In this document: positions 1-64,000 of the stretch, in pieces
Numbering within the stretch: the first letter of the stretch is position 1
Layout: each line of letters opens with the position of its first letter
NCBI RefSeq assembly: GCF_018873765.1
Contig: NC_057925.1
Location: forward strand, 45,973,010-46,037,009
DNA length: 64,000 bases
Origin: Telopea speciosissima
Taxonomy: Eukaryota; Streptophyta; Magnoliopsida; Proteales; Proteaceae
Reading direction: 5' to 3'
Position numbers and translations under genes: made by a program
Notes under the pieces: model-generated
Database searches by the model: none
Seen by the model: only the letters and a program-made list of their open reading frames with translations
Told to the model about the DNA's origin: nothing

Positions 1-520
1 ATCACCAAAGTCAAGTTTTTACCTTTACCTCCTTTTAAATCCTTTAATCTGCACCTTTTAACACCTTTCAGTGGAGTATTCATTAGTCTTCTTTGCAAAT
101 AGCACTGACTTTTCCTGATCTTATGACCAACTGGTGCTTCTCCAAAGATCTCCCACTGCATTCAATTCTCATTGAGCTTTGCCATTGATGCACATCAGCA
201 ACCTCTTCTCAGTTACAATCATTTGTTGTACATATTGTTTCTTTGTTTCCCAACATTTTTAAGTTCCATAAAGCAATGCCAGTCTTTTCAACTGAAAATC
301 TTCTCTCCCTTTCTTCCACCCAGTTCAAATTCTATGGGAAAAAAATCCTCTTCAATCTCTTTCACATTAATTCAAACTTGGCATTTACCCTACTAGTCTC
401 TTCAATCAACATTATATCATCAGCAAAATCAACAAACATTCACAGCTGGACCTCTCCCTGTAGGTGTCTTCTGAACCCATACATAATCATGTAGTACAGG
501 GTCACTGTTGCCATTTGTTT
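1..520 (-). mobile_element. RTE-type LINE reverse-transcriptase remnant
   Basis: The minus strand from about 480 down to 1 gives broken but recognisable RTE-clade LINE protein. HLQGEVQ is followed by DFADDIMLIEE, which contains the FADD box of the polymerase palm. Next come VNAKFELM, then LLYGT and CWETKKQYVQQM, and finally LQRRLMNTPLKGVKR near the end. The order and spacing match the C-terminal third of plant RTE elements. Several stops and frame changes show it is dead. It lies antisense in what must be the last intron of the kinase gene that ends at 1721, so the intron was enlarged by transposons. The left end is cut by the window edge. Confidence 0.7.
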
Positions 521-1247
521 AGTTCTTTTTTCCCCCCTCTACATGACATAACTTTAGTTAGGATAAAATATTTGTGACATGGATGCTAGCCCGGATATAT
601 TTTCCTAGTCATACACTCATGCTTCATCTTTGACTAAGCCCATAAGCCAAGGGACTTGAATAACTCAACTGGCAACCTGCAACTTGGATGGGCAATGGAA
701 ATACATAATATTCTGCAATGTCACTCATAACTCATCTAAGAATGGCCATGTTTTGGATAATGTGAATGCACAAGTTGTTAAAGGGGCAGAAGCATGGTGC
801 TTACCAAGTCGTGGAAAATATTGGATTTTGCCTTTGAAAAAAATGCTTAAACAAATCATGTTACATAATAACGATCCATACAATGATCAAAATCATCATT
901 TGAAAGAGAGAAAATCAGGTCATGCTTGGATTGTTTTTAGAGGGCATATTGTTTTCTACATAGCACATGGATTCATCACATATCAAAAGGACATTCAACA
1001 TTTACAGAGTATGTGTCTCAAAAGGGGGAAAATGCTCATTTTCTTTTTCTTGCTTTTAGCTGTCATGTGTGATATCTTAGAATGTGATGTATTTATTTAT
1101 GCATGCTTTGGATGGAAACTCTGTACTGTCTCCATCAGGTTGCATTCAACTGCTTTTCAATCTCAATCTCATTGACAAAATATTATGTGTCAACCTAAAG
1201 TGCAGAACAACTGAATATGCATTACTTGACATAAACTTTGTGCTATG

Positions 1248-1378
1248 TTGGATCCCTGGAGTCCATGATGAGTCTAAGCCACTTTCTGGGTTTTATTTGG
1301 GAAGAAGGTATGGGTGTAACCGTGTAACATCTGTGGTAGTAATATGTTCCAGCTAATCAATGGACTCCAGGCATCCAA
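1248..1378. mobile_element. MITE, 131 bp, in the kinase intron
   Basis: The ends are inverted repeats: TTGGATCCCTGGAGTCCAT on the left and the complement of TTGGATGCCTGGAGTCCAT on the right. The interior shares a stretch starting GATGAGTCTMAGCCACTTTC with 4409-4500, so the element is repetitive. I found no convincing target-site duplication. Confidence 0.55.
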
Positions 1379-1481
1379 TATATGCTCTTCCAGGTTTATT
1401 GAGAAACCTTGCCCTTGTGGTTTCTATATCCATTTGGATACTTAAAAAGCTTCATTTTGGCTCTTGTTTTTCTTGTGGCAG

Positions 1482-1721
1482 AATGAAAGGCCCCCGTTGC
1501 AAGCTAATTGTCAGCCTGCACTTGCCAACCTCATAAAGCGTTGCTGGTCATCAAACCCTTCAAGGCGACCGGATTTCAGCAACATTGTCTTAGCTTTGGA
1601 AAATTACGATAGGTGTGTCAAGGATGGCCTGCCACTTCCTTCCCATTCAGCGTTGGTAAGCCAGAATGTGATTCTTGATCGTTTCAAAACCTGTATCTCC
1701 TCCATACCTGTGAATGTTTGA
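1482..1721 (+). CDS. Raf-like (HT1-like) Ser/Thr protein kinase, last exon
   Basis: This 79-codon exon follows a good acceptor (cttgtggcag, then AATGAAAGG) and ends at TGA 1719-1721. It encodes the end of a plant Raf-like kinase lobe. NERPPLQANCQPALANLIKRC corresponds to the alpha-H region, and CWSSNPSRRPDFSNIV carries the invariant arginine of subdomain XI (RRPDF). A tail follows with DRCVKDGLPLPSHS and ends SSIPVNV. The wording fits the HT1-like group C of Raf-like MAPKKK proteins, which are cytosolic signalling kinases; the exact paralogue is not certain. Bases 1-1481 contain no DFG, APE or other kinase exon, so the preceding exon is outside the window and the last intron exceeds 1.48 kb. 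A TTG in frame upstream lies in the intron and is not a start. Confidence 0.85.
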   Translation, partial: NERPPLQANCQPALANLIKRCWSSNPSRRPDFSNIVLALENYDRCVKDGLPLPSHSALVSQNVILDRFKTCISSIPVNV

Positions 1722-3030
1722 TATTATTATTATTATTATTTTTTGGGTGGGGTTGGTTGTTGGGGGTAGCCTTCATCTTGTATCCTGTAGATTATCTAGT
1801 TGGTAGATAGGCTGTAACTGTAAATATTTGACAATTCTTTGGCCACCTGATCTAATTGTGTGAGGAATTTAAGCTTCTATTCTGTGGGCTCACTCTAGTT
1901 GTTTGGACCCACATTTTCTGGCTCTTTCCTGAATACTTAAATGAACTGATGGAGTGGTTTGGACCACATTTTTGCTGAATGATCACTCCCCCCCTCCCCT
2001 GTCCTTCTGGGGTTGTGGGGGAGGTCTAGGAGAAGACATGTCTGAAAATGGCAATGAGTTTTATTTTGGAATTATTTGAGAGGTTGAAGCTTTGCATGGT
2101 GAGCATTCTGTCCTGCATCTAACTGGCATGTAATGGTATCCCATCTGCTAGAGGCTAGCAGATGGTTATGGGGGAATTCCTCTTTGAGGGGTTAGTGATG
2201 TATAAATGACTACTTGAACATATGTTGATCTCATATTTTGTGAATTCATGTGATTGTGGATATGTCTACGAGAACATAGAAAGCCTCGTACAAGTATCAC
2301 ATTTTTTTATATGAGCACAATGTTACCATTGATGCTTCCAATTCATTCTGGTTTTCTGTTGGTTATAAGAGGATCATGTCTGTTTTTGTTTCTAACTTTG
2401 TATCAGAAACTATGGGTGGAAAAATCATGACAAGATTGGTATGAAGTTTTAGTTTCACTCTGCCCAATTTGTAGATTGACCAACTAAGTTGCTGTAAAAG
2501 AAATGAAAGCTAAAAAATGTAAGAAGAAAGTGAGACCTATTAGGTTTGTAAAATTGCCTCCATTTTAGGGTTGATATGAATGATTTTTTGCTATGCAGAG
2601 AAATAGTATTAAGGGTGGGGTTCTCTGTTCCTCACCTTTCTTCCTTGATGATGAGGGGGAAGGAAGAACCCTCTTTTATCTTTCCTTGCAATGTTACATT
2701 AACCTGCTTATCAAGGGTCATCCTCTTGTAAATTTCATATTCAAATTGTTATTCACATTCATGGCTAGGCAGTAATCATTTTTAAAAATAATTTTGTCTG
2801 CATTTATGGATTATGGCTATGCAAGATCCCCAGAAGAAGTAGAGGCAAGAGGTTTCAACAAGGAATCTATGGAGCAAAGTCACGGGTAGCAAAACCATAG
2901 AGTTATAGACAGATTATCAAAGCTTGGTAGACTGGATTTCAAAGTAAAAAAGTATTACAGTTTGGCTTTGGGAGTGTTTTGCCATTTTGGTAGACATTAC
3001 TTCGCTTGTGAATTCTTTTAGTACTGTAAA
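1722..3030. other. Kinase 3' UTR and intergenic DNA
   Basis: A short TTA microsatellite begins just after the stop (about 1722-1741). The next few hundred bases read like a 3' UTR. No coding region, transposon end or repeat was recognised in the remainder. Confidence 0.4.
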
Positions 3031-3038
3031 TATTAAAA

Positions 3039-3226
3039 GTGAAAGAGAACGCCACCCGGTTGTGTAGCGCACGTCACACCTCCGTGTTGACTCAAGTGCG
3101 CTCGAAATGATCGTTGCACCCCTGAAACCCTAGAAATGGCCAAAGGTGTGGTGGTCATTTCATACACCCATGTGTCAGAGTGCAGGACGACGTGTTTGGT
3201 GCAACCGGGTGGCGTTTTTTCACCCA
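3039..3226. mobile_element. MITE, 188 bp, 8-bp TSD (hAT-like)
   Basis: The inverted ends share AACGCCACCCGGTTG and extend outward to GTGAAAGAG on the left and TTTTTTCACCCA on the right. The flanks are TATTAAAA at 3031-3038 and TATTAAAA at 3227-3234, an exact 8-bp target-site duplication. That length suggests a hAT-type transposase source. Confidence 0.75.
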
Positions 3227-3234
3227 TATTAAAA

Positions 3235-6200
3235 AGCAACATAGATAGGTAATAGGTGGGAGTGTGCCTCATAGGTTAGCTACTATGGTTATAAAGTATA
3301 GGATTAGAGCTGATGTTTTATCTTGTTCTTTTCAATATAATTTCTCTTTGGCAAAAGATTTCGATCACAGCCTCTCTCTCTCTCTCTCAATAGGGGTCCA
3401 AATTAATCACATTTGACGTATCATAATCCACCAATGTCTTTTTACCCAAAAAAAAGAAGAAAAAAACAAACCATCCATGTCTTATGCGGTCGTGCATGGA
3501 AACCCTCTTTTTTCTCTTTTCATATTTCAACCTAACTAATTCCCCCCCCCCCCCCCAACCCCGTCTCCTTCCTGGAAATTATCCTCTCCATATCAATGAG
3601 ATTGGGCCATTAAATGTGGCAGCTGTCAGGTGTCAACATCTTCACCTAGCACTGCTGCATTGCCACACTTTAAGAAATTAGAGAGGATAATAATCCCCTC
3701 TCCCCTCCCTTCTGAACAAAAAAACAACACCTAACTAATAGAGACAGTTGCCATTAGCCATTTCTCGCCTTCAGTCATATACTTGTCAACAATCTGTGAA
3801 ATTGATTGAACCAATGAGATTGGATCACCTACCCATATGTATATGCTTCATGTTCGATTAGGTGATAATATCACATACAGTTCGGTACATGTTGGAGAAA
3901 AAACAAAAAAAAATGTCATCACTTATTCGTACGTGAAGATGAAGTAGTACACATGTTCAGTACTTGAAGTGCAAAAGATAAAATTCAATTGAATTGGTTT
4001 TAGTATAAGAGGAGGCTTCATGCCGGCAACAACCTTTCTTCCTCGCCCAAAACATTTCAGTTTTATAATTACATGAAATCTGGATTAAACATTATTGAAA
4101 ATATCATATATATAATTTTGTTTAGTAAATTAAAACCCAACTAAGCAAATAGCTTATAGAGAACTTAGAGCTCCCTTTTGAGTTCTGACTTTGCTAAGGT
4201 TGAAGACTTGGGTTATCCTTTTTAATTTCTTAGTTCAGAAAATCTTGATAATATGAAAAAACTATGCTACTTCAAGTACCCAACTGGAGCATTTAAACTT
4301 GAAATATACATATTGGAAAAGAAGAATCGAGTTGACCATGTACTCTTATTTCAGTTGAAACACGACGAAGGGTTTCTAAATTAAATTCAAACCTGACCAG
4401 CCAACAAGTTGATGAGTCTCAGCCACTTTCTGGGTTTTGTTTGGGAAGGTGTGGGTGTAACATCTGTGATAATGACACGTTCCAGCTATTGAGAAATCCC
4501 AACTTGTAATCCTTTTTTCATAAAAATGAGGTAAAAGTCTTCATGTACGGTCGTGTATGTGCACGACTTGCATTAAATGTAATTATGTTGGCATAAATGT
4601 TAATCCAAAATGATGTATAAAACCTTATTCCCTTTATTTGATGGAGTTGATTAGAGAATCTCTCGTATACGATACATGGGGTTCGGCAAAATGACCGCCT
4701 CACCGTCTAAATGGCCAAAATGACCACCCCATGTGTATGGCGTAGTTTGCACTCCCAGCCAGAGAAAAATCGCCCAATTAATTAAGTGAGAAAATTCTCT
4801 CTCTCTCACCTTAATCATGTGGGCTCATATAATTGATTCCATCCTCCAGATTACCATTGGTGTGATGTAGGAGATTCTCCCACACAGCTTCACCAAGAAT
4901 CATCTCTCAAAAAAAAATTACAATTTTCAAAAAGCAATGTCATGTAAGAAAAAGGAAATACACGTTGTGTACTACCCTATCATAGTCTCTCTCTCTCCTC
5001 TCTATTCATTAAATATATGGTCCCCTTCTCTTTCCTCATTAAATATAGGATAAGAGAATGATACTTGGTTGCGTAGCCCCAACACCAGTGTAGGGGCCAA
5101 TGAGATTGCGTGTAGGAGCATCAATATAGATGGGATTTTCAATTTTAGGAAGGATTAGATGGTAATTTTGTATGTTCTTATATTTGGGTATAGAAACTAC
5201 AGGATTGGATAATGTTCTTTTTTTTTTTACTATTGACTTAGTGTATAAGATGTTATTATTAACCGATGACACTTAGAGCCATCTTCTTATTATATTAATG
5301 AAATGAAATCAACGAGTTCTAAACCAGTCAAGAGACTTGACAAAGTGGAAGATTTTGTCATCCAAGGCAAACAAAGAAACCCTTCATCCACGGTGATTTG
5401 CTCGTGATTGGATTCTTGAAACAATGAGTTTCATCATTACTGTCATCCCTAATTCTCAAAGGTCTGAAGTATCCTTGATGGAAAGCAAATTCTACGACTA
5501 ACGATTAAAAAGATTCTCTCTTCACCATGGGTGAAATATTAATTCGGTCTTAAATCAATTCCTACTTTTATTTGAACTAAATATTTCAGGATCCAAATCC
5601 CAATTCCAATCTAACGAATATAATGCTTCTAACTCTGATCAATGCAATGGGTCCCATTATTTTTGCATTGAAGGACCACTGAGTTGGGTATCAGTGTGGT
5701 GTTAAGTGTTAATATTTTCCTCGGAATTTTGGAGTTGTATTTAAGGCATTGAGACAATGAGACCTAAAGACTTTTTAAGGAGTGGATTTTATTGACATTC
5801 TCATACTTCCCAAAGTATCACTTTCGTTTCACCAACGTTTTTACCTACCTAAGTTAGGTGTTACACTATTACATAAGATAAGAAAGACCCACATAAACAA
5901 GTCAGACGATCTACTCAGAATTGTAGAATTTGATATACAAGTGAGCCTCTCACACATTCCATTAAAAAAAAATTAAAAGAGCTTCTCATACAAGATTTTA
6001 AAAATCAGAGTTGGAGATAAGATCGGTCTCCATCGATTCTGATTCGAATTGGATCTGATGAACATTGTTTTAAAAATCAGAATCGCTCGCGATTAATCTC
6101 CATTTTAGATATTCTAGAGTGGTCAATTCTGGGGTTTTCTTTGGGATTAGATATTCTACGTTTTCAGATAAGTGGGGTCGATTCTAGGATTTTTGGGAGT

Positions 6201-6464
6201 GATTCAACCCCTATTTCAAGTTTAAAATCCTTGGATCAATATCAAATAGATTTAGCCTAAAACCAGTTGGAACCCTACAAATTGGAACCAAGAAAAAGAA
6301 AAGATTTCTATAGATTATTTGAGTTTTTTTTTTTTTTTTTTAAAATTCAAAAGACTTGTAGATCTACCAGTAATTTTCATTGATTTTTTTCTATTTTACT
6401 GACTTGATAAAAAAAGGAAAAGGTTAAAAATGAAGATCAAAAGCATTCATAATCGATTCCTAAA
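3235..6464. other. Non-coding DNA with repeat fragments and microsatellites
   Basis: It contains CT repeats near 3372-3389 and 4798-4806 and a poly-C run near 3542-3557. A fragment of the 1248-1378 MITE family lies at 4409-4500. A repeat at about 5055-5215 resembles 16205-16350: both carry a CCAATGAGAT core and a GTGTAGRAGCATCAA core. A block at about 6005-6260 is rich in RATTCTGATTCGAATYGG and is related to blocks near 8050, 19915 and 63800. No gene was seen. Confidence 0.45.
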
Positions 6465-6480
6465 TAGGTTGTAGAAATTA

Positions 6481-6658
6481 GAAAGACAAAAAAAGAGCGT
6501 ATTTAATGCACAAGGCTCCCGTCACTGCAGGGTCTAGGGAGGGTCATAATGTATGCAGTCTTACCCCTGCTTTCACAGAGAAACTGTTTTCAGACTCAAA
6601 TCCATGACCACTTGGTCACAATAGAGCAACCTTTACTGTTGCACCAAGACCCGCCCTC
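6481..6658 (-). mobile_element. Au-type SINE with 16-bp TSD
   Basis: The reverse complement starts GAGGGCGGGTCTTGGTGCAA and continues through GGTTGCTC, TTGTGACC, GGTCATGGATTTGAGTC, GCAGGGGTAAGACTGC, ACCCTCCCTAGACCCTGCAG and GGGAGCCTTGTGCA. This is the layout of the plant Au SINE. The A box (TCTTGGTGCAAC) and B box (GGTCATGGATTTGAGTC) of a tRNA-derived Pol III promoter are visible. An A/T-rich tail follows (around 6481-6507). The flanks TAGGTTGTAGAAATTA (6465-6480) and TAGGTTGTAGAAATCA (6659-6674) form a 16-bp TSD with one mismatch, so the insertion is intact. Confidence 0.88.
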
Positions 6659-7179
6659 TAGGTTGTAGAAATCAAAATTAACCCCCCCACCACCATTAAC
6701 CCCACCACCACCATTAACAAAGTAGGGCAACTAATTAATTGAAGAGAGAGTAATGGTTTGAGTACTTAGAAGGTGACAACATGATCTAATTATTGAGTTA
6801 ATAGTGGGTCTCCTTTTAGTTCTTTATATAAAGGGAATTTAAAGAAGAAAGAGAGCAAAAAATATACTAATCAAGAAGGTCCAAAGAGGAAGTGCTTGCC
6901 ACGTTTTTATTTTAGGTAACCAAATTAAAGTTGGAGACTAGGGAGTTAAAAGCCAAAATTATCTAATTTAAGTGTTTTCCCGAGACTTGAGTCCTTCTGT
7001 TGTTGTCCTCTCAGTTCTTTATTAATAACTGATTTGTTTTAAAGGGGGAAGCTAGGGAGTAAGGATTGCCCAAACACCAATGCCATTTGTGTTGGGAAGG
7101 TACTAACCAACCAGCCCGAAGCCATGAAATCCAAGCCATGTTCCAAAATAAATAAAGGGAGAGAGATAGACATTAACTA

Positions 7180-7615
7180 AAATCCTCTGGAGGGCGGACA
7201 TCTGGTGGTGTCTGAGAGCTTGACACCTGGAAGAAGATTCATCCAATGATGTAAGCACGATGCAAGATAAATTTTTTTTTTCTTTTTTTTCGAGCTCAGT
7301 ACCGTTAGATGGCCTGGCACAACTTACACGTGTCGAACTCTTAGGCCCGCACTATAATGCATCGTCTAATTGGTGCAGTGCAAAGGAATTTTTTTTACCA
7401 TTAAAATCCTCTGTAGTGCGGGCATCTAACAGTGCACTACAATGCAACCCTCGGAGATTGACATGTGGAAGAAGCTTCATCTAACTATGCGAGCTCAATG
7501 CGAGGCAATTTTTTTTTTTCATTCTTCTCGAGCTCAGCATTGTTAGATGTCGCATCTTCCACGTATCAAACTCTCAAGTCCACAGTGCTGATTAGGATAC
7601 TGTAAAGGATTTTTT
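7180..7615. repeat. Tandem pair of foldback repeats
   Basis: Two related units of about 210 bp follow each other. Each opens with ATTAAAATCCTCTGKAGKGC and a GGACATCT or GGGCATCT stretch. Each then folds back through a poly-T tract and TCGAGCTCAG towards a GTTAGATG stretch. The likely source is two MITE copies or one tandemly duplicated MITE. Confidence 0.5.
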
Positions 7616-9650
7616 TTCGATAGACATACTGCCCTCGTATAGTAACCTAGCAAGTGATACCAATGAGGTGTGAGACAAAGCATCATTGAGGAGGGGTATG
7701 AGGTCATTTCAAAGAGAGGAAGAGAGATAGACACAGTGGGCACTAGCTTGTGGCGCAAGGATGATGTGCCTAACCTTTTCCCATAAATAAATGATAAACC
7801 CAAAAATAAATAGCACCTCTTTCTCTCTCACGAAATAACCTTATTGCATTGTCCTCTTATGTACATACCCGTTTATCGCGTCTCATTGGTTGGTTCCTCT
7901 ATGCCACTTGTTAAGAGAACCTTCTTTTCCCTGGTAAGTGCTGAGAGAACTCTCTCTCATAAATTAACAAAAGACATGGAATCATATCCTCGATAGAAGA
8001 AATCTATTGAAACACTCTCAAATTAGATGCAGTTAAGCACATGGTTCAAGTAAATGGAATTGGAAATGAGATTGAACTCCGTCGATTCTAATTCATTCGA
8101 AATCAATATAAACCCTAGTGATCCAATACGAATTGACAATGTAATCGGTCTCCAAACGATTATGATTCGTCCGAAACAGCCTAGAATCAATCTGAACCCT
8201 AGAAATCAAGTACGAATTGATCAATTCAAATCTGCAACAGGATCAGTCTGTCGATTTTGATTCAACTCAAATTGGTTAGCCAAAATCGATCCAAACCCTT
8301 GACATCCAGTACAAATTCACAAATTCGAATCAGTTAAGAGTTAGAGTTAGAGTTAGAATTAGAATTAGATTGATCAAGCCAATCGATTCTGTTCCGATTC
8401 ATCAGACACTTTCTGTGCATTTACACACTTTATGCTGTGCAATTGAATCAATAAATAGTATCAAAATTCACATTTTTATTGGCGATGATGGGCAGGGTAT
8501 TAATTAATTAATATAAGTTAGGGACACGGTTTAGAAATCCAAAGTTGGGTGTTGGAGAAAGTTAACGCCATGTGCCCTTGGTTAAGGTAGTAAAGGGGTG
8601 AAGAAGGCCCACATGGAACAGTTTATCACGAGAAAAGGAAAGGACTTGGGGCTCTATTATGGCTGTAACGCCTGTTAAAGCCCCTATTTACGGGACTTTC
8701 TGCCCTCCTTGGCACTATATTCGAGAGTTAGTTCACCTTACGCAACCTCGTTAATGGCGACAAGGACCACACCCACACTGGATAAAATTTCAGTTCCTTT
8801 CTTGACCATGATACCCTCCACTCCAAATTCAAATCACAACCCCATTTCTACATTTCTACCACTGTTCTGTGAATCCCTCATTTGGGCAGTTTCGAAAATG
8901 CACCTCACCCCAAGCTGTCAATTCTCAAACTTTTCTCACTGCAATGACTCCAAACCAAACATCCTAGACAGTGAAGAATGAAGAAATTACAGCTGCAAAA
9001 GGTAACCATCGTTTCCAACATCACTTCCAATGTCTTCAAAGATCAAATATTTCTTATTATCAGTTGCAGAAATAATGCAGAAATGGGTCTTAAAGGGGGA
9101 GGACTGAAAGAGAGGAGAAGAGGAAGAAGATCAAGTTGCAGACTTGATTCAACTAAGGCTACAGGGACAGGATTTTATTTTGACAACCTCATGACCTGAA
9201 AGTATTCCTGAAAATAAAACCTGCAAATCCATCCATTTATGTAATGGATTTAAAGAAAAGAAGAATAAAAAGAAGAGTAAAGATATGGAATCAAATAAAA
9301 AAGAAGTGGAGAAAGAATACCAGTAGAAAAGAAACGTTAAACCTGAAAAATTAAAAAAAGGGGAAAAAAAGAAGAAATTCATCAGGATTAGAAGGGGTGG
9401 GTTGTTCTTTTCATTTCTCTCTGCTCAAACCACATTTATCATCAAAAGACAGTGATCATCTCCATTCCAAGTTTCAGAGAGAAAAGCTTGTACTAATTTA
9501 AAATACCCATTTTACATTATCAAAAGGGTAGGTATAAACAAGGGGAAGGGGAAAAAAATAAATAAGAGCGAAATATAAAGAAGGAAAGAGCAGAGTTAAG
9601 CTTCAGGAGCAGAGAAGAACTGTTTTTTCTATAACTAATCCATCTTTTTT
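7616..9650. other. Non-coding DNA upstream of the tail of the 9651 gene
   Basis: About 7620-7790 resembles 15460-15620, with shared GGGGYATGRRGTCATTT and ACTAGCTT stretches, so it is dispersed repeat DNA. About 8050-8400 is a GATTCTGATTCG-rich repeat of the same family as 6005 and 19915, and it includes a GTTAGA hexamer array near 8339-8370. The open frames at 8709-9199 lack any recognisable domain. About 9400-9650 is probably the 3' UTR of the minus-strand gene. Confidence 0.4.
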
Positions 9651-10277
9651 CTATGGACTCCAAACGCCCCAAATCCTCTCCCCAATAAAACTGACGAACC
9701 GTCTCACCGAGCCTTTCTCCACCTCTTCCTCCCTTCCACAACTACCACAACCACCATCAGTTTCGCCGTCACTACCATCACCATCACCACCACCACCACC
9801 ACCGCTGCTCACCTCCACCGCTTCCAACTCATCCAACTCATGCCGGACCACCGAACCCTCCACAAAAGGCTTCACATCATGATTCGACACGTGACCACCT
9901 CTCTTCTTTCTTTCTCTTCTGTTCTTGTAGTTAACTCTTTGATGTTGCAGTAACCCATCTTCAAAGGCATCAAGTATCTCGTGAATAAGTTGACGGTTTG
10001 GTGAAGAATCCCAACGAACCCAATAACTCATATAACATCGAAAACAGTTGCAGTTAAATGATGAGGGATGATCGCCACCGCCACGGCCACCGATAGTAGC
10101 AGTTTTCTGGGTGTTCCTCCGGCCATCCGTTGAGTTTCCGGTACAGGAGATGAGATACGCCAATACTTCCTTTTCTTCTGGAGAAAGTGCTACCGTCAAC
10201 GTCAGAAGTGTCGCCGGAAGGAAAGCAAGATGATCGGAGACGACGGGTGGTGATGGGTGAACCTTGCGCTTCTTCAT
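9651..10277 (-). CDS. Plant-specific protein of unknown function (intronless)
   Basis: The open frame reads 208 residues from ATG at 10277 to TAG at 9651-9653. The frame stays open further upstream to a GTG at 10493, but that stretch is low-complexity, RKR-rich and typical of a 5' UTR, so I chose the ATG that begins MKKRKVHPSPP. The N-terminal part has LAFLPATLLTLTVALSPEEK, followed by EVLAYLISC. A central block FNCNCFRCYMSYWVRWDSS is followed by PNRQLIHEILDAFEDGL. The tail is basic, then Gly- and Asp-rich (GGGGGGDGDGSDG), then acidic. I recall this cysteine, tyrosine and tryptophan block from an uncharacterised family conserved in land plants; its function is unknown. There is no signal peptide and no clear membrane segment. 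Intronless and complete, it looks functional. Confidence 0.85.
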   Translation of the reverse strand: MKKRKVHPSPPVVSDHLAFLPATLLTLTVALSPEEKEVLAYLISCTGNSTDGRRNTQKTATIGGRGGGDHPSSFNCNCFRCYMSYWVRWDSSPNRQLIHEILDAFEDGLLQHQRVNYKNRRERKKRGGHVSNHDVKPFVEGSVVRHELDELEAVEVSSGGGGGGDGDGSDGETDGGCGSCGREEEVEKGSVRRFVSFIGERIWGVWSP

Positions 10278-11326
10278 ACCTATCCAAACTGAAAACCCTG
10301 ATAACCCCTTTTCTTCTTCGCTTTCTCTTTTAACTTTTTTTTCTCCCTCTCTCTCTCTCTTCCTTTTTCTATCTGTACACTTTGTTTCTTTTCTTCTGGT
10401 TTGGAATTTGGATTGAGAGATTTGAGAGGTTTGAAGTGAAGTTTGAAGGGTGGTTGAGATTGAGGGTTTTACTTCATCTCTCCACTCTCCCACACATCAT
10501 CGATTTTGTTTGAATTTTTTCAAGTTTAATCAAAATAAAAAATGAATAAAGTCAGGTATGAGCTGGGGAGAGAGAGATTGAGAGGGTCATCGAACGTATC
10601 CTCGGGGAGTGTTCCTGCCGTAGACGCGGTAATTTCGAAGACTGCACACCATGACCATCACATATAATAATCTCGCGTACCATACCATCATTAGACATAG
10701 CCTCCCTCTTCTTACAAGCAGGGTGTTTAGTAATCGGTATCGGTATCGGTCAACCGTATCGGATTAGATAGTTCTGTTTTCATCAAAATATCTGAGCGAT
10801 TATTCTGATTCCCCGATATGGGATTGGCATCGGTGTCCACCAATTTTGGTACGAATCAGCTGGATCGGCCGATTCAACTGATACTCATATTTTGATGGTG
10901 ACCTTCTCATCGATATCGATACTTGGTCGATATTGTATTGATAAAAAATAGTACGAACAAGGGGTAAAATAAAATAGAAAAAAAAAAAAAAACCTAATTT
11001 TAAGAAAAATCAAAGCTATACATGTTTGATATGATGCCAATCCCAAGACCTGCACTAAAACCATGCTTGTAAGGTCGACCTGCCCAACTTGCATGTAAGA
11101 AAAAAAAATCAAAAAACTTGAAAGCAGGGGAAATAAAAGGAAATGAGACAAAGTAAATTCTAAACTTACTTGGGGCATAATTATATATACATAATTAATT
11201 TTAAATTTAGATATGGGACATATCTAAATTCTAAATTTACTTGGCATCCAAACCATGATTGGAAAATCGAGACTCGAACGATTTCCTCGAGTCGAGTCAA
11301 AATATTGGAAAACTTGATCAAGAGTC
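10278..11326. other. 5' UTR/promoter DNA and a GATATCGAT-rich repeat
   Basis: About 10278-10500 is a pyrimidine-rich leader as read on the minus strand, belonging to the 9651-10277 gene. About 10725-10945 is a repeat full of ATCGGTATCGGTATCGGT-type words. It ends near AGTACGAACAAGGGGTAAAA. Related copies lie at 12370-12540 with 14054-14130, at 19680-19900, and at 41940-42200. No gene was seen. Confidence 0.5.
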
Positions 11327-11334
11327 GTGTAAAC

Positions 11335-11883
11335 TAGGAGTGCAAGTTTAGCCCTATCGGCCCGAACCCACCCTGGCCCATCCTGAGCCTGAACAGGGTC
11401 TGGGCTGAAATATTTGACCTTGAGGGCGGGTCAGGGCTGAAAATTTCTGGCCCTGAGTTAGGGTCAGGTCGGGTCGGGTTAGGGTTGAGGTCTTGAGCTA
11501 AGTTTGGCCCGACCAGACCCGACTTTGATTTAAGTTATACTATAAAATATATATTAATATAATTTATACATTATAGACTTTAAATTTCACCCACATTTTT
11601 TTATATAATATATTATATATGAAGACAATAAGTGTTATATATAATTTATAATATTGTTATTTTATGTAAAATTAATAAGTTCTTCCCAACCCATGCATTT
11701 CTTTCCCCCTTCCCATGATCAGGGCCAATCAGAGTCGGCCCGGCCCGACCCTAAGGGCGGGTCAGGGTTGGATTTGTCTGACCCTGAGTCAAGGTCGGGT
11801 CGGGCTTGGGCCCAGCTAAGAGGACTTAAGGTTGGGCTAGGGTTTGATAAAACCGGGCCCAACCCGACCCTATTACAGCCCTA
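11335..11883. mobile_element. Non-autonomous hAT-like element, 549 bp, 8-bp TSD
   Basis: GTGTAAAC is repeated exactly at 11327-11334 and 11884-11891. The ends are TAGGAGTGCAA on the left and the complement of TAGGGCTGTAA on the right, the TAGGG-type terminus of many plant hAT elements. Subterminal DNA is very rich in GGGTCGGG and CCCGACC words, while the centre is AT-rich. No transposase is present. Confidence 0.8.
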
Positions 11884-12546
11884 GTGTAAACTAGGCCTCA
11901 TTTATACAATCATACTTAAATATACTTATACACGTGTATTAGACATTTGAAGTAATTAATTTACACAAGCATATTTAAGTGTTTTTTAGAACTACTTTAC
12001 CTTTTTTTCTTTTTACTTGCGTTACCTGCAACGCAAGTAGATGGAACCGTATTTTGTTTTTTTGGGTAAGAACTAAGAAGGAGATGGAAGCGTATGGTGA
12101 ATGGGAATGTTGATTTAGGTTCTTACTCAAAAAATAAAAAAATATTGATTTAATTATGAATTATATTTAGATACGGCAGCGATCACCAGTAGAGTAGCAA
12201 CTGTTTTTCTGTACGAATGTGATATAAGCCACACGCCCATGCGTAGTTTCACACTCGCGTGGGGTGCATAAATTGCGTACCTTACTTATATGTAGCTTTT
12301 TATTATATCTTGACGGCTACGGCTAGATCTCCGTGTGTAGTAGGAAAATAATTGTGGTTAGGGTTAGGGACCATGGTTTGAGCCTTTGAGTTATTGGTAT
12401 CGTATCCTTCGCATCAGACGATACATAATGATTTTACTAGTGGTCGATCTTGATATTGTATCAGTGATATAGTACGAACAAGGGATAAAACAGTCAAAAA
12501 TTCTATTTTTTAAAGTAAAAATAAGGACAAATATATCCGATATGAC

Positions 12547-13330
12547 TAGAGATGTAAACGGATAGTCGAAAATTCGTATTCGATTCGGGTTCGTATTCGT
12601 TTATGAGGATTCGTATTCGAAAATTCACTATTCGGAAATTATCCGAATTCATCCGAAACTAATCAAATACAAATATGGTAATCCATGTTTCTGACCGATT
12701 ATTATCCGATTCGTTTAGCTATCCGATGGTATTAAAATATCCGAAATAAAATATTCGTATCCGTCTATCCGATTAAGTTGTCTTATTGAATTTTGTATTT
12801 TATTTATATTTATAACTTAGTAACTAGTAAGTTAGAAAATATGATTGTTTTATATATCTTACTATTTGACTAGGATAGATGTTATCATATATTTATTAGA
12901 AAAACATATAAAAACAAAACAAAAAGTAGAAATACATAAAAAAATGTAAATAAGACCAAAAAAAGGAATTAGGCAAACCAAAAGTTTAGATGGAAAGCCA
13001 AAAGTCTCGATGGAAAGCCACAAATAAAAATGTAAATAAGACAAAAAAAGATAGGAAAACCAAAAGTCTCGATGGAAACTTGGAAAGCCAAAAACCTCTT
13101 TGAAAACTGAAATATCGGATTCTCGGTCTCTCAACTCTCAACTCTCAAGACTCTCAAGTATAACCCTAAAACTCAACGTTCTCTTTGCCTTCCATTCGCT
13201 GTGACTACAAATCTACAATCCCTCTCTCTCTGGTTTCATGTACATATTGTTTCATGCCCTCCTGCGCACATCTTCGTTGTTACAAGAGACATCGTTCTGC
13301 ATGCGCAATCACCAGTAGCAACTGTCAAAG

Positions 13331-13362
<32 letters not shown>

Positions 13363-14053
13363 ATTGTTTCATATGCATCGTTTTCTTCTTTATAGCATTA
13401 CCCCTGATGCCATTTCTACCATTCTAATTTCTAGCGAATCCATCTCTTGGATCGTCCTCTAAAGTCCCAAAACTCATTGTTCAGGTTGTCGATCTCAAGT
13501 CTGTCGGCAACAGATTTACGTGAGTTTCTATCTTTCAGGTTCTGTTTTTTTTTTTTTTTTTTTTAACTGTATGAATCTGGTTGTTGTATGTTGGATTTGT
13601 TATTAGTCTTATCTACAGCATCACCTATTGCTTTATATTTGTTGGGTTGTTCCATATTCGGATATTGCAGGTTTGGTTGGATTTTAGATCAGGCTTTTCT
13701 GTTTTATTATATTCCTTGCATTTTATGTATTATGTGATACATGATTTCAAATCGGTTTGAAAAACGGAGTGTAATGAAGTCATTTCTAGGAAGAAATAAA
13801 GCTCAATAAATAGAAAACAGTAAACGGACAATCGGATGGTAATCGGATAGAAACATTCGGATATTTGGTATCCGTTGCTAAACGAATCGAATCGGATAAT
13901 ATTCGAAATCCGTTTAACAAGTCGAATTCAAATTTGGTTTTGTGTTATTATATTCGGCGGATATTCGGATCGAATTCGGATAACGGAATTGTAAACAAAT
14001 TCGAATTCGGATAGTACCCAATCCGATTCGAATTCGATCCGTTTACATCTTTA
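12547..14053. mobile_element. hAT-like element, 1507 bp, carrying an RPA70 fragment
   Basis: The 8-bp duplication GATATGAC stands at 12539-12546 and 14054-14061. The termini are inverted: TAGAGATGTAAACGGAT on the left and the complement of TAAAGATGTAAACGGAT on the right. The subterminal regions are dense in CGGATATTCG-like words. The interior is not transposase. It has a short repeated AAAAGTCTCGATGGAAAGCC motif (about 12978-13090), a CT microsatellite (about 13333-13362) and an RPA70-like exon fragment (separate entry). The element sits inside a GATATCGAT-rich repeat, whose halves are at 12370-12540 and 14054-14130. Confidence 0.82.
13394..13519 (+). pseudogene. Captured RPA70 (replication protein A large subunit) exon 1 fragment
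   Basis: Plus-strand codons give SITPDAISTIL, then after a frame change ANPSLGSSSKVPK, then LIVQVVDLKSVGNRFT. They end at a GTGAGT that looks like a kept splice donor. This order matches the N-terminus of plant RPA70B/C-type proteins, the large subunit of the single-stranded-DNA-binding RPA complex in the nucleus: an S-x-T start block, then the VQVVDLK-x-x-GNR-y-T strand of the first OB fold. The frame break is a 7-bp near-duplication (ATTCTA then ATTTCTA), so no protein is made as it stands. The fragment lies wholly inside the hAT-like element at 12547-14053. This is gene capture, not an old host gene. Confidence 0.7.
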
Positions 14054-14402
14054 GATATGACCATCCATTCCTATATTGTATCGATATCGTATCGATTTTA
14101 TAGGTGACAAATACCCAATCCAATCCCGTGCACTAAAACTATGTTAGGGACTTGGCTGTGATAAACGATAATGGTCGCGAAGACGAGAAAATTTGAGAAA
14201 GAATAGACCTCATTTTGTTATTTGTCCGTGTAGCATGCATGCCTCACCATGTATGTTTCATTGTTTCCTCAAAGGTTCATCCTATTCAGTAGTCCTAAAG
14301 CACAAATCCAAGGTTGGATAGGTGGACCCAAGGTCCCCTCATTCATAATAGATTATAAATGTAAGATAACGTGAAGGGAAATGGTTAAAAAACACATATC
14401 AA

Positions 14403-15095
14403 TTTTTTTTTTGGTAAAAGTGAAACTATTTATTGAAACGTGATCAGCACATACTGTCTGAAATACAAATCTCTGACAATCATGGTGTGGAAATGGGCCA
14501 TGATGTCCTACACGCTACGGACAACGCCCTCTGGGCCAAGGAGTCAGCTACGCTGTTAATCTCCCTAGAAATGTGGTGGAAGGTACAAGAGATAAAGAAG
14601 GTACAGAGATGCCGAATATCTTTAACAATATTGAGAGTCTCCCACCTGTGGCGATACTGTGGTATGTGCCAACCGAGATATCATCTCCTTGCTATCCGAC
14701 TCCACCATAATATGCAAGATGCCTTCCTCAATACCTTGAAGCATGCCCCCTTGGATTGCAATTGCTTCACTTTGGAAGATTGATGTGAAATGCTGTGGAT
14801 CAGATACAGCCACAATGGGGTTAGATCTTGAGTCACGAATTACAAACCCAATTCCACATTTTGCCCCAGTTTTTGAAGCATTCACATTAACCTTACAGAA
14901 GAGTTGAGGAGGGGGTGACCAGCGTCTCTCCTGAGAATGGGTTGGAGAGGCGGGCTGTACTGGAAGAGGGTGTGTTTGGCCCATGTTCCCGGGTGATTGA
15001 GGCTTGGTAAAGTACAAGGAAGAGAGTTAAAAACAGATATCATTAAGGCTTAGTAAAGTAAAAGGATTTCACCAAAAAAAAGTGAAGTAAAAGGA
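14403..15095 (-). mobile_element. 5'-truncated LINE with RNase H-like domain and long TSD
   Basis: The minus strand encodes the C-terminal RNase H-like domain found in plant L1-type LINEs. The first part reads FCKVNVNASKTGAKCGIGFV, IRDSRSNPIVAVSD, SEAIAIQGGMLQGIEEGILH and IMVESDSKEMISRL. After one frameshift near 14665 it continues ETLNIVKDIRHLC and ISREINSVADSLAQRALS. The end in element orientation is an A-run (plus-strand T-run at 14403-14412). The element is flanked by a roughly 23-bp target-site duplication: 14379-14402 and 15096-15118 match along AAATGGTTAAAAA and CACATATCAA, apart from one extra A. It is a truncated and dead retrocopy. Confidence 0.85.
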
Positions 15096-15298
15096 AAATG
15101 GTTAAAAACACATATCAAAGGTTTTGTGCACAGCCATGCATAGTACACGGTCGCACATAAATCCATTGGATGGGAACATGCGATTATCAAAATACCCCGC
15201 CACCCATATTTGACAAAATGTCCATGGGATTTCCAAATAAAAAATGACTAATCATTACTAACAATGATTATATGACTAATTTAAAAAACAAGGGAAAA

Positions 15299-15433
15299 AG
15301 ATCTCTACTTGGTCGTGTTTCCTACACTCTCAAATGGGTGAGCACGCCTGGGGATCTACCCAACCAAGAGGCAAAGGCGTCATCTCACAATGCTCTGTGA
15401 GAGGGTGTAGGAAACACCACCAAACAGAGATCT
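15299..15433. mobile_element. MITE, about 135 bp
   Basis: Inverted ends AGATCTCTACTTGGTCGTG and TTTCCTACACTCTC are mirrored on the right by GAGAGGGTGTAGGAAAC and ACCAAACAGAGATCT. I could not settle the exact ends or the TSD. Confidence 0.6.
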
Positions 15434-15436
15434 CTT

Positions 15437-16706
15437 GCCTAAAAAGTGCAAGGGATAGGCACCCTGTCTGAGTGCGGTAAGCTAGTGGGTGGCACGAATG
15501 GGGGTATTGGATGGAGAATCATACAAGAGGGGCATGGAGTCATTTTAAAAGGGGCAAGAGAGAAATGGACACAATAGAAACTAGCTTACGTACGAGACAT
15601 AACCTAGCTTTTTCCTAATTAAAAATTAGGAAAGGGTTCTCTAAGCCACTGGGTTAGGCCGATAAGGTACACAAGCACCCATTTACATGAAATGACTTCG
15701 CTACTCTCTAATATAGGGTGGCGGCCATTTTGTTACAACTCATTTCTGAACTCCCCATATGTTGTTTGCTCAAATAATGATAAATTCAAAACTCAAGGTT
15801 GGTGCAGCATTGAATTCGCTGGAATGAATGAATTTTTATTATCACATGTGGGAGATATATACATCCGATTGATTACAAGAAAGGAAGAATGGATCGAATC
15901 AAATACAACAAAGATATTTTAGATAAAATCAAATTCAATTAACCAAGAAAATAAATCTGCTAGACTTGGAGGGCAAGTAAGCTTGACATTGGAGTAGAAA
16001 AATATGATAAGGTCAAAGGAATTTATTTGAAAATTTTAATCATCATATTTTGTAAGATTTTGACTTAGTTACATAGTCATATTTATAAAAAAGATTTGTT
16101 TGTTATTTCAAACTAATTTTACTTTTTTTTATTTCCCTTTCGTTGTAAGGACAAAGAAACAATTAGAAAGATTTTAGACCATTGAAAAAGGAGAAAGTTC
16201 AAGAGATCGTTGTTTGGTTGTGTAGTGCGGGTGCCAATGAGATCATGTGTAGAAGCATCAACATGGATGAGAACTTTGATTTCAAGAGGGGCTGGAAGGT
16301 AATTACTCGTGCTCATGTGTCTGGGTACAGGAACCACGAGATCAATTCTTTTTCTTTAAAATATAGGAAAAAAGTTTTCGGTGGGGAAGTGTACCTTCCA
16401 TACATAGACAGAGGGGGGGAGGGGGAGGGTGAATTACTGCCCCACCCCCTGTGAAAGGCGTAAACTCCACCCCCAAGATGTTTCTGCGCACTCTCATTGG
16501 CCCCTTGTGCATTAGAGACCATACTCCCCCACAGAGAATGCTCCCCCTAACAATGGTTAAAGGGCTAGAATTTGTAAAATTTAAAAGTTTTATTTTAAAG
16601 ATGTTTATCTCCCTTGATGGTCTATAATTTGCTAATCACTTTTCATGTCATGGGTTAAGTCTCCAAGCTCTAAATTTTCATGTAACCCAGATCTCCCCCT
16701 ACCCCA

Positions 16707-16744
<38 letters not shown>

Positions 16745-17079
16745 TTATGTGAAATATTTTAGTGCACTACAAAACCACCTACCATATTAGCATAGGTACT
16801 ACCTTAGATATGCTAAATCAATAATGAACTCTGTATTTACATAATGGTATATGATGTGGAAAACCTAAATTTATATGCACACGTAAAGCTTTAACCGCGG
16901 CCTCAACCCAAAGTCCAGCCTAGTCCCTTGGAATTGTTATTCAAGTCCCAAGCGCAGTCCACAGGCCAAGAAACCAGCCCAGCCCCAAAAAAAATTAAGG
17001 TGGGCTTGAGTATTTCGGGCCCAAGTTACACCCTTAGTATTTTGTATTTTGTTTTGCCACATTTTTTTTTATGAGAAAA
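15437..17079. other. Non-coding DNA with repeat fragments
   Basis: 15460-15620 is related to 7620-7790. 16205-16350 is related to 5055-5215. A CT microsatellite occupies about 16710-16743. About 16400-16530 holds a TGAATTACTGCCCCACCCCC block that resembles, in reverse, 20395-20490. No gene was recognised. Confidence 0.4.
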
Positions 17080-17234
17080 TGAAAAATATATAAATTAAAG
17101 AGAACAGAAAGTCTGTACATCATACAGAAACGGAGGAATGGCGGTTCTATTTGTGATAGTAAAAAGGGCTAGGGAGTCAGTGGTTGTTTTTGTGCAATAT
17201 ATTCATAATTGAAAAGTTGAAAGTTAGTTCGGCA

Positions 17235-17540
17235 AGTTCAAGATAGGAGGGAAGTAGATTCCAGGGAATACACATATCTCCTTGCAAAGTCAAAAAACTA
17301 TGTAGTCCATAATTATTGAACTAGAATTCTTTGAGATGGATTTCATCCTTCATAGCGTGTTTCCACCCTCGCAAGATTCTGTATAGCTCAACCTCCAATT
17401 TGTCGATTGAACATGAAAATCCTACAGATGTTAAAACACTCTGTCCATCAAGCAAAAAGCAATATGCCCATCCTGTTAGTCCTATAGAAGTTTTGCTACA
17501 TGTTGGTTGGTCTGTGGAACCAAAGGCCATATGAATCTCC
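17235..17540 (-). pseudogene. LINE RNase H-like domain fragment
   Basis: The minus strand reads AFGSTDQPTCSKTSIGLTGW, CSIDKLEVELYRILRGWKHA, MKDEIHLKEF, then a stop, and continues LTLQGDMCIPWNLLPSYLEL. The pattern of a paired Trp, an acidic E-x-x-LYxxLxGWK helix and IPWNLLP fits the RNase H-like tail of plant LINEs. The copy at 40350-40630 has Trp where this one has the stop. Assignment rests on pattern alone. Confidence 0.5.
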
Positions 17541-17658
17541 TTTATGGCAAAAGTTTACCCCTTACTAGTATGGTGTGTAATCTTGGTATTAGTGTATTGG
17601 ATCGGTCTCAGGATAAGTTTCAGTATTGCCTAGAATTGGGACGATTTGGACGCATTCC

Positions 17659-17798
17659 GGATTAGGTCCAATGACATGTACAGTCCTTGGGACCTGATCC
17701 TAGCTCATTTGGAATCTTGAACCAACCTATGGGCCCAATGATTCCAAATGAGCTCAGATCAAATTCCAAGGATGGTACATGTCATTGGACCTGATCCG
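17659..17798. repeat. Long inverted repeat (hairpin), 140 bp
   Basis: Two arms of about 58 bases are inverted about a loop of roughly 23 bases. The left arm begins CGGATTAGGTCCAATGACAT and the right arm ends ATGTCATTGGACCTGATCCG. The other repeat copy has the same hairpin at about 40765-40905. A transcript would form a long, nearly perfect stem. Confidence 0.75.
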
Positions 17799-17942
17799 AG
17801 CTCCCTTATTGTTTGAGGTCGAAACTACTCATCCCATTGTCATCCGATGGTATGGATGCCCATGGTGAAAGAAAATCCGTTTCTTTATTACCTAGACTGT
17901 AGTGACCAATGGTCATATGTATATGCTCGACCATTGTTAGCA

Positions 17943-18050
17943 CTTGTGGTTCCGTTTGGTTGCAAGGGAAATACAAGTATTTTTGGAAGTGACATATATT
18001 TTACCAAGAACTGCAATTATTTCCCTTGCAACCAAACAAAGCCACATGTG
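17943..18050. mobile_element. MITE, about 108 bp
   Basis: Left end CTTGTGGTTCCGTTTGGTTG then CAAGGGAAAT; the right end is ATTTCCCTTGCAACCAAAC then AAAGCCACATGTG. The other repeat copy carries it at about 41053-41160, so it was present before the block was copied. Confidence 0.7.
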
Positions 18051-18684
18051 GGAAATATTGTAGATCCAAAACCAGGTGATTTTGTGGGTCTGCTGGCCTA
18101 GATTGGGAATTGGACCATGGTAGGGGTTGTAATTTCCAAGCAGGAACAGGTTGGACCGATCAGAAAAACCAGACCGAAACTCTAATCAGTTTTGGTTTGG
18201 GATGTAATGAAAATGGTAGAAAATCAAACTGGACCAAAAGTCCAAAGCTAGAAAAGATAAAACCCAATAAGAACCGAAAAACATTATGAAGAATCATGTT
18301 TCCCATTATTTTTAATGTATATCAGTAATGTATGAAAAAACTGAAATCGAAAAGGTAACAGCCCGATATTTCAAACCAATAAAAGGGCAAAACAAACTGG
18401 ATCGGAAACAAAATTTATCTTAACGATTCAATTTGGCCTAATATCAGACCAAAACCGGTTCTTTGAAACCAGAAGCAGGTCAGATGGACCAATTGAGATT
18501 TGAGACCCCTAGATCATGTGTTGTCGGATTATGTAAGGTGCAGGTGCTGAAGGTTCTAATGGTCTGGGCCGAGGGCAGCCCAAGAGCTGAAAATATGACA
18601 ATTTTCGAATTGGCCTGGCCACCCTTGAAGCAACCTTTCAATTCTAAACATGGTCTAGACTCTAGAGGAGCCTCTCTTCATGGG

Positions 18685-18853
18685 GAATTTAGCTTGTCTC
18701 TAGGGAGGCGTGTGCCCAGGGTACTGCCAGGAGGCATCTAGCAGTTGAGCTGTGCTGCACACATCTCGACGCACACCTAGGGATATGTGCGGCACAGCCC
18801 AATGGCTGGCAGCACCCTAGGCATTCCTTGCTCCCTGGAGACGATCCTGATCC
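18685..18853. mobile_element. GC-rich Mutator-like MITE, 169 bp, 9-bp TSD
   Basis: The element runs from GAATTTAGCTTGTCTCTAGG to GGAGACGATCCTGATCC. It is flanked by CTTCATGGG (18676-18684) and CTTGATGGG (18854-18862), a 9-bp duplication with one mismatch. The empty site is visible in the sister repeat near 41778-41795, where CTTCATGGG runs straight into ACCGGG. Members of the same family lie at 48481-48649, 50543-50884 and 50682-50849, with poorer relatives near 18960-19110, 58615-58725 and 60423-60575. Confidence 0.9.
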
Positions 18854-18954
18854 CTTGATGGGACCGGGATCCTCTGTGGCACGATAGGGAGTCTAGTGCA
18901 CATCTAATGGCCTGCGCAGCTCAAGGTGCTCCCAACCGTCAGATGTGCACTGGA

Positions 18955-19112
18955 CACCCCTTGGCCAGGGAGTGCCCAAGGGGCATCCAACCGTTAGGCT
19001 ATGCTGCACATGGTTCACTAGGTGCGCACCGGGATGTGTGCGGCACAGCCCACCATTGAATGCCCCCTGGGCGTGCCTTGGGTGCTGAGCTCCCTGGAGA
19101 GGAGCCGGATCC
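18955..19112. mobile_element. Related GC-rich MITE, degenerate
   Basis: GCCAGGGAGTGCCCAAGGGG opens the block and GCTCCCTGGAGAGGAGCCGG closes it, with GGATGTGTGCGGCACAGCCC in the middle. These are the hallmarks of the 169-bp family. No clean TSD was found. Confidence 0.6.
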
Positions 19113-21102
19113 GAACTTGACATCTTCAGAGCGCTCTATTTTAGATGGATTCCGTAGTGTATCGCACAAAAAACCTGGAAATTCAATATCAAAACCAAAA
19201 TCTCAGATTTGTTTATAAGTCCCATGAACAGTAACCATTTGGTGGGATTTTGAAGTGCCACATCAATGCCAAAGCATTTATTAATGATCTTTCCTGAGCT
19301 TTCATAAGTTCAAAAGCTCAAATTAATCAAACAAAATTGAGGGTGGGATTTTGAAATGCCACATCAACATTTTCCCATCCCAATTCTCCCACCTCAACTA
19401 AGTCCCCTCAAACAAACGGGACTTGAAGAGAGAAAAATGTGCAATTTATACGGAGAAGATTAAGATGTAAAGATCCTTCCTCATACCTAATAACTAATAT
19501 AATTGATATTTTATATTAAAAATATGAGAGATCATTGGTGGGCATGATCACAATAAAGGGTTAGTAACTTAGTATTTTAGACAAAATCATGAATTTTAGG
19601 GTATTTCTAACACTTCGGATTATGCGGGAAAATATTAATTTTATCTATGTAGTCTATTTCTCTAGAGCATGGTTTTAGGTATCAAACACATATAGACTGT
19701 AATGGACGATTCGTATCGATATCAGCCGTATCGATATCAGCCAACACTGATATCAATACTTGGCTGATCTAGTATCAGTGGAACGGGATGGATCAAGATC
19801 CAAGGGTAAAATTGTAAAAAAAAAAAAACCCTGATTTTTAAGAAAAACCAGAGGCAATATTGTTAGAAACATGCCATTCCGTGCCAACTCGATCGGATAC
19901 CATCAGGGTTTTAAGAATTGGGAATTGGTCGATTCATATCGGAATCAGTCATGATCGATCCTAGTTTCTACCGATCCAACATTGTCGATTCACACTCAAA
20001 TACCCTAAAAATTCTCTGCTTTTCGATCTGAGGACCGATTCTAGGGTTCTTGAACACCAATTCGGGTCATTCAATCCAATCCGGTTTGGAATCACCAATG
20101 AGGCAATGACCAATTCCATCCTTAATTCTGTGTTTTAAAACCCTCGGATATAGTGCATTTAAACCATGCTCTAGACCATGAATTCCCTTAATTGTACTAT
20201 CTAATAAAAATTCTCTGCTTGTCGATCTGATTACCCTTGGATTAGTAATCTGTATTAGGTTTGTTAGGATTGACGGTGATAATGGTATTGATTTTGTATT
20301 CCTGTTATGTCTTGTATCTCTCTAGTCATTAAATTAGTTTCCTATTCTATTTTTGGTTTCCAAGGTTGACTGTATCAACCGTATATTATGTATGGGGAGT
20401 GCTGGGATCACGCGAGTCAGCCAATGAGAACGCGCATTGGTATCTAGAGGTGGAATTTTCGCCTTTCATGGGAGGCAGTCATTTTGCTCCCCTTATGTGG
20501 GTGTGGCGAAGAGGAAGTTGTTCTTTGTTTTTCATCAAAGTTGCCTTGGTTGGAAGGGTGTTTCGCCTTAAATCCTTGTAAAATTGATGGAAAATTGGTT
20601 TTTTCAAATAACGGGTCGTGTGATTCCGGTGTTAGTGTTTATGTTGGTAGGAATCAAAGTGTCAAAATCAAATTGAAACCATTTACCAAATCCAACAAAG
20701 CCATTTATGTCAAAACCTTAAAAACCTTTTAATAAATGATTTAATTTTTTATTTTAAAATTAAGACCGTTTAGTAAACCCAAGCAAACCGTTTAAAAAAA
20801 TAGTAAACCATTTAAACCGAAACAAATATTAGTGGTATATACTATATAATGGCAATAAGTAACCATACATGATAAACATGTACTCCACCAGCACCATACA
20901 TCTTTCCAAACAGGTCTCACCCAAAATCCCCTCAAATGCTTGATGCAAGCAAGAAGCATTAACCCTTTTTCCACCATTAGAATTTACAATCTGAGTCTTG
21001 GTCGTCTTAGATTACATCATCGTAATTTAGCATTAAAATTTCATTCATCCATTAACAATCCACTCCAGAGAGAAACAAACACATAAAATGAAACTAAATT
21101 AA
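19113..21102. other. Non-coding repeat-rich DNA
   Basis: 19680-19900 is a GATATCAGCC-rich copy of the repeat also seen at 10725. 19915-20110 belongs to the GAATTGGTCGATTC-rich family seen at 6005, 8050 and 63800. Frames at 20366-20732 have no recognisable domain and overlap a block that resembles 16400-16530 in reverse. 20700-20820 is rich in AACCGTTTAAA words. Confidence 0.4.
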
Positions 21103-21181
21103 GTTGTGTTTGATATGCATTCTAACTATTTTTATCGTCCGATAATGCAAAATCGACCTAGAATGCATATCAAACACAGCC
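21103..21181. mobile_element. Tourist-like MITE, 79 bp, TAA TSD
   Basis: The element starts GTTGTGTTTGATATGCATTC and ends GAATGCATATCAAACACAGC plus C. It is flanked by TAA at 21100-21102 and TAA at 21182-21184. The 3-bp TAA/TTA target and the G-rich TGTGTTTG terminus point to the PIF/Harbinger (Tourist) group. The 115-bp relative at 58846-58960 has TTA on both sides. Confidence 0.8.
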
Positions 21182-21299
21182 TAAGAGACTAATAGATAAA
21201 ACAAAAGGAAAGAATCACAGGTGGTAATCTGGCAAACACTAAAGAATGTTGTCCAATCCAGTTAATTTATTGCCATTTAGTCACAGCTTTTGTTACATA

Positions 21300-21610
21300 A
21301 ACCCAAAGCTTTCTCATAGTGTAGCTCTATGTTGTGCATGCCCAGCAGCTATAGTGGCATTCCAAGAACAAGAGATAGGAACTGATGTTCTATTAAGAGA
21401 ATTCATTTCAATGTTAACCTGATGAAATCCCTTGGATATGGCGATTTGGAGGGCCTGTTGAACTGCTAACGCTTCAGCAACATGAGCAAAGATGTATCCA
21501 ACAAATTCCTCAAAACCCACAAATAAACTGTCCATAATGATCTCTAAACTGATACCTGCATGACCAGGAGCACCCATACAAGAACCATCAACATTAGCTT
21601 TGAACTGTTA
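21300..21610 (-). pseudogene. LINE RNase H-like domain fragment
   Basis: The minus strand reads FKANVDGSCMGAPGHAGISL, then FAHVAEALAVQQALQIAIS and KGFHQVNIEMNS. These match the first strand (VDGS), the AEA helix and the G-x-x-x-V-x-x-E-x-NS segment of LINE-type RNase H. It is surrounded by non-coding DNA, and no reverse transcriptase was found next to it. Confidence 0.65.
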
Positions 21611-22914
21611 AGGGAGGAGAAGAGGTTCCCAGACAAAGTGTAAAATTTTAGTAGTAAAGTGCTTCTGGTTATAATCAAAATAATCATTGAGGAAGTTCTT
21701 GGCAGCATGAAACTAATGTTTGGTTGGAATCTTGGAAATCAAGACTTGTAGCAACTAGCTAGTATACTCATAAGACTGAAAGCTCTGGCCCAATTCCTTC
21801 TTTTGCCAATTGAATCATGTCTATTACTACTTTTTTTCTCATCAACCCAAGAAAGAACTGGAATCGGCACGGATCAGCCGATTCCATAGATCCCAGTGAT
21901 GAATTCCCACCCAAAAGTTCTAAAATGGATCCAAGAGGAAAGGTAAGGAAGCTGAGCAAAAAGTGAACCATGTCTTCCCAACTTCAGCATACAGTGCTTT
22001 GTTAATTGTCTTACTAATCATTAACTTCATAGTAATATCTACTGGAGAAGATCTGGATAAAATCCATCTACTCTGAGTCTTCACTTCACCTCTTATCTCA
22101 AATTTTAAGTCTTCAGAAGTAAATCCTTGCTTTCTGTCAGAGGTGTCTTGGAACATAACGATCCCTTGAGCAGATTCAGTAAATATGGTCTATACACAAT
22201 ACAAAATATTCTGAGGTACCCACCCAGTGTACTCATAATACTTGAAACAATGAATAGCTGATTTAAAGGATTCCCAACCTCAAAACTGAGTGAATTCTTA
22301 ACTACAAAGTAAAATAGACTAAATTGTAAATGCGCATAAAGATCTCAAAGGAGTTTATAAGTCTTCATTCTTCAATTCTCTAACTAGTCATTGTATAACA
22401 AACAGAAAGAGATTAACAAAATATGTGTCAATTATTAAGGCCTTTTGCAAGACAAAAAAACAGAAAGCACAAGGGGATTGAAGAGACAGAGATATTGCAA
22501 AGTGAAGCCATAGGAGACCAGTCTAGCCCCAAATTAGGCAAGAAGTCAAAAACCCAACTAGGAGTACATGAAAGTAGTCTCCCTAAAATGTCTACAATGC
22601 AAGGTGAAAATTATACCTTCCAGGCATCAATACTCAGTATGGACTCTTGGAGGGAACTCATGTCTTTGAGCCCTAGTTTATGCAATAGTGTCACAATAGT
22701 AGTTGGATACATGGGTTCTACCTGAAAATCATCGATTACCATGAACTTCGTCTTTCCACAAACAAACACTCCTCTATTTTCTTCAGGACTTTCAGCTTCA
22801 TCTTCAAAATAAAAAAATCCTCTAGAATAGTGTGTTGTTCTATAAACGAAACATCCATGACAAACATAAGCCTATGTTTTATGAGCAAATTACTTACAAA
22901 TTTAAATGAAGTTT
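21611..22914. other. Non-coding DNA, possible further LINE debris
   Basis: Open frames on the minus strand (21768-22156) may extend the LINE remnant upstream, but no motif is clear. Nothing else was recognised. Confidence 0.3.
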
Positions 22915-24802
22915 AGCCTTACCATATGAGTTTTCATACCTACCCCATGACTAGGATAATTGATCTTGTAACATATTCTTAGGAATAGATTAGGCTCTTT
23001 CCATATTTGTTTGGTGATTGACCCTCACATTATTTTGTATATATACTGCTGTAGACACTGAATTTTGTCACCCCCCGGCAATGATAACAACAAGACACGG
23101 ACAGACATCGGTATCTCTCTCAAGAAGGACTCTTATCCCTACATCTAAACCAAATCAGTCTAACATCTCTAAAATGACTTATAAGACCCTTTTACCAAAT
23201 GCTGAAGGAGGTACTGCTCACCTTCCCCAACCACGGCGGTCCCACTAGCCAGTTAGTGGGCTGTGGGGAATTAGGGGGGTAGGCAGCCCCTGATAGAAAA
23301 TTTTCTAAAGAGTCAAAAAGGAGAAGAAAACCCAAAAAGACCAAACCCACAGGCCCAGACAAAACCCCAATACTAAAGGAGCCCATTTAAAGCCCAAAAT
23401 CAAGGAAAATTGGCACTGCGCCCCCACGGCGCCATTGACACTCCTATGGCACTGTGGGAACCTACCACGACACCATAATACTTTTTTCACTTCGCCGTAA
23501 AAGGTTGTGACATCAGCCTGCTGACGTCATCCACGGCGCCGTAGAAAAGTCCCCCACGGTGCCGTGGACATCTCTATGGCGTCGTGGAGGACTTATCTGG
23601 CCCAGCTTGTGGGATACTTCCCCCTATAAATAGGAGGGTCCCCCTCCCTTGTTTTTCACAGTTTTTCGGGCAGAGAGACCCTCCTAGCTCATTTTTTACT
23701 CATTTTTTCCCCAATTCTCTCCCTCTTGAGCGTCTGTTGGAGCGAGACTCCAAAGGCATGGGTAGACCCTTTGATTACCCACTCGAATAAAGAGCGGTTC
23801 TTATCCCACAATTTCGTTATCCCGTCAGTGTACGGATAACGAAAAATCCCATTCGCAACTGTTATTCTGTCTGCATACAGATAACGAGAATCTCTTATAT
23901 AGCTGTTGCTCTGCCCGAATTAAGTGACGAAACCCATCTCATATAGTCCTTACTCTGTCCGACAAGAAAGAGGCAAGCCGATCGTCCGTCTCCACCTAAG
24001 CCGTGGGACATCGCATATTTCGTATTTGGTGAATTTCCATTTATTTCTTGTATTTCTTGATAGGTATCTGTCTCTTTCCTTCTTATTATTTTTGGCGTAA
24101 TGTAGACAATTAAAGTAATTTGCTTTAGTATACATAGTAAATGATTTCTTTTTTGTCATGATTAGTGCATCATAACCTAGCCTTGTGTGTTAGTATATGA
24201 TATATTATTAAGGGAGAATATTCGAAAACAAGCATCTAGTAGAAAGACCGGCTTATCCGGACGAGGTGGGTGCCGAACACCTTCCCACTCTTGTAACCTA
24301 ACTACTTACCTTGAATCTCTTACCAGACCATATGGAATCACGTAGCCCTTTTCGCTAACCTCAGATGGGGCTACATCCATTGGGTCCTAGGCCCTAATCC
24401 TAGGTAGTGACTCCATTTCTTTATGAAGTATGATCCCAATCCCCATGATGATATGTTGGAACGATACGCCGTTATTCATCGAAGTCAATCCTTGTCGCCA
24501 TAAGGCTGAGGAACCCTCGTTTCGAGGACCACGTTACTTACAACTGCCCATTATATCAATAATAGACACAGAAAATTCAATCTCATATTTTATGCTATCT
24601 CCTTAACATCTTACCATATGAGTTTTCATACCTACCCCATAACTAGGATAATTGATCCTGTAACATATTCGTAGGAATAGATTAGGCTCTTTCCATATTT
24701 GTTGGGTAATTGACCCTCACATTATTTTGTATATATACTGTCCATTATATCAATAATAGACAGAAAATTTAATCCCATATTTTATGCTATCTCTTTAACA
24801 TT
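22915..24802. repeat. X-Y-X-Y tandem repeat split by a solo LTR
   Basis: Unit X (about 130 bp, from ACCATATGAGTTTTCATACC to TTTTGTATATATACTG) occurs at about 22919-23049 and 24613-24741. Unit Y (about 60 bp, CCATTATATCAATAATAGAC onward) occurs at about 24547-24611 and 24741-24802. The natural order is X-Y-X-Y. The first X-Y junction is interrupted by the LTR at 23050-24542. Confidence 0.8.
23050..24542 (+). mobile_element. Solo LTR, 1493 bp, with 5-bp TSD
   Basis: It begins TGTAGACACTGAATTTTGTC and ends CACGTTACTTACA. It is flanked by ACTGC at 23045-23049 and ACTGC at 24543-24547. The interrupted X-Y repeat proves the insertion. No second LTR or internal region is present, so it is the product of LTR-LTR recombination. 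A TATA box (CCCCTATAAATAGG, TATAAATA at 23625-23632) lies near the middle. The size and TATA context suggest a Ty3/gypsy source. Confidence 0.85.
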
Positions 24803-25307
24803 TAGGCTATTTGAAGTCCCATGTAGTTCTTACGGACGTTTGCTTTTCTTGTTTGGGACTCTTTAGGATAGAGTTGACTAAGGCATCAATCAGTACTGAT
24901 TTGTATAAGAGAGAAGCCTTCAATAACCTCAAAGCCAGCATAAAAAAGTAGCATTCATGTAAGAATCATGACAAATACTCTTATAATCCAATTGACAGTA
25001 CAAAATTGACTCTATTTCAAACTTTAGTGGATAAGATCTTTTCAATTTCTTTTATTCCCCTCAAAAGTAAAGAACCACCCTCCTCTAAAGCTTCAATTTA
25101 ATGTAATTAAAGACTAGCACTACAAAAAGATGAAATTAGGATACAATACTGTACATCTCTGAACGAGAAAAGTTTATAAGCAATAGTAAATGAGAAAGAT
25201 TTCTCAGTTTTTTTCATTAATCAAATGATTACAGTGTTCAAATGCTTAGAGTACATGTGAATCGTGTGGAACAGGAACAAGAACCAATGGATGACAAGGA
25301 GACCAAT
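24803..25307. other. Non-coding DNA
   Basis: No gene, repeat end or motif was recognised here. Confidence 0.3.
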
Positions 25308-25685
25308 TCAGTGAACCACAAGGATGAAGAGAGGCTGTGGCACAAGTGGAACCCAGTACTCTCTTATACTCCTAAAACTAATCCCATAGAGATAGCCCTT
25401 GTATGGACCTTCAACCAGATGATGTACCTTCTTCATCTTTGAGAACACATTGCTCGTCACCAAGCTATCAAAACCTGCTTGATGAGTCCCTTCAACTCGC
25501 TTCACCTTAAGTATTTTAGCCAAACATTTCAAACCCAGCTCTCCACCATATAAACCATGACAGAATCTGACCATAAATTTCAGATCATAAAGCCTAGGAA
25601 AGACTTCTCCAACCATAACCTTGAATTCTTGAAATGAACCAGGCATAGGTTTATTCATATTCAAGGCCTTGATGAAATAAACAAT
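25308..25685 (-). pseudogene. CAF1-like deadenylase, C-terminal half
   Basis: The minus strand reads NMNKPMPGSFQEFKVMVGEV, FPRLYDLKFMVRFCHGLYGG, GLKCLAKILKVKRVEGTHQA and GFDSLVTSNVFSKMKK, and ends in a proper stop at 25308. These are the C-terminal half of plant CAF1 (POP2-type), the DEDD 3'-5' exonuclease of the CCR4-NOT complex that shortens mRNA poly(A) tails. YDLKFM contains the third catalytic Asp, and HQAGFDSLVT is the conserved H-x-x-x-x-D segment with the fourth Asp. Plant CAF1 genes are usually intronless. The segment stops a few bases before the copia LTR at 25697. The N-terminal half lies beyond the insertion at 33571-34112, and about 100 bp is present on both sides. Confidence 0.85.
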
Positions 25686-25696
25686 TCAATGTCAAA

Positions 25697-25832
25697 TGTT
25701 GGGATATCCAAGCATAAGGCAAAAATAATAGTCCCACATCGGATGTGAAAGGATATGTGGGTGGGTTAATAGGTACTTAGACACCCTCTCCTTAATGGCT
25801 AGCTTTTGAGGATGAAATCCAAGTTCCTAACA
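25697..25832 (+). repeat. Short copia-type LTR, 136 bp
   Basis: It starts TGTTGGGATATCCAAGCATA, ends AAGTTCCTAACA, and is followed at once by an initiator-Met primer site. The terminal TGTTGG..CTAACA is typical of Ty1/copia. The first 40 bases recur inverted at 33520-33559. Confidence 0.75.
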
Positions 25833-25834
25833 AG

Positions 25835-25847
25835 TGGTATTAGAGCC
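25835..25847 (+). promoter_or_regulatory. Copia primer-binding site
   Basis: TGGTATTAGAGCC differs by one base from TGGTATCAGAGCC, the plant copia site that pairs with initiator-Met tRNA. It lies 2 bases inside the LTR edge. Confidence 0.75.
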
Positions 25848-25892
25848 ACAGTTCTCAGGTTGATTTATTTGTAGTGTTTGGTTTGTTTTGAG

Positions 25893-26331
25893 ATGGAAGA
25901 GTCATCTGGTACGATGATTAAACTCACTGGACCTAATTATTCTAGATGGAAGCCCAAGATGAAGGACATTTTTTATTGCAGTGATTTGTATGATCCAATT
26001 GAGAGAATTGAAGCCAAGTCAAAAAATAAAATCGAAAAAGAATGCGACAGGATGAATATGAAAACTATTGGTACTATCAGAAAAGGGATAGATGATTGTG
26101 TGTTTCATCATGTTGCTAAAGAAACCAAAGCCCAAACACTTTCGAAAAAATTGGAAAGTCTGTATGAGCAAAATACTACACAAAATAAAGTTTTCTTGAT
26201 TAGAAAACTTGTCAATTTGAAGTTCAAAAAGGGACGTTCAGTTGCCGAACATTTAAGTGATTTTTAAAGTTTAGTGAATCAACTGGCTACAGTGAAGATG
26301 ACTTTGGAAGATGAACTGTAAACATTACTGC
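25893..26331 (+). pseudogene. Ty1/copia Gag, first part
   Basis: It starts MEESSGTMIKLTGPNYSRWK, a DUF4219-type start. A UBN2-type Gag body follows with ETKAQTLSKKLESLYEQN and VFLIRKLVNLKFKKGRSVAE then HLSDF. A stop follows HLSDF at 26265-26267, and the frame resumes (LVNQLATVKMTLEDEL) before the gypsy insertion cuts it at 26332. The rest continues at 33048. Gag packages the element's RNA. This copy has at least three in-frame stops. Confidence 0.85.
26327..26331. repeat. TSD of the gypsy insertion, left
   Basis: ACTGC here is repeated at 33048-33052 on the other side of the 6716-bp element. Joining the two sides resumes the copia Gag frame. Confidence 0.85.
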
Positions 26332-28113
26332 TGTTTGAGTTTAAAAATTATACCGCAAGCGTACGGGTCAATCGTAGCTACGGGTCGAACACGAGGAGAT
26401 ATACGTCACTCTATTTAACTAACTTAAAAGTAATGCAAAGTGAACCAAATTAAAGTATTAAATTAAACTAATGAAACTAATGAAAATTAATGCATCCTAA
26501 CTCATAAGCATCTAACAAAATTAAAGGATTAAGTTGGCGTCCTAACACATGAGCATCTAACCTATCAAACTAACGTAAATTCGAAAGAATAACAAAAATG
26601 TAGCCACACTTCATAATCACATAAAAATAAATCAGGGAATAAAAGTGCATCCACATACCACAACCATATAAAAAAAATAAAAGAAATAGAAGGAGAAGAA
26701 GAAGAAGATAGAGAGAGATAGAGGAGAGGGAGAATGAGATTGAGAGTTTAAATAGTAATACATGGATGTACTTGCATGAATGTAATTGAAAAGCTTGAAT
26801 ATTTCATAAACTTACCTTGGCCTCTTCTTCTAAATCTTCAAGTCTTGTCATCAACTTAAGAACTTAGACTAGAAGGCTTAAAACTTAAACTAGAATTAAG
26901 AAATTACAACCCAATTGAAGACTTAAATTGAAATTAAAGCATAAACTAAACCTATTATAACCATTAAATGAAAATAAAAAACCAAACTAGAACTTATAAA
27001 AGCCAAAAATCACAACTTAGAAGGAGAAGAAGAAAAGAAATTTTACTAAGTGAATGAACTAAAAATTACGCTAAAAACTGAATTAAAATTGAACTAGAAA
27101 CTAACTAAAAACTGAACTAAAAAACTAACTTGTTACAACCCAAAAGGCAAGGGGTATTTATAGGGGGAAGAGAGGAGAAGAGAGAAGAGGAAAGTGTAGG
27201 AGAAATATTCCCTAAGAAAAGAGAATATTCTCTTCTCCTTCCTCTTTTACAATGCCTTGAATACTAAGAAAAAAAGAAAAAAAGAAAAAAATAGAAAGAA
27301 GAAGAGAAGATTGTTTACATAGACTTTCTATTTTTATAAAAGCAAATTTCTAATTCTAACTTGTGCTTCCTTTTCTTTGTTGATACCTTCTCCAAGCAAT
27401 AAAATCAAAGATGCTTTGATTTTTCAACCTTCCATAGAAGAGAAAATATAAATCTATGCCAAGTAGAATTCCAGAAGTGCCCTTGAGAAGTTGGAGGAGA
27501 GAGAGAGTAAGGGTGATGACTAGGATTCCTTCAAGAATAAATAAAATACCCATTCTGTCCTTCAAAAAACATGGAGCATGAGGTGCTTATATAGGCCTCA
27601 CCATTGTGTTTCTTGCGAAAAATCACCCAAAATAGACCCAAATTTAGTCCAATTTAGAGTTCGGGAGCCCAAGATATTTCAAGTTGAAGTTGGACTGTCC
27701 AGAGCCCTCCAAATGGAATCTTTCGGGTACAGGAAATATAACTTATGGTTATTGCGTTAAGGCCCCTAGAATCCGAACTTCCGCTTCACTTTGTCCCCTA
27801 TCGACTGTCAATAATTACAAATAAACTCCTATAGACCATTTTCGCGCGTCGTTACAGAAACGGCCGTAACTTCTTCGTTTCAACTCGGAATCAAGTGCCG
27901 TTTGAACCATTACGAAGCTGACTCGATGGGCTACGCACCCAAGCCATTAACACCTCTACACAACTAAAAAATATTTCTTTAGCATCATATCCTCCATTTT
28001 CATAAGAATTCACCTAAAACCTGAAAAGCACAAGAAAGCACCGAGTAACTCTGTCCAATGTGGTAAAATGTATGCTTTATGCCCTAAAATTTCACACATA
28101 AATATGTTCATCA
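26332..28113 (-). repeat. 3' LTR of the gypsy element, 1782 bp
   Basis: On the plus strand it opens TGTTTGAGTTTAAAAATTAT and closes ATATGTTCATCA. It has a TATA box in element orientation (complement of TATTTATA at 27155-27162). It carries about 30 extra bases near 27615-27645 compared with the other LTR. Confidence 0.9.
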
Positions 28114-28132
28114 GATTCCCCCACACTTGAAC
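28114..28132 (-). promoter_or_regulatory. Polypurine tract next to the 3' LTR
   Basis: The minus strand reads GTTCAAGTGTGGGGGAATC and then the LTR start TGATGAACA. Such G-rich tracts prime plus-strand DNA synthesis. AAGTGTGGGGGAA is characteristic of Tat/Athila-like plant gypsy elements. Two further copies of the motif lie inside the element (28410-28425 and 29171-29186). Confidence 0.8.
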
Positions 28133-29264
28133 GTTACTTGTCCTCAAGTAAAGCAAAAACAAAAACTAACCTAGAATGCAGAAAATCCTAACTCACTTTC
28201 GTAGGAATCACGGTTACACTTAGCATGTGCAACAAGCCTTTGAACCCCTAGGTTACCCCTAGTGGACGAGTTGTGTCTCGTAGATGTTTGTAGTGAATAT
28301 ACACCCAAAATTTAATTGTAAATAAATGCTGCAAATTTTAATCAAGGCATAAGTAGGACAGTGCACATAATCCCAAAAAGTGTTCAACTAAAGATCAAGG
28401 AGCCAAGGGTTCCCCCACACTTGAATTTTATCACCCCACATCAATTCAAGTAATAAGCATGCATCAAGATTAAGTGATCTCCTCATATTTTCTGAAAACT
28501 ACTCACCGTCAAGTAAATCACTCATAATATCAATGGAACCAAAGACTTAGGCTTTGAGTATTTTTGACCATACTTTCTTTTTCAAACATTAAGGCAAAAA
28601 CTTTTTTTTCTTTTTCAACAACATACTCTTTTTCTACTCCACTACTGTTCCCTGAATGACATGGTGGAGCATACACCAGACACCCAAATACTTGGTAGCT
28701 TCGCTTTTTGCATATATCCATAAGACATTGAGACATTGATGCAAGAGTTTTTTTTTTGAGTTTCCTTCCAAGGAATTTCGATCAAGTCACCCTGCTTCAT
28801 GAGGCACAGTGCCCTGTTTAGTCCTAAGGAATTCCATTTTCTTTTCTGTTCCTTATATTTTTTTATTTTTTTTTTCCACTTCCACTTTCATGCCTTGCCC
28901 TTGCCACAAACAAATTGGTCTCAACTACTAGCCAAAAGATCAAAGGGTCTATAAAACACATAGAGTAATCTAGCCATCAAATGAAATAACACTCATATTT
29001 TCCAATTCAATCCCCATCACCGGATACAAACTAATTACAGTCCTTGAAAAGGGATTTCTTTATTATTTCGCATGCTAGGGCACCTAATTCCTTCTCACTT
29101 TGCAATCAACGAAACCTATGCACATAACCAAACTACTGCCACAATCAAAATTCACCAATTATGCCCAACATCCCCCCCACACTTTATTCACGCAGTGTCC
29201 TTAATGCATGCATAAAAGAAAGAATAAGGACAAGGGAGGAGATGAAGGAGCTTACCAGATATAA
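28133..29264 (-). other. Gypsy interior, non-coding 3' part
   Basis: There is no open frame of note. It carries two extra polypurine-like motifs (28410-28425 and 29171-29186). It is the stretch between ORF2 and the 3' LTR, where autonomous relatives would have pol-derived or extra ORFs. Confidence 0.5.
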
Positions 29265-29786
29265 TCAACAAAGAGGATCATGAAGAGTCATGGACTCTAC
29301 AAAAAGTGCTAGGAGCAACAACAGAAATCTCAATCTATGGCCAGTAAATGTAGAAATAGATTTAGAACCAGAAAATACTCGACCATGAATTTTAGTAAAA
29401 CGAGAAATAATATAGAAGTTAAGCATAACTGATAAATATCCAACAGGAAAATCTTTCCACACAGCACAGTGGAAAATGAAGGCATTGAAACTTAGGCCAT
29501 AAATCCTCTCAATCTCTCCCGTTTGCAATGTAGAACACATGTCATTATTGTAAAAACCAACCAAGAATGGATCACAATAAGCATAAAAAAGATTATGAAT
29601 AACCTCATCAAAATAATCATAAAAAATGGAAAATTTACTCAAATCAATCCTGGTAATAAAACTATCCGCTCTTTGCAGAATTTGGATTGCCAAATAAGGA
29701 TCACGATAATTTACTTTAAAAGCATAATGACTAACATTGTCCTCCTCAATAAAATCATCAAACCTAGGAGGTTTACAAATCAACAT
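29265..29786 (-). CDS. Second ORF of the gypsy element, unknown product
   Basis: From ATG at 29786 the frame runs 173 codons with no break, overlapping the end of the gag-like ORF by 14 bases. The start is MLICKPPRFDDFIEEDNVSH and a middle part reads GEIERIYGLSFNAFIFHCAV. The final third is hydrophobic (LRFLLLLLALFVESM) and could be a membrane segment. I do not recognise the family and find no protease, polymerase or integrase motif. It may be a remnant of an additional ORF of the autonomous parent. The low divergence from start to stop suggests either youth or selection. Confidence 0.45.
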   Translation of the reverse strand: MLICKPPRFDDFIEEDNVSHYAFKVNYRDPYLAIQILQRADSFITRIDLSKFSIFYDYFDEVIHNLFYAYCDPFLVGFYNNDMCSTLQTGEIERIYGLSFNAFIFHCAVWKDFPVGYLSVMLNFYIISRFTKIHGRVFSGSKSISTFTGHRLRFLLLLLALFVESMTLHDPLC

Positions 29787-30723
29787 GTAAGACAATGGAA
29801 TCCGTAAAATGACAATTATCTGGGTTTTTCAAAGAGAGAGGGGGAGGTTGAATTTCTTGGGTTTCTATGCTATCATGAAAATCTGATTTTATATCAATAA
29901 AAACACTAGGCTTACTAAAATCAGAATTTTCAGGCAAAATGTGGACTTCACCAGGTAGCTCATCAAATCTCGCTTCACTAATATCCTGAGGAGACTCAAT
30001 CTCAACAAATAAATCATCATGAAAAGTAGCTTGTTGGGAATGACTCTCATTAACCTCAAACTGGGGTGGTGGACTTTCAATATCATTAAACTGGGGATGG
30101 GGCGGTTCAGGCTGACTAGGTAATGTACCCGTTTCTTCCTCTTGCACCATGGTTATCAGTTGAGAGAGTTGCTTCTCCATGGTATTTTGGCTTGTTGTGA
30201 GAAGGTCTATGTATTTCTTAAGCTCATTCAGTCTGGCCTCCTCACCCATGTTTTGAAACTCAAGGGGTTGGTGATATGGTTCAAGGAGAGGTGGCCCATT
30301 GAGATTTAATGGAGGGTTGGGCATTGGAGGACCAAACTGACCATGATATTGGAAATTGGGTGGTCCAGCTTGGTTATTCCATTGATCCCACAAGAAATAG
30401 GGATGATCACTCCACCCGTGATTGTAAGTGCCAAAAGAATTGTATTGAAATTGAGGACTCACATTCTCATCACCATTGCTACCCCTATAAAGATTAAGGC
30501 ATCCTTCCATAACATGGATAGTCTGGGGATGTGACCAATCAAAATTTCTCGAAAACCCATAGTTGGGTTGGGGAGCAAAATTGTACTGGAGTGGTGCAAA
30601 ATTATTCTCTATCTCACTACTTTTGGCTTCCCTAACCTGTTTAAACATTTCTTCCAAAATCATAGTTGCCTTAGTATAGTTCCATCTTTCCCCCAAAGTC
30701 TTATATGGAAGTGTATCTCCCAT
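29773..30723 (-). CDS. Gag-derived ORF of the gypsy element, 316 aa
   Basis: ATG at 30723 opens an unbroken 316-codon frame. The first half is rich in Asn, Gln, Pro and aromatic residues (WDQWNNQAGPPNFQYHGQFG). A coiled-coil-like segment then reads LNELKKYIDLLTTSQNTMEK and QLSQLITMVQEEETGTLPSQ. That last stretch matches the C-terminal end of Gag in plant Athila/Tat elements, where a QLxQL coil precedes GTLPSQ. The conserved capsid core and zinc knuckle are not seen, so it is a partial Gag. The tail is acidic and proline-rich. It may bind or guide the element's RNA, but that is inference. Confidence 0.65.
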   Translation of the reverse strand: MGDTLPYKTLGERWNYTKATMILEEMFKQVREAKSSEIENNFAPLQYNFAPQPNYGFSRNFDWSHPQTIHVMEGCLNLYRGSNGDENVSPQFQYNSFGTYNHGWSDHPYFLWDQWNNQAGPPNFQYHGQFGPPMPNPPLNLNGPPLLEPYHQPLEFQNMGEEARLNELKKYIDLLTTSQNTMEKQLSQLITMVQEEETGTLPSQPEPPHPQFNDIESPPPQFEVNESHSQQATFHDDLFVEIESPQDISEARFDELPGEVHILPENSDFSKPSVFIDIKSDFHDSIETQEIQPPPLSLKNPDNCHFTDSIVLHVDL

Positions 30724-31274
30724 TATTCTAAATTAACCACCTATCCAAAATTGAGGTCTCCCATAAAAAAAAATTTAAAGAAAAATAAAAGACTAGAAAA
30801 AAAAATATTAAAAACAAGAGGGAGCCCAAGGTAGATAGTGCATCTATCCCTTAGAAATCGAAACAATGGTTCCAAAGTTGTAAGGTTGCCATATAAGTTG
30901 ACAGCAAGGGAACCTGTATAGTCTTCACGAGCCACCTACGGACGACTCCAAATGAATTCTGATGTAGGGTGGAGGACTACTATACGTTTATGTTTCCAAC
31001 GCTCTCACTATGTCGCTTTCCTGTTATCAAGAGTGGTCACCTCCAAAGATAAGTCACATGCCAATCCAAACCACCCAACGAATCAAGGGGCACTAAGATT
31101 GGCTGGGTTTGGGCATATGAAGGACTTTAGATTGGGCGCACACTATTTGAAACAGAAGAGAAACAAGAAGAGGTTTTAAAAAATATATATATTTTTTTAG
31201 CAAAAGAAGAGAAGAGAATAAACTAAAACACTTCGAACTACTTAAAAATCAGAAAAATAAAGTGGACAATAATC

Positions 31275-31291
31275 TCCCCGGCAACGGCGCC
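31275..31291 (-). promoter_or_regulatory. tRNA-Asp primer-binding site
   Basis: The plus strand reads TCCCCGGCAACGGCGCC, identical to the 3' end of plant tRNA-Asp except for one extra C before the final CA. It lies 7 bases from the 5' LTR (31299). This primer is typical of the Tat/Athila group. Confidence 0.85.
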
Positions 31292-31298
31292 CAAAACT

Positions 31299-33047
31299 TG
31301 TTTGAGTTTAAAAATTATACCGCAAGCGTACGGGTCAATTGTAGCTACGGGTTGAACACGAGGAGATATACGCCACTCTATTTAACTAACTTAAAAGTAA
31401 TGCAGAGTGAACCAAATTAAAGTGTTAAATTAAACTAATGAAACTAATGAAAATTAATGCATCCTAACTCATAAGCATCTAATAAAATTAAAGGATTAAG
31501 TTGGCGTCCTAACACATGAGCATTTAACCTATCAAACTAACGTAAATTCAAAAAAATAACAAAAACCCAATCACACTTCATAATCACATAAAAATAAATA
31601 AGGGAATAAAAGTGCATCCACATACTACAACCATATAAAAAAAAATAAAAGAAATAGAGGGAGAAGAAGAAGAAGATAGAGAGAGATAGAGGAGAGGGAG
31701 AATGAGATTGAGAGTTTAGATAGTAAAACCTGGATGTGCTTGCATGAATGTAACTGAAAAGTTTGAATACTTCATAAACTTACCTTAGCCTCCTCTTCTA
31801 AATCTTCAAGTATTGTCATCAACTTAAGAACTTAGACTAGAAGGCTTAAAACCTAAACTAGAATTAAGAAATTACAATCCAATTGAAGACTTATATTGAA
31901 ATTAAAGCATAAACTATACCTATTACAACCATTAAATGAAAATAAAAAAGCAAACTAGAACTTATAAAAGCCAAAAATCACAACTTAGAAGGAGAAGAAG
32001 AAAAGAAATTTTACTAAGTGAATGAACTAAAAATTACACTAAAAACTGAATTAAAATTGAACTAGAAACTAACTAAAAACTGAACTAAAAAACTAACTTG
32101 TTACAACCCAAAGGACAAGGGGTATTTATAGGGGGAAGAGAAGAGAAGAGAGAATAGGGAAGTATAGGAGAACTATTCCCTAAGAAAAGAGAATATTCTC
32201 TTCTCCTTCTTCTTTTACAATGCCTTGAATCCTAAGAAAAAAAGAAAAAAATAGAAAGAAGAAGAAGAGAAGATTGTTTACAGAGACTTTCTATTTTTAG
32301 AAAAATAAATTTCTAATTCTAACTTGTGCTTCTTTTTCTTTGTAGATACTTTCTCAAAGCAATAAAATCAAAGATGTTTTGATTTTTCAACCTTCCATAG
32401 ATGAGAAAATATAAATCTATCCCAAGTAGAATTCCAAAAGTGCCCTTGAGAAGTTGGAGGAGAGAGAGAGTAAGGGTGATGACTAGGATTCCTTCAAGAA
32501 TAAATAAAATACCCATTCTGTCCTTCAGAAAATGTGGAGCATGGGGTGCTTATATAGGCCTCACCATTGTGTTCCAATTTTGTCCAATTTGGAGTTCGGG
32601 AGCCCAAGATATCTCAAGTTGAAGTTGGACTGTCTAGAGCCCTCCAAATAGAATCTTTCAGGTACAGGAAATATAACTTCTGATTATTGCATTAAGGCCC
32701 CTAGAATCCAAACTTACGTTTCACTTTGTCCCCGATCGACTGTCAATAATTATAAATAAACCCCTACAGACCATTTTCGCGCGTCGTTACGAAATCGGCC
32801 ATAACTTCTTTGTTTCAACTTGGAATCAAGTGCCGTTTGAACCGTTGCGAAGCTGACTCGATGGGCTACGCATCCAAGCCATTAACACCTCTAAACAACT
32901 TAAAAATATTTCCTTAGTATAATCTCCTCTATTTTCATAAGAATTCACCTAAAACCTGAAAAGCACAAAAAGCACCGAGTAACTCTGTCCAATGTGATAA
33001 AATGTATGCTTTATGCCCTAAGATTTCACACATAAATGTGTTCATCA
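31299..33047 (-). repeat. 5' LTR of the gypsy element, 1749 bp
   Basis: Plus-strand limits are TGTTTGAGTTTAAAAATTAT and AATGTGTTCATCA. The TATA box (complement of TATTTATA at 32123-32130) drives leftward transcription through the two ORFs. Confidence 0.9.
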
Positions 33048-33293
33048 ACTGCTATTGAGTTCTTTACCTGATACTTGGGAGACTTTGGTTGTATCACAGA
33101 ACAACTCTGCTCCAAATGGTGTGTTATCATTGAGTGTGATGAAAGACAACATGTTCAATGAGAAAACCAGAAGAAAAGATATGGGTTTGGATAGCTCATA
33201 GGCTCTTGTCATAGAGAACAGGGGTAGGAGTAAAAGTAATGGACCAAGAGGTCGCTATAAATCCAGAGGCAGGTCAAAATCCAGAGAAGGCAG
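33048..33293 (+). pseudogene. Ty1/copia Gag, second part
   Basis: After the gypsy element the copia frame resumes: SSLPDTWETLVVSQNNSAP, then SLSVMKDNMFNEKTRRKD, then a basic tail RGRSKSNGPRGRYKSRGR. The basic stretch normally precedes the zinc knuckle. Here the copia sequence stops at about 33293 and joins an inverted CAF1 fragment. No pol or second LTR in this orientation is present. Confidence 0.85.
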
Positions 33294-33460
33294 AAAGGTG
33301 ACCCATTAAATCCAGTGACCTTCACACCTTATGATCTTCCTGAACCGATTTAAGAATGCTTTGATCCCAACTCCTTCTCTCTTGTTCTTCTCGAAATCGA
33401 TCCCATTACGACGTAGTAACTGGATGAATTCAGTTACGTGAAGGTCGATGGTAAGATCAA
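33294..33460 (-). pseudogene. CAF1 middle fragment fused to a copia gag start
   Basis: The minus strand reads TIDLHVTEFIQLLRRNGIDF and EKNKREGVGIKAFLNRFRKI then IRCEGHWI, a stop and WVTF. This is the centre of CAF1, where plant proteins have a short segment of the type GIDFKKN. It is a second copy of sequence also present in the half-gene at 33571-34112 (about 33690-33850), with fewer broken codons. In frame upstream of it, without any gap, is MEESSSTMI, the copia Gag start (33459-33485). Confidence 0.8.
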
Positions 33461-33559
33461 TCATCGTACTAGATGACTCTTCCATCTCAATACACACCAA
33501 ACAGTGGTAGGATCAATCTCATTACTATTCTTTTTGCCTTATGCGTGGATATCCCAACA
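33459..33559 (-). mobile_element. Inverted copia LTR start plus gag start
   Basis: The minus strand runs TGTTGGGATATCCACGCATA (first bases of the LTR at 25697). It skips the rest of the LTR, contains TTGATCCTACCA, a string also found in CAF1, and reaches GAGATGGAAGAGTCATCT, the gag start. Next to it on the plus strand is TTGGTATCAGAGCC (33561-33574), a perfect copia primer site that abuts CAF1 sequence. Confidence 0.75.
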
Positions 33560-33570
33560 ATTGGTATCAG

Positions 33571-34112
33571 AGCCTAGGAAAGACTTCTACAACCTTAACC
33601 ATGAATTCTTGAAGTGAACCAGGCATGAGTTTATTCATATTCAAGACCTTGATGAAATAAGCAATGTCATAGACACCATGAAAGGTGACCCATTGAATCC
33701 TGTGACCTTCACACCTTATGATCTTCCTAAACCGATCTGAGAATGCTTTAATCTCAACTCATTCTCTCTTGTTCTTCTCAAAATCAATCCCATTACGATG
33801 CAGTAACTAGATGGATTCAGTCACGTGAAGGTCGATGGTAGGATCAAAATCGGCAAAATTAAATTGCCAAACACCACCAGAGTGAGGGAGATTTCTGTAT
33901 ACATCAATGAATGTGAGACCGAACTGGATGGGCTTCAAGTTGTTCACATTGAACTTGATATTTTCATAGCGCTCTGTTTCTGTTGCATTTCTTGGTGTAT
34001 TATGCAGAAAACTTAGAAATTCAGTATCTAAAGAAATACGAGGATAGCTGTGTAAGATGCTTTCCATTTCTTGCTCGAAGTTTGAGCGCCAAACCTCTCG
34101 GATCATTCCCAT
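33571..34112 (-). pseudogene. CAF1-like deadenylase, N-terminal half
   Basis: From ATG at 34112 the minus strand reads MGMIREVWRSNFEQEMESIL, then RISLDTEFLSF with the first catalytic Asp and Glu, then KPIQFGLTFIDVYRNLPHSG, GVWQFNFADFD and NGIDFEKNKRE. Further on comes QWVTFHGVYDIAYFIKVLNM, where H-G-x-Y-D holds the next catalytic Asp. It ends at FPRL, where the chimeric primer-site junction begins. Two in-frame stops (after TESI and after NKRE) kill it. Together with 25308-25685 it would make a full-length CAF1 of roughly 275 residues, so a CAF1 copy was broken here. Confidence 0.85.
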
Positions 34113-36743
34113 AGTTGTTCAAACTTGAAGAAGTGGCGATGGAAGATACAAACTACAAGTTTAGGAGATGAACTAGTTACTTTCTAAAACTGGACTCCCT
34201 TTTAAATTATCAGATTTTAAAAAATCCTAACTAACGGTAATCTTGAACTCCGATTCCCGCGTGCGGCAAATCGATCGTCCTATTTATTCATATCAAGGTC
34301 CAGCCGATTTAATAAGCTAATATGTCTGGTTGAACCGTTTCTTTTGAGCCTCGTTCATGTCTATCCAAGTTATTCTTTAATCAGGTGTAAAAATTCCAAC
34401 CAACACAGACGTATAATGGAGATGAGGTGCAGATTACGGGTTTGTAGTGGGCTTGTGCTTGGCCGGGCCCAAAATATGATTCGGATGATGGGGGCTCACC
34501 CGTTAGGATAATAGGGGTGGGAAGGAGAGAGATGGGAGAGGACGAAGTGGTACAAAAGTTGATGGCAGAGAGGGGGAGAAGAGCAGCTTCCGAGCGGCAG
34601 AAGTCGAAGGGCACAGAATAACAAGGGGAGGTGAGTGGTGGTTGGAGCGAAAGGCTTAGGGCCTCATGGGGGATGATGGAGACCATCTGCAGGCTGACAG
34701 CGAGGGGACAGGTAACAAAAGGAGTAGGCTTCTTAGGAATGGTGCTGTCAGAATTGTGGGCAAGGCTGTAGACCCAAATTGTTCAGTGATCAGGGATGGT
34801 AACTGGACTAACGGAAGGATAGGCAAAGGGAATTAGGGAGTGATTTTCTCGCCGGATTGGGGAGGGGGTGGGAGAAGGGTTTCAGAGGTTGTTGGATGAG
34901 GGTGAGTGGGTTGGGGCTGGTGAGTTATAGAGGAGATAAGTGTTGTGTGATGGAGAAGGAGACATTTTTGAATACGTTCGTAAACCCTAGAGGTCAGGCA
35001 ATGGAGAGGGAGCCAGTCATAGCATAAGCTCTTATTTGAAGGTTCAGCCTTCGTTGTACTATGATGGAATCAGGAGGAGTGGAGTCTGCGTAAACTTCGA
35101 CGCATATACGGGTAGAAGTGAGCCTGTTCAGGAATTGGTTTACCTGTCTGAGAACAAGGGCTTTCCTAAAATAGACCCAAGGATGCTTAGGCAGAAGATG
35201 GGTTGAGTTGCAAAAATTTGGATAATGGCAGCGATGGGGCCTGGAGGGGGAACATAGGTTGAGTTGTAAAATTTGGGATAGTGGCGGTGGGGCCACCCTA
35301 GGAGGGCTGGGCATAACATCTCCAAAATCAATTGTACTCAGCTGAATGTGAGATAGTTGGCCCTTACTGGTACTTAAAATCAAACATGTTCTCAATTCCT
35401 CACTCTTTCAGAGAAGGTATTTGATTTGTTATTTAAGAGTATATGAAATAGAACCATCTTAATTGAGTGGTAGTTAGGTACTAATTGACAAGCTTGTTCG
35501 GTATATTTTCTAGGAAAGTTGTGGAACTCATTGTAAGTAGTGTAATTTGTTTTAGTGGTTTATATAGTTATTTCCTTTACTAACACCTCTGTTTTCTGTT
35601 CTTATTATTTTTTAGCTCATTCAAGGTTTATTGTTCAATTTGTTTACCACTGGTTGACACATAAACTTCTCATAGAGGATTTGGTTTTATCACATTTGCT
35701 GAAGTGATCTCAGCCGAGTATGCTTCCCAAAAAGTACATTGGATTCTAGGACAGAAAGTATGTTTTAAGATAATTTTTTTTCTTCATTTGTTGTTTGATT
35801 TACATAGTGTAAATTTCACTTGAATTTTTCATTTGAGGTTTTGGTTTTATGATGAAATTTCAGCTGGGTATGCTTATTGAAAGATGCATAAGATTCTAGG
35901 GAAAAAGCTGTGTCTTCAAGATATTTTGTTTTAGATGTTGAGAATATTATATTCTTTATCACCTATTTAGTGAATATTTTAGTTAGAATCTTGTTGACTT
36001 AAGAGTGACTTGTGAATCGATGTCACTGTATTTTAATCCTGCATGAGCTCTGCTGGAATCAGGCTTTGAATTGAAGAATCTGTCTTTTAATCAATCTATT
36101 GACCAACTAATTCTTCAGCTTCTATAGGATAAAATTTAGCTCCTGCCCGGGTTGTAGTTAAGTAGCTGCAACACCTATGTGGCATTACCTCAGTTCAATT
36201 ATATGTACATCTCCTATAATTATTGCTAAACCCAATCTAACAAAAAGAAAGATAAAATATTCCCACCCTCAATCGATTTTATTTTACCCTTTAGTTTAGG
36301 GGTAAAACAGAAATTAAATTGTAGTTAAAAAAATCCCATCTCCTGTACACCTCTTCTTCTTCTTCTTCTTCTTCTACCCTGCCCCGTAGCCCAGCCTCAC
36401 CCCACTCCCTTTCTTCATCCCAACCCACTGTCCAACTAGTTCTGCAATCTCATAGACTTCACGAAATCAACCAAGTTAGGTTTGACAAGTGTTGCACTTG
36501 ACAAGTTGCAGGTTGATCCTCATTAGAATGTTTGGATTTTGAGTACATGTTTCTACTACAAGTAATTCATCATTCCAATCAACATCACCACTTGTCAGAT
36601 CCTCTCATGCATAATCCATAGTTTCCACTTAGATTCTATTTCTTCAGAAAAAAAGAAAAAGGAAACCCGCATCATAAACTCAGAACTGGTCCTCTAAATA
36701 CATTTCAATCTAATAGAGTACAAATCTAAGGCTGACCATCGCA
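34113..36743. other. Intergenic DNA, no confident gene
   Basis: The minus-strand frames at 34381-34686 and 34994-35395 are Pro/Ser-rich. The second includes RICVEVYADSTPPDSI, which faintly resembles LINE ORF1 DUF4283-type text. About 35165-35305 contains a diverged tandem pair around GTTGAGTTGYAAAA. A CTT microsatellite occupies about 36355-36377. Nothing else was recognised. Confidence 0.35.
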
Positions 36744-36751
36744 GTTGGTAC

Positions 36752-37964
36752 TAGGGGTGTCAATGGGTCGGGTTGGGCCGGGCCTGCCCTAAACCCTAAC
36801 CCAACCCTAGAGGCCTTAACCTAAACCCTAACCCAACCCAACTCTGGCAGGGCCAAGAAACCCTCAACCCAATCCCGACCCTGCTAGGGTTTTCCTTAAC
36901 CCGACCCGACCCTGATTGACCCTGATAGGGTCGGGCAGGGTCGGGTTAGCCCTGATTGACCCTGTCTTGACCCTGTAAGGTTGTGGAGAATGACATATTG
37001 TTTTCTATATCAGTCTTCTATCTTCTCCCACCGAAGATGAAGTCAACTTTCTCACTCACACACACTGCAAGTCCTCTCTCTCTCTCTCTCTCTGCTTCTC
37101 GGGCTGAGCTTTGGTTTCTAAGATGAGCCATGAAATACATTTCAATGAATCTGGTTGGTCAATTAAGTCTCAAAATGTGGGCCAACTCTCAGTTTTGATT
37201 TCTATGCCAAACCCTTCAAACACTGCTTCATCAATCTGGACCGTTCAAAAGTCTCAAATATCGGCCAGCCCTTTTTCCATTGAGAATACTGAACACATAA
37301 TAATCATTCGGGAAAAAGATTGATGAAGACATAACCCTTGGGAGAAGCGCGAGATGCAGGGGAAGGTGAAGGAGTTCTACGATTGATAATCGATGATGAT
37401 GATGGCTTCGAGAAGCCATGGCAATCGCTAGGGTTTGGCCTTCGTTTCTTCCTTCGGTCCTCGTTGGATTTAATAAAAAGAGAGCCTGACTTAATGAAAT
37501 CGAAGAACATGGAAAGGGGCACAACAGAGGAAGATGAACATACCTTGATGCCTTAATTGCGGCCGGGAAGGAGGAACAGAGGAAGAGGAAGGCAGCAGGC
37601 TAGCGTCGAGCGACGGCTGATGAAGAGTGAAGAACTGAAGATTGAAAAATGAAAAGGGAATATGGGATTAGCCGATTAGGGTTTACTAGGTTATCTCTTA
37701 TGGGCATTTTTGTATTTTCACTTATAATATTATACATTATTATAAATATATATGTTTATAACTAATACAGGGTCGGGTCTGGGCCGGGCCGGGCAAAGCC
37801 CAGGAGGGTCTTATCCCGAACCCGACCCGACCCAACCCTGCCAGGGTCAGCCAAAAACTCAACCCTAACCCACCCTTCGGGCTAGTAGATCAGGGTCAGG
37901 TCCAGGTCGGGCTCAGGGTGGATTCGGGCGGGTTCGGGCCAGCCGGGTATTATTGACACCCCTA
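36752..37964. mobile_element. Non-autonomous hAT-like element, 1213 bp, 8-bp TSD
   Basis: GTTGGTAC is repeated at 36744-36751 and 37965-37972. The ends TAGGGGTGTCAAT and ATTGACACCCCTA are perfect inverted repeats. The next 200 bp on each side are GC-rich with GGGTCGGG and CCCGACC words. The interior (about 36990-37740), read on the minus strand, looks like a gene's 5' leader with a CATCAAG/GTATGTTC splice-donor-like junction near 37545, but I cannot name the source. No transposase was seen. Confidence 0.85.
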
Positions 37965-38036
37965 GTTGGTACCCCATCCTAGAAATCAAAAAAGATTATA
38001 GGGTTATTCATTTCTTCGGGGCTACGACTCCTTATC

Positions 38037-39053
38037 AAGGTTCTAAACTCGGGTTTCGACCAGCTAGAAAACGAGTTCGTCTCGGTTTCGACTATATCTC
38101 GGTCGAAACTTGGGACCTTCTCCAGGCTAACTCGAACCTTGGTATTAAGGTCTAAAAGTTGTTTTTTTGCCCTGATTCTTGTTGTGCTGCCTATTTTTGA
38201 TATTTTAAACTCAATCCATGCATTAGTTTCACATAGAGAACACTAAAAATATTACTTGTGGTTTTGATCCAAGTTTAATATTGTATATTGTTCTTAGACA
38301 TGATATCAAATAAGGTTTGACCGGAACATAACTCCTTCAATATAAACGAGATTTGAGCAATCTTGGATTTGTTAGAAAGCTTTGTTTTGATAGCTTTCCA
38401 ATAAGTCCAAGATTGCTTAAATCTGATTTATATGAAAGGAGTTATGTACCGATCAAACTGAATTTGGTGTGTGCGAATACTGTCAAAATTGCTCTGAATA
38501 AAAATATTTTTTTGGACAAAACAAATGAATATTTTACTGCACTTTTGGTTTGTAGCAATGTTTTACCATATTAATATTTATAGAATTTTTATATTTGAGA
38601 AAAACCCAGCATTAAAAAGTTAAAAATTGCACTTACCGTTGAAAATTCAGATTTTGTTCTTGAACTGGAGGGTGGACTTTTTTTTCTTTTGGAATTTGAT
38701 TTTTTTAATTATTTTTATTGGATTCAAATAGGGGGTTTGCTTATTTATGAATAATATTTTAAGTAAATGAAATACAAATACAAAACCATTTTACTTAAAT
38801 GATATTAGACATAACTGTCTGTCCTGGTTTCTGGCATAAATACCTATCTGTCCTAGTTTCGAGCTAAGTTTCCCTTAGTTTCGATGGGCATATATGTCGA
38901 AACCATCGAAATATGGTCGAAATTGGTCGAAAAGATTGAAACCCGGTCAAATCCAGGGATTTTATAAAATCTCCCTTCAACTCATCTTGGAAACCTGGGA
39001 AACCGAGTTAACTCGGTGGTTTCGGCAGGTTTTGATCGAGTTTTTGTTCCATG
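38037..39053. mobile_element. Mutator-like non-autonomous element, 1017 bp, 9-bp TSD
   Basis: CTCCTTATC (38028-38036) and CTCCTTATA (39054-39062) form a 9-bp duplication with one mismatch. Ends: AAGGTTCTAAACTCGGGTTT on the left; GATCGAGTTTTTGTTCCATG on the right. An internal hairpin at about 38316-38462 pairs GTTTGACCGGAACATAACTC with GAGTTATGTACCGATCAAAC. A second copy of the 38390-38790 portion lies at 54275-54660. No transposase is present. Confidence 0.7.
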
Positions 39054-39062
39054 CTCCTTATA

Positions 39063-40189
39063 CATTTACTGATCCATCCCTCACTAACTCGAGGCATAAT
39101 CATCAACTCCAAAGAAACAGAAAGCAACCCAATTCTCTAAACCCCTTAAAGATCCCTCCTTGCGGTTAATCTCGAGCCGCCGTTGTAGATGCGGTGATCT
39201 TCATCACGGTCATTCCTGCTTCTGGGTTTTTGGTATTTCCATATGTTAAGCTATTCTGCTTCTAGGTTATTGGTATTTCCAAACCCTAAGGTCCCTTCCC
39301 ACTTGGCTTCCTGAACAACTGAGTGGTCGGTCGGACTTGCAGAGAACTCAGAATAAACAACTCCCCCCATTTGAAGCAAGAAATCAGTTAAAATAGTCAA
39401 ATAGTTAAAGATGGAGAGAGGCAGTGGGGGTTTACATGATGTCTGAATAGACTACAATGGTGTATTCATCGTTCACCGGTGATCGGACTGTGGTGGATTC
39501 GTCAATCACTGTGGTGGATTCGTCAATCCGTGGTCTAACTAGAGTTTTAGAAAGAAGAGGAGAGGAGAGAGTAGGAAATAGAGGGGACTGATTTACAACT
39601 CTGGTGGATTTGGAGATTTTGATTTCGGTGTCTCATTAGATTTCTGTTTTGAATTGGGGGAGGGGAGGCAGAGGTCGAGGGGCACAGGTGCAAGAGGCAG
39701 AGGTCTGAGGGTTCATGGTGCAGAGCAGTAGGGGGTGTGAGTGGGCTTTCCGGCCAGGGTGCTCATAGCAGGGAGGGAGCACAGCAGGTGGCGGGGAGGG
39801 GGTGTTGCAGGGAGTGGGGGAGATAGAGTGGAGGAGGGGAGGGAGAAAGCAAGGACCCCCTAATGGTTTTTGATACAGCAACCATGGCTGCTGTTATTTT
39901 TTTTTTATTTTTTATTTTTTCTTGGGTTGCATGAAGAAGAAGAAGAAGAAGAAGAAGAAGAAGAAGAAGAAGAAAGAGAGGGGGGCAAATTTGTCACTTC
40001 ACTACACCTTAAGGGTAGTTTAGGCATTTACAAAATATTTAACCCATGCTAATAGTGATTGACTAATGGATAGGGCTACTTGAAAGAAATGGTAAACTGT
40101 AGGGGGTGTTCAAGTAATTGTTTCAAACGTTGAGGAGACTAAGTAATTAGGCCATAGTACAGGGGGTGTCCAAGTAATTTTCTCATATA
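39063..40189. other. Intergenic DNA with AAG microsatellite
   Basis: A 24-base direct repeat around GTGGTGGATTCGTCAATC occurs near 39490-39530. A GAA/AAG array occupies about 39931-39975. About 40085-40185 has two copies of TAGGGGGTGTYCAAGTAATT, a style often found at transposon ends. The acidic frame across the array is an artefact of it. Confidence 0.45.
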
Positions 40190-41895
40190 TAAATTAAAGA
40201 GAACAGAAAGTCTGTACATCATACATAAATTTGTGATAGTAAAAGGGAGTTAGGGAGCGTAACGTCCTAAACCAATGGTTGTTTTTGTGCTATATATTTA
40301 CAATTGAAAAGTTAAAAGTTAGTTCGACAAGTTCAAGATAGGAGGGAAGTAGATTTCAGGGAATACACATATCTCCTTGCAAAGTCAAAAAACTATGTAG
40401 TCCATAATTATTGAACCAGATTTCTTTGAGATGAATTTCATCCTTCAAAGTGTGTTTCCACCCCTGCAAGATTTCGTATAGCTCCGCCTCTAGTTTGTCG
40501 ATTGAACATGAAAATCCTGAAGATGTTAAAACACTCTGTCCATCAAGCAAAAAACAATATGCCCATCTTGTTAGTCCTATGGAAGTTTTGCCACATTTTG
40601 GTTGGTCTGTGGAACCAAAGGCCGTATGAATTTCCTTTAAGGCAAATGTTTACCCCTTACTAGTATGGCTTGTAAGCTTGGTATCAGTGTATTGGATTGG
40701 TATTCGATCGATCTCAGGATAAGTCTCAGTATTGCCCAGAATAATGGACGATTTGGACGAATTCCGGATTAGGTCCAATGACATGTACAGTCCTTGGGAC
40801 CTGATCCTAGCTCATTTGGAATCTTGAGCCAACCTGTGGGCCCAATGATTCCAAATGAGCTCAGATCTGATCCCAAGGATGGTACATGGCATTGGACCTG
40901 ATCCGAGCTCCCTTATTGTTTGGGGTCGAAACTACTCATCCCATTGTCATCCGATGGTATCGATGCCCATGGTGAAATTAAGAAAATCCGTTTCTTTATT
41001 ACCTAGACTGCAGTGACTAGTGGTCAAATGTATATGCTCAGCCTTTGTAAGCACTTGTGGTTCCGTTTGGTTGCAAGGGAAATACAAGTATTTCTGGAAG
41101 TGACATATATTTTACAAGAACTGCAATTATTTCCCTTGCAACCAAACAAAGCCACATGTGGGAAATATTGTAGATCCAAAACCAGGTGATTTTGTGGGTC
41201 TGCTGGTCTAGGTAGGGAATTTGGACCATGGTAGGGGTTGTAATTTCCAAGCCGGAACAGGTTGGGCCGATCAGAAAAACCAGACCGAAACTCTTATCAG
41301 TTTTGGTTTGGGATGTTATGAAAATGGTAGAAAATCAATCTGGACCAAAAGTCCAAAGCTAGAAAAGGAAAAACCCTATAAGAACGGAAAAACATTATGA
41401 AGAATCATGTTTCCCATTATTTTTAATGTAGTTTATGTATGAAAAAACCCTGAAACCGAAAAGGTAACAGCCCGATATTTCAAACCAATAAAAGGGCAAA
41501 ACAAACTGGATCGGAAACAAAATTTATCTTAACAATTCAATTTGGCCTAATATCAGACCAAAACCGGTTCAATGAAACCAAAACCAGGTCAGATGGACCA
41601 ATTGAGATTTGAGACCGCTAGATCACGTGTTGTCGGATTATGTAAGGTGCAGGTGCTGAAGGGTCTAATGGTCTGGGCCGAGGGCAGCCCAGGAACTGAA
41701 AATATGACAATTTTCGAATTCTGGCCACCCTTGAAGCAACCTTCAATTCTAAACATGGTCTAGACTCTAGAGAAGCCTCTCTTCATGGGACCGGGATCCT
41801 CTGTGGCACGGCAGGATGTCTGGTGCACATCTGATGGCCTGTGCAGCTTAAGGTGCTCCCAACTGTCAAATGTGCACTGGACACCCTGCTGGCTG
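40190..41895. repeat. Dispersed duplication, copy B
   Basis: Same layout and orientation as 17080-18965: RNase H-like fragment (40350-40630, minus), 140-bp hairpin (about 40765-40905) and a small MITE (about 41053-41160). It ends in the same GTGCACTGGACACCC stretch. It lacks the 169-bp MITE and so shows the empty site. Confidence 0.85.
40350..40630 (-). pseudogene. LINE RNase H-like domain fragment
   Basis: The minus strand reads LLDGQSVLTSSGFSCSIDK, LEAELYEILQGWKHTLKDEI, HLKEIWFNNYGLHSFLTLQG and DMCIPWNLLPSYLEL. It is the better preserved sister of 17235-17540, open where that copy has a stop. Confidence 0.5.
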
Positions 41896-42399
41896 CCACA
41901 CCACTGTCTACACACAATATATATGCCGCTTCATGGTGTTGTGTTGCAACCAAGGTTTGTAATCTCGGTCTTGGAACGGGAAAAACGCCCTGTAGGATCA
42001 GTATCAGTTGAGATTGATCCCGATGCTGATCTGATACACCTGTACGAACAAAGGTAAAATGATAGTAGAAACAGTTCTTTATGAAAAAAACAAGGGTAAA
42101 TGCATCTTATTTGGTTGTTTCGATTAACCAATTCGATCAGATCCCGATACCGAATTTACAAAACGTGATTGCAAATTGCAACCACGAATCCAAAGATCAA
42201 TCAGAGATAAACCAAAAGTTAAGAGAGAGAGAGAGAGAGATCCTTTCTCATTGGAGGCACCATACATTACAGAGTAGCTTGGCAACGCCCTGGTCTTTAT
42301 CTTACAAAATACGTATATATATGATGCTATATATATAAATATCATTATATCCCAGACAATTAAATCTGTGGCAGAGAGAAAGAGAGAGATATTAATGTA
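41896..42399. other. Repeat DNA and 3' flank of the GDSL gene
   Basis: About 41940-42200 is a GATCCCGATGCTGATCTG-type member of the GATATCGAT-rich family. A GA microsatellite lies at about 42222-42241. The last 60 or so bases are probably GDSL 3' UTR. Confidence 0.45.
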
Positions 42400-44424
42400 T
42401 CATACTAAGAACTCAGAGAGAGCTGTGATCATTAAATGATCAGACATAATTTGATTTGTTCTCTGAGTAGGGTGGAAGGAATCCCAAAATACGTATTGAT
42501 TCGCATCCGCACATGTGAAGGGGCTGTGTTCATCACAAAGGTAACCCATCTCGAACAATCCTGTTGCACAGCACGCCACTGCTGCACTCTCAAATCCTGT
42601 ACGTAGTTTTTCAATCAATGGTTAGTTTTACTGAATCCATAATTGGGCTCATGTTAATCAGGCTAATCACGCTATAAATGGGCTTTAACCGGTCGATTAC
42701 CATTGTTGGACTGTCCCAGCCCGGTACTAGACCCATTTTCTAACGGATCGGTCTTGTTTCAAATTTTAACCGATTGGTTCCAATTAGGCATACCGATGCG
42801 GACCAGACACCCTTATATCAATCCAAACCCAACCAAATCAACGATGAGGTAAGAAAACAAGACCTTTGTCTGGGGCCTCTGGGCACAGGGGTAGCGTGCA
42901 TTACACGATTAGGTGGTATTCTTTCTCCCTCGAATATATGTCAGGCATTTAGTATTTATTAAGTTATTAATGACCTACTCAAAAGGGAAATTATTTACTA
43001 TCACCTACAAAAAGCATGATCCTCCTATATCCAATTTCCATCATTAAGGTTTAATTAATTTTTGTCTTTTATCCTAAGCATTAATTAAGTCTCACTCTCT
43101 CACGGTTTCAACTTTCATCACGCAGTCTTTGTCTCACTCGTAGATGGTGACTCAGTGAGCCACCCTTGTTGGCAAGTGTGGAACCTTTTAATGGGGAATA
43201 TTAAAGAAGAGAGAGAGAGACATTAGGGGTAACAATTCAGATCTTCTACGGTGCAGCTGCCAGTAACGGCCTATGCAGCATAGATTGGATCGTACATGCA
43301 AAGATCGTCTTACCCCCATTTGGGCAAGATGTTTGAGCAAGAGAAAGATGATCTTTGCACACGCGGCTCAGTCTACGCTGCTCAGGCCACTACGGGCAGC
43401 ATGCTGTGGAAGATCTGGATCTAACGGTAAACTTACCATAAGAAGAGGGTTTGTTAGCGACATCAAGGAGGATATGGTACAAATCAGAGAACACCAATCT
43501 GATCTCCGGCAACTCCTCCCTTAACCTTATCACCAACCCTTGTAGCTTTACATTGAAATCCATGGCCACTTGGTTGTACTCGTCTACACACCCACTTCCT
43601 GACATGATATTTCTGCTTCTCTCTAATGGCAAGCAACCCATGGGAGGTAACCCACCCAGTGATATCTTCCTGCCACCCAACTCGTACAGTTGCCGGACGA
43701 AATTCTCGGCGATCCCCACCAGGAAATCCTCGTACTGCTCGACCGTGAATTGCGATGACCGGCGAGAGAATAATACGTAGAAATTCTCCAAGAAATCGTT
43801 GGTTCCAATGCTCATCAGATACAATGCCTCCCTTAGTATCTCCTCAGCCTTCTCCATCCCAACATATTTCCTCAATCTCTTTTGGTACATCTTGTAGTTC
43901 TCCAATTGCTTCCATAATGGTATCACATTCTGCAAAAAAATAATAATTCCACATCAGACGTGAATAAATAACTACTCGTGTACTTGGAGTACTTTTTTTT
44001 TTAATGGCTAACTTTTGAAAATGAGTTCTATTACCAAGACGTCTGAAGTGGCATTGTCATAGCCAGTTCCGGCAGAAGCAAAGCAGACTCCGGTAGCGAA
44101 ATCCTTGATAGTGGATCTTGGATCTAAGTAAGCTGGAACTGTGTGCTTCAATCCAAGTGCCTCGGAGATGAAGTCCGGGGGGATTCGACCGTTACAGAAC
44201 CGACCGGTAGGGTGGCCGCCTTCGAAATCACGACCATATGGCTCGAAATTGCTCTTCAGAATGGTTTGGATCCGATTATTGTTACCGGAATCCACCGATG
44301 AGTCACCGAAAACTATAACTGCAGGTACTTTAGCTCTGCTTGGTACAGCTTCTGCTACTAAAAAGATGAAGAGAAAGAGACATTGGATTGTCTTATGTGA
44401 AGGTGAAGCTGCAGCTATCATCAT
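42400..44424 (-). CDS. GDSL esterase/lipase (SGNH hydrolase), three exons, complete
   Basis: Exons on the minus strand are 44424-44035, 43929-43437 and 42596-42400, with GT-AG introns of 105 and 840 bp. The product is 359 residues, normal for the family. The start ATG at 44424 (MMIAAAS) was chosen because the open frame above it only adds a TTG. A hydrophobic signal peptide (IQCLFLFIFLVAEAVPSRA) implies secretion. Family blocks are all present: FGDSSVDSGNNN with the nucleophile Ser, the block-II Gly in FASAGTGYDNATS, GTNDF with the Asn, and DSFHPT with catalytic Asp and His. Such enzymes hydrolyse esters of lipids, cutin precursors or small acylated molecules outside the cell; the substrate is not predictable here. 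Intron 2 carries a MITE. Confidence 0.92.
43237..43422. mobile_element. MITE inside GDSL intron 2
   Basis: Left end CAGATCTTCTACGGTGCAGC is mirrored by GCTGTGGAAGATCTGGATC on the right. GTAACGGCCTATGCAGC and its relatives fold back internally. It belongs to the same family as 59430-59586 and the units at 55142-55345 and 55690-55855. Its right end lies only about 14 bases from the intron's 5' splice site. Confidence 0.7.
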
Positions 44425-44492
44425 TTCCTTCACTAGCTTACCCAAATCAAAACAAGGCTAGCTAAGGAAATTGTGGGTTTGGGTTGGAATGG

Positions 44493-44500
44493 TTTTATAA
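44493..44500 (-). promoter_or_regulatory. TATA box of the GDSL gene
   Basis: The minus strand reads TTATAAAA, 69 bases upstream of the ATG at 44424, a normal plant spacing allowing for a short leader. No other element was assigned. Confidence 0.55.
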
Positions 44501-47500
44501 TTAAAGTTTAGTGAATTTAAGATGGATAGGTGGGGGAGTGACAAGCTGGGGCCTAAGGGAGAAAATGTTGGTTGGGAGTTTTAATTGTGATTCATTAAAT
44601 TTTTTTTCTTTGTAGAATTCTTGAAGTATGAACAGAAGACTTGTTTGTACTCTGTAGTATTTAATTAAATATGAAGGGTAAGTGTGAATGAACTGCTATT
44701 TTATGGTAAGAAATTGATGAGAACAAGAAGAAGGTCTAAGAGCTGTAAGCATTGATAAGTGCTATTGCAGTTGCAGGGCTGCATTTCCCTACACAGCTCC
44801 ACCGAAAGTGATGGTATTTGTATTTAATGAGTCATATATGGATTCATGTAAGACTGATCGATCTGACCTCTTCAAATTTTCAGAGTTTCTAAAGAAACTT
44901 TTTGAGAGAGGGAGAGATCAGAAAGGCATTAAAGGCTGCTTAACTGAAACTTTGAAACAGAGGCAGTGGTTGGTGAGATTTCTTGGGGTTAGAAACTGTA
45001 CAACTTTTGCGTTGGCTATGCCAATTTCTTCGATTTCTCGTTGTGTCACAGTCAGAGATGGTTTCAGCTCTCTGTTGAGACTTTAAGAAAGAGAGAGAGA
45101 CACAGAGAGAATTTGGTCTTGGTTCTTGAAGACCTTGATTCTGGTAACAGGTTGGAACACGAAAACGCGACGTTACATGTCCATCAATACACCATGAAAG
45201 TATGAAAGTAATGAGGTAATTTGTGGGGCTCCACACCCATCAATGAGGGGTTCTGTTAACTTCACAAAAGACTGTTCATAATAAATATTTAATCTCATGG
45301 GTACGGCTCATGGGAATGCAGTGGAGATAGGATACCGTAGTGTAATGGTTACGAGCTTCACGGTCTTCTTCAATATTTAGATACCTTAAAAAGTTATTCT
45401 ACAGAGAAATTCAAATCACAAGTCTGTAGGAATTGATGAAATCTCACAGAGAACACACTAATAGTTTGGAGAGCAAGAATGAAAATAAGAGAGATTTTTT
45501 ATCTCAACTTAGCTCATGGTTTTTTGAAGGGGTTGAAGATGTGTTTATATAATCAGCCCCCTCCCCCTTTTAGAATCCCATTAGAAAAAGGAAACCAAGG
45601 GGCCTCCTTGGCTGACCTCATTTGCTTGCAGGTCGTGGGTCACAGCCCGCGTGGCTGCACCCACGGTTGGATGCCAACCCAAACCGGGTCAAACCTGGGT
45701 ATGGTTTATATCTCCTACTAGCCCACACAAGGCGTTCTAACTCAATTATTCATCAAGTTTCTTACACACATGTTACTCTTACTCTTTATGCAGGAAATGT
45801 GGCGTGCAACCTAACGAGATAGAACAAGGTAGGAGTACTATATTAAGCTTCCATTTAACCAACATTGCACATTACTCACAAACAATCTCAAAATGCCCCA
45901 AACGATCTCACTTCACCAGATTCAGCACTCTCAATCTCTCATGATGAGTAGTGCTAACCCCTTTCATGTGTTGTACTCATGACTATGTCGATCACAAATA
46001 TGACAAGTCGTCCGAGCAATGAGTCACAAAACAAAGGTGCTATCGAATGGTTTTCCCTAAGCCCCATATGTCAATTCGACTATTCTCAACCATTTTTCCA
46101 AACAAGTCCCGCCAGACCACATCATCCATGATTCTAAGGAGTATGCTAAAATAGCGCCATTGAACGTCCTCTTCATGACATGGTCTCAGGTAATAAGGGT
46201 ATCATAGGACCAACTAGATATGATCCATGTGGCTCACACAGTGACGAAGTAAGGATCCATTCAGTCACTCCTACTGTCGGCCAGTACTAGCACATACAAT
46301 ATGATATGCATGCGTGAACTTATGAAATCTTTATTCTAGAAGAATGTGACCTTCACCAAAGCTACCAAACGCTACTACATACTGAATAACCATGCAATGA
46401 AGTACCCATACTCCCATATAAGCTCGGATACCTCTGTATCACTGCCATCATGTCACAGCACTACCAAACCATTGGTTGACCATTCCAGCTCTCCCAACTT
46501 TCTGTTCACCTTATCCCTGCCACATTACCGGTACACTCCCAACACTGCCACATTGTCACAACAAGCCAAGTCATACCACTGCATAGTCATCATCTACAAT
46601 GTCCACCTCATGCATATTCTGACCTTATTCATGAATGCATCATAGCCATCATATCATCACCCATGCATTCTTGCCATGTATACATATAGACCATATTGTA
46701 CACGTATCAAACTATCACTGCCACTGCCACCGCCATCAGTACACACGCTGACACTGCATCATAAATTTCCTTTAAAGTATCATGCTTCCCAAAATAGCAT
46801 TAGACAATGGAGTCCAACTTCTCTTTGCGTTTTACTTAGATTTTTTTCTCCTTTTCGTCTTCTATTTCATGTTCACTTGGGACGAGTGGAATGTTAAAGG
46901 TCCCATTTGAGGCCCAAATTCCTTCTTGAAAACCTCTCTCTTTCGAAATTTATCCTTTCAAGTATGGTGCACTATCCAGTACGTGTGCACCACACTTAAG
47001 AGTCCAATTGTCCACCCAACACTTGAGGATAAATTTAACTTCTCAAGTGCAGTGCACTGTCAAGTGCATGCCATTGCCTTTATTTGTATGGATGGAACCT
47101 TAAGTGTGGTGCACTGAACAGTGCACTGCATTTCATTCTCTATAGTTTATTTTATGACAGCCCTCCTCTAGTTTAAATACTAATTAATAAATTCTCACAT
47201 GTTAAAAAATGTGATTCCAATCTCCTCCATCCACTTACTAATTTTACCACAAATAATGCTAATTTCCGATTCATGTAAGTCAATAATGATCCCTATCCCT
47301 TAACTCCCCTTAAGGCAATTGCCATAACACCTCACACCATTGCATGTCATTTAGGTATTTCTTTCGCAATATGATCCTCATCCCTCCAATATATATCATC
47401 AAGCTCCTAATATTTTAATTAGCATAGTAATAAGTAGTGCATGAACCCAACCCCTTTGTCTAATAGGAAATTTTCAATTACCAATTCTCCCGTAACATGT

Positions 47501-47550
47501 AGGAATGAACCACACAAACGATCCCAATCGCCAAGACTTGAACATTTGGG
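44501..47550. other. GDSL upstream region and intergenic DNA
   Basis: 44700-45200 contains no recognisable gene. About 45530-45830 holds a CCCAACCCAAACCGGGTCAA stretch and looks repetitive. 46965-47130 contains several variants of AAGTGTGGTGCACTGAACAG in both orientations, a diverged array. No coding region is supported. Confidence 0.35.
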
Positions 47551-47551
47551 C

Positions 47552-47656
47552 TGTGTTTGGTATGTATTCTAGGTCAATTTTGCATTCTCGAGCGATAAAA
47601 ACAACTATTTTTTTTCATCTTCCGATAATATAAAATTGACTTAGAATACCAAACTT
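47552..47656. mobile_element. Tourist-like MITE, degraded
   Basis: It starts TGTGTTTGGTATGTATTCTA and ends TTAGAATACCAAACTTC. The inner parts TCAATTTTGCATTCTCGAG and CCGATAATATAAAATTGA pair as in the copy at 58846-58960. Confidence 0.6.
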
Positions 47657-48480
47657 CTTTGGTGTGGAGGGCCATAAAGTAAGCTGATTTAATTTTAATT
47701 TTATCATTGTTGGCATGTGACTGAAGCCATCCATCCTCCATTGGTCTCATGCTCAGGCGAAGCCTCAAAATCTCCTTTGCCTCCCTTGGGGAGAAGAGGG
47801 AGTTGATGAGGGGCGTTTTCTAGTGTTTGAATAGGGGGGTGAATAAAGTTAGCCACCTTCCTAAGTCGGTGATACTTAAGTTGCTAATTATTTTTCCTAC
47901 AGGGAGAGTAGGAACCAATGAATTTTTGTAAGGGAAGTAGTTTTCTGTTCAAGAGTGTGGCAAACGTTAACACTCCCATGTGTCTATCTCTCTCCCCCTC
48001 AAAACAAAGGGGCAGAGATATCTTTTCATATGGGAAGGAGAGAGGGACAAAGTTCTTTTTCCTTTTTGTAAATATCCACAGATGTTCTATCTCCAATAAT
48101 CCGATCGAGGCTATGAAGTAAGAGTTTCTTCCCTTTTAAAAGGCTGCGGCAGGCCCATGGGCTGCTATGGTGGATCTTTGCATTGAGTGTAGGTGTAGTT
48201 TAGGGGGAGAATAGATTTTTTTTTTTTTTTTCCTTTCTTTTTTAGGTGTTTAGGGTACAAAATAATTTAAACAGGTAGGGCCAAATTAAAGGTCCGTACT
48301 AAAGATACCAAGATTTAGCCTTAATAAAGTTGATTAAGTGGTGAAATAAAGCTTGGGGATCCATTAAAAATCAAACTTTTGAAAATGGTTGATAACAAGT
48401 GCAAGTTTGAAAAAAAAAATTTGAATTTGGTTATGGAGTTTGATAGGTGATTAATCCAAACGGTATCCTATATGTCCAAT

Positions 48481-48649
48481 GAATTTAGCTCGTCTCCAGG
48501 GAGCCCAGCACGCCTAGGGTGCTGCTAGCCATTGGGCTGTGCCGCACACATCTCTAGGCATACGTGGAGATGTGTGCGACACAGCTCAACCGCTGGATGC
48601 CCCGTGGCAGCACCCTGGGCGCTGGGCTTCCTAGAGACGATCCTGATCC
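48481..48649. mobile_element. GC-rich Mutator-like MITE, 169 bp, exact 9-bp TSD
   Basis: GAATTTAGCTCGTCTCCAGG opens the element and GAGACGATCCTGATCC closes it. ATGTCCAAT stands at 48472-48480 and 48650-48658. The paralogous site near 56650-56662 is empty (GTGTCCAATGG continues unbroken). Confidence 0.92.
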
Positions 48650-50025
48650 ATGTCCAATGGCCACCCTGCCACGGGAACTAAGGAAAAGATTCCTTGACCA
48701 ACTATACAAAGCACCTTTTGCCAAAAAATAAAAAAAACACCTATTCGAGTGTAATAAGTATTAAGAATGGTTAGATGGGGCATCAAGGCATTCCTTGATA
48801 ATCATCTATAAAACCTTTATCCTAAATGGTAAATAATTCAATCTTACAAAATTATAGTATGTTTTTACTTTAGAGAAAACATAAAACATTACCTTGATAT
48901 AATGCATGTCAAGTGTCATTAATTTATTATTCAAAGGAATGCATTTGTTATGAGCAATGAATATACAAAACCACCATATATTATTAGCATGATATGTGGT
49001 TATAACCACTCATAGTCCAAAGTACCATACATTGATTTACTTCTTTCCTGTATACACTTAAATATATGTTTTTAGAATATGAGAAAGAATTATGATATTG
49101 AATTTTCAAATAATAACACTAAGACATTGGAGGAAATCATAGAATTTATCTTGCAATGAATCTCCCACTCTGGAGAGTCTACTTCCTTTCGGTTCCAACG
49201 AGAGTTCCTCTTCTTCTGTGGGGTTCTCTTTTTTAGTTCCAACAAGAGTTTCTTTTCTTATATGAGAGCTACTTTGTGGGGATGCCTATAGATAGAATGT
49301 GGAATTCTTCATCCTCCTCCCTTGCATCATCACAAGAACGAGAATATTAGTTTCAGTCGCTCTTGCATTGTCTGTGGTTTGAAGAAAATGATATGCTTGT
49401 CCTCTATTTACGAGCCGAGAGAAAGTTGACTGTCACCGGCCAGATGAAATTTGTTGATGGAAAGACTCTTTGAAATTTGTTGCTGGAAACACTCTTGATG
49501 CAAACATATTGCCGGACTCCATTCACCTTATGCAAGGCTCTCCATCATCGCCGAAAACAATCCCCAAGAACACATGAAGAATCTAGGGAAGATGAATTCA
49601 AAAAAATTAAGGAATGTTATTGATTTTCTTTATTTTTTTTTTTTTGGTGTTCCTTTTGAAATGTGGACTTGGCAATTTAGCAGTCACATAGTAGCACACG
49701 CTGGTATAGCGCATTGGCCCTGTGTCTGTGCAGCAAGGCCGTTGGGGCAGTCTGCGCAGCAAAGGGATCCGATCCCCTTGGTTGCTATTGGAATTTCCAT
49801 ACCTTGTCACTTGTCAACCACGGCCTCTGACAGACATACTTGACTGCGCTGTCTGCATTGATCAGTGAGAGGAAGATTCGAAGCTTAGTTCGATGGACCA
49901 TATTATAAATAAGACATGCCGGGCCTTCCGGCACACAATCTCATATTTCTGTTTTCAGTCATACTGCATTCTGGCCATCATACTTTCTTTCTCGATTTTT
50001 TTTTTTTTTTTTGATCTTTTACTAT

Positions 50026-50376
50026 ATGGATGTCCATGGTTTTATCAACAGATTCATGGACGACTATGTCGACAGAATCATTGCGAACTGTACAAGGTTC
50101 TTTATGTTCGACAGCTATATATGCAATGCTCATACTGTTATGGGGTATTTTTCTTCAGACAAGAATTCGCCTTGCATCTACGAATTCACCATGGCGAAGC
50201 TCTACATGAGTTTTCTTTCCGGCTTGGATTTTGTATTATTGAGATCAGTGAATAATCTTTTACATGCTTTTTTTTATCTTTTTAAAATTTTTTTTACAGT
50301 TTCAAAAAGGAGGGGGTCAAAGTTTCTAATCAAGTGCTCCTATGGAGCCACACAGCTCTTCAAGAAATGGGTCTAA
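50026..50376 (+). other. Open frame, 116 codons, no known family
   Basis: ATG at 50026 opens MDVHGFINRFMDDYVDRIIA and runs to TAA at 50374-50376. I recognise no domain. It lies in a stretch of copy 1 that copy 2 lacks, and it is preceded by a T-run of the kind found beside retrocopies. It may be a gene fragment or chance. Confidence 0.2.
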
Positions 50377-50542
50377 GCTTCAATTTATTTTATTCCCTCA
50401 TCTAAGCCATGTATTAATAAAATAAGCATTGTAATCAAACACGTATTCTCATTCTCCCATGCCAATATGACACGTATTCTCTACAACTCAGCTCTTAGTA
50501 ACTTGAAAAAGAGATCGGGATGGTAACATTACACCTCAACTC

Positions 50543-50884
50543 AGATTGAGCTCCTCTCCAGGGAGCCCAGCGCCCATGGGGCATCCAACCATTGGACTGT
50601 GTCACATATATCCTGATGATTGACTGGATGCACATCAGGATGTATGGGGCACAGCCCAGCCCTTGGATGCTCCCTGGGCACAGATCAAGATTGTCTCCAA
50701 GGAGCAGGGAATGCCCAAGGTGTTGCCAGCCGTTGGACTGTGCTGCACACATCCCTAAGCATGCGCTAAGATTTGTGCAGCATAGATCAATCCTGGATGC
50801 CTCCTGACAGCACCCTGGGCGCACGCCTCCCTGGAGACGAGCTAAATTCCCTGGGTGCTGGGTCCCTGGAGAGGAGCCGGATCC
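50543..50884. mobile_element. GC-rich MITE with a second MITE nested inside, 9-bp TSD
   Basis: Outer element: AGATTGAGCTCCTCTCCAGG to GGAGAGGAGCCGGATCC. Its flanks are CCTCAACTC (50534-50542) and CCTCAACTG (50885-50893). Without the inner insertion and its duplication it is about 165 bp, the family size. Confidence 0.88.
50682..50849. mobile_element. Inner GC-rich MITE, 168 bp, nested
   Basis: It runs AGATCAAGATTGTCTCCAAG to GGAGACGAGCTAAATTC, the reverse orientation to the copies at 18685 and 48481. Flanks are CCTGGGCAC (50673-50681) and CCTGGGTGC (50850-50858), seven of nine identical. Confidence 0.85.
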
Positions 50885-51637
50885 CCTCAACTGTTAGTTT
50901 TTCAACTCTGGAATTCAGCTCCACATTATCTAAGTATTTCTCCCTGAGAATGGTATGGCTACGCCTCACATTGCAGAGCTCTTCGACTACGCCTCGCATT
51001 CGTCACTCTCCCATGCTGCCATGCTCTAATTCTTCTCTCTATGACTTTGTTTCTTCATTCAACTCATTACTTTCCTGCCCACGATTTCTTATATCTCGCT
51101 CTCAACGTACAGCTCAACCTATCTTGTTTGAGTCGTTGGAGCTATTCGAACTTCCTGAAAAACTTTACTTTGGGTAGGTTGTAGCTGCCAGTACTGAATC
51201 CACCAGGGCTCTCCCATTTTATCATCAAATCTGCCACAATTTTAACCAGAATCTCGAAGGGTCTTTCATATGGACTAGTTAGCTTTCCCAATACTGTGCA
51301 TAAACTAGCGGTTGTATGGAATTCTGCATATAGAGAGACCAGTAAAGAGGAAAAATGTTAGTTACTGCTGCATACCTTGTGTCATCCCTTACATCATTCC
51401 TTTTGATTGGGCTGATTTCTTGTTTGCAAAGACTAAAAAACAGGGTTCCTCTTTGCTCCATGTACCACCCCTGCTTTACTCCCCCTAATCCCATTTAAGT
51501 CCACACCAAGTGTTAAATTCTAAAAAAATAACCAAACTATCCTTTCTTCAATCTTTTCTAAAATTTGAAAAGACCTAATTGCCCTGACCTATTTGCTAAA
51601 ATATCATCTTTCCCAAACTACCCTCATCTTTCCCAAA

Positions 51638-52194
51638 CTACCCTTTATTCTCCTGAAGAGGGTACTTCAGGAGAAGAGGGAGAAGAAGAGTTTTACTCAC
51701 CAAGAGGTTCTGTCGGTAGTAAGGAGAGCCCAGCTCTTACAGGTTCAAGCTCAAGAAGAGCGTTTCAAGCTGTGGTTGCAGAGAATTTCAAAAGCAGGAG
51801 TTCGAATTCGAGTACTCCGTCTTACCCTTCTTTAGGCTCTGCCTCTCCTAATTCTTCACTGTCTAACACTCCTCCCTCTCCTCCTCCGCCGGTGAGCTTA
51901 AGCTCCAAGTCAAAATCACCGAAATAGCCAGTGTTTGTGGTGAAATTGCCTCCTCTGCCACCACCTCCATCGCAGCCGCCTCCATTAGCTCCGTCGCATT
52001 CAAATAGAGATATAGAGAAAAACAAGAATTCACAGGAACGAAATTACTTAGATAAGAACCCAGATTCGCCTTCAAGAAGTTCTTCAGAGAACCTACATTC
52101 ACCGGCAAGAAGGTCACTGGTGAGGAATTCCAATGTTTCTCAGCAAAATCCTGAATCTCCAGCGAGGAATTCCAATGTAGAAATTGACATATAA
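51638..52194 (+). pseudogene. Captured formin-like coding fragment
   Basis: One plus-strand frame reads LYSPEEGTSGEEGEEEFYSP, RGSVGSKESPALTGSSSRRA, FQAVVAENFKSRSSNSST and PPSPPPPVSLSSKSKSPK, then a TAG at 51925-51927. It continues PVFVVKLPPLPPPPSQPPPL, then SPSRSSSENLHSPARRS and NVSQQNPESPARNSNV. The EEEFYSPRGS motif, the Ser-rich run, PPPVSLS with SPK, and the polyproline and NPESP blocks are the cytoplasmic linker that precedes the FH1/FH2 domains in plant type-I formins, membrane-anchored actin nucleators. FH2 itself is absent. The in-frame stop and loss of both ends mean no working formin. It lies between long inverted ends. Confidence 0.75.
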
Positions 52195-52860
52195 AACATA
52201 AAGGAATAGATAGCCTTACATCCGGTGTTCTCTTTTTTAATTCTTCGAGCAATGGATTTGGTGAGCCGCACTGAAAATCTTTGTTTCCTGAGAATTGGAA
52301 AAAATTGATCTCTTAGCTTGCTTAGCGAGTAACTAGGTTAGCACGAGATCTGAAAATCAAAAGGGATGTGTGATGATGGATTTGAATCTATGATTATTTC
52401 CAGTTTGGGATTTTAGAAAACTTTTGGCTTTAAAAATTTGAACTTTTAGTGGAAGCACTATTAGCTTAAGAATGATGTCATCACCCATTATTGGATGCTA
52501 GAATATATTTTTTTCCAGTGCTGTCGCTTTTGATTTTGGAAACGATTGTTCTTTATGAGCCTGTTAGATCTATTTTAGTTTTAACTTCTTCTAGATCTAA
52601 TGTTCTACGCTGTAATGAGATGATGACCTTGCAAGACAACGGCAGTAGTTGCAGGTTCATGAGCGGAGCTTCTGTGTCGACATTTTCCACTCCAGTTGGA
52701 TCGTAGTTAGGACTTTGATGTCGGTTCGATCAACGATGCAGGTTGATTTGGGGAATGTGGCTCGTTCTCCTGAACTCGTGCACGCACCTTTAGTATTTGA
52801 TTTGGTGCGTGGTGGTGGAGGTGGTATTGGGTATGTAAAAGAAGATAATGATTTGGGGAA
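52195..52860. other. Interior of the long-TIR element, origin unknown
   Basis: No motif was recognised. A frame at 52707-52930 (+) reads VRSTMQVDLGNVARSPELVH but resembles nothing I know. It could be further captured DNA. Confidence 0.3.
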
Positions 52861-53095
52861 GATGAGGGCATTTTGGTATTTTCAAATTTTAGCAAATAGG
52901 TCAGGGCAATTAGGTCTTTTCAAATTTTAGAGAAGATAGAAGAAAGGGTAGTTTGATCATTTTTTAGCATTTAACACTTGGTGTGGACTTAAATGGCATT
53001 AGGGGGTAAAGCAAGGGTGGTACGTGGACTTATCAAAAGCTTAGGGGGTACGAGGAATATTGGGTGCATTACAAGGGGGTACGTGTATTTAACCC

Positions 53096-53473
53096 GGATG
53101 TAAATGGATCGGATACGGATAGGATGTGATCGGATGCGGATCAGATTCGGATTTTCAACCATCCGTTTACATCTTTGCCTTGTGAAACCCGGACCTCCCT
53201 CTCCCCAGCGGATACAATTCACTCTCAATCTATATCTCTTAGATCATGATTCTCTATTCATTATATTCTAGAACATGTTGAACCTTCAAAAACCCTCAAA
53301 ATCATTATGTACTTTATTTTTTATTATTAAGTATTCTAATTTTTTTTCGGACGGATTTTTATTGGAGTATTTGGATTTTTTTTTCCTGGATATCTCTAAA
53401 CGAATTTAACTGTCCCTAAACAGATACAGATGTGGATTTGGATTCGAATTTCGATTATCCATTTACATCCCTA
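53096..53473. mobile_element. hAT-like ends related to 12547-14053
   Basis: GGATGTAAATGGATCGGATA opens the block, CCATCCGTTTACATCTTTG stands inside at about 53158-53176, and ATCCATTTACATCCCTA ends it. The words match the termini of the 1507-bp element. It may be one short element beside the end of another. No TSD was resolved. Confidence 0.55.
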
Positions 53474-53839
53474 CTTTCAATGCAATTTTGGATTTGCATA
53501 GTTAATGACCAAACAGCCAATCAACAGAATCATAATCGAAGAATTTGCCATAAGTTGCATAAGCATGCATCTCCACACATTTAGAAAAATGAACTGCAGG
53601 TAGAACGAATATGATCTTTCATGTATCAACATCTAAGATTTAAGCTTACTAGGGTTAAAACTAGGGTTCAAAGTTTTTCTCTACCTTATATTTAGCAGTA
53701 AGTCATGGGTAATGCATATGCACGATGACAATGGCTCATCAGATACACATATAGAGTAGGAATAGTTGTTGTTTTTAGGCACCATTTGATTCAACATAAA
53801 ATGGGTGGAATTAAAATAAAAATGAAAACTATTTAATTT

Positions 53840-54015
53840 GGAAAGCAGTTTTCTGCACGGGAGTGTGGCCTACACCAGCACTCCCATGAGTCTATCTCTC
53901 TAGCTCCTCCTTAAAACAAGGAGGCAGATGTGTCTTTTCACATGGGGGGGGGGAGAGAGATAGACTCATGGGAGTGCTGGCGTAGGCCACACTCCTGGAC
54001 AGAGAACTTTTTCCC
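53840..54015. mobile_element. Foldback MITE, 176 bp, 9-bp TSD
   Basis: Arms of more than 50 bases pair: GGGAGTGTGGCCTACACCAG, then CACTCCCATGAGTCTATCTC, against GAGATAGACTCATGGGAGTG, then CTGGCGTAGGCCACACTCCT. ATTTAATTT flanks it at 53831-53839 and 54016-54024. Partial relatives lie at about 47935-48060 and 54700-54815. Confidence 0.85.
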
Positions 54016-54274
54016 ATTTAATTTATAAAATTTGTTCATATGAAGTATACTATAGTGGGGTTGTATGGACCCAACACATGCGACCCAATTTATATTAGAA
54101 GATTTATATAGTAATGATGATCATTGTTCTAGTATGCTTAGTTTCCTAATTGATCTATATTGTTCTTAGAAAATTAAATTGTTGTTAAATTAGAAAAATA
54201 TGTTTGTTCTCTAATAAGATTGACTGATCAAATGCTATTTGGACATGAGATCTTTTGTATGAGGTAGAACATAA

Positions 54275-54660
54275 AATCAGCTTTCCAACAAGTCTAAGAT
54301 TGCTTAAATCCGATCTATATTGAAAGAGTTATATCCGGGCTAAACTTTTTATTTGTTGCATGAGAATGTTGTCAAAATCACTCTGAATGAAAATATATTT
54401 TTTAGACATCAAACAAATTATTTTTTTGGTGCTCTCTTGGTTTTTAGTAATGTTTTATCATAATAATATGGGTTATAGAATTTTTAGATTTGAGAAAATC
54501 CTCAGCATTAAGAAGTTAAAAATTCGATCTACCATCGTAAATTCAATTTTGTTCTGGACCTGGGAGTTGATTTTTTAACCATTTTTATTGGATTCAAATA
54601 GGGGTGTTTGCTTATTTATAAATAATATTTTAAGTAAATGAAATAACAAAATATAAAGGG
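54275..54660. mobile_element. Fragment of the 38037-39053 element family
   Basis: AAGATTGCTTAAATCYGAT and a GGATTCAAATAGGGGGTTTG-like stretch occur in the same order as at 38390-38790. The end is TATTTTAAGTAAATGAAAT in both. Confidence 0.75.
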
Positions 54661-55103
54661 TAAATAACGTAACACCCCCTGAAAATGGAACGAAACTCAA
54701 GTCACCCACTCCTCAAAACAAGGGGGCAGAGGTGTCTTTTCATATGGGGAGGAGAGAAAGACTCATGGAAGTGCTGGCATAGGCCACACTCCCAGACAGA
54801 GTTCTTTTTCGCTTTTTTTAAATATCCACAAGTTCTCCAACAATCCGATGGAGACTATGAAGAGTTTCATCCCTTTTAAGAGGCTGCGGCAGGCCCATGG
54901 GGTGCTATGGTGGATCGAGTATAGATTCTTTCAATTTTTTTTTCCTTTTTTGGGTGTTGCGGCAGGCCCATGGGCTGCTATGGTGGATCGAGTATAGATT
55001 CTTTCAAAAAAAATTTTCCTTTTTTGGGTGAATAGGGTAGAATAGGTAGTGCCAAAGGCCCCTACCAAAGATACCAACATTTAGCCTTATTAAAGTTGGT
55101 CAA

Positions 55104-56525
55104 ATGGTCGAGGATGATCCCACCCCCCGCCCCGGTGCAGTGCATGCACAATCCAGATCCCCTACTACTGAGCTGCCCGGCAGGATCGTACAGTCCAGAC
55201 ATAGTGAGGCGAGCAGTGACCGTCTTGCTCCTGCCCAAACGCCTTGCCTGAGTGAGGGTAAGACGGTCATTGTGTGCCTCATTGTGTCTGGGCTGCACGG
55301 TCCTACTGAGCAGCTCGGTAATAGAGGATCACGATCTGTGCATGCAAGGTCTTTGACCACAATGATCAGGCCTGTTCGACGCGTACCAATGAACAGGCCA
55401 AGAAGATGGACTGTGCCTATTCCAGACGTCCAGATGATGGACTCACAATGGCAATTGGAAACACATCGTCGAAACTAAGACAAACACCCTTTGCTGGCGG
55501 ATTTTGATAAGCATAGTCATCTTGAAACGGTGCACGTAACTGACAGTCATGGTGCCTCTTCGTCGCGTCAAGCCACAACCTTGGTGCGCGGTGGCAGCGC
55601 TGTCATCACTACAGTTGCACAGCCTCCGGCGGCTGGCGTTGGTGGCAATATAGTTAACACTAGCACAAAGGTAATGAAGGGTGTCGTGCCAATTTGGATC
55701 CTCTACTGTCGAGTTGCCAGACAGGACCGTGCTACCCAAACACAGTGTTGCGCACAATGTCCGCCTTACCCTTTGCCCGAGTGGGGGTAAGGCAATCTAT
55801 GCACGCAGCATCGTGTCTAGGCAGCACGGTCCTGCCAGGCAGCTCGGCGTTGTGCCTACAGGAAACTCCGGGATACCAGGACATGCTCCAAACATGACAC
55901 ACGAGCTTATCAAAACGGTTAGTGAATCGATTGTTGCACAAAGCAACCACTCCCCCACACCTCCCATCTCTCACCCTTCCTCTCCACCTCTCACGTCTCT
56001 CACACCTCATCTCTCACGTCACTCACCCTTCCTCTCCACCTCCCACCTCTCACATCTCTCCACCCCCGGTGGTGGAGTCACCCATGCCACTTAATTGTTC
56101 CACTCCACTGAAAATCGGATCATCCAAACCGGGGCAGGTTGGGAAAAATGGAGCCCCGGGTTGTGACAAACTTACGGTGAATAGCAAATCCACTCGTGCT
56201 GCGGCCAAATCCTTTGGGGATGGTGGTAGCAACTGCTTGATTGATGACAATCGTTTTGCTGCTCTACAAGGAAGCAAAACGGCTCTCGTCAGCGAAGCTG
56301 AGGGTAATGCTACAGTGGATGTTCGTGAACGTGATCGGAGTCCAGGGAGGGGTACCCCTGTGCACAACCCCAAAAAGTAAACCTCTTTATAGATAGTCTT
56401 CCAGAAGCACTTTCTGTACTAATAGAGAATGATGCTAATGGAAAAATATTACAGAATATAAATCATATGTTTATTCTTTACTATTAATATAATGCTCCCT
56501 TTTATCTCAAAAAAACAAAAAAATA
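55104..56525 (+). mobile_element. LINE-like insertion with Gag/ORF1 debris and two MITEs
   Basis: The block is absent from copy 1, where the flanks meet near 48330-48350. Its plus frame near the end reads KSFGDGGSNCLIDDNRFAAL, followed by QGSK, a NRFAAL motif like that at the end of plant LINE ORF1, then a stop at 56378-56380. The 3' end is AT-rich and finishes CTCAAAAAAACAAAAAAATA, a polyA-like tail. Two foldback MITEs (about 55142-55345 and 55690-55855) and a CACCTCTCAC-rich stretch (55950-56060) interrupt it. No reverse transcriptase is present. Confidence 0.5.
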
Positions 56526-57635
56526 GTTTGGAGATCCATTAAAAATCAAACTTCTGAACATGATTGACAACAGTGCAAGTTTTCGAAGAAAAAAATTTTG
56601 AATTTGGCTGTGGAGTTTGACAGGTGATTTAACCCAAATGGTACCCTACGTGTCCAATGGTTGGAATTACTGTCACTGTGTCACAGGGAACTAGGGACAA
56701 GCTTCCTTGACCAGCTATATAAAGAACCTTTTACCATTAAAAAAACAAAACACCTTCTACCCTACTGTAATAAGCATTAAGGATGACTAGATGGGTACAT
56801 TAGGGCGTTCCTTGATAGTCATGTAGAAAACCTTAATTCTAAATGGTAAATATTTCAATCATGAAAAATTATCGCAGGTATCGCTAATGAGTACCTTAAT
56901 GTCATTTTTATTTTATTTTTGCTAAGAGAAAACATAAAACATTACGTTGATATGATGCATGTCAAGTGTTATTAATTTATTATTAAAAGCATGCATTTGT
57001 TATGAGCAATGGATATATAAAACCATCATACATTATTGGCATGAAATGTGATTATAACAATTCATACTCCAAAGTGCATATCATGCACCATTTTATTTCT
57101 TTCCTATATGTATTTAGATATATGTGGGTTTAGAATATGAGAAAGAATTAAGATGGTGAAATTTCAAATAATAAGACTAAGACATTGGAGGAAATCATAG
57201 AATTTATCTTGCAACGAATATCCCCACTCTATAGAGCTCACTTCCTTTTGGTTCCAATTTCCAACGAAAGTTCCTATTCGTTTTTAGTGTTCTTTCTTTT
57301 GTTGCAACAAAAGTTTCTCTTTTATCTATGGGATTCTTTCTTTTTGGTACCAACGGGATCTTCTCTTGTTTGGTGGGATACTTTCTTTTGGTTCCAATGA
57401 GAGCTTCTTCTTGGTTGCCATGCCCATAGACAGAATTTGGAATTCTTCTTCCTACTCCCCTGCATCATCAATAACAACTGAGCTTCAGCCACCCTTGCAC
57501 TGCGTCTGGTTTGAAGAAAAGAATATGAATGTGTTTATGAGCCGAGGGATAAAGTCGGCCATCACAAGATTACATTTGTTGGAAAGACTCTTGATGAAAA
57601 CATGTTGACGGGCTCCATTCACCCCATATTTGACG

Positions 57636-58363
57636 TAGGGGTGTCAATTCCAAGCTCGGTAGGCCGAATCGAGCCTGCCCGGTTAAAGCCTGGCCTAATT
57701 ATTAAATGTGTTGGGCTTAGGCCCAACATGTTTAATAATCGGGCGATCCCACTGTGGGGCCTAGCCCTTTGGGCGTCCGACCGGACCAACCGATTTCAGG
57801 CCCGACCTAGTCCGATCTTTGAAACTTGTAAACTTCTTTGCTATGGATTTGGGCCCTTTATTTATTGGCACAAATCTGTTTATATTATCGAAATTATTTA
57901 TGACATTAACTTTCTGTGGGGCTAGGCCTATTGAAAGGCCCACAGATGTATTAGGAATATTCGTATATCATGGGCAGATGGGCCAACACGAATTGCACTA
58001 TTTCTAATAAGTTTATATCATAGGCCAACACGAGTTGCACTATTTCTAATGAATCGACTATGATTAAACGGTTGTAATATTCAATTTTAATAGGAAAAGA
58101 CAGAAAAGAGGTGGCAAGATGGTAAATCTCTTTATAAAATTAAAATATTCAATTTTAATGGGCTACACCATTTAAAGTCCATTTAAAACCCTTTCAGATT
58201 TAAACAGGCCCATAGTCCAATTAAGACCCAGTTAAGGCCCGATTCTAGTACCCAATAATAGCCTGAGCCCGTCCAGGCCCTGCCCGAATACTTAAACGGT
58301 TGATCATGGTGTAGGCTTCAAGCTTGGTGAGACCTATCTAGGCCCGACCGGTTGACACCCCTA
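57636..58363. mobile_element. Non-autonomous hAT-like element, 728 bp, 8-bp TSD
   Basis: Ends TAGGGGTGTCAAT and GGTTGACACCCCTA. The flanks ATTTGACG (57628-57635) and ATTTGATG (58364-58371) form an 8-bp duplication with one mismatch. The paralogous site near 49520-49530 (CATTCACCTTATGCAAGG) has no insertion. The subtermini are rich in GGCCCGACC-like words, as in the 1213-bp element at 36752. Confidence 0.88.
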
Positions 58364-58614
58364 ATTTGATGCAAGGCTCTCCATCATCTCTTATTACTGA
58401 AACAATCTCCAAAGAACACCTGAAGTTAAAGGCAGAGGAAGATGAATTAAAGAAAATAACACTTGGGTTAAAGGTAAGTAATGTTTTTTAGTTAATCTAC
58501 TTATTTTATGGTGTTCCTTTGATATATTATTTTGATGGGTGCACATTCTCTGTCCAGGACATGAGACAAAACAGGGGCAGAGTTTGGGTCATTAGGGGCG
58601 GGTTGGTCATTACG

Positions 58615-58725
58615 CTTACCCCCATGTGTCTGGGAGCCATCGAAATGTGTGCGGCACAACCCAACTGTTGGATGGTTCATTGGACACTCATTGGGTGATG
58701 CCCTCCAAGGAGAGGAGCCCAATCC
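58615..58725. mobile_element. Fragment of the GC-rich 169-bp MITE family
   Basis: It contains AAATGTGTGCGGCACAACCC and ATGCCCTCCAAGGAGAGGAG then CCCAATCCTG. It is incomplete on the left. Confidence 0.6.
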
Positions 58726-58845
58726 TGTGTATGGGTGTACCCTGCACCCCTAGTACAAAGAACTCTATCATATTTTGATATACTTTCCTTCTAAATTTTT
58801 TACAAATTCAAAAAAGTGGGGGCTCTTCAACATACAAAACACTTA

Positions 58846-58960
58846 GGTAGTGTTTGATATGCATTCCAAGTCGATTTCGCATTCTTGGATGACTATTTTT
58901 ATTGCCTGATAATGCGAAATCAATCTAGAATGCAATCCAAGATACATACAAAACACTGCC
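58846..58960. mobile_element. Tourist-like MITE, 115 bp, TTA TSD
   Basis: It starts GGTAGTGTTTGATATGCATT and ends ACATACAAAACACTGCC, with TTA at 58843-58845 and 58961-58963. The inner arms GTCGATTTCGCATTC and AATGCGAAATCAATC pair. Copy 1 near 50893-50900 shows uninterrupted GTTAGTTTTTCAAC, the empty site. Confidence 0.85.
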
Positions 58961-59429
58961 TTAGTTTTTCAACCTACAACTCAGCTCCACATCATTTGTG
59001 AGTATTCTTTCCGAGAACGGTCCCATTGTGCGGATTACAGAGCTCTTTGACTGCGCCTCACATTTGTCACTCTCCCATTCTTCAATGCTTTGATTCTTCT
59101 CTCTGTAACTTTGGTCATTCAACCCATTTCTTTCCTGCCCCACAATTTCTCGCATCTTTCTCTCTCGCTCCCAATAGCTCAACCTATCTTGTTTAAGTTG
59201 TTGGAGCTATTCGAACTTCCCGAAAAACTTAACTTTGAGTAGGTCGTACCTGCCTATGGTGAGTCTACTGGAGCTCTCCCATTTTATCATCAAATCTGTC
59301 ACATTTTAACCAGAATCTCAAAAGGTCTGTCTTGTGGACTAGTTAGCTCTCCGAGTACTATGCATAAACTAACGTTGTATGAATTTTGCATATAGAGATC
59401 ATAAAAGAGGCAAAATGTGAGTAGTTACT

Positions 59430-59586
59430 ACAATTCAGATCCTCTATGGTGCACTGCCCGTAGCGGCCTGAGCGGCACACAAACAGGGTGCACTGTCCGA
59501 GCAGGGGTAAGGCGATCATTGTGCTGCACCCTATTTGTGCACTGCTCAGGCTGCTACGGGCAACGCACCGTAGACGATCTGGATCC
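59430..59586. mobile_element. Mutator-like MITE, 157 bp, exact 9-bp TSD
   Basis: Flanked by GTAGTTACT at 59421-59429 and 59587-59595. It runs ACAATTCAGATCCTCTATGG to GTAGACGATCTGGATCC, with a GTAGCGGCCTGAGC fold-back. The empty site is preserved in copy 1 at about 51358-51370 (GTTAGTTACTGCTGC). Confidence 0.9.
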
Positions 59587-59643
59587 GTAGTTACTGCTGC
59601 ATACCTTTTGTCATCCCATACATCATTCCTTGTAATTGGGTTG

Positions 59644-60053
59644 TGTTAGAATTAGGGCTCGACCCTAATTGTTGCACCCACTTAGGGAGCTGCATGTGGG
59701 GTCCACCGATTAGGGTTGGGATCCCCATGTGGTTCCCCCTATTTATATCTTAATTCACGCCCTAAAGAAGACTCATAGTTGTGGCTCTCTCCCTCAGTCT
59801 CTCTTGTTCTCTTTTTGGTTGTTCACTTTCACTCCTTAATGCACTTGTGAGTGTGAGTGTGTCCTCTAGAGGTTTCCATCTTCGCCTCTGGATTTGGAGT
59901 GTGGAGAATCGTCTTGATCGATTGCCTTTCGAGAACCGTGTAAAAGATCTTCAAGGAGGAATTCACATAAGAGAAATTGGTGTGAGTTGTAATCAACACC
60001 ATTGCAATTCATCTTCATTGCGTATCGCCGACGTTTCAAGTACTACCCTAACA
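59644..60053 (+). repeat. Copia-type LTR, 410 bp
   Basis: It starts TGTTAGAATTAGGGCTCGAC and ends AGTACTACCCTAACA. A TATA-like stretch (CCCTATTTATATC) lies near 59736. An initiator-Met primer site follows 21 bases later. The open frame at 59781-60056 lies inside the LTR and is not a gene. No matching 3' LTR was found, so the element is truncated. Confidence 0.75.
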
Positions 60054-60074
60054 TGACCTATAATTTATCTACAT

Positions 60075-60087
60075 TGATATCAGAGCC
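60075..60087 (+). promoter_or_regulatory. Copia primer-binding site
   Basis: TGATATCAGAGCC differs by one base from the canonical TGGTATCAGAGCC that pairs with initiator-Met tRNA. Confidence 0.65.
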
Positions 60088-61977
60088 ATTAGGTTATTGG
60101 TTCGCCATGATCACATGCCTTCATGGGAAGGGTTATTGAGTATTGGGTTTTTTAAGGAAGAAGACGAGAATAAACAAAAAAATTAATATAAAACCCTAAT
60201 GATGTGACCGCACCTATGTGAGAGCCTGGGTGGCCTCTGGCCACAGCCCTTTATGCATGCGCGCACTTCTGCCTAGTTTCCTCTCTTCCCTGAATGCCCC
60301 TGCCTAGCTGCCTCTCTTCTTCGCGCCTTTCTCAGGCCGTTGCGCCTCTACCTATTTCCCCCCACCTCCTCGCAATCCTCCCTTCCTAGTCACACGGTTT
60401 GACTAGGTGTAAATCAGGATTAGGATCAGGATCATCTCCAGGGAGTAGGAACGCCCATGTGGCGCCGCCACCGTTGGGTTATGCCGCACACACCAAGTAG
60501 GCGTGCACCCGATGTGTGCAAAGACAACTCAATCGTTGGATGCCCCCTGGCGACTCCAAGCACGCCCTCGGAGACGACGCCAAATTCTATAAATCATGTA
60601 TGCTAAATTCTATAAATCATGTATTCGTTAGCACTATATAGATTCTATTTCAATTGGTTTTGGTGGTAGAACGACAGAGCACGCTTCTAACAAGATAATG
60701 TTCTCGAGAATATTCAATGCAAAAGATGGTTTAGCGTTTTGAATTTTAAAAAGCACTTTGACGACTATGCTAGCTGTTAGCGTGTTGTTACATTCTCCGC
60801 ATCACGAAATTGTTTCAAAATGACCAAAATACCCGGTTGCAGGGTTTCAATACAATAGGGATGTCTGATGTCTCCCTCGTTTTAGATTGAAATTGAATTC
60901 TAAAAAGTATTGCGCATTCACAACAACGAGACCTATATTCTCAAAGAGTAAAAAAACGTAAAAGAAAAAATGATTTTGGAGCACATGGTTTTGCACTGAA
61001 AACATGTTTTGGTGGTTTTCTTGATTCAAGTGCACATGGGGATGCATGCAGTGTACTAACAACATGTCAGAGGCATAGTGGAGCATGGGGATACCCAAGG
61101 AGAGGTATTTCAAAGTTGAAAAATTCTTGTTTCACAGTGTTGAAGGTTTTTCATGTTTGAGGAGATTGAATTCATTGTTTGAGTGCGTTTAAGGTTGCAA
61201 GTGCACGTCAAACAATTGGTCAACAGTGGGAATACACGAGCAAAGGTATTTCGCAACTGAAAATCCCTTTTTCATTTTTATAGGGTTTGTTCAATATGTG
61301 AAGCCCTAGATTGTTGATGCAACGGGAGGGATTTAATTTTACAATTTTATATTGTGATTCTAGCAAGTGGGGCTTGTCTAGGGTTTGGGGTTGTTGCCCT
61401 TGTCTGAGTTGTAGCTCAGATTGAAGTAGGGATTGGAGTTCCAAGGCTATTATTGCAGTAAAAAACATTAAGTAGTATATTGAACAATATACAAAACCTT
61501 GGGTAGCATATTGCTCCGTGGACGTAAGTAATTTTGCCGAACCACATAAACTTGGTGTCTTGTGTCTACTTTACTTTCCATTGCATGTATTGGAGTGTGT
61601 TTCAAGACCTAGCCACGCAGTAGTTACGAGGTGGACATGCATGTGTGTTGTGATTGGTAGGTAAAATTTTGTTTGTTCAAAGACATCTCTGTTAGTGCAT
61701 GCAGTGTTGGAAATTAAGTTCGAATTTGAAGAGTTTGTGTAGAAACTAATTCACCTCTTCCCCTCTCTTAGTGTCAACTTGGGATCAATAAAGACTACGA
61801 GAGAATGCAGAGTAATGATTGAATACTATAGAATGAACATAAATGGATATGCACATTAATACACGAAAGATTATATGATTGAATTTGAGCATGAAATTCA
61901 ACATATGACTTATCTAGAACATCCATTGTCTATACAATATTATGAACCGCCAGTACTGAGAAGTGGTAGTTTTACCC

Positions 61978-61980
<3 letters not shown>
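60088..61980. other. Copia interior/leader debris and LTR-like remnant
   Basis: No Gag or Pol frame follows the primer site. About 60423-60575 is a GC-rich MITE of the 169-bp family (GGATCAGGATCATCTCCAGG to GGAGACGACGCCAAATTC). It is followed by a direct repeat of AATTCTATAAATCATGTAT. About 61515-61580 reads CCGTGGACGTAAGTAATTTT then GCCGAACCACATAAACTTGG, the conserved tail region of many plant copia LTRs. The rest is unassigned. Confidence 0.45.
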
Positions 61981-62019
<39 letters not shown>

Positions 62020-62381
62020 ACCTTAAAAATCAGGCTATCAGAAGCCAAAAAGCCTCTAATGGTGAGGCCTCCCTTGCATTCTCAAGGACTCAAGTGGGCA
62101 GTAAAATCCGGTTAAAAAGTCCACTCAAATCTCATTGGCACACAAGCCATTTGCATAATTGCCGCTATCAATGATCGACACTCAGAGAAAACAAATCGAA
62201 GTAAATGGAAGCTGTTTCCGGTAATCCAATCCATTAATCTCTCTCTCTCTCCCAAACCCAACACAGACAAAAACATAGACTAATCCGTCAAATCGGAGCA
62301 TTACCCGGCCTCCCCTTCCCCTTAGGACGAGAGAGAAAGAGAAAGAGTGGACAGGAGAAGAGAGAGCATTTCAGTAACTCA
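61981..62381. other. GA microsatellite and 3' flank of the bS21c gene
   Basis: A GA array runs 61981-62010. The sequence up to 62381, with CT- and GA-rich tracts, is probably the 3' UTR and downstream region of the minus-strand gene. Confidence 0.45.
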
Positions 62382-63045
62382 TTAAGGGAGAGCCCCTTCA
62401 GGTATATCCCAATTGTCTTCTTCGTCCGCCGTCTCCTTAGTAGTAGCAGCGGTAGCCGCAGCTCCACCCACCGGCAGGAATCTCGGTCCTGACCTTCTGC
62501 AATGTGGGGTTAGGGCACATTTGTAGTTACTTCAATAATTAACCCACGGAAGAAATTTAAAAACAGAAAAGTACCAAATGCGGGATAAGATGAGGTGATT
62601 CAGTTTCAGTGGTTTTACCTTCGGCGATTCCTCCGCCCGGCTTCTCTAGCCTTCCTCTTCTCCTCCTCCTGCGTATTCTCGAAAAATCTCCTCCTTTTAC
62701 ACTCCGGAATCACTCCTGCTTTTGACACTTCTCTCCGAAACCTCCTTATCAGAACTTCCTCTGGCTTTCCTCTGGCTCGCTCTCATCCACCAACACCTGA
62801 ACGTTGTAAGCTGATCTGAAGAACATAACATTCGTATAGTGAAACAAAGGACAAATAACCGGAGTTATCGAATCCTTAGCTTCCTTGTCTTCCATCCATG
62901 ATTTCAGGGGTCGAACTGAAGCGACAGTGGAGGGGAGTGAGAGACGATATGGGCTTGAGGTATTGGGGCAGTGGAAGGGACTGATCCCGGATAACTTTTG
63001 GCCTCTTGAGTAGCGAAGTTGCTGCAAACTGCAAGCATTCGCCAT
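62382..63045 (-). CDS. Plastid ribosomal protein S21 (bS21c), two exons, frameshifted
   Basis: The ATG at 63045 opens MANACSLQQLRYSRGQKLSG, a plausible chloroplast transit peptide. Exon 1 (63045-62619) goes on to NVMFFRSAYNVQVLVDESEP, the start of the S21 core. After EPEE a tandem 11-bp duplication (plus-strand CTTCCTCTGGC then TTTCCTCTGGC, about 62755-62776) shifts the frame to a stop after SQRKF. In the next frame the core continues VLIRRFRREVSKAGVIPECK then RRRFFENTQEEEKRKAREAG. A GT-AG intron (62618-62497) leads to exon 2 (62496-62382), ending EEDNWDIPEGALP. S21 is a small-subunit protein near the mRNA-binding site of plastid 30S ribosomes. Everything except the 11 bp is intact, so this is a very recent lesion, an allele or a sequence error. 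Confidence 0.85.
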
Positions 63046-63176
63046 GGATATTTCTCTTTCTCCTGTTTCAAACAAGGCAAGCAAAAAGGCTTCTTATCCT
63101 ATCCGTTTTGAGGCTCTACTTCTAATCTCAAATCACAACAGAGAAGTGATGACCGTGGAAATTTAGCACCCTACCT

Positions 63177-63800
63177 TAGGATGACACGGATATTCGAAAA
63201 TTCTATCTATTTGGGAGAATCCAAATTCATCCGAAACTAATAGGATATATGATAATTTTTTTATTTGATCAAGTATTATATGATTTGTTTAGCAATCTAA
63301 AGGTACTAGAATATTTGAAATATATCTGAGTCTGTTTATCCTTTTAAGTTACTTTATTGGATTTTGTTATCTTATTTTTATAATTTTATACATGATTCTT
63401 TTTCTAGATTTTTCATTGGTTTGTATATATTGTTTTATGCAATGTGATACATCTTAATAGATTTGTGACAATACATGAAATCACAAATCTATTAAAATAA
63501 ATACAAGATAAAATCAAAAATAAAAACGTAAGAAAATCAAAAACTAAAAAGAGTAAAAGAAAGGGTAAGTACTCAACTCTCAAGTCTCAATTCTAACTCT
63601 CATCATAAAAACAGTAAAGATGTTAGTGGATAGTCGAAAAATCATATTCGACTCGTGTTCATATCAATTTAAGAGAATCTGTATTCAAAAAAGCATTATC
63701 CGAAAACTATCCGAATCCATCCGAAAACCAATAAGATATTATCCGAATCCGTCCATATATAATCGGATATGGATATGATAATTCCACTATCCGACCGATT
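63177..63800. mobile_element. hAT-like sequence related to 12547-14053, upstream of bS21c
   Basis: TAGGATGACACGGATATTCG starts it, and a second start TAAAGATGTTAGTGGATAGT lies at about 63616. Both are versions of the 1507-bp element's TAGAGATGTAAACGGAT end and are followed by the same ATTCGAAAATTC and CATCCGAAAC words. It begins about 130 bases above the bS21c ATG and would displace the promoter. The right end was not resolved. Confidence 0.55.
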
Positions 63801-64000
63801 GGTACTCAAGAAACCTACAATCGGTTCTTAAGTCCAAAAACAAGGAATTCATAGGGTTTTTGGGTGTGAATCGGCTGTGTTGGATCAGTGGAAGTCCGAA
63901 TCAATCATGGCCAATTCCATTCCGAATCGGCTGATTCACTAATTCGATTCCTGATTCTTAAAACCTGGGATTTAGTTTCACAGTTTCAGCACCGATATTG
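63801..64000. repeat. GAATCGG-rich dispersed repeat
   Basis: TTCCGAATCGGCTGATTCAC and CGATTCCTGATTCTTAAAAC show it belongs with the blocks at 6005, 8050 and 19915. It runs off the window. Confidence 0.5.

Follow-up and report, generated by a model that had tools for sequence, protein, structure and literature searches.

The 64-kb window analysed here, the whole stretch of DNA under study and a part of contig C10 of an 823 Mb genome, contains a dead copy of a plant CAF1-type gene that was broken and then rejoined, most probably by error-prone repair, with pieces of two retrotransposon families. The mosaic of CAF1 and retrotransposon pieces is real and old. Comparison of the sequences upheld the piece order and strands given in a preliminary description and places the joints at 25685/25697, 33293-33296, 33460 and 33571-33574, while the identity of the LTR and the extent of the CAF1 duplication had to be revised. 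Since each of the larger pieces has relatives of its own, and the other listed matches end at the joints, chance is a poor account of the arrangement.

Table 1 Pieces of the mosaic, in window coordinates
Positions	Strand	Piece	Remarks
25308..25685	-	C-terminal half of CAF1 copy A (frame open)	matches C5:9418860-9419232 best
25686..25696	.	joint of 11 bp, TCAATGTCAAA; part of it stutters CAF1 CAATGTCA	read from sequence
25697..25832	+	TRIM LTR, 136 bp, TGTTGGG...CCTAACA	87-93% to LTRs of 7 two-LTR TRIM copies
25833..25847	+	AG and primer-binding site (PBS)	TRIM-to-copia switch within block AACAAGTGGTATYAGAGC common to both families
25848..26331	+	leader and first part of gag, copia	gag ATG 25893
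26332..33047	-	nested gypsy-like LTR element	LTRs 26332-28113 and 31299-33047, 5.6% substitutions
33053..33296	+	copia gag, second part	ends at GAAA common with CAF1
33293..33460	-	middle part of CAF1 copy A	corresponds to C5:9419247-9419414; duplicates 33680-33847
33461..33503	-	copia gag start and leader end, inverted	flanked by direct repeats of 14-mer TGGTARGATCAATC (33449-33462, 33505-33518)
33504..33523	.	short filler	contains TGGTAGGATCAA, the same as in CAF1
33524..33559	-	inverted start (36 bp) of a TRIM LTR	no difference from several TRIM copies
33560..33574	+	AT and TGGTATCAGAGCC (PBS)	minus strand reads rc(PBS)-AT-LTR start; AGCC common with CAF1
33571..34112	-	N-terminal part of CAF1 copy B with two premature stops	runs on into flanks colinear with C5

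Two overlapping CAF1 copies and their paralogue

Both outer pieces match CAF1 in Pfam (E 1.7e-8 and 1.9e-6), in agreement with their earlier identification. Copy A (25308-25685 plus 33293-33460) and copy B (33571-34112) overlap by 263 aligned bases at 90.9% identity. The preliminary description had recognized about 100 bp of CAF1 on both sides, and a 95-bp overlap at 91.6% is indeed present, but it overlooked that the middle piece is a second copy of part of B (90.5% over 168 bp), so that the true duplication is about 277 bp. The differences between A and B are similarly frequent in the two overlaps (8/95 and 16/168). A complete CAF1 ORF is absent at the locus, which holds two overlapping fragments with one stop in the middle of A and two in B. 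In C5-equivalent coordinates the left arm reaches 3233, the middle spans 3248-3415 and the right arm begins at 3139; the middle begins 14 bp (or about 10) beyond the end of the left piece, and this small gap fits the two being parts of one chromosomal copy. The middle lies antisense to the left-hand copia piece and in the same sense as the right-hand one.

A paralogous region, C5:9417279-9422221, carries an uninterrupted, intronless CAF1 ORF of 316 aa with the CAF1 domain. It offers an unbroken, empty-site comparison for the locus, as a paralogue and not an allele. Both outer flanks of the locus, non-coding and beyond the gene, are colinear with this region, and because both outer CAF1 pieces run into these flanks they are chromosomal DNA and not mRNA copies. 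Since the C5 gene itself is intronless, missing introns cannot demonstrate an mRNA origin. A second partial CAF1 lies on C5, about 5.5 kb from the first, and at 19113-22354 the window holds a further remnant resembling CAF1, along with unit segments.

Following a suggestion of the preliminary description, we placed the CAF1 copies in a tree comprising A, B, C5, C9 and C3; C5b, which covers 108 of the sites only, was left out. All three topologies for A, B and C5 survived the AU test (p 0.41-0.60) and RELL likewise does not separate them, so a tree uniting the pieces as one ordinary gene, named in the preliminary description as a refutation, was neither obtained nor rejected. A grouped with B in 91% of 200 bootstrap trees, with an internal branch of 0.003. 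Given this short branch, and the absence of any site with a derived change shared by A and B, we trust the topology test above the bootstrap; outgroup polarisation requiring unanimous outgroups left 0 informative sites. With the topologies unrejected and no shared derived site, A may be older than the C5/C10 split, which leaves room for an earlier tandem pair.

A TRIM LTR joined to copia sequence

The segment at 25697-25832, previously taken for a copia LTR, is instead the LTR of a TRIM family of about 418 bp, and 0/7 copia 5′ ends carry it. The seven two-LTR copies of this family that were examined (L013-L017, L019 and L027) have LTRs of about 137 bp and an LTR-to-LTR spacing of about 280 bp; judged by eye, the 5-bp target-site duplication (TSD) is perfect in six of them and matches in 4/5 letters in L016. 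The mosaic carries a single full TRIM LTR, and the TRIM 3′ end is missing. The earlier assignment of the adjoining gag to copia was right (Pfam PF14223, E 3.1e-13), and a relative, L022, encodes gag, rve and then RVT_2 in separate ORFs, which is the copia order with integrase before RT. All seven copia copies whose 5′ end was examined have sequence other than the TRIM LTR upstream of the leader, and in L022 and L018 this sequence was shown to be an LTR; a direct repeat of 100 bp was absent from a 7-kb stretch of copy L024. The LTR of the copia family is longer than that of the TRIM and differs in its body, the two families having in common the PBS block and the letters of the polypurine tract (PPT) and LTR start. 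We take the PBS TGGTATCAGAGCC at 33560-33574 to be of the tRNA-iMet type; no tRNA genes were found in the 64-kb window in a search at bacterial settings.

Among the 42 matches listed for a 151-bp query (40 of 504 candidates scored), the window is the only one that covers both sides of the TRIM/copia joint. It is also the sole match with 0 mismatches among 24 to the joint pattern; two of the other 23 were inspected, and both are TRIMs. A replicating family of TRIM-copia chimeras is not supported, as a second copy is absent among these 42 and 24 matches. Template switching probably occurred between TRIM and copia at the PBS.

The inverted pieces contain two further joints. The gag start is indeed fused in frame to the CAF1 middle, in a short frame with one stop. 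The search for further copies of this joint that the preliminary description proposed gave none among the 43 matches listed (40 of 133 candidates scored), which lend no support to a repeat family carrying it. The rc(PBS)AT/LTR-start joint occurs in two places when up to 2 mismatches are allowed, the other being the midpoint of a TRIM dimer in inverted orientation that has the 5-bp TSD GGAGG, which indicates that aberrant cDNA joints of this kind do arise here. The common strings noted earlier at the joints, AGCCTAGGAAAG and, on the minus strand, TTGATCCTACCA, are present; the latter, a 12-mer within the leader, may stem from CAF1 or represent copia leader sequence that has diverged. Short putative homologies of 2-4 bp, which may be chance matches, lie at three joints (GAAA at 33293-33296, TT at 33460 and AGCC at 33571-33574), and the 14-mer TGGTARGATCAATC is repeated on either side of the inverted gag start.

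The gypsy-like element lies inside the copia gag, as first described, between perfect 5-bp TSDs (ACTGC at 26327-26331 and 33048-33052), and arrived after the mosaic had formed. Its two interior ORFs gave no Pfam matches. Around the whole mosaic a TSD was looked for and none was found. Gene capture by an LTR element (retrotransduction) is not indicated either, there being no matching 5 bp around 25697-33559 and no 3′ LTR.

Proposed break repair and competing explanations

On balance, we favour the view that a chromosomal CAF1 pseudogene was broken and then repaired with retrotransposon cDNA as filler, for which we infer the following mechanism and order of steps. TRIM plus-strand strong-stop DNA (LTR and PBS) and a copia minus strand would have been together in one particle, where second-strand transfer via the identical PBS block would have given a TRIM-LTR/copia-leader-gag cDNA. 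A second aberrant product would have joined the minus-strand 3′ end (rc PBS, ...CCA) to the plus-strand 5′ end (AT-TGTTGGG). CAF1 would then have suffered a double-strand break or a pair of staggered nicks, closed by end joining with short homology; the repair would have captured the cDNA pieces and left about 277 bp of CAF1 on both sides of the last filler. The last step is seen directly: the gypsy-like element inserted later into the captured gag, and the CAF1 pieces decayed.

The pieces, the joints, the unbroken paralogue, the duplication and the rarity of both TE joints in the searches made are direct observations. Break repair is supported by the colinear C5 flanks, the CAF1 coordinates, the alike A-B divergence, the joint homology and the rare TE joints, as well as by the PBS and PPT/LTR-start letters common to TRIM and copia and by precedents in yeast and rice. 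Against it count the unrejected topologies and the lack of a site derived in A and B alike, the joint homologies of 2-4 bp, which may be due to chance, and the duplication, which at 277 bp is long for repair: in the part of a rice study drawn on here, the share of tandem duplications is down to about 5% by 200 bp (PMC7971508). The captured piece, of about 880 bp, is likewise above the range of about 45-300 bp given as favoured for captured cDNA in the yeast material cited (PMC10802722), and the TG terminus at 25697 is an exact LTR end, which fits ordinary integration too.

That exact end, the rough equidistance of A, B and C5, and the apparently tandem nature of CAF1 units (the second partial CAF1 on C5 and the window segments at 19113-22354) all suit the main rival, in which tandem CAF1 units pre-existed, a TRIM-copia chimera integrated normally in A, and deletions cut away its 3′ part and fused A to B with TE filler. 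We regard this as possible but rather unlikely, because the 3′ deletion of the element must by chance stop no farther than 10-14 bp from the point of insertion, a second deletion is needed with both TE families present again, inverted, in its filler, and the intergenic sequence between A and B is not seen; the bootstrap grouping of A with B, on its branch of 0.003, also speaks against it. The preliminary reading, by which reverse transcription switched between copia RNA and CAF1 mRNA before the product integrated into, or recombined with, a CAF1 copy, was probably right in invoking template switching, but the probable partners are TRIM and copia at the PBS. The short strings at the joints, the PBS and LTR termini and the in-frame fusion (expected in 1 of 3 cases by chance) would agree with CAF1 mRNA as a template. 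Such an origin is nevertheless improbable: the outer CAF1 pieces are genomic, the middle abuts the left piece in CAF1 coordinates, its opposite orientations relative to the two copia pieces are impossible by one RNA-to-RNA switch, and poly(A) is not seen at the joints. A misjoin of separate repeats in the assembly, to which the identity of the 36-bp inverted LTR start with several TRIM copies might point, is very improbable, since the CAF1, copia and full-LTR pieces differ by 7-14% from the relatives compared, whereas a misjoin should give a near-identical source, and since a perfect TSD surrounds the nested element within the mosaic and C5 is colinear with the locus on either side.

Relation to known systems

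As break repair, the rearrangement would be a well-dissected case in which a dead gene was scrambled with retrotransposon cDNA. Vaughn and Bennetzen (2014) reportedly also treat filler insertions and patch repair. Rice offers examples of tandem duplications produced when double-strand breaks are patch-repaired, and the templated or filler insertions and patch repair described there resemble our locus in local direct duplication, putative short homology at joints and added sequence; here the duplication is longer, and the filler is retrotransposon cDNA with aberrant reverse-transcription joints (PMC7971508, as far as the sections cited go). Capture of retrotransposon cDNA at breaks is known in yeast, likewise with partial LTR-element cDNA joined by microhomology, whereas the present case is from a plant, longer, and chimeric between two families (excerpts of PMC10802722 and PMC11724301). 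In chimeric LTR elements formed by template switching, such as Veju and BARE-2, two retroelements were also co-reverse-transcribed into one molecule (Sabot and Schulman 2007, PMC1950507; PMC13317346); in contrast to these, as portrayed in the portions cited, the switch here lies at the PBS, the TRIM and copia LTR bodies are unrelated, and the product is a one-off fragment.

The TRIM-copia chimera is the more useful part, and the idea of co-reverse-transcription can be tested in any genome. A chimera at a common PBS is evidence for joint reverse transcription of a TRIM with one particular copia, and this piece hints at the helper of the tiny element. We tentatively propose that the joint may be a fossil of inter-element second-strand transfer, of TRIM strong-stop DNA onto the minus strand of its helper in a common particle. 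If so, the copia family with the same PBS and PPT but a different LTR body would be the mobilising partner of the TRIM, and PBS-joint chimeras and rc(PBS)/AT/LTR dimers would make it possible in general to find the helpers of orphan TRIMs by a sequence test. In the part of one survey used here, related longer elements were found for only 11/289 TRIM subfamilies (PMC4717578). The survey describes an element of about 410 bp that resembles the present TRIM in its short LTRs and TGGTATCAGAGCC-type PBS. That survey, as excerpted, sought partners by similarity to the TRIM, whereas our candidate has only the PBS and PPT signals in common with it, and a chimera links the TRIM and its candidate copia partner (PMC4717578).

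A TRIM LTR in front of a copia interior

The window covers C10:45973010-46037009 of an 823-Mb genome that, judging by its element types and genes, is probably that of a plant. The LTR at 25697 is that of a TRIM, with 87-93% identity to the LTRs of elements of about 418 bp, of which we read seven two-LTR copies (L013-L017, L019, L027), a single LTR (L021) and a shortened copy (L026). By eye, the 5-bp TSD is perfect in six of the seven two-LTR copies. The preliminary description had assigned this LTR to copia, an assignment that did not hold: none of the seven copia copies with read 5' ends has it before the leader, and the copia LTR differs from the TRIM LTR and is longer. The LTR pair of L022, a copia copy with gag, rve and RVT_2 domains, is 98.9% identical across its 372-bp best block. 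TRIM and copia have AACAAGTGGTATCAGAGC in common at the PBS, which we take to be that of tRNA-iMet, and GAGGGGGAGAT followed by TGTTGG at the polypurine tract/LTR start was found in both copia copies examined (L018, L022) and in five of the seven TRIM copies. From these sequences, the copia family of L018 and L022 is a candidate helper of the TRIM.

Layout of the mosaic in window positions
Feature	Position	Strand	Remark
CAF1 C-terminal half	25308-25685	-	Pfam CAF1
Spacer	between 25685 and 25697		11 bp
LTR	25697-25832		136 bp, then PBS
Copia leader and first part of gag	to 26331	+	Pfam copia gag
Nested element	26332-33047
Remainder of gag	33053-33296
CAF1 middle	33293-33460	-
Inverted gag start and leader end	33461-33503
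Short filler	to 33523
Inverted LTR start	33524-33559		then AT
PBS	33562-33574
CAF1 N-terminal part	33571-34112	-	Pfam CAF1

A 151-bp query over the TRIM/copia joint (40 of 504 candidates scored) gave 42 listed matches, among which the window itself is the only one that spans both sides, the others stopping at position 63-82 or beginning at 55-67. A pattern search allowing up to 3 mismatches returned 24 places. Only the window has 0 mismatches; the other 23 have 2-3, and their letters after the PBS are unlike the copia leader. The two of these 23 that were read both belong to a second TRIM subfamily. The chimeric joint is a one-off among these listed matches and pattern places. Second-strand transfer is the natural step that places the LTR of one element before the interior of another at the PBS and, on established knowledge of reverse transcription, would have set the TRIM LTR ahead of the copia interior here; the identical sequence would also result if DNA copies recombined at the shared 18-bp block.

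In L018 (C9:42468000-42477999) and L022 (C6:44635000-44644000), the PBS block and the polypurine tract/LTR start of copia agree with those of the TRIM, and the LTR bodies differ. The second TRIM subfamily (L060, L061 and pattern-search places) has LTR pieces about 79-86% alike and the leader CRAGGTTGT. C10:7329984 and 7330278, together with L049 and L050, look like TRIMs in tandem arrays.

CAF1 pieces and their C5 paralogue

The CAF1 pieces are chromosomal. Their best relative lies at C5:9419138 (90% identity), and window 24801-25685 and 33571-36751 are colinear, in the same order, with C5:9417384-9419232 and 9419138-9422176, reaching past the gene on either side; the alignment has gaps: C5 carries about 1.17 kb extra at 9417491-9418659, and identity falls to 79% in window block 34561-36221. 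The C5 locus carries an uninterrupted, intronless, CAF1-like ORF of 316 aa at C5:9418738-9419688 (2739-3689, minus strand, in L009, the C5 stretch with this locus). It matches human CNOT7 with an E value of 6e-48, and what we take to be the DTE, YD and SD catalytic positions of CNOT7 look conserved in the alignment.

In L009 coordinates the left arm ends at 3233 and the right arm begins at 3139, with the middle at 3248-3415; there are therefore two CAF1 copies, A (left arm and middle) and B (right arm), which overlap by about 277 bp. Over 263 sites, A and B differ at 24, A and C5 at 26, and B and C5 at 21. The three topologies are not separated (log-likelihood differences ≤0.05; AU p 0.41-0.60; RELL 0.31, 0.31 and 0.38). 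Of the 200 bootstrap trees from the same analysis, 91% place A with B, the branch being 0.003, a grouping we do not accept as settled because A and B share zero derived changes among the sites compared. Two stops lie in B and one in the middle of A, none common to both. A and B may be products of a single repair event at this locus, or may already have been a tandem pair beforehand.

Tandem arrangements of CAF1 units seem to occur in this family, and C5 has a second, partial CAF1 copy. Window 19113-22354 holds, besides an 82-bp CAF1-like remnant, segments that match C5:9425693-9426545 and C5:9417489-9418600 in an order unlike that of C5, which suggests that a tandem array of CAF1 units has decayed here. 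The C5 alignment is also interrupted between 22919 and 24801, where its two sides overlap by 8 bp, the pattern that an insertion flanked by an 8-bp TSD would give; direct repeats at either end (22918-23048 and 24610-24740) are 96% identical.

Joints and the inverted TRIM dimer

Read on the minus strand, CAF1 B is followed by GGCTCTGATACCA, AT and TGTTGGGATATCC, that is, the reverse complement of the PBS, two bases and the LTR start. This order occurs at two places (≤2 mismatches); the second, C1:80101208, lies in the middle of an inverted TRIM dimer (L020). There, 2801-3495 (C1:80100800-80101494) reads as the reverse complement of LTR-interior-PBS, then AT and a complete TRIM, with the 5-bp TSD GGAGG on either side, which suggests that a cDNA dimer with two U5 ends was integrated. 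The dimer is old, since 42 of 268 sites differ between its arms. CCA marks the minus-strand end before second-strand transfer and AT-TG the plus-strand start. A molecule of this kind may be the source of the window piece, as may the lineage of L020. Among 43 listed matches to a 151-bp query over the right-hand joints (40 of 133 candidates scored), L020 has the PBS/LTR part in common with the window, and the CAF1 joints and the TRIM-copia joint are found in the window only.

Short homologies accompany the joints: GAAA from gag to CAF1, AGCC from PBS to CAF1, TT from CAF1 to the inverted gag, a stutter of CAAT/CAATGTCA at the left joint, and TGGTARGATCAATC repeated on either side of the inverted gag piece. 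A shared string of 2-4 bp is weak on its own and may be due to chance; the strongest of these features is the 14-mer repeat.

Origin and age of the mosaic

The simplest account is that a break in a CAF1 copy was repaired, that an aberrant TRIM-copia cDNA would have been captured during this repair, and that the repair would have left the local CAF1 duplication. Its main rival is that two CAF1 units stood in tandem and the chimera integrated normally into one of them, with deletions afterwards. The colinear flanks and the strand order of the pieces speak against template switching between copia RNA and CAF1 mRNA, as proposed in the preliminary description. We propose no function for the mosaic, because none of the CAF1 pieces is intact and the fused ORF, besides being short, contains a stop.

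The nested element is ordinary. Its LTRs, each about 1.75 kb long, show 98 differences over 1745 aligned sites (5.6%), and the flanking TSD, ACTGC, is perfect; Pfam gave no match for either of two tested interior ORFs. It seems to lie in minus orientation, since a PBS-like string in it faces the minus strand, and it is younger than the mosaic because it sits within the mosaic's gag. Differences amount to 5-11% for five non-coding flank blocks against C5, 9.1% between A and B, 9.6-11.9% between the copia piece and six relatives, and 7-14% between the full LTR and TRIM LTRs, with the exception of the 36-bp inverted LTR start, identical in several TRIM copies. Most likely, the mosaic arose at about the time of the C5/C10 duplication or later, but earlier than the nested insertion.
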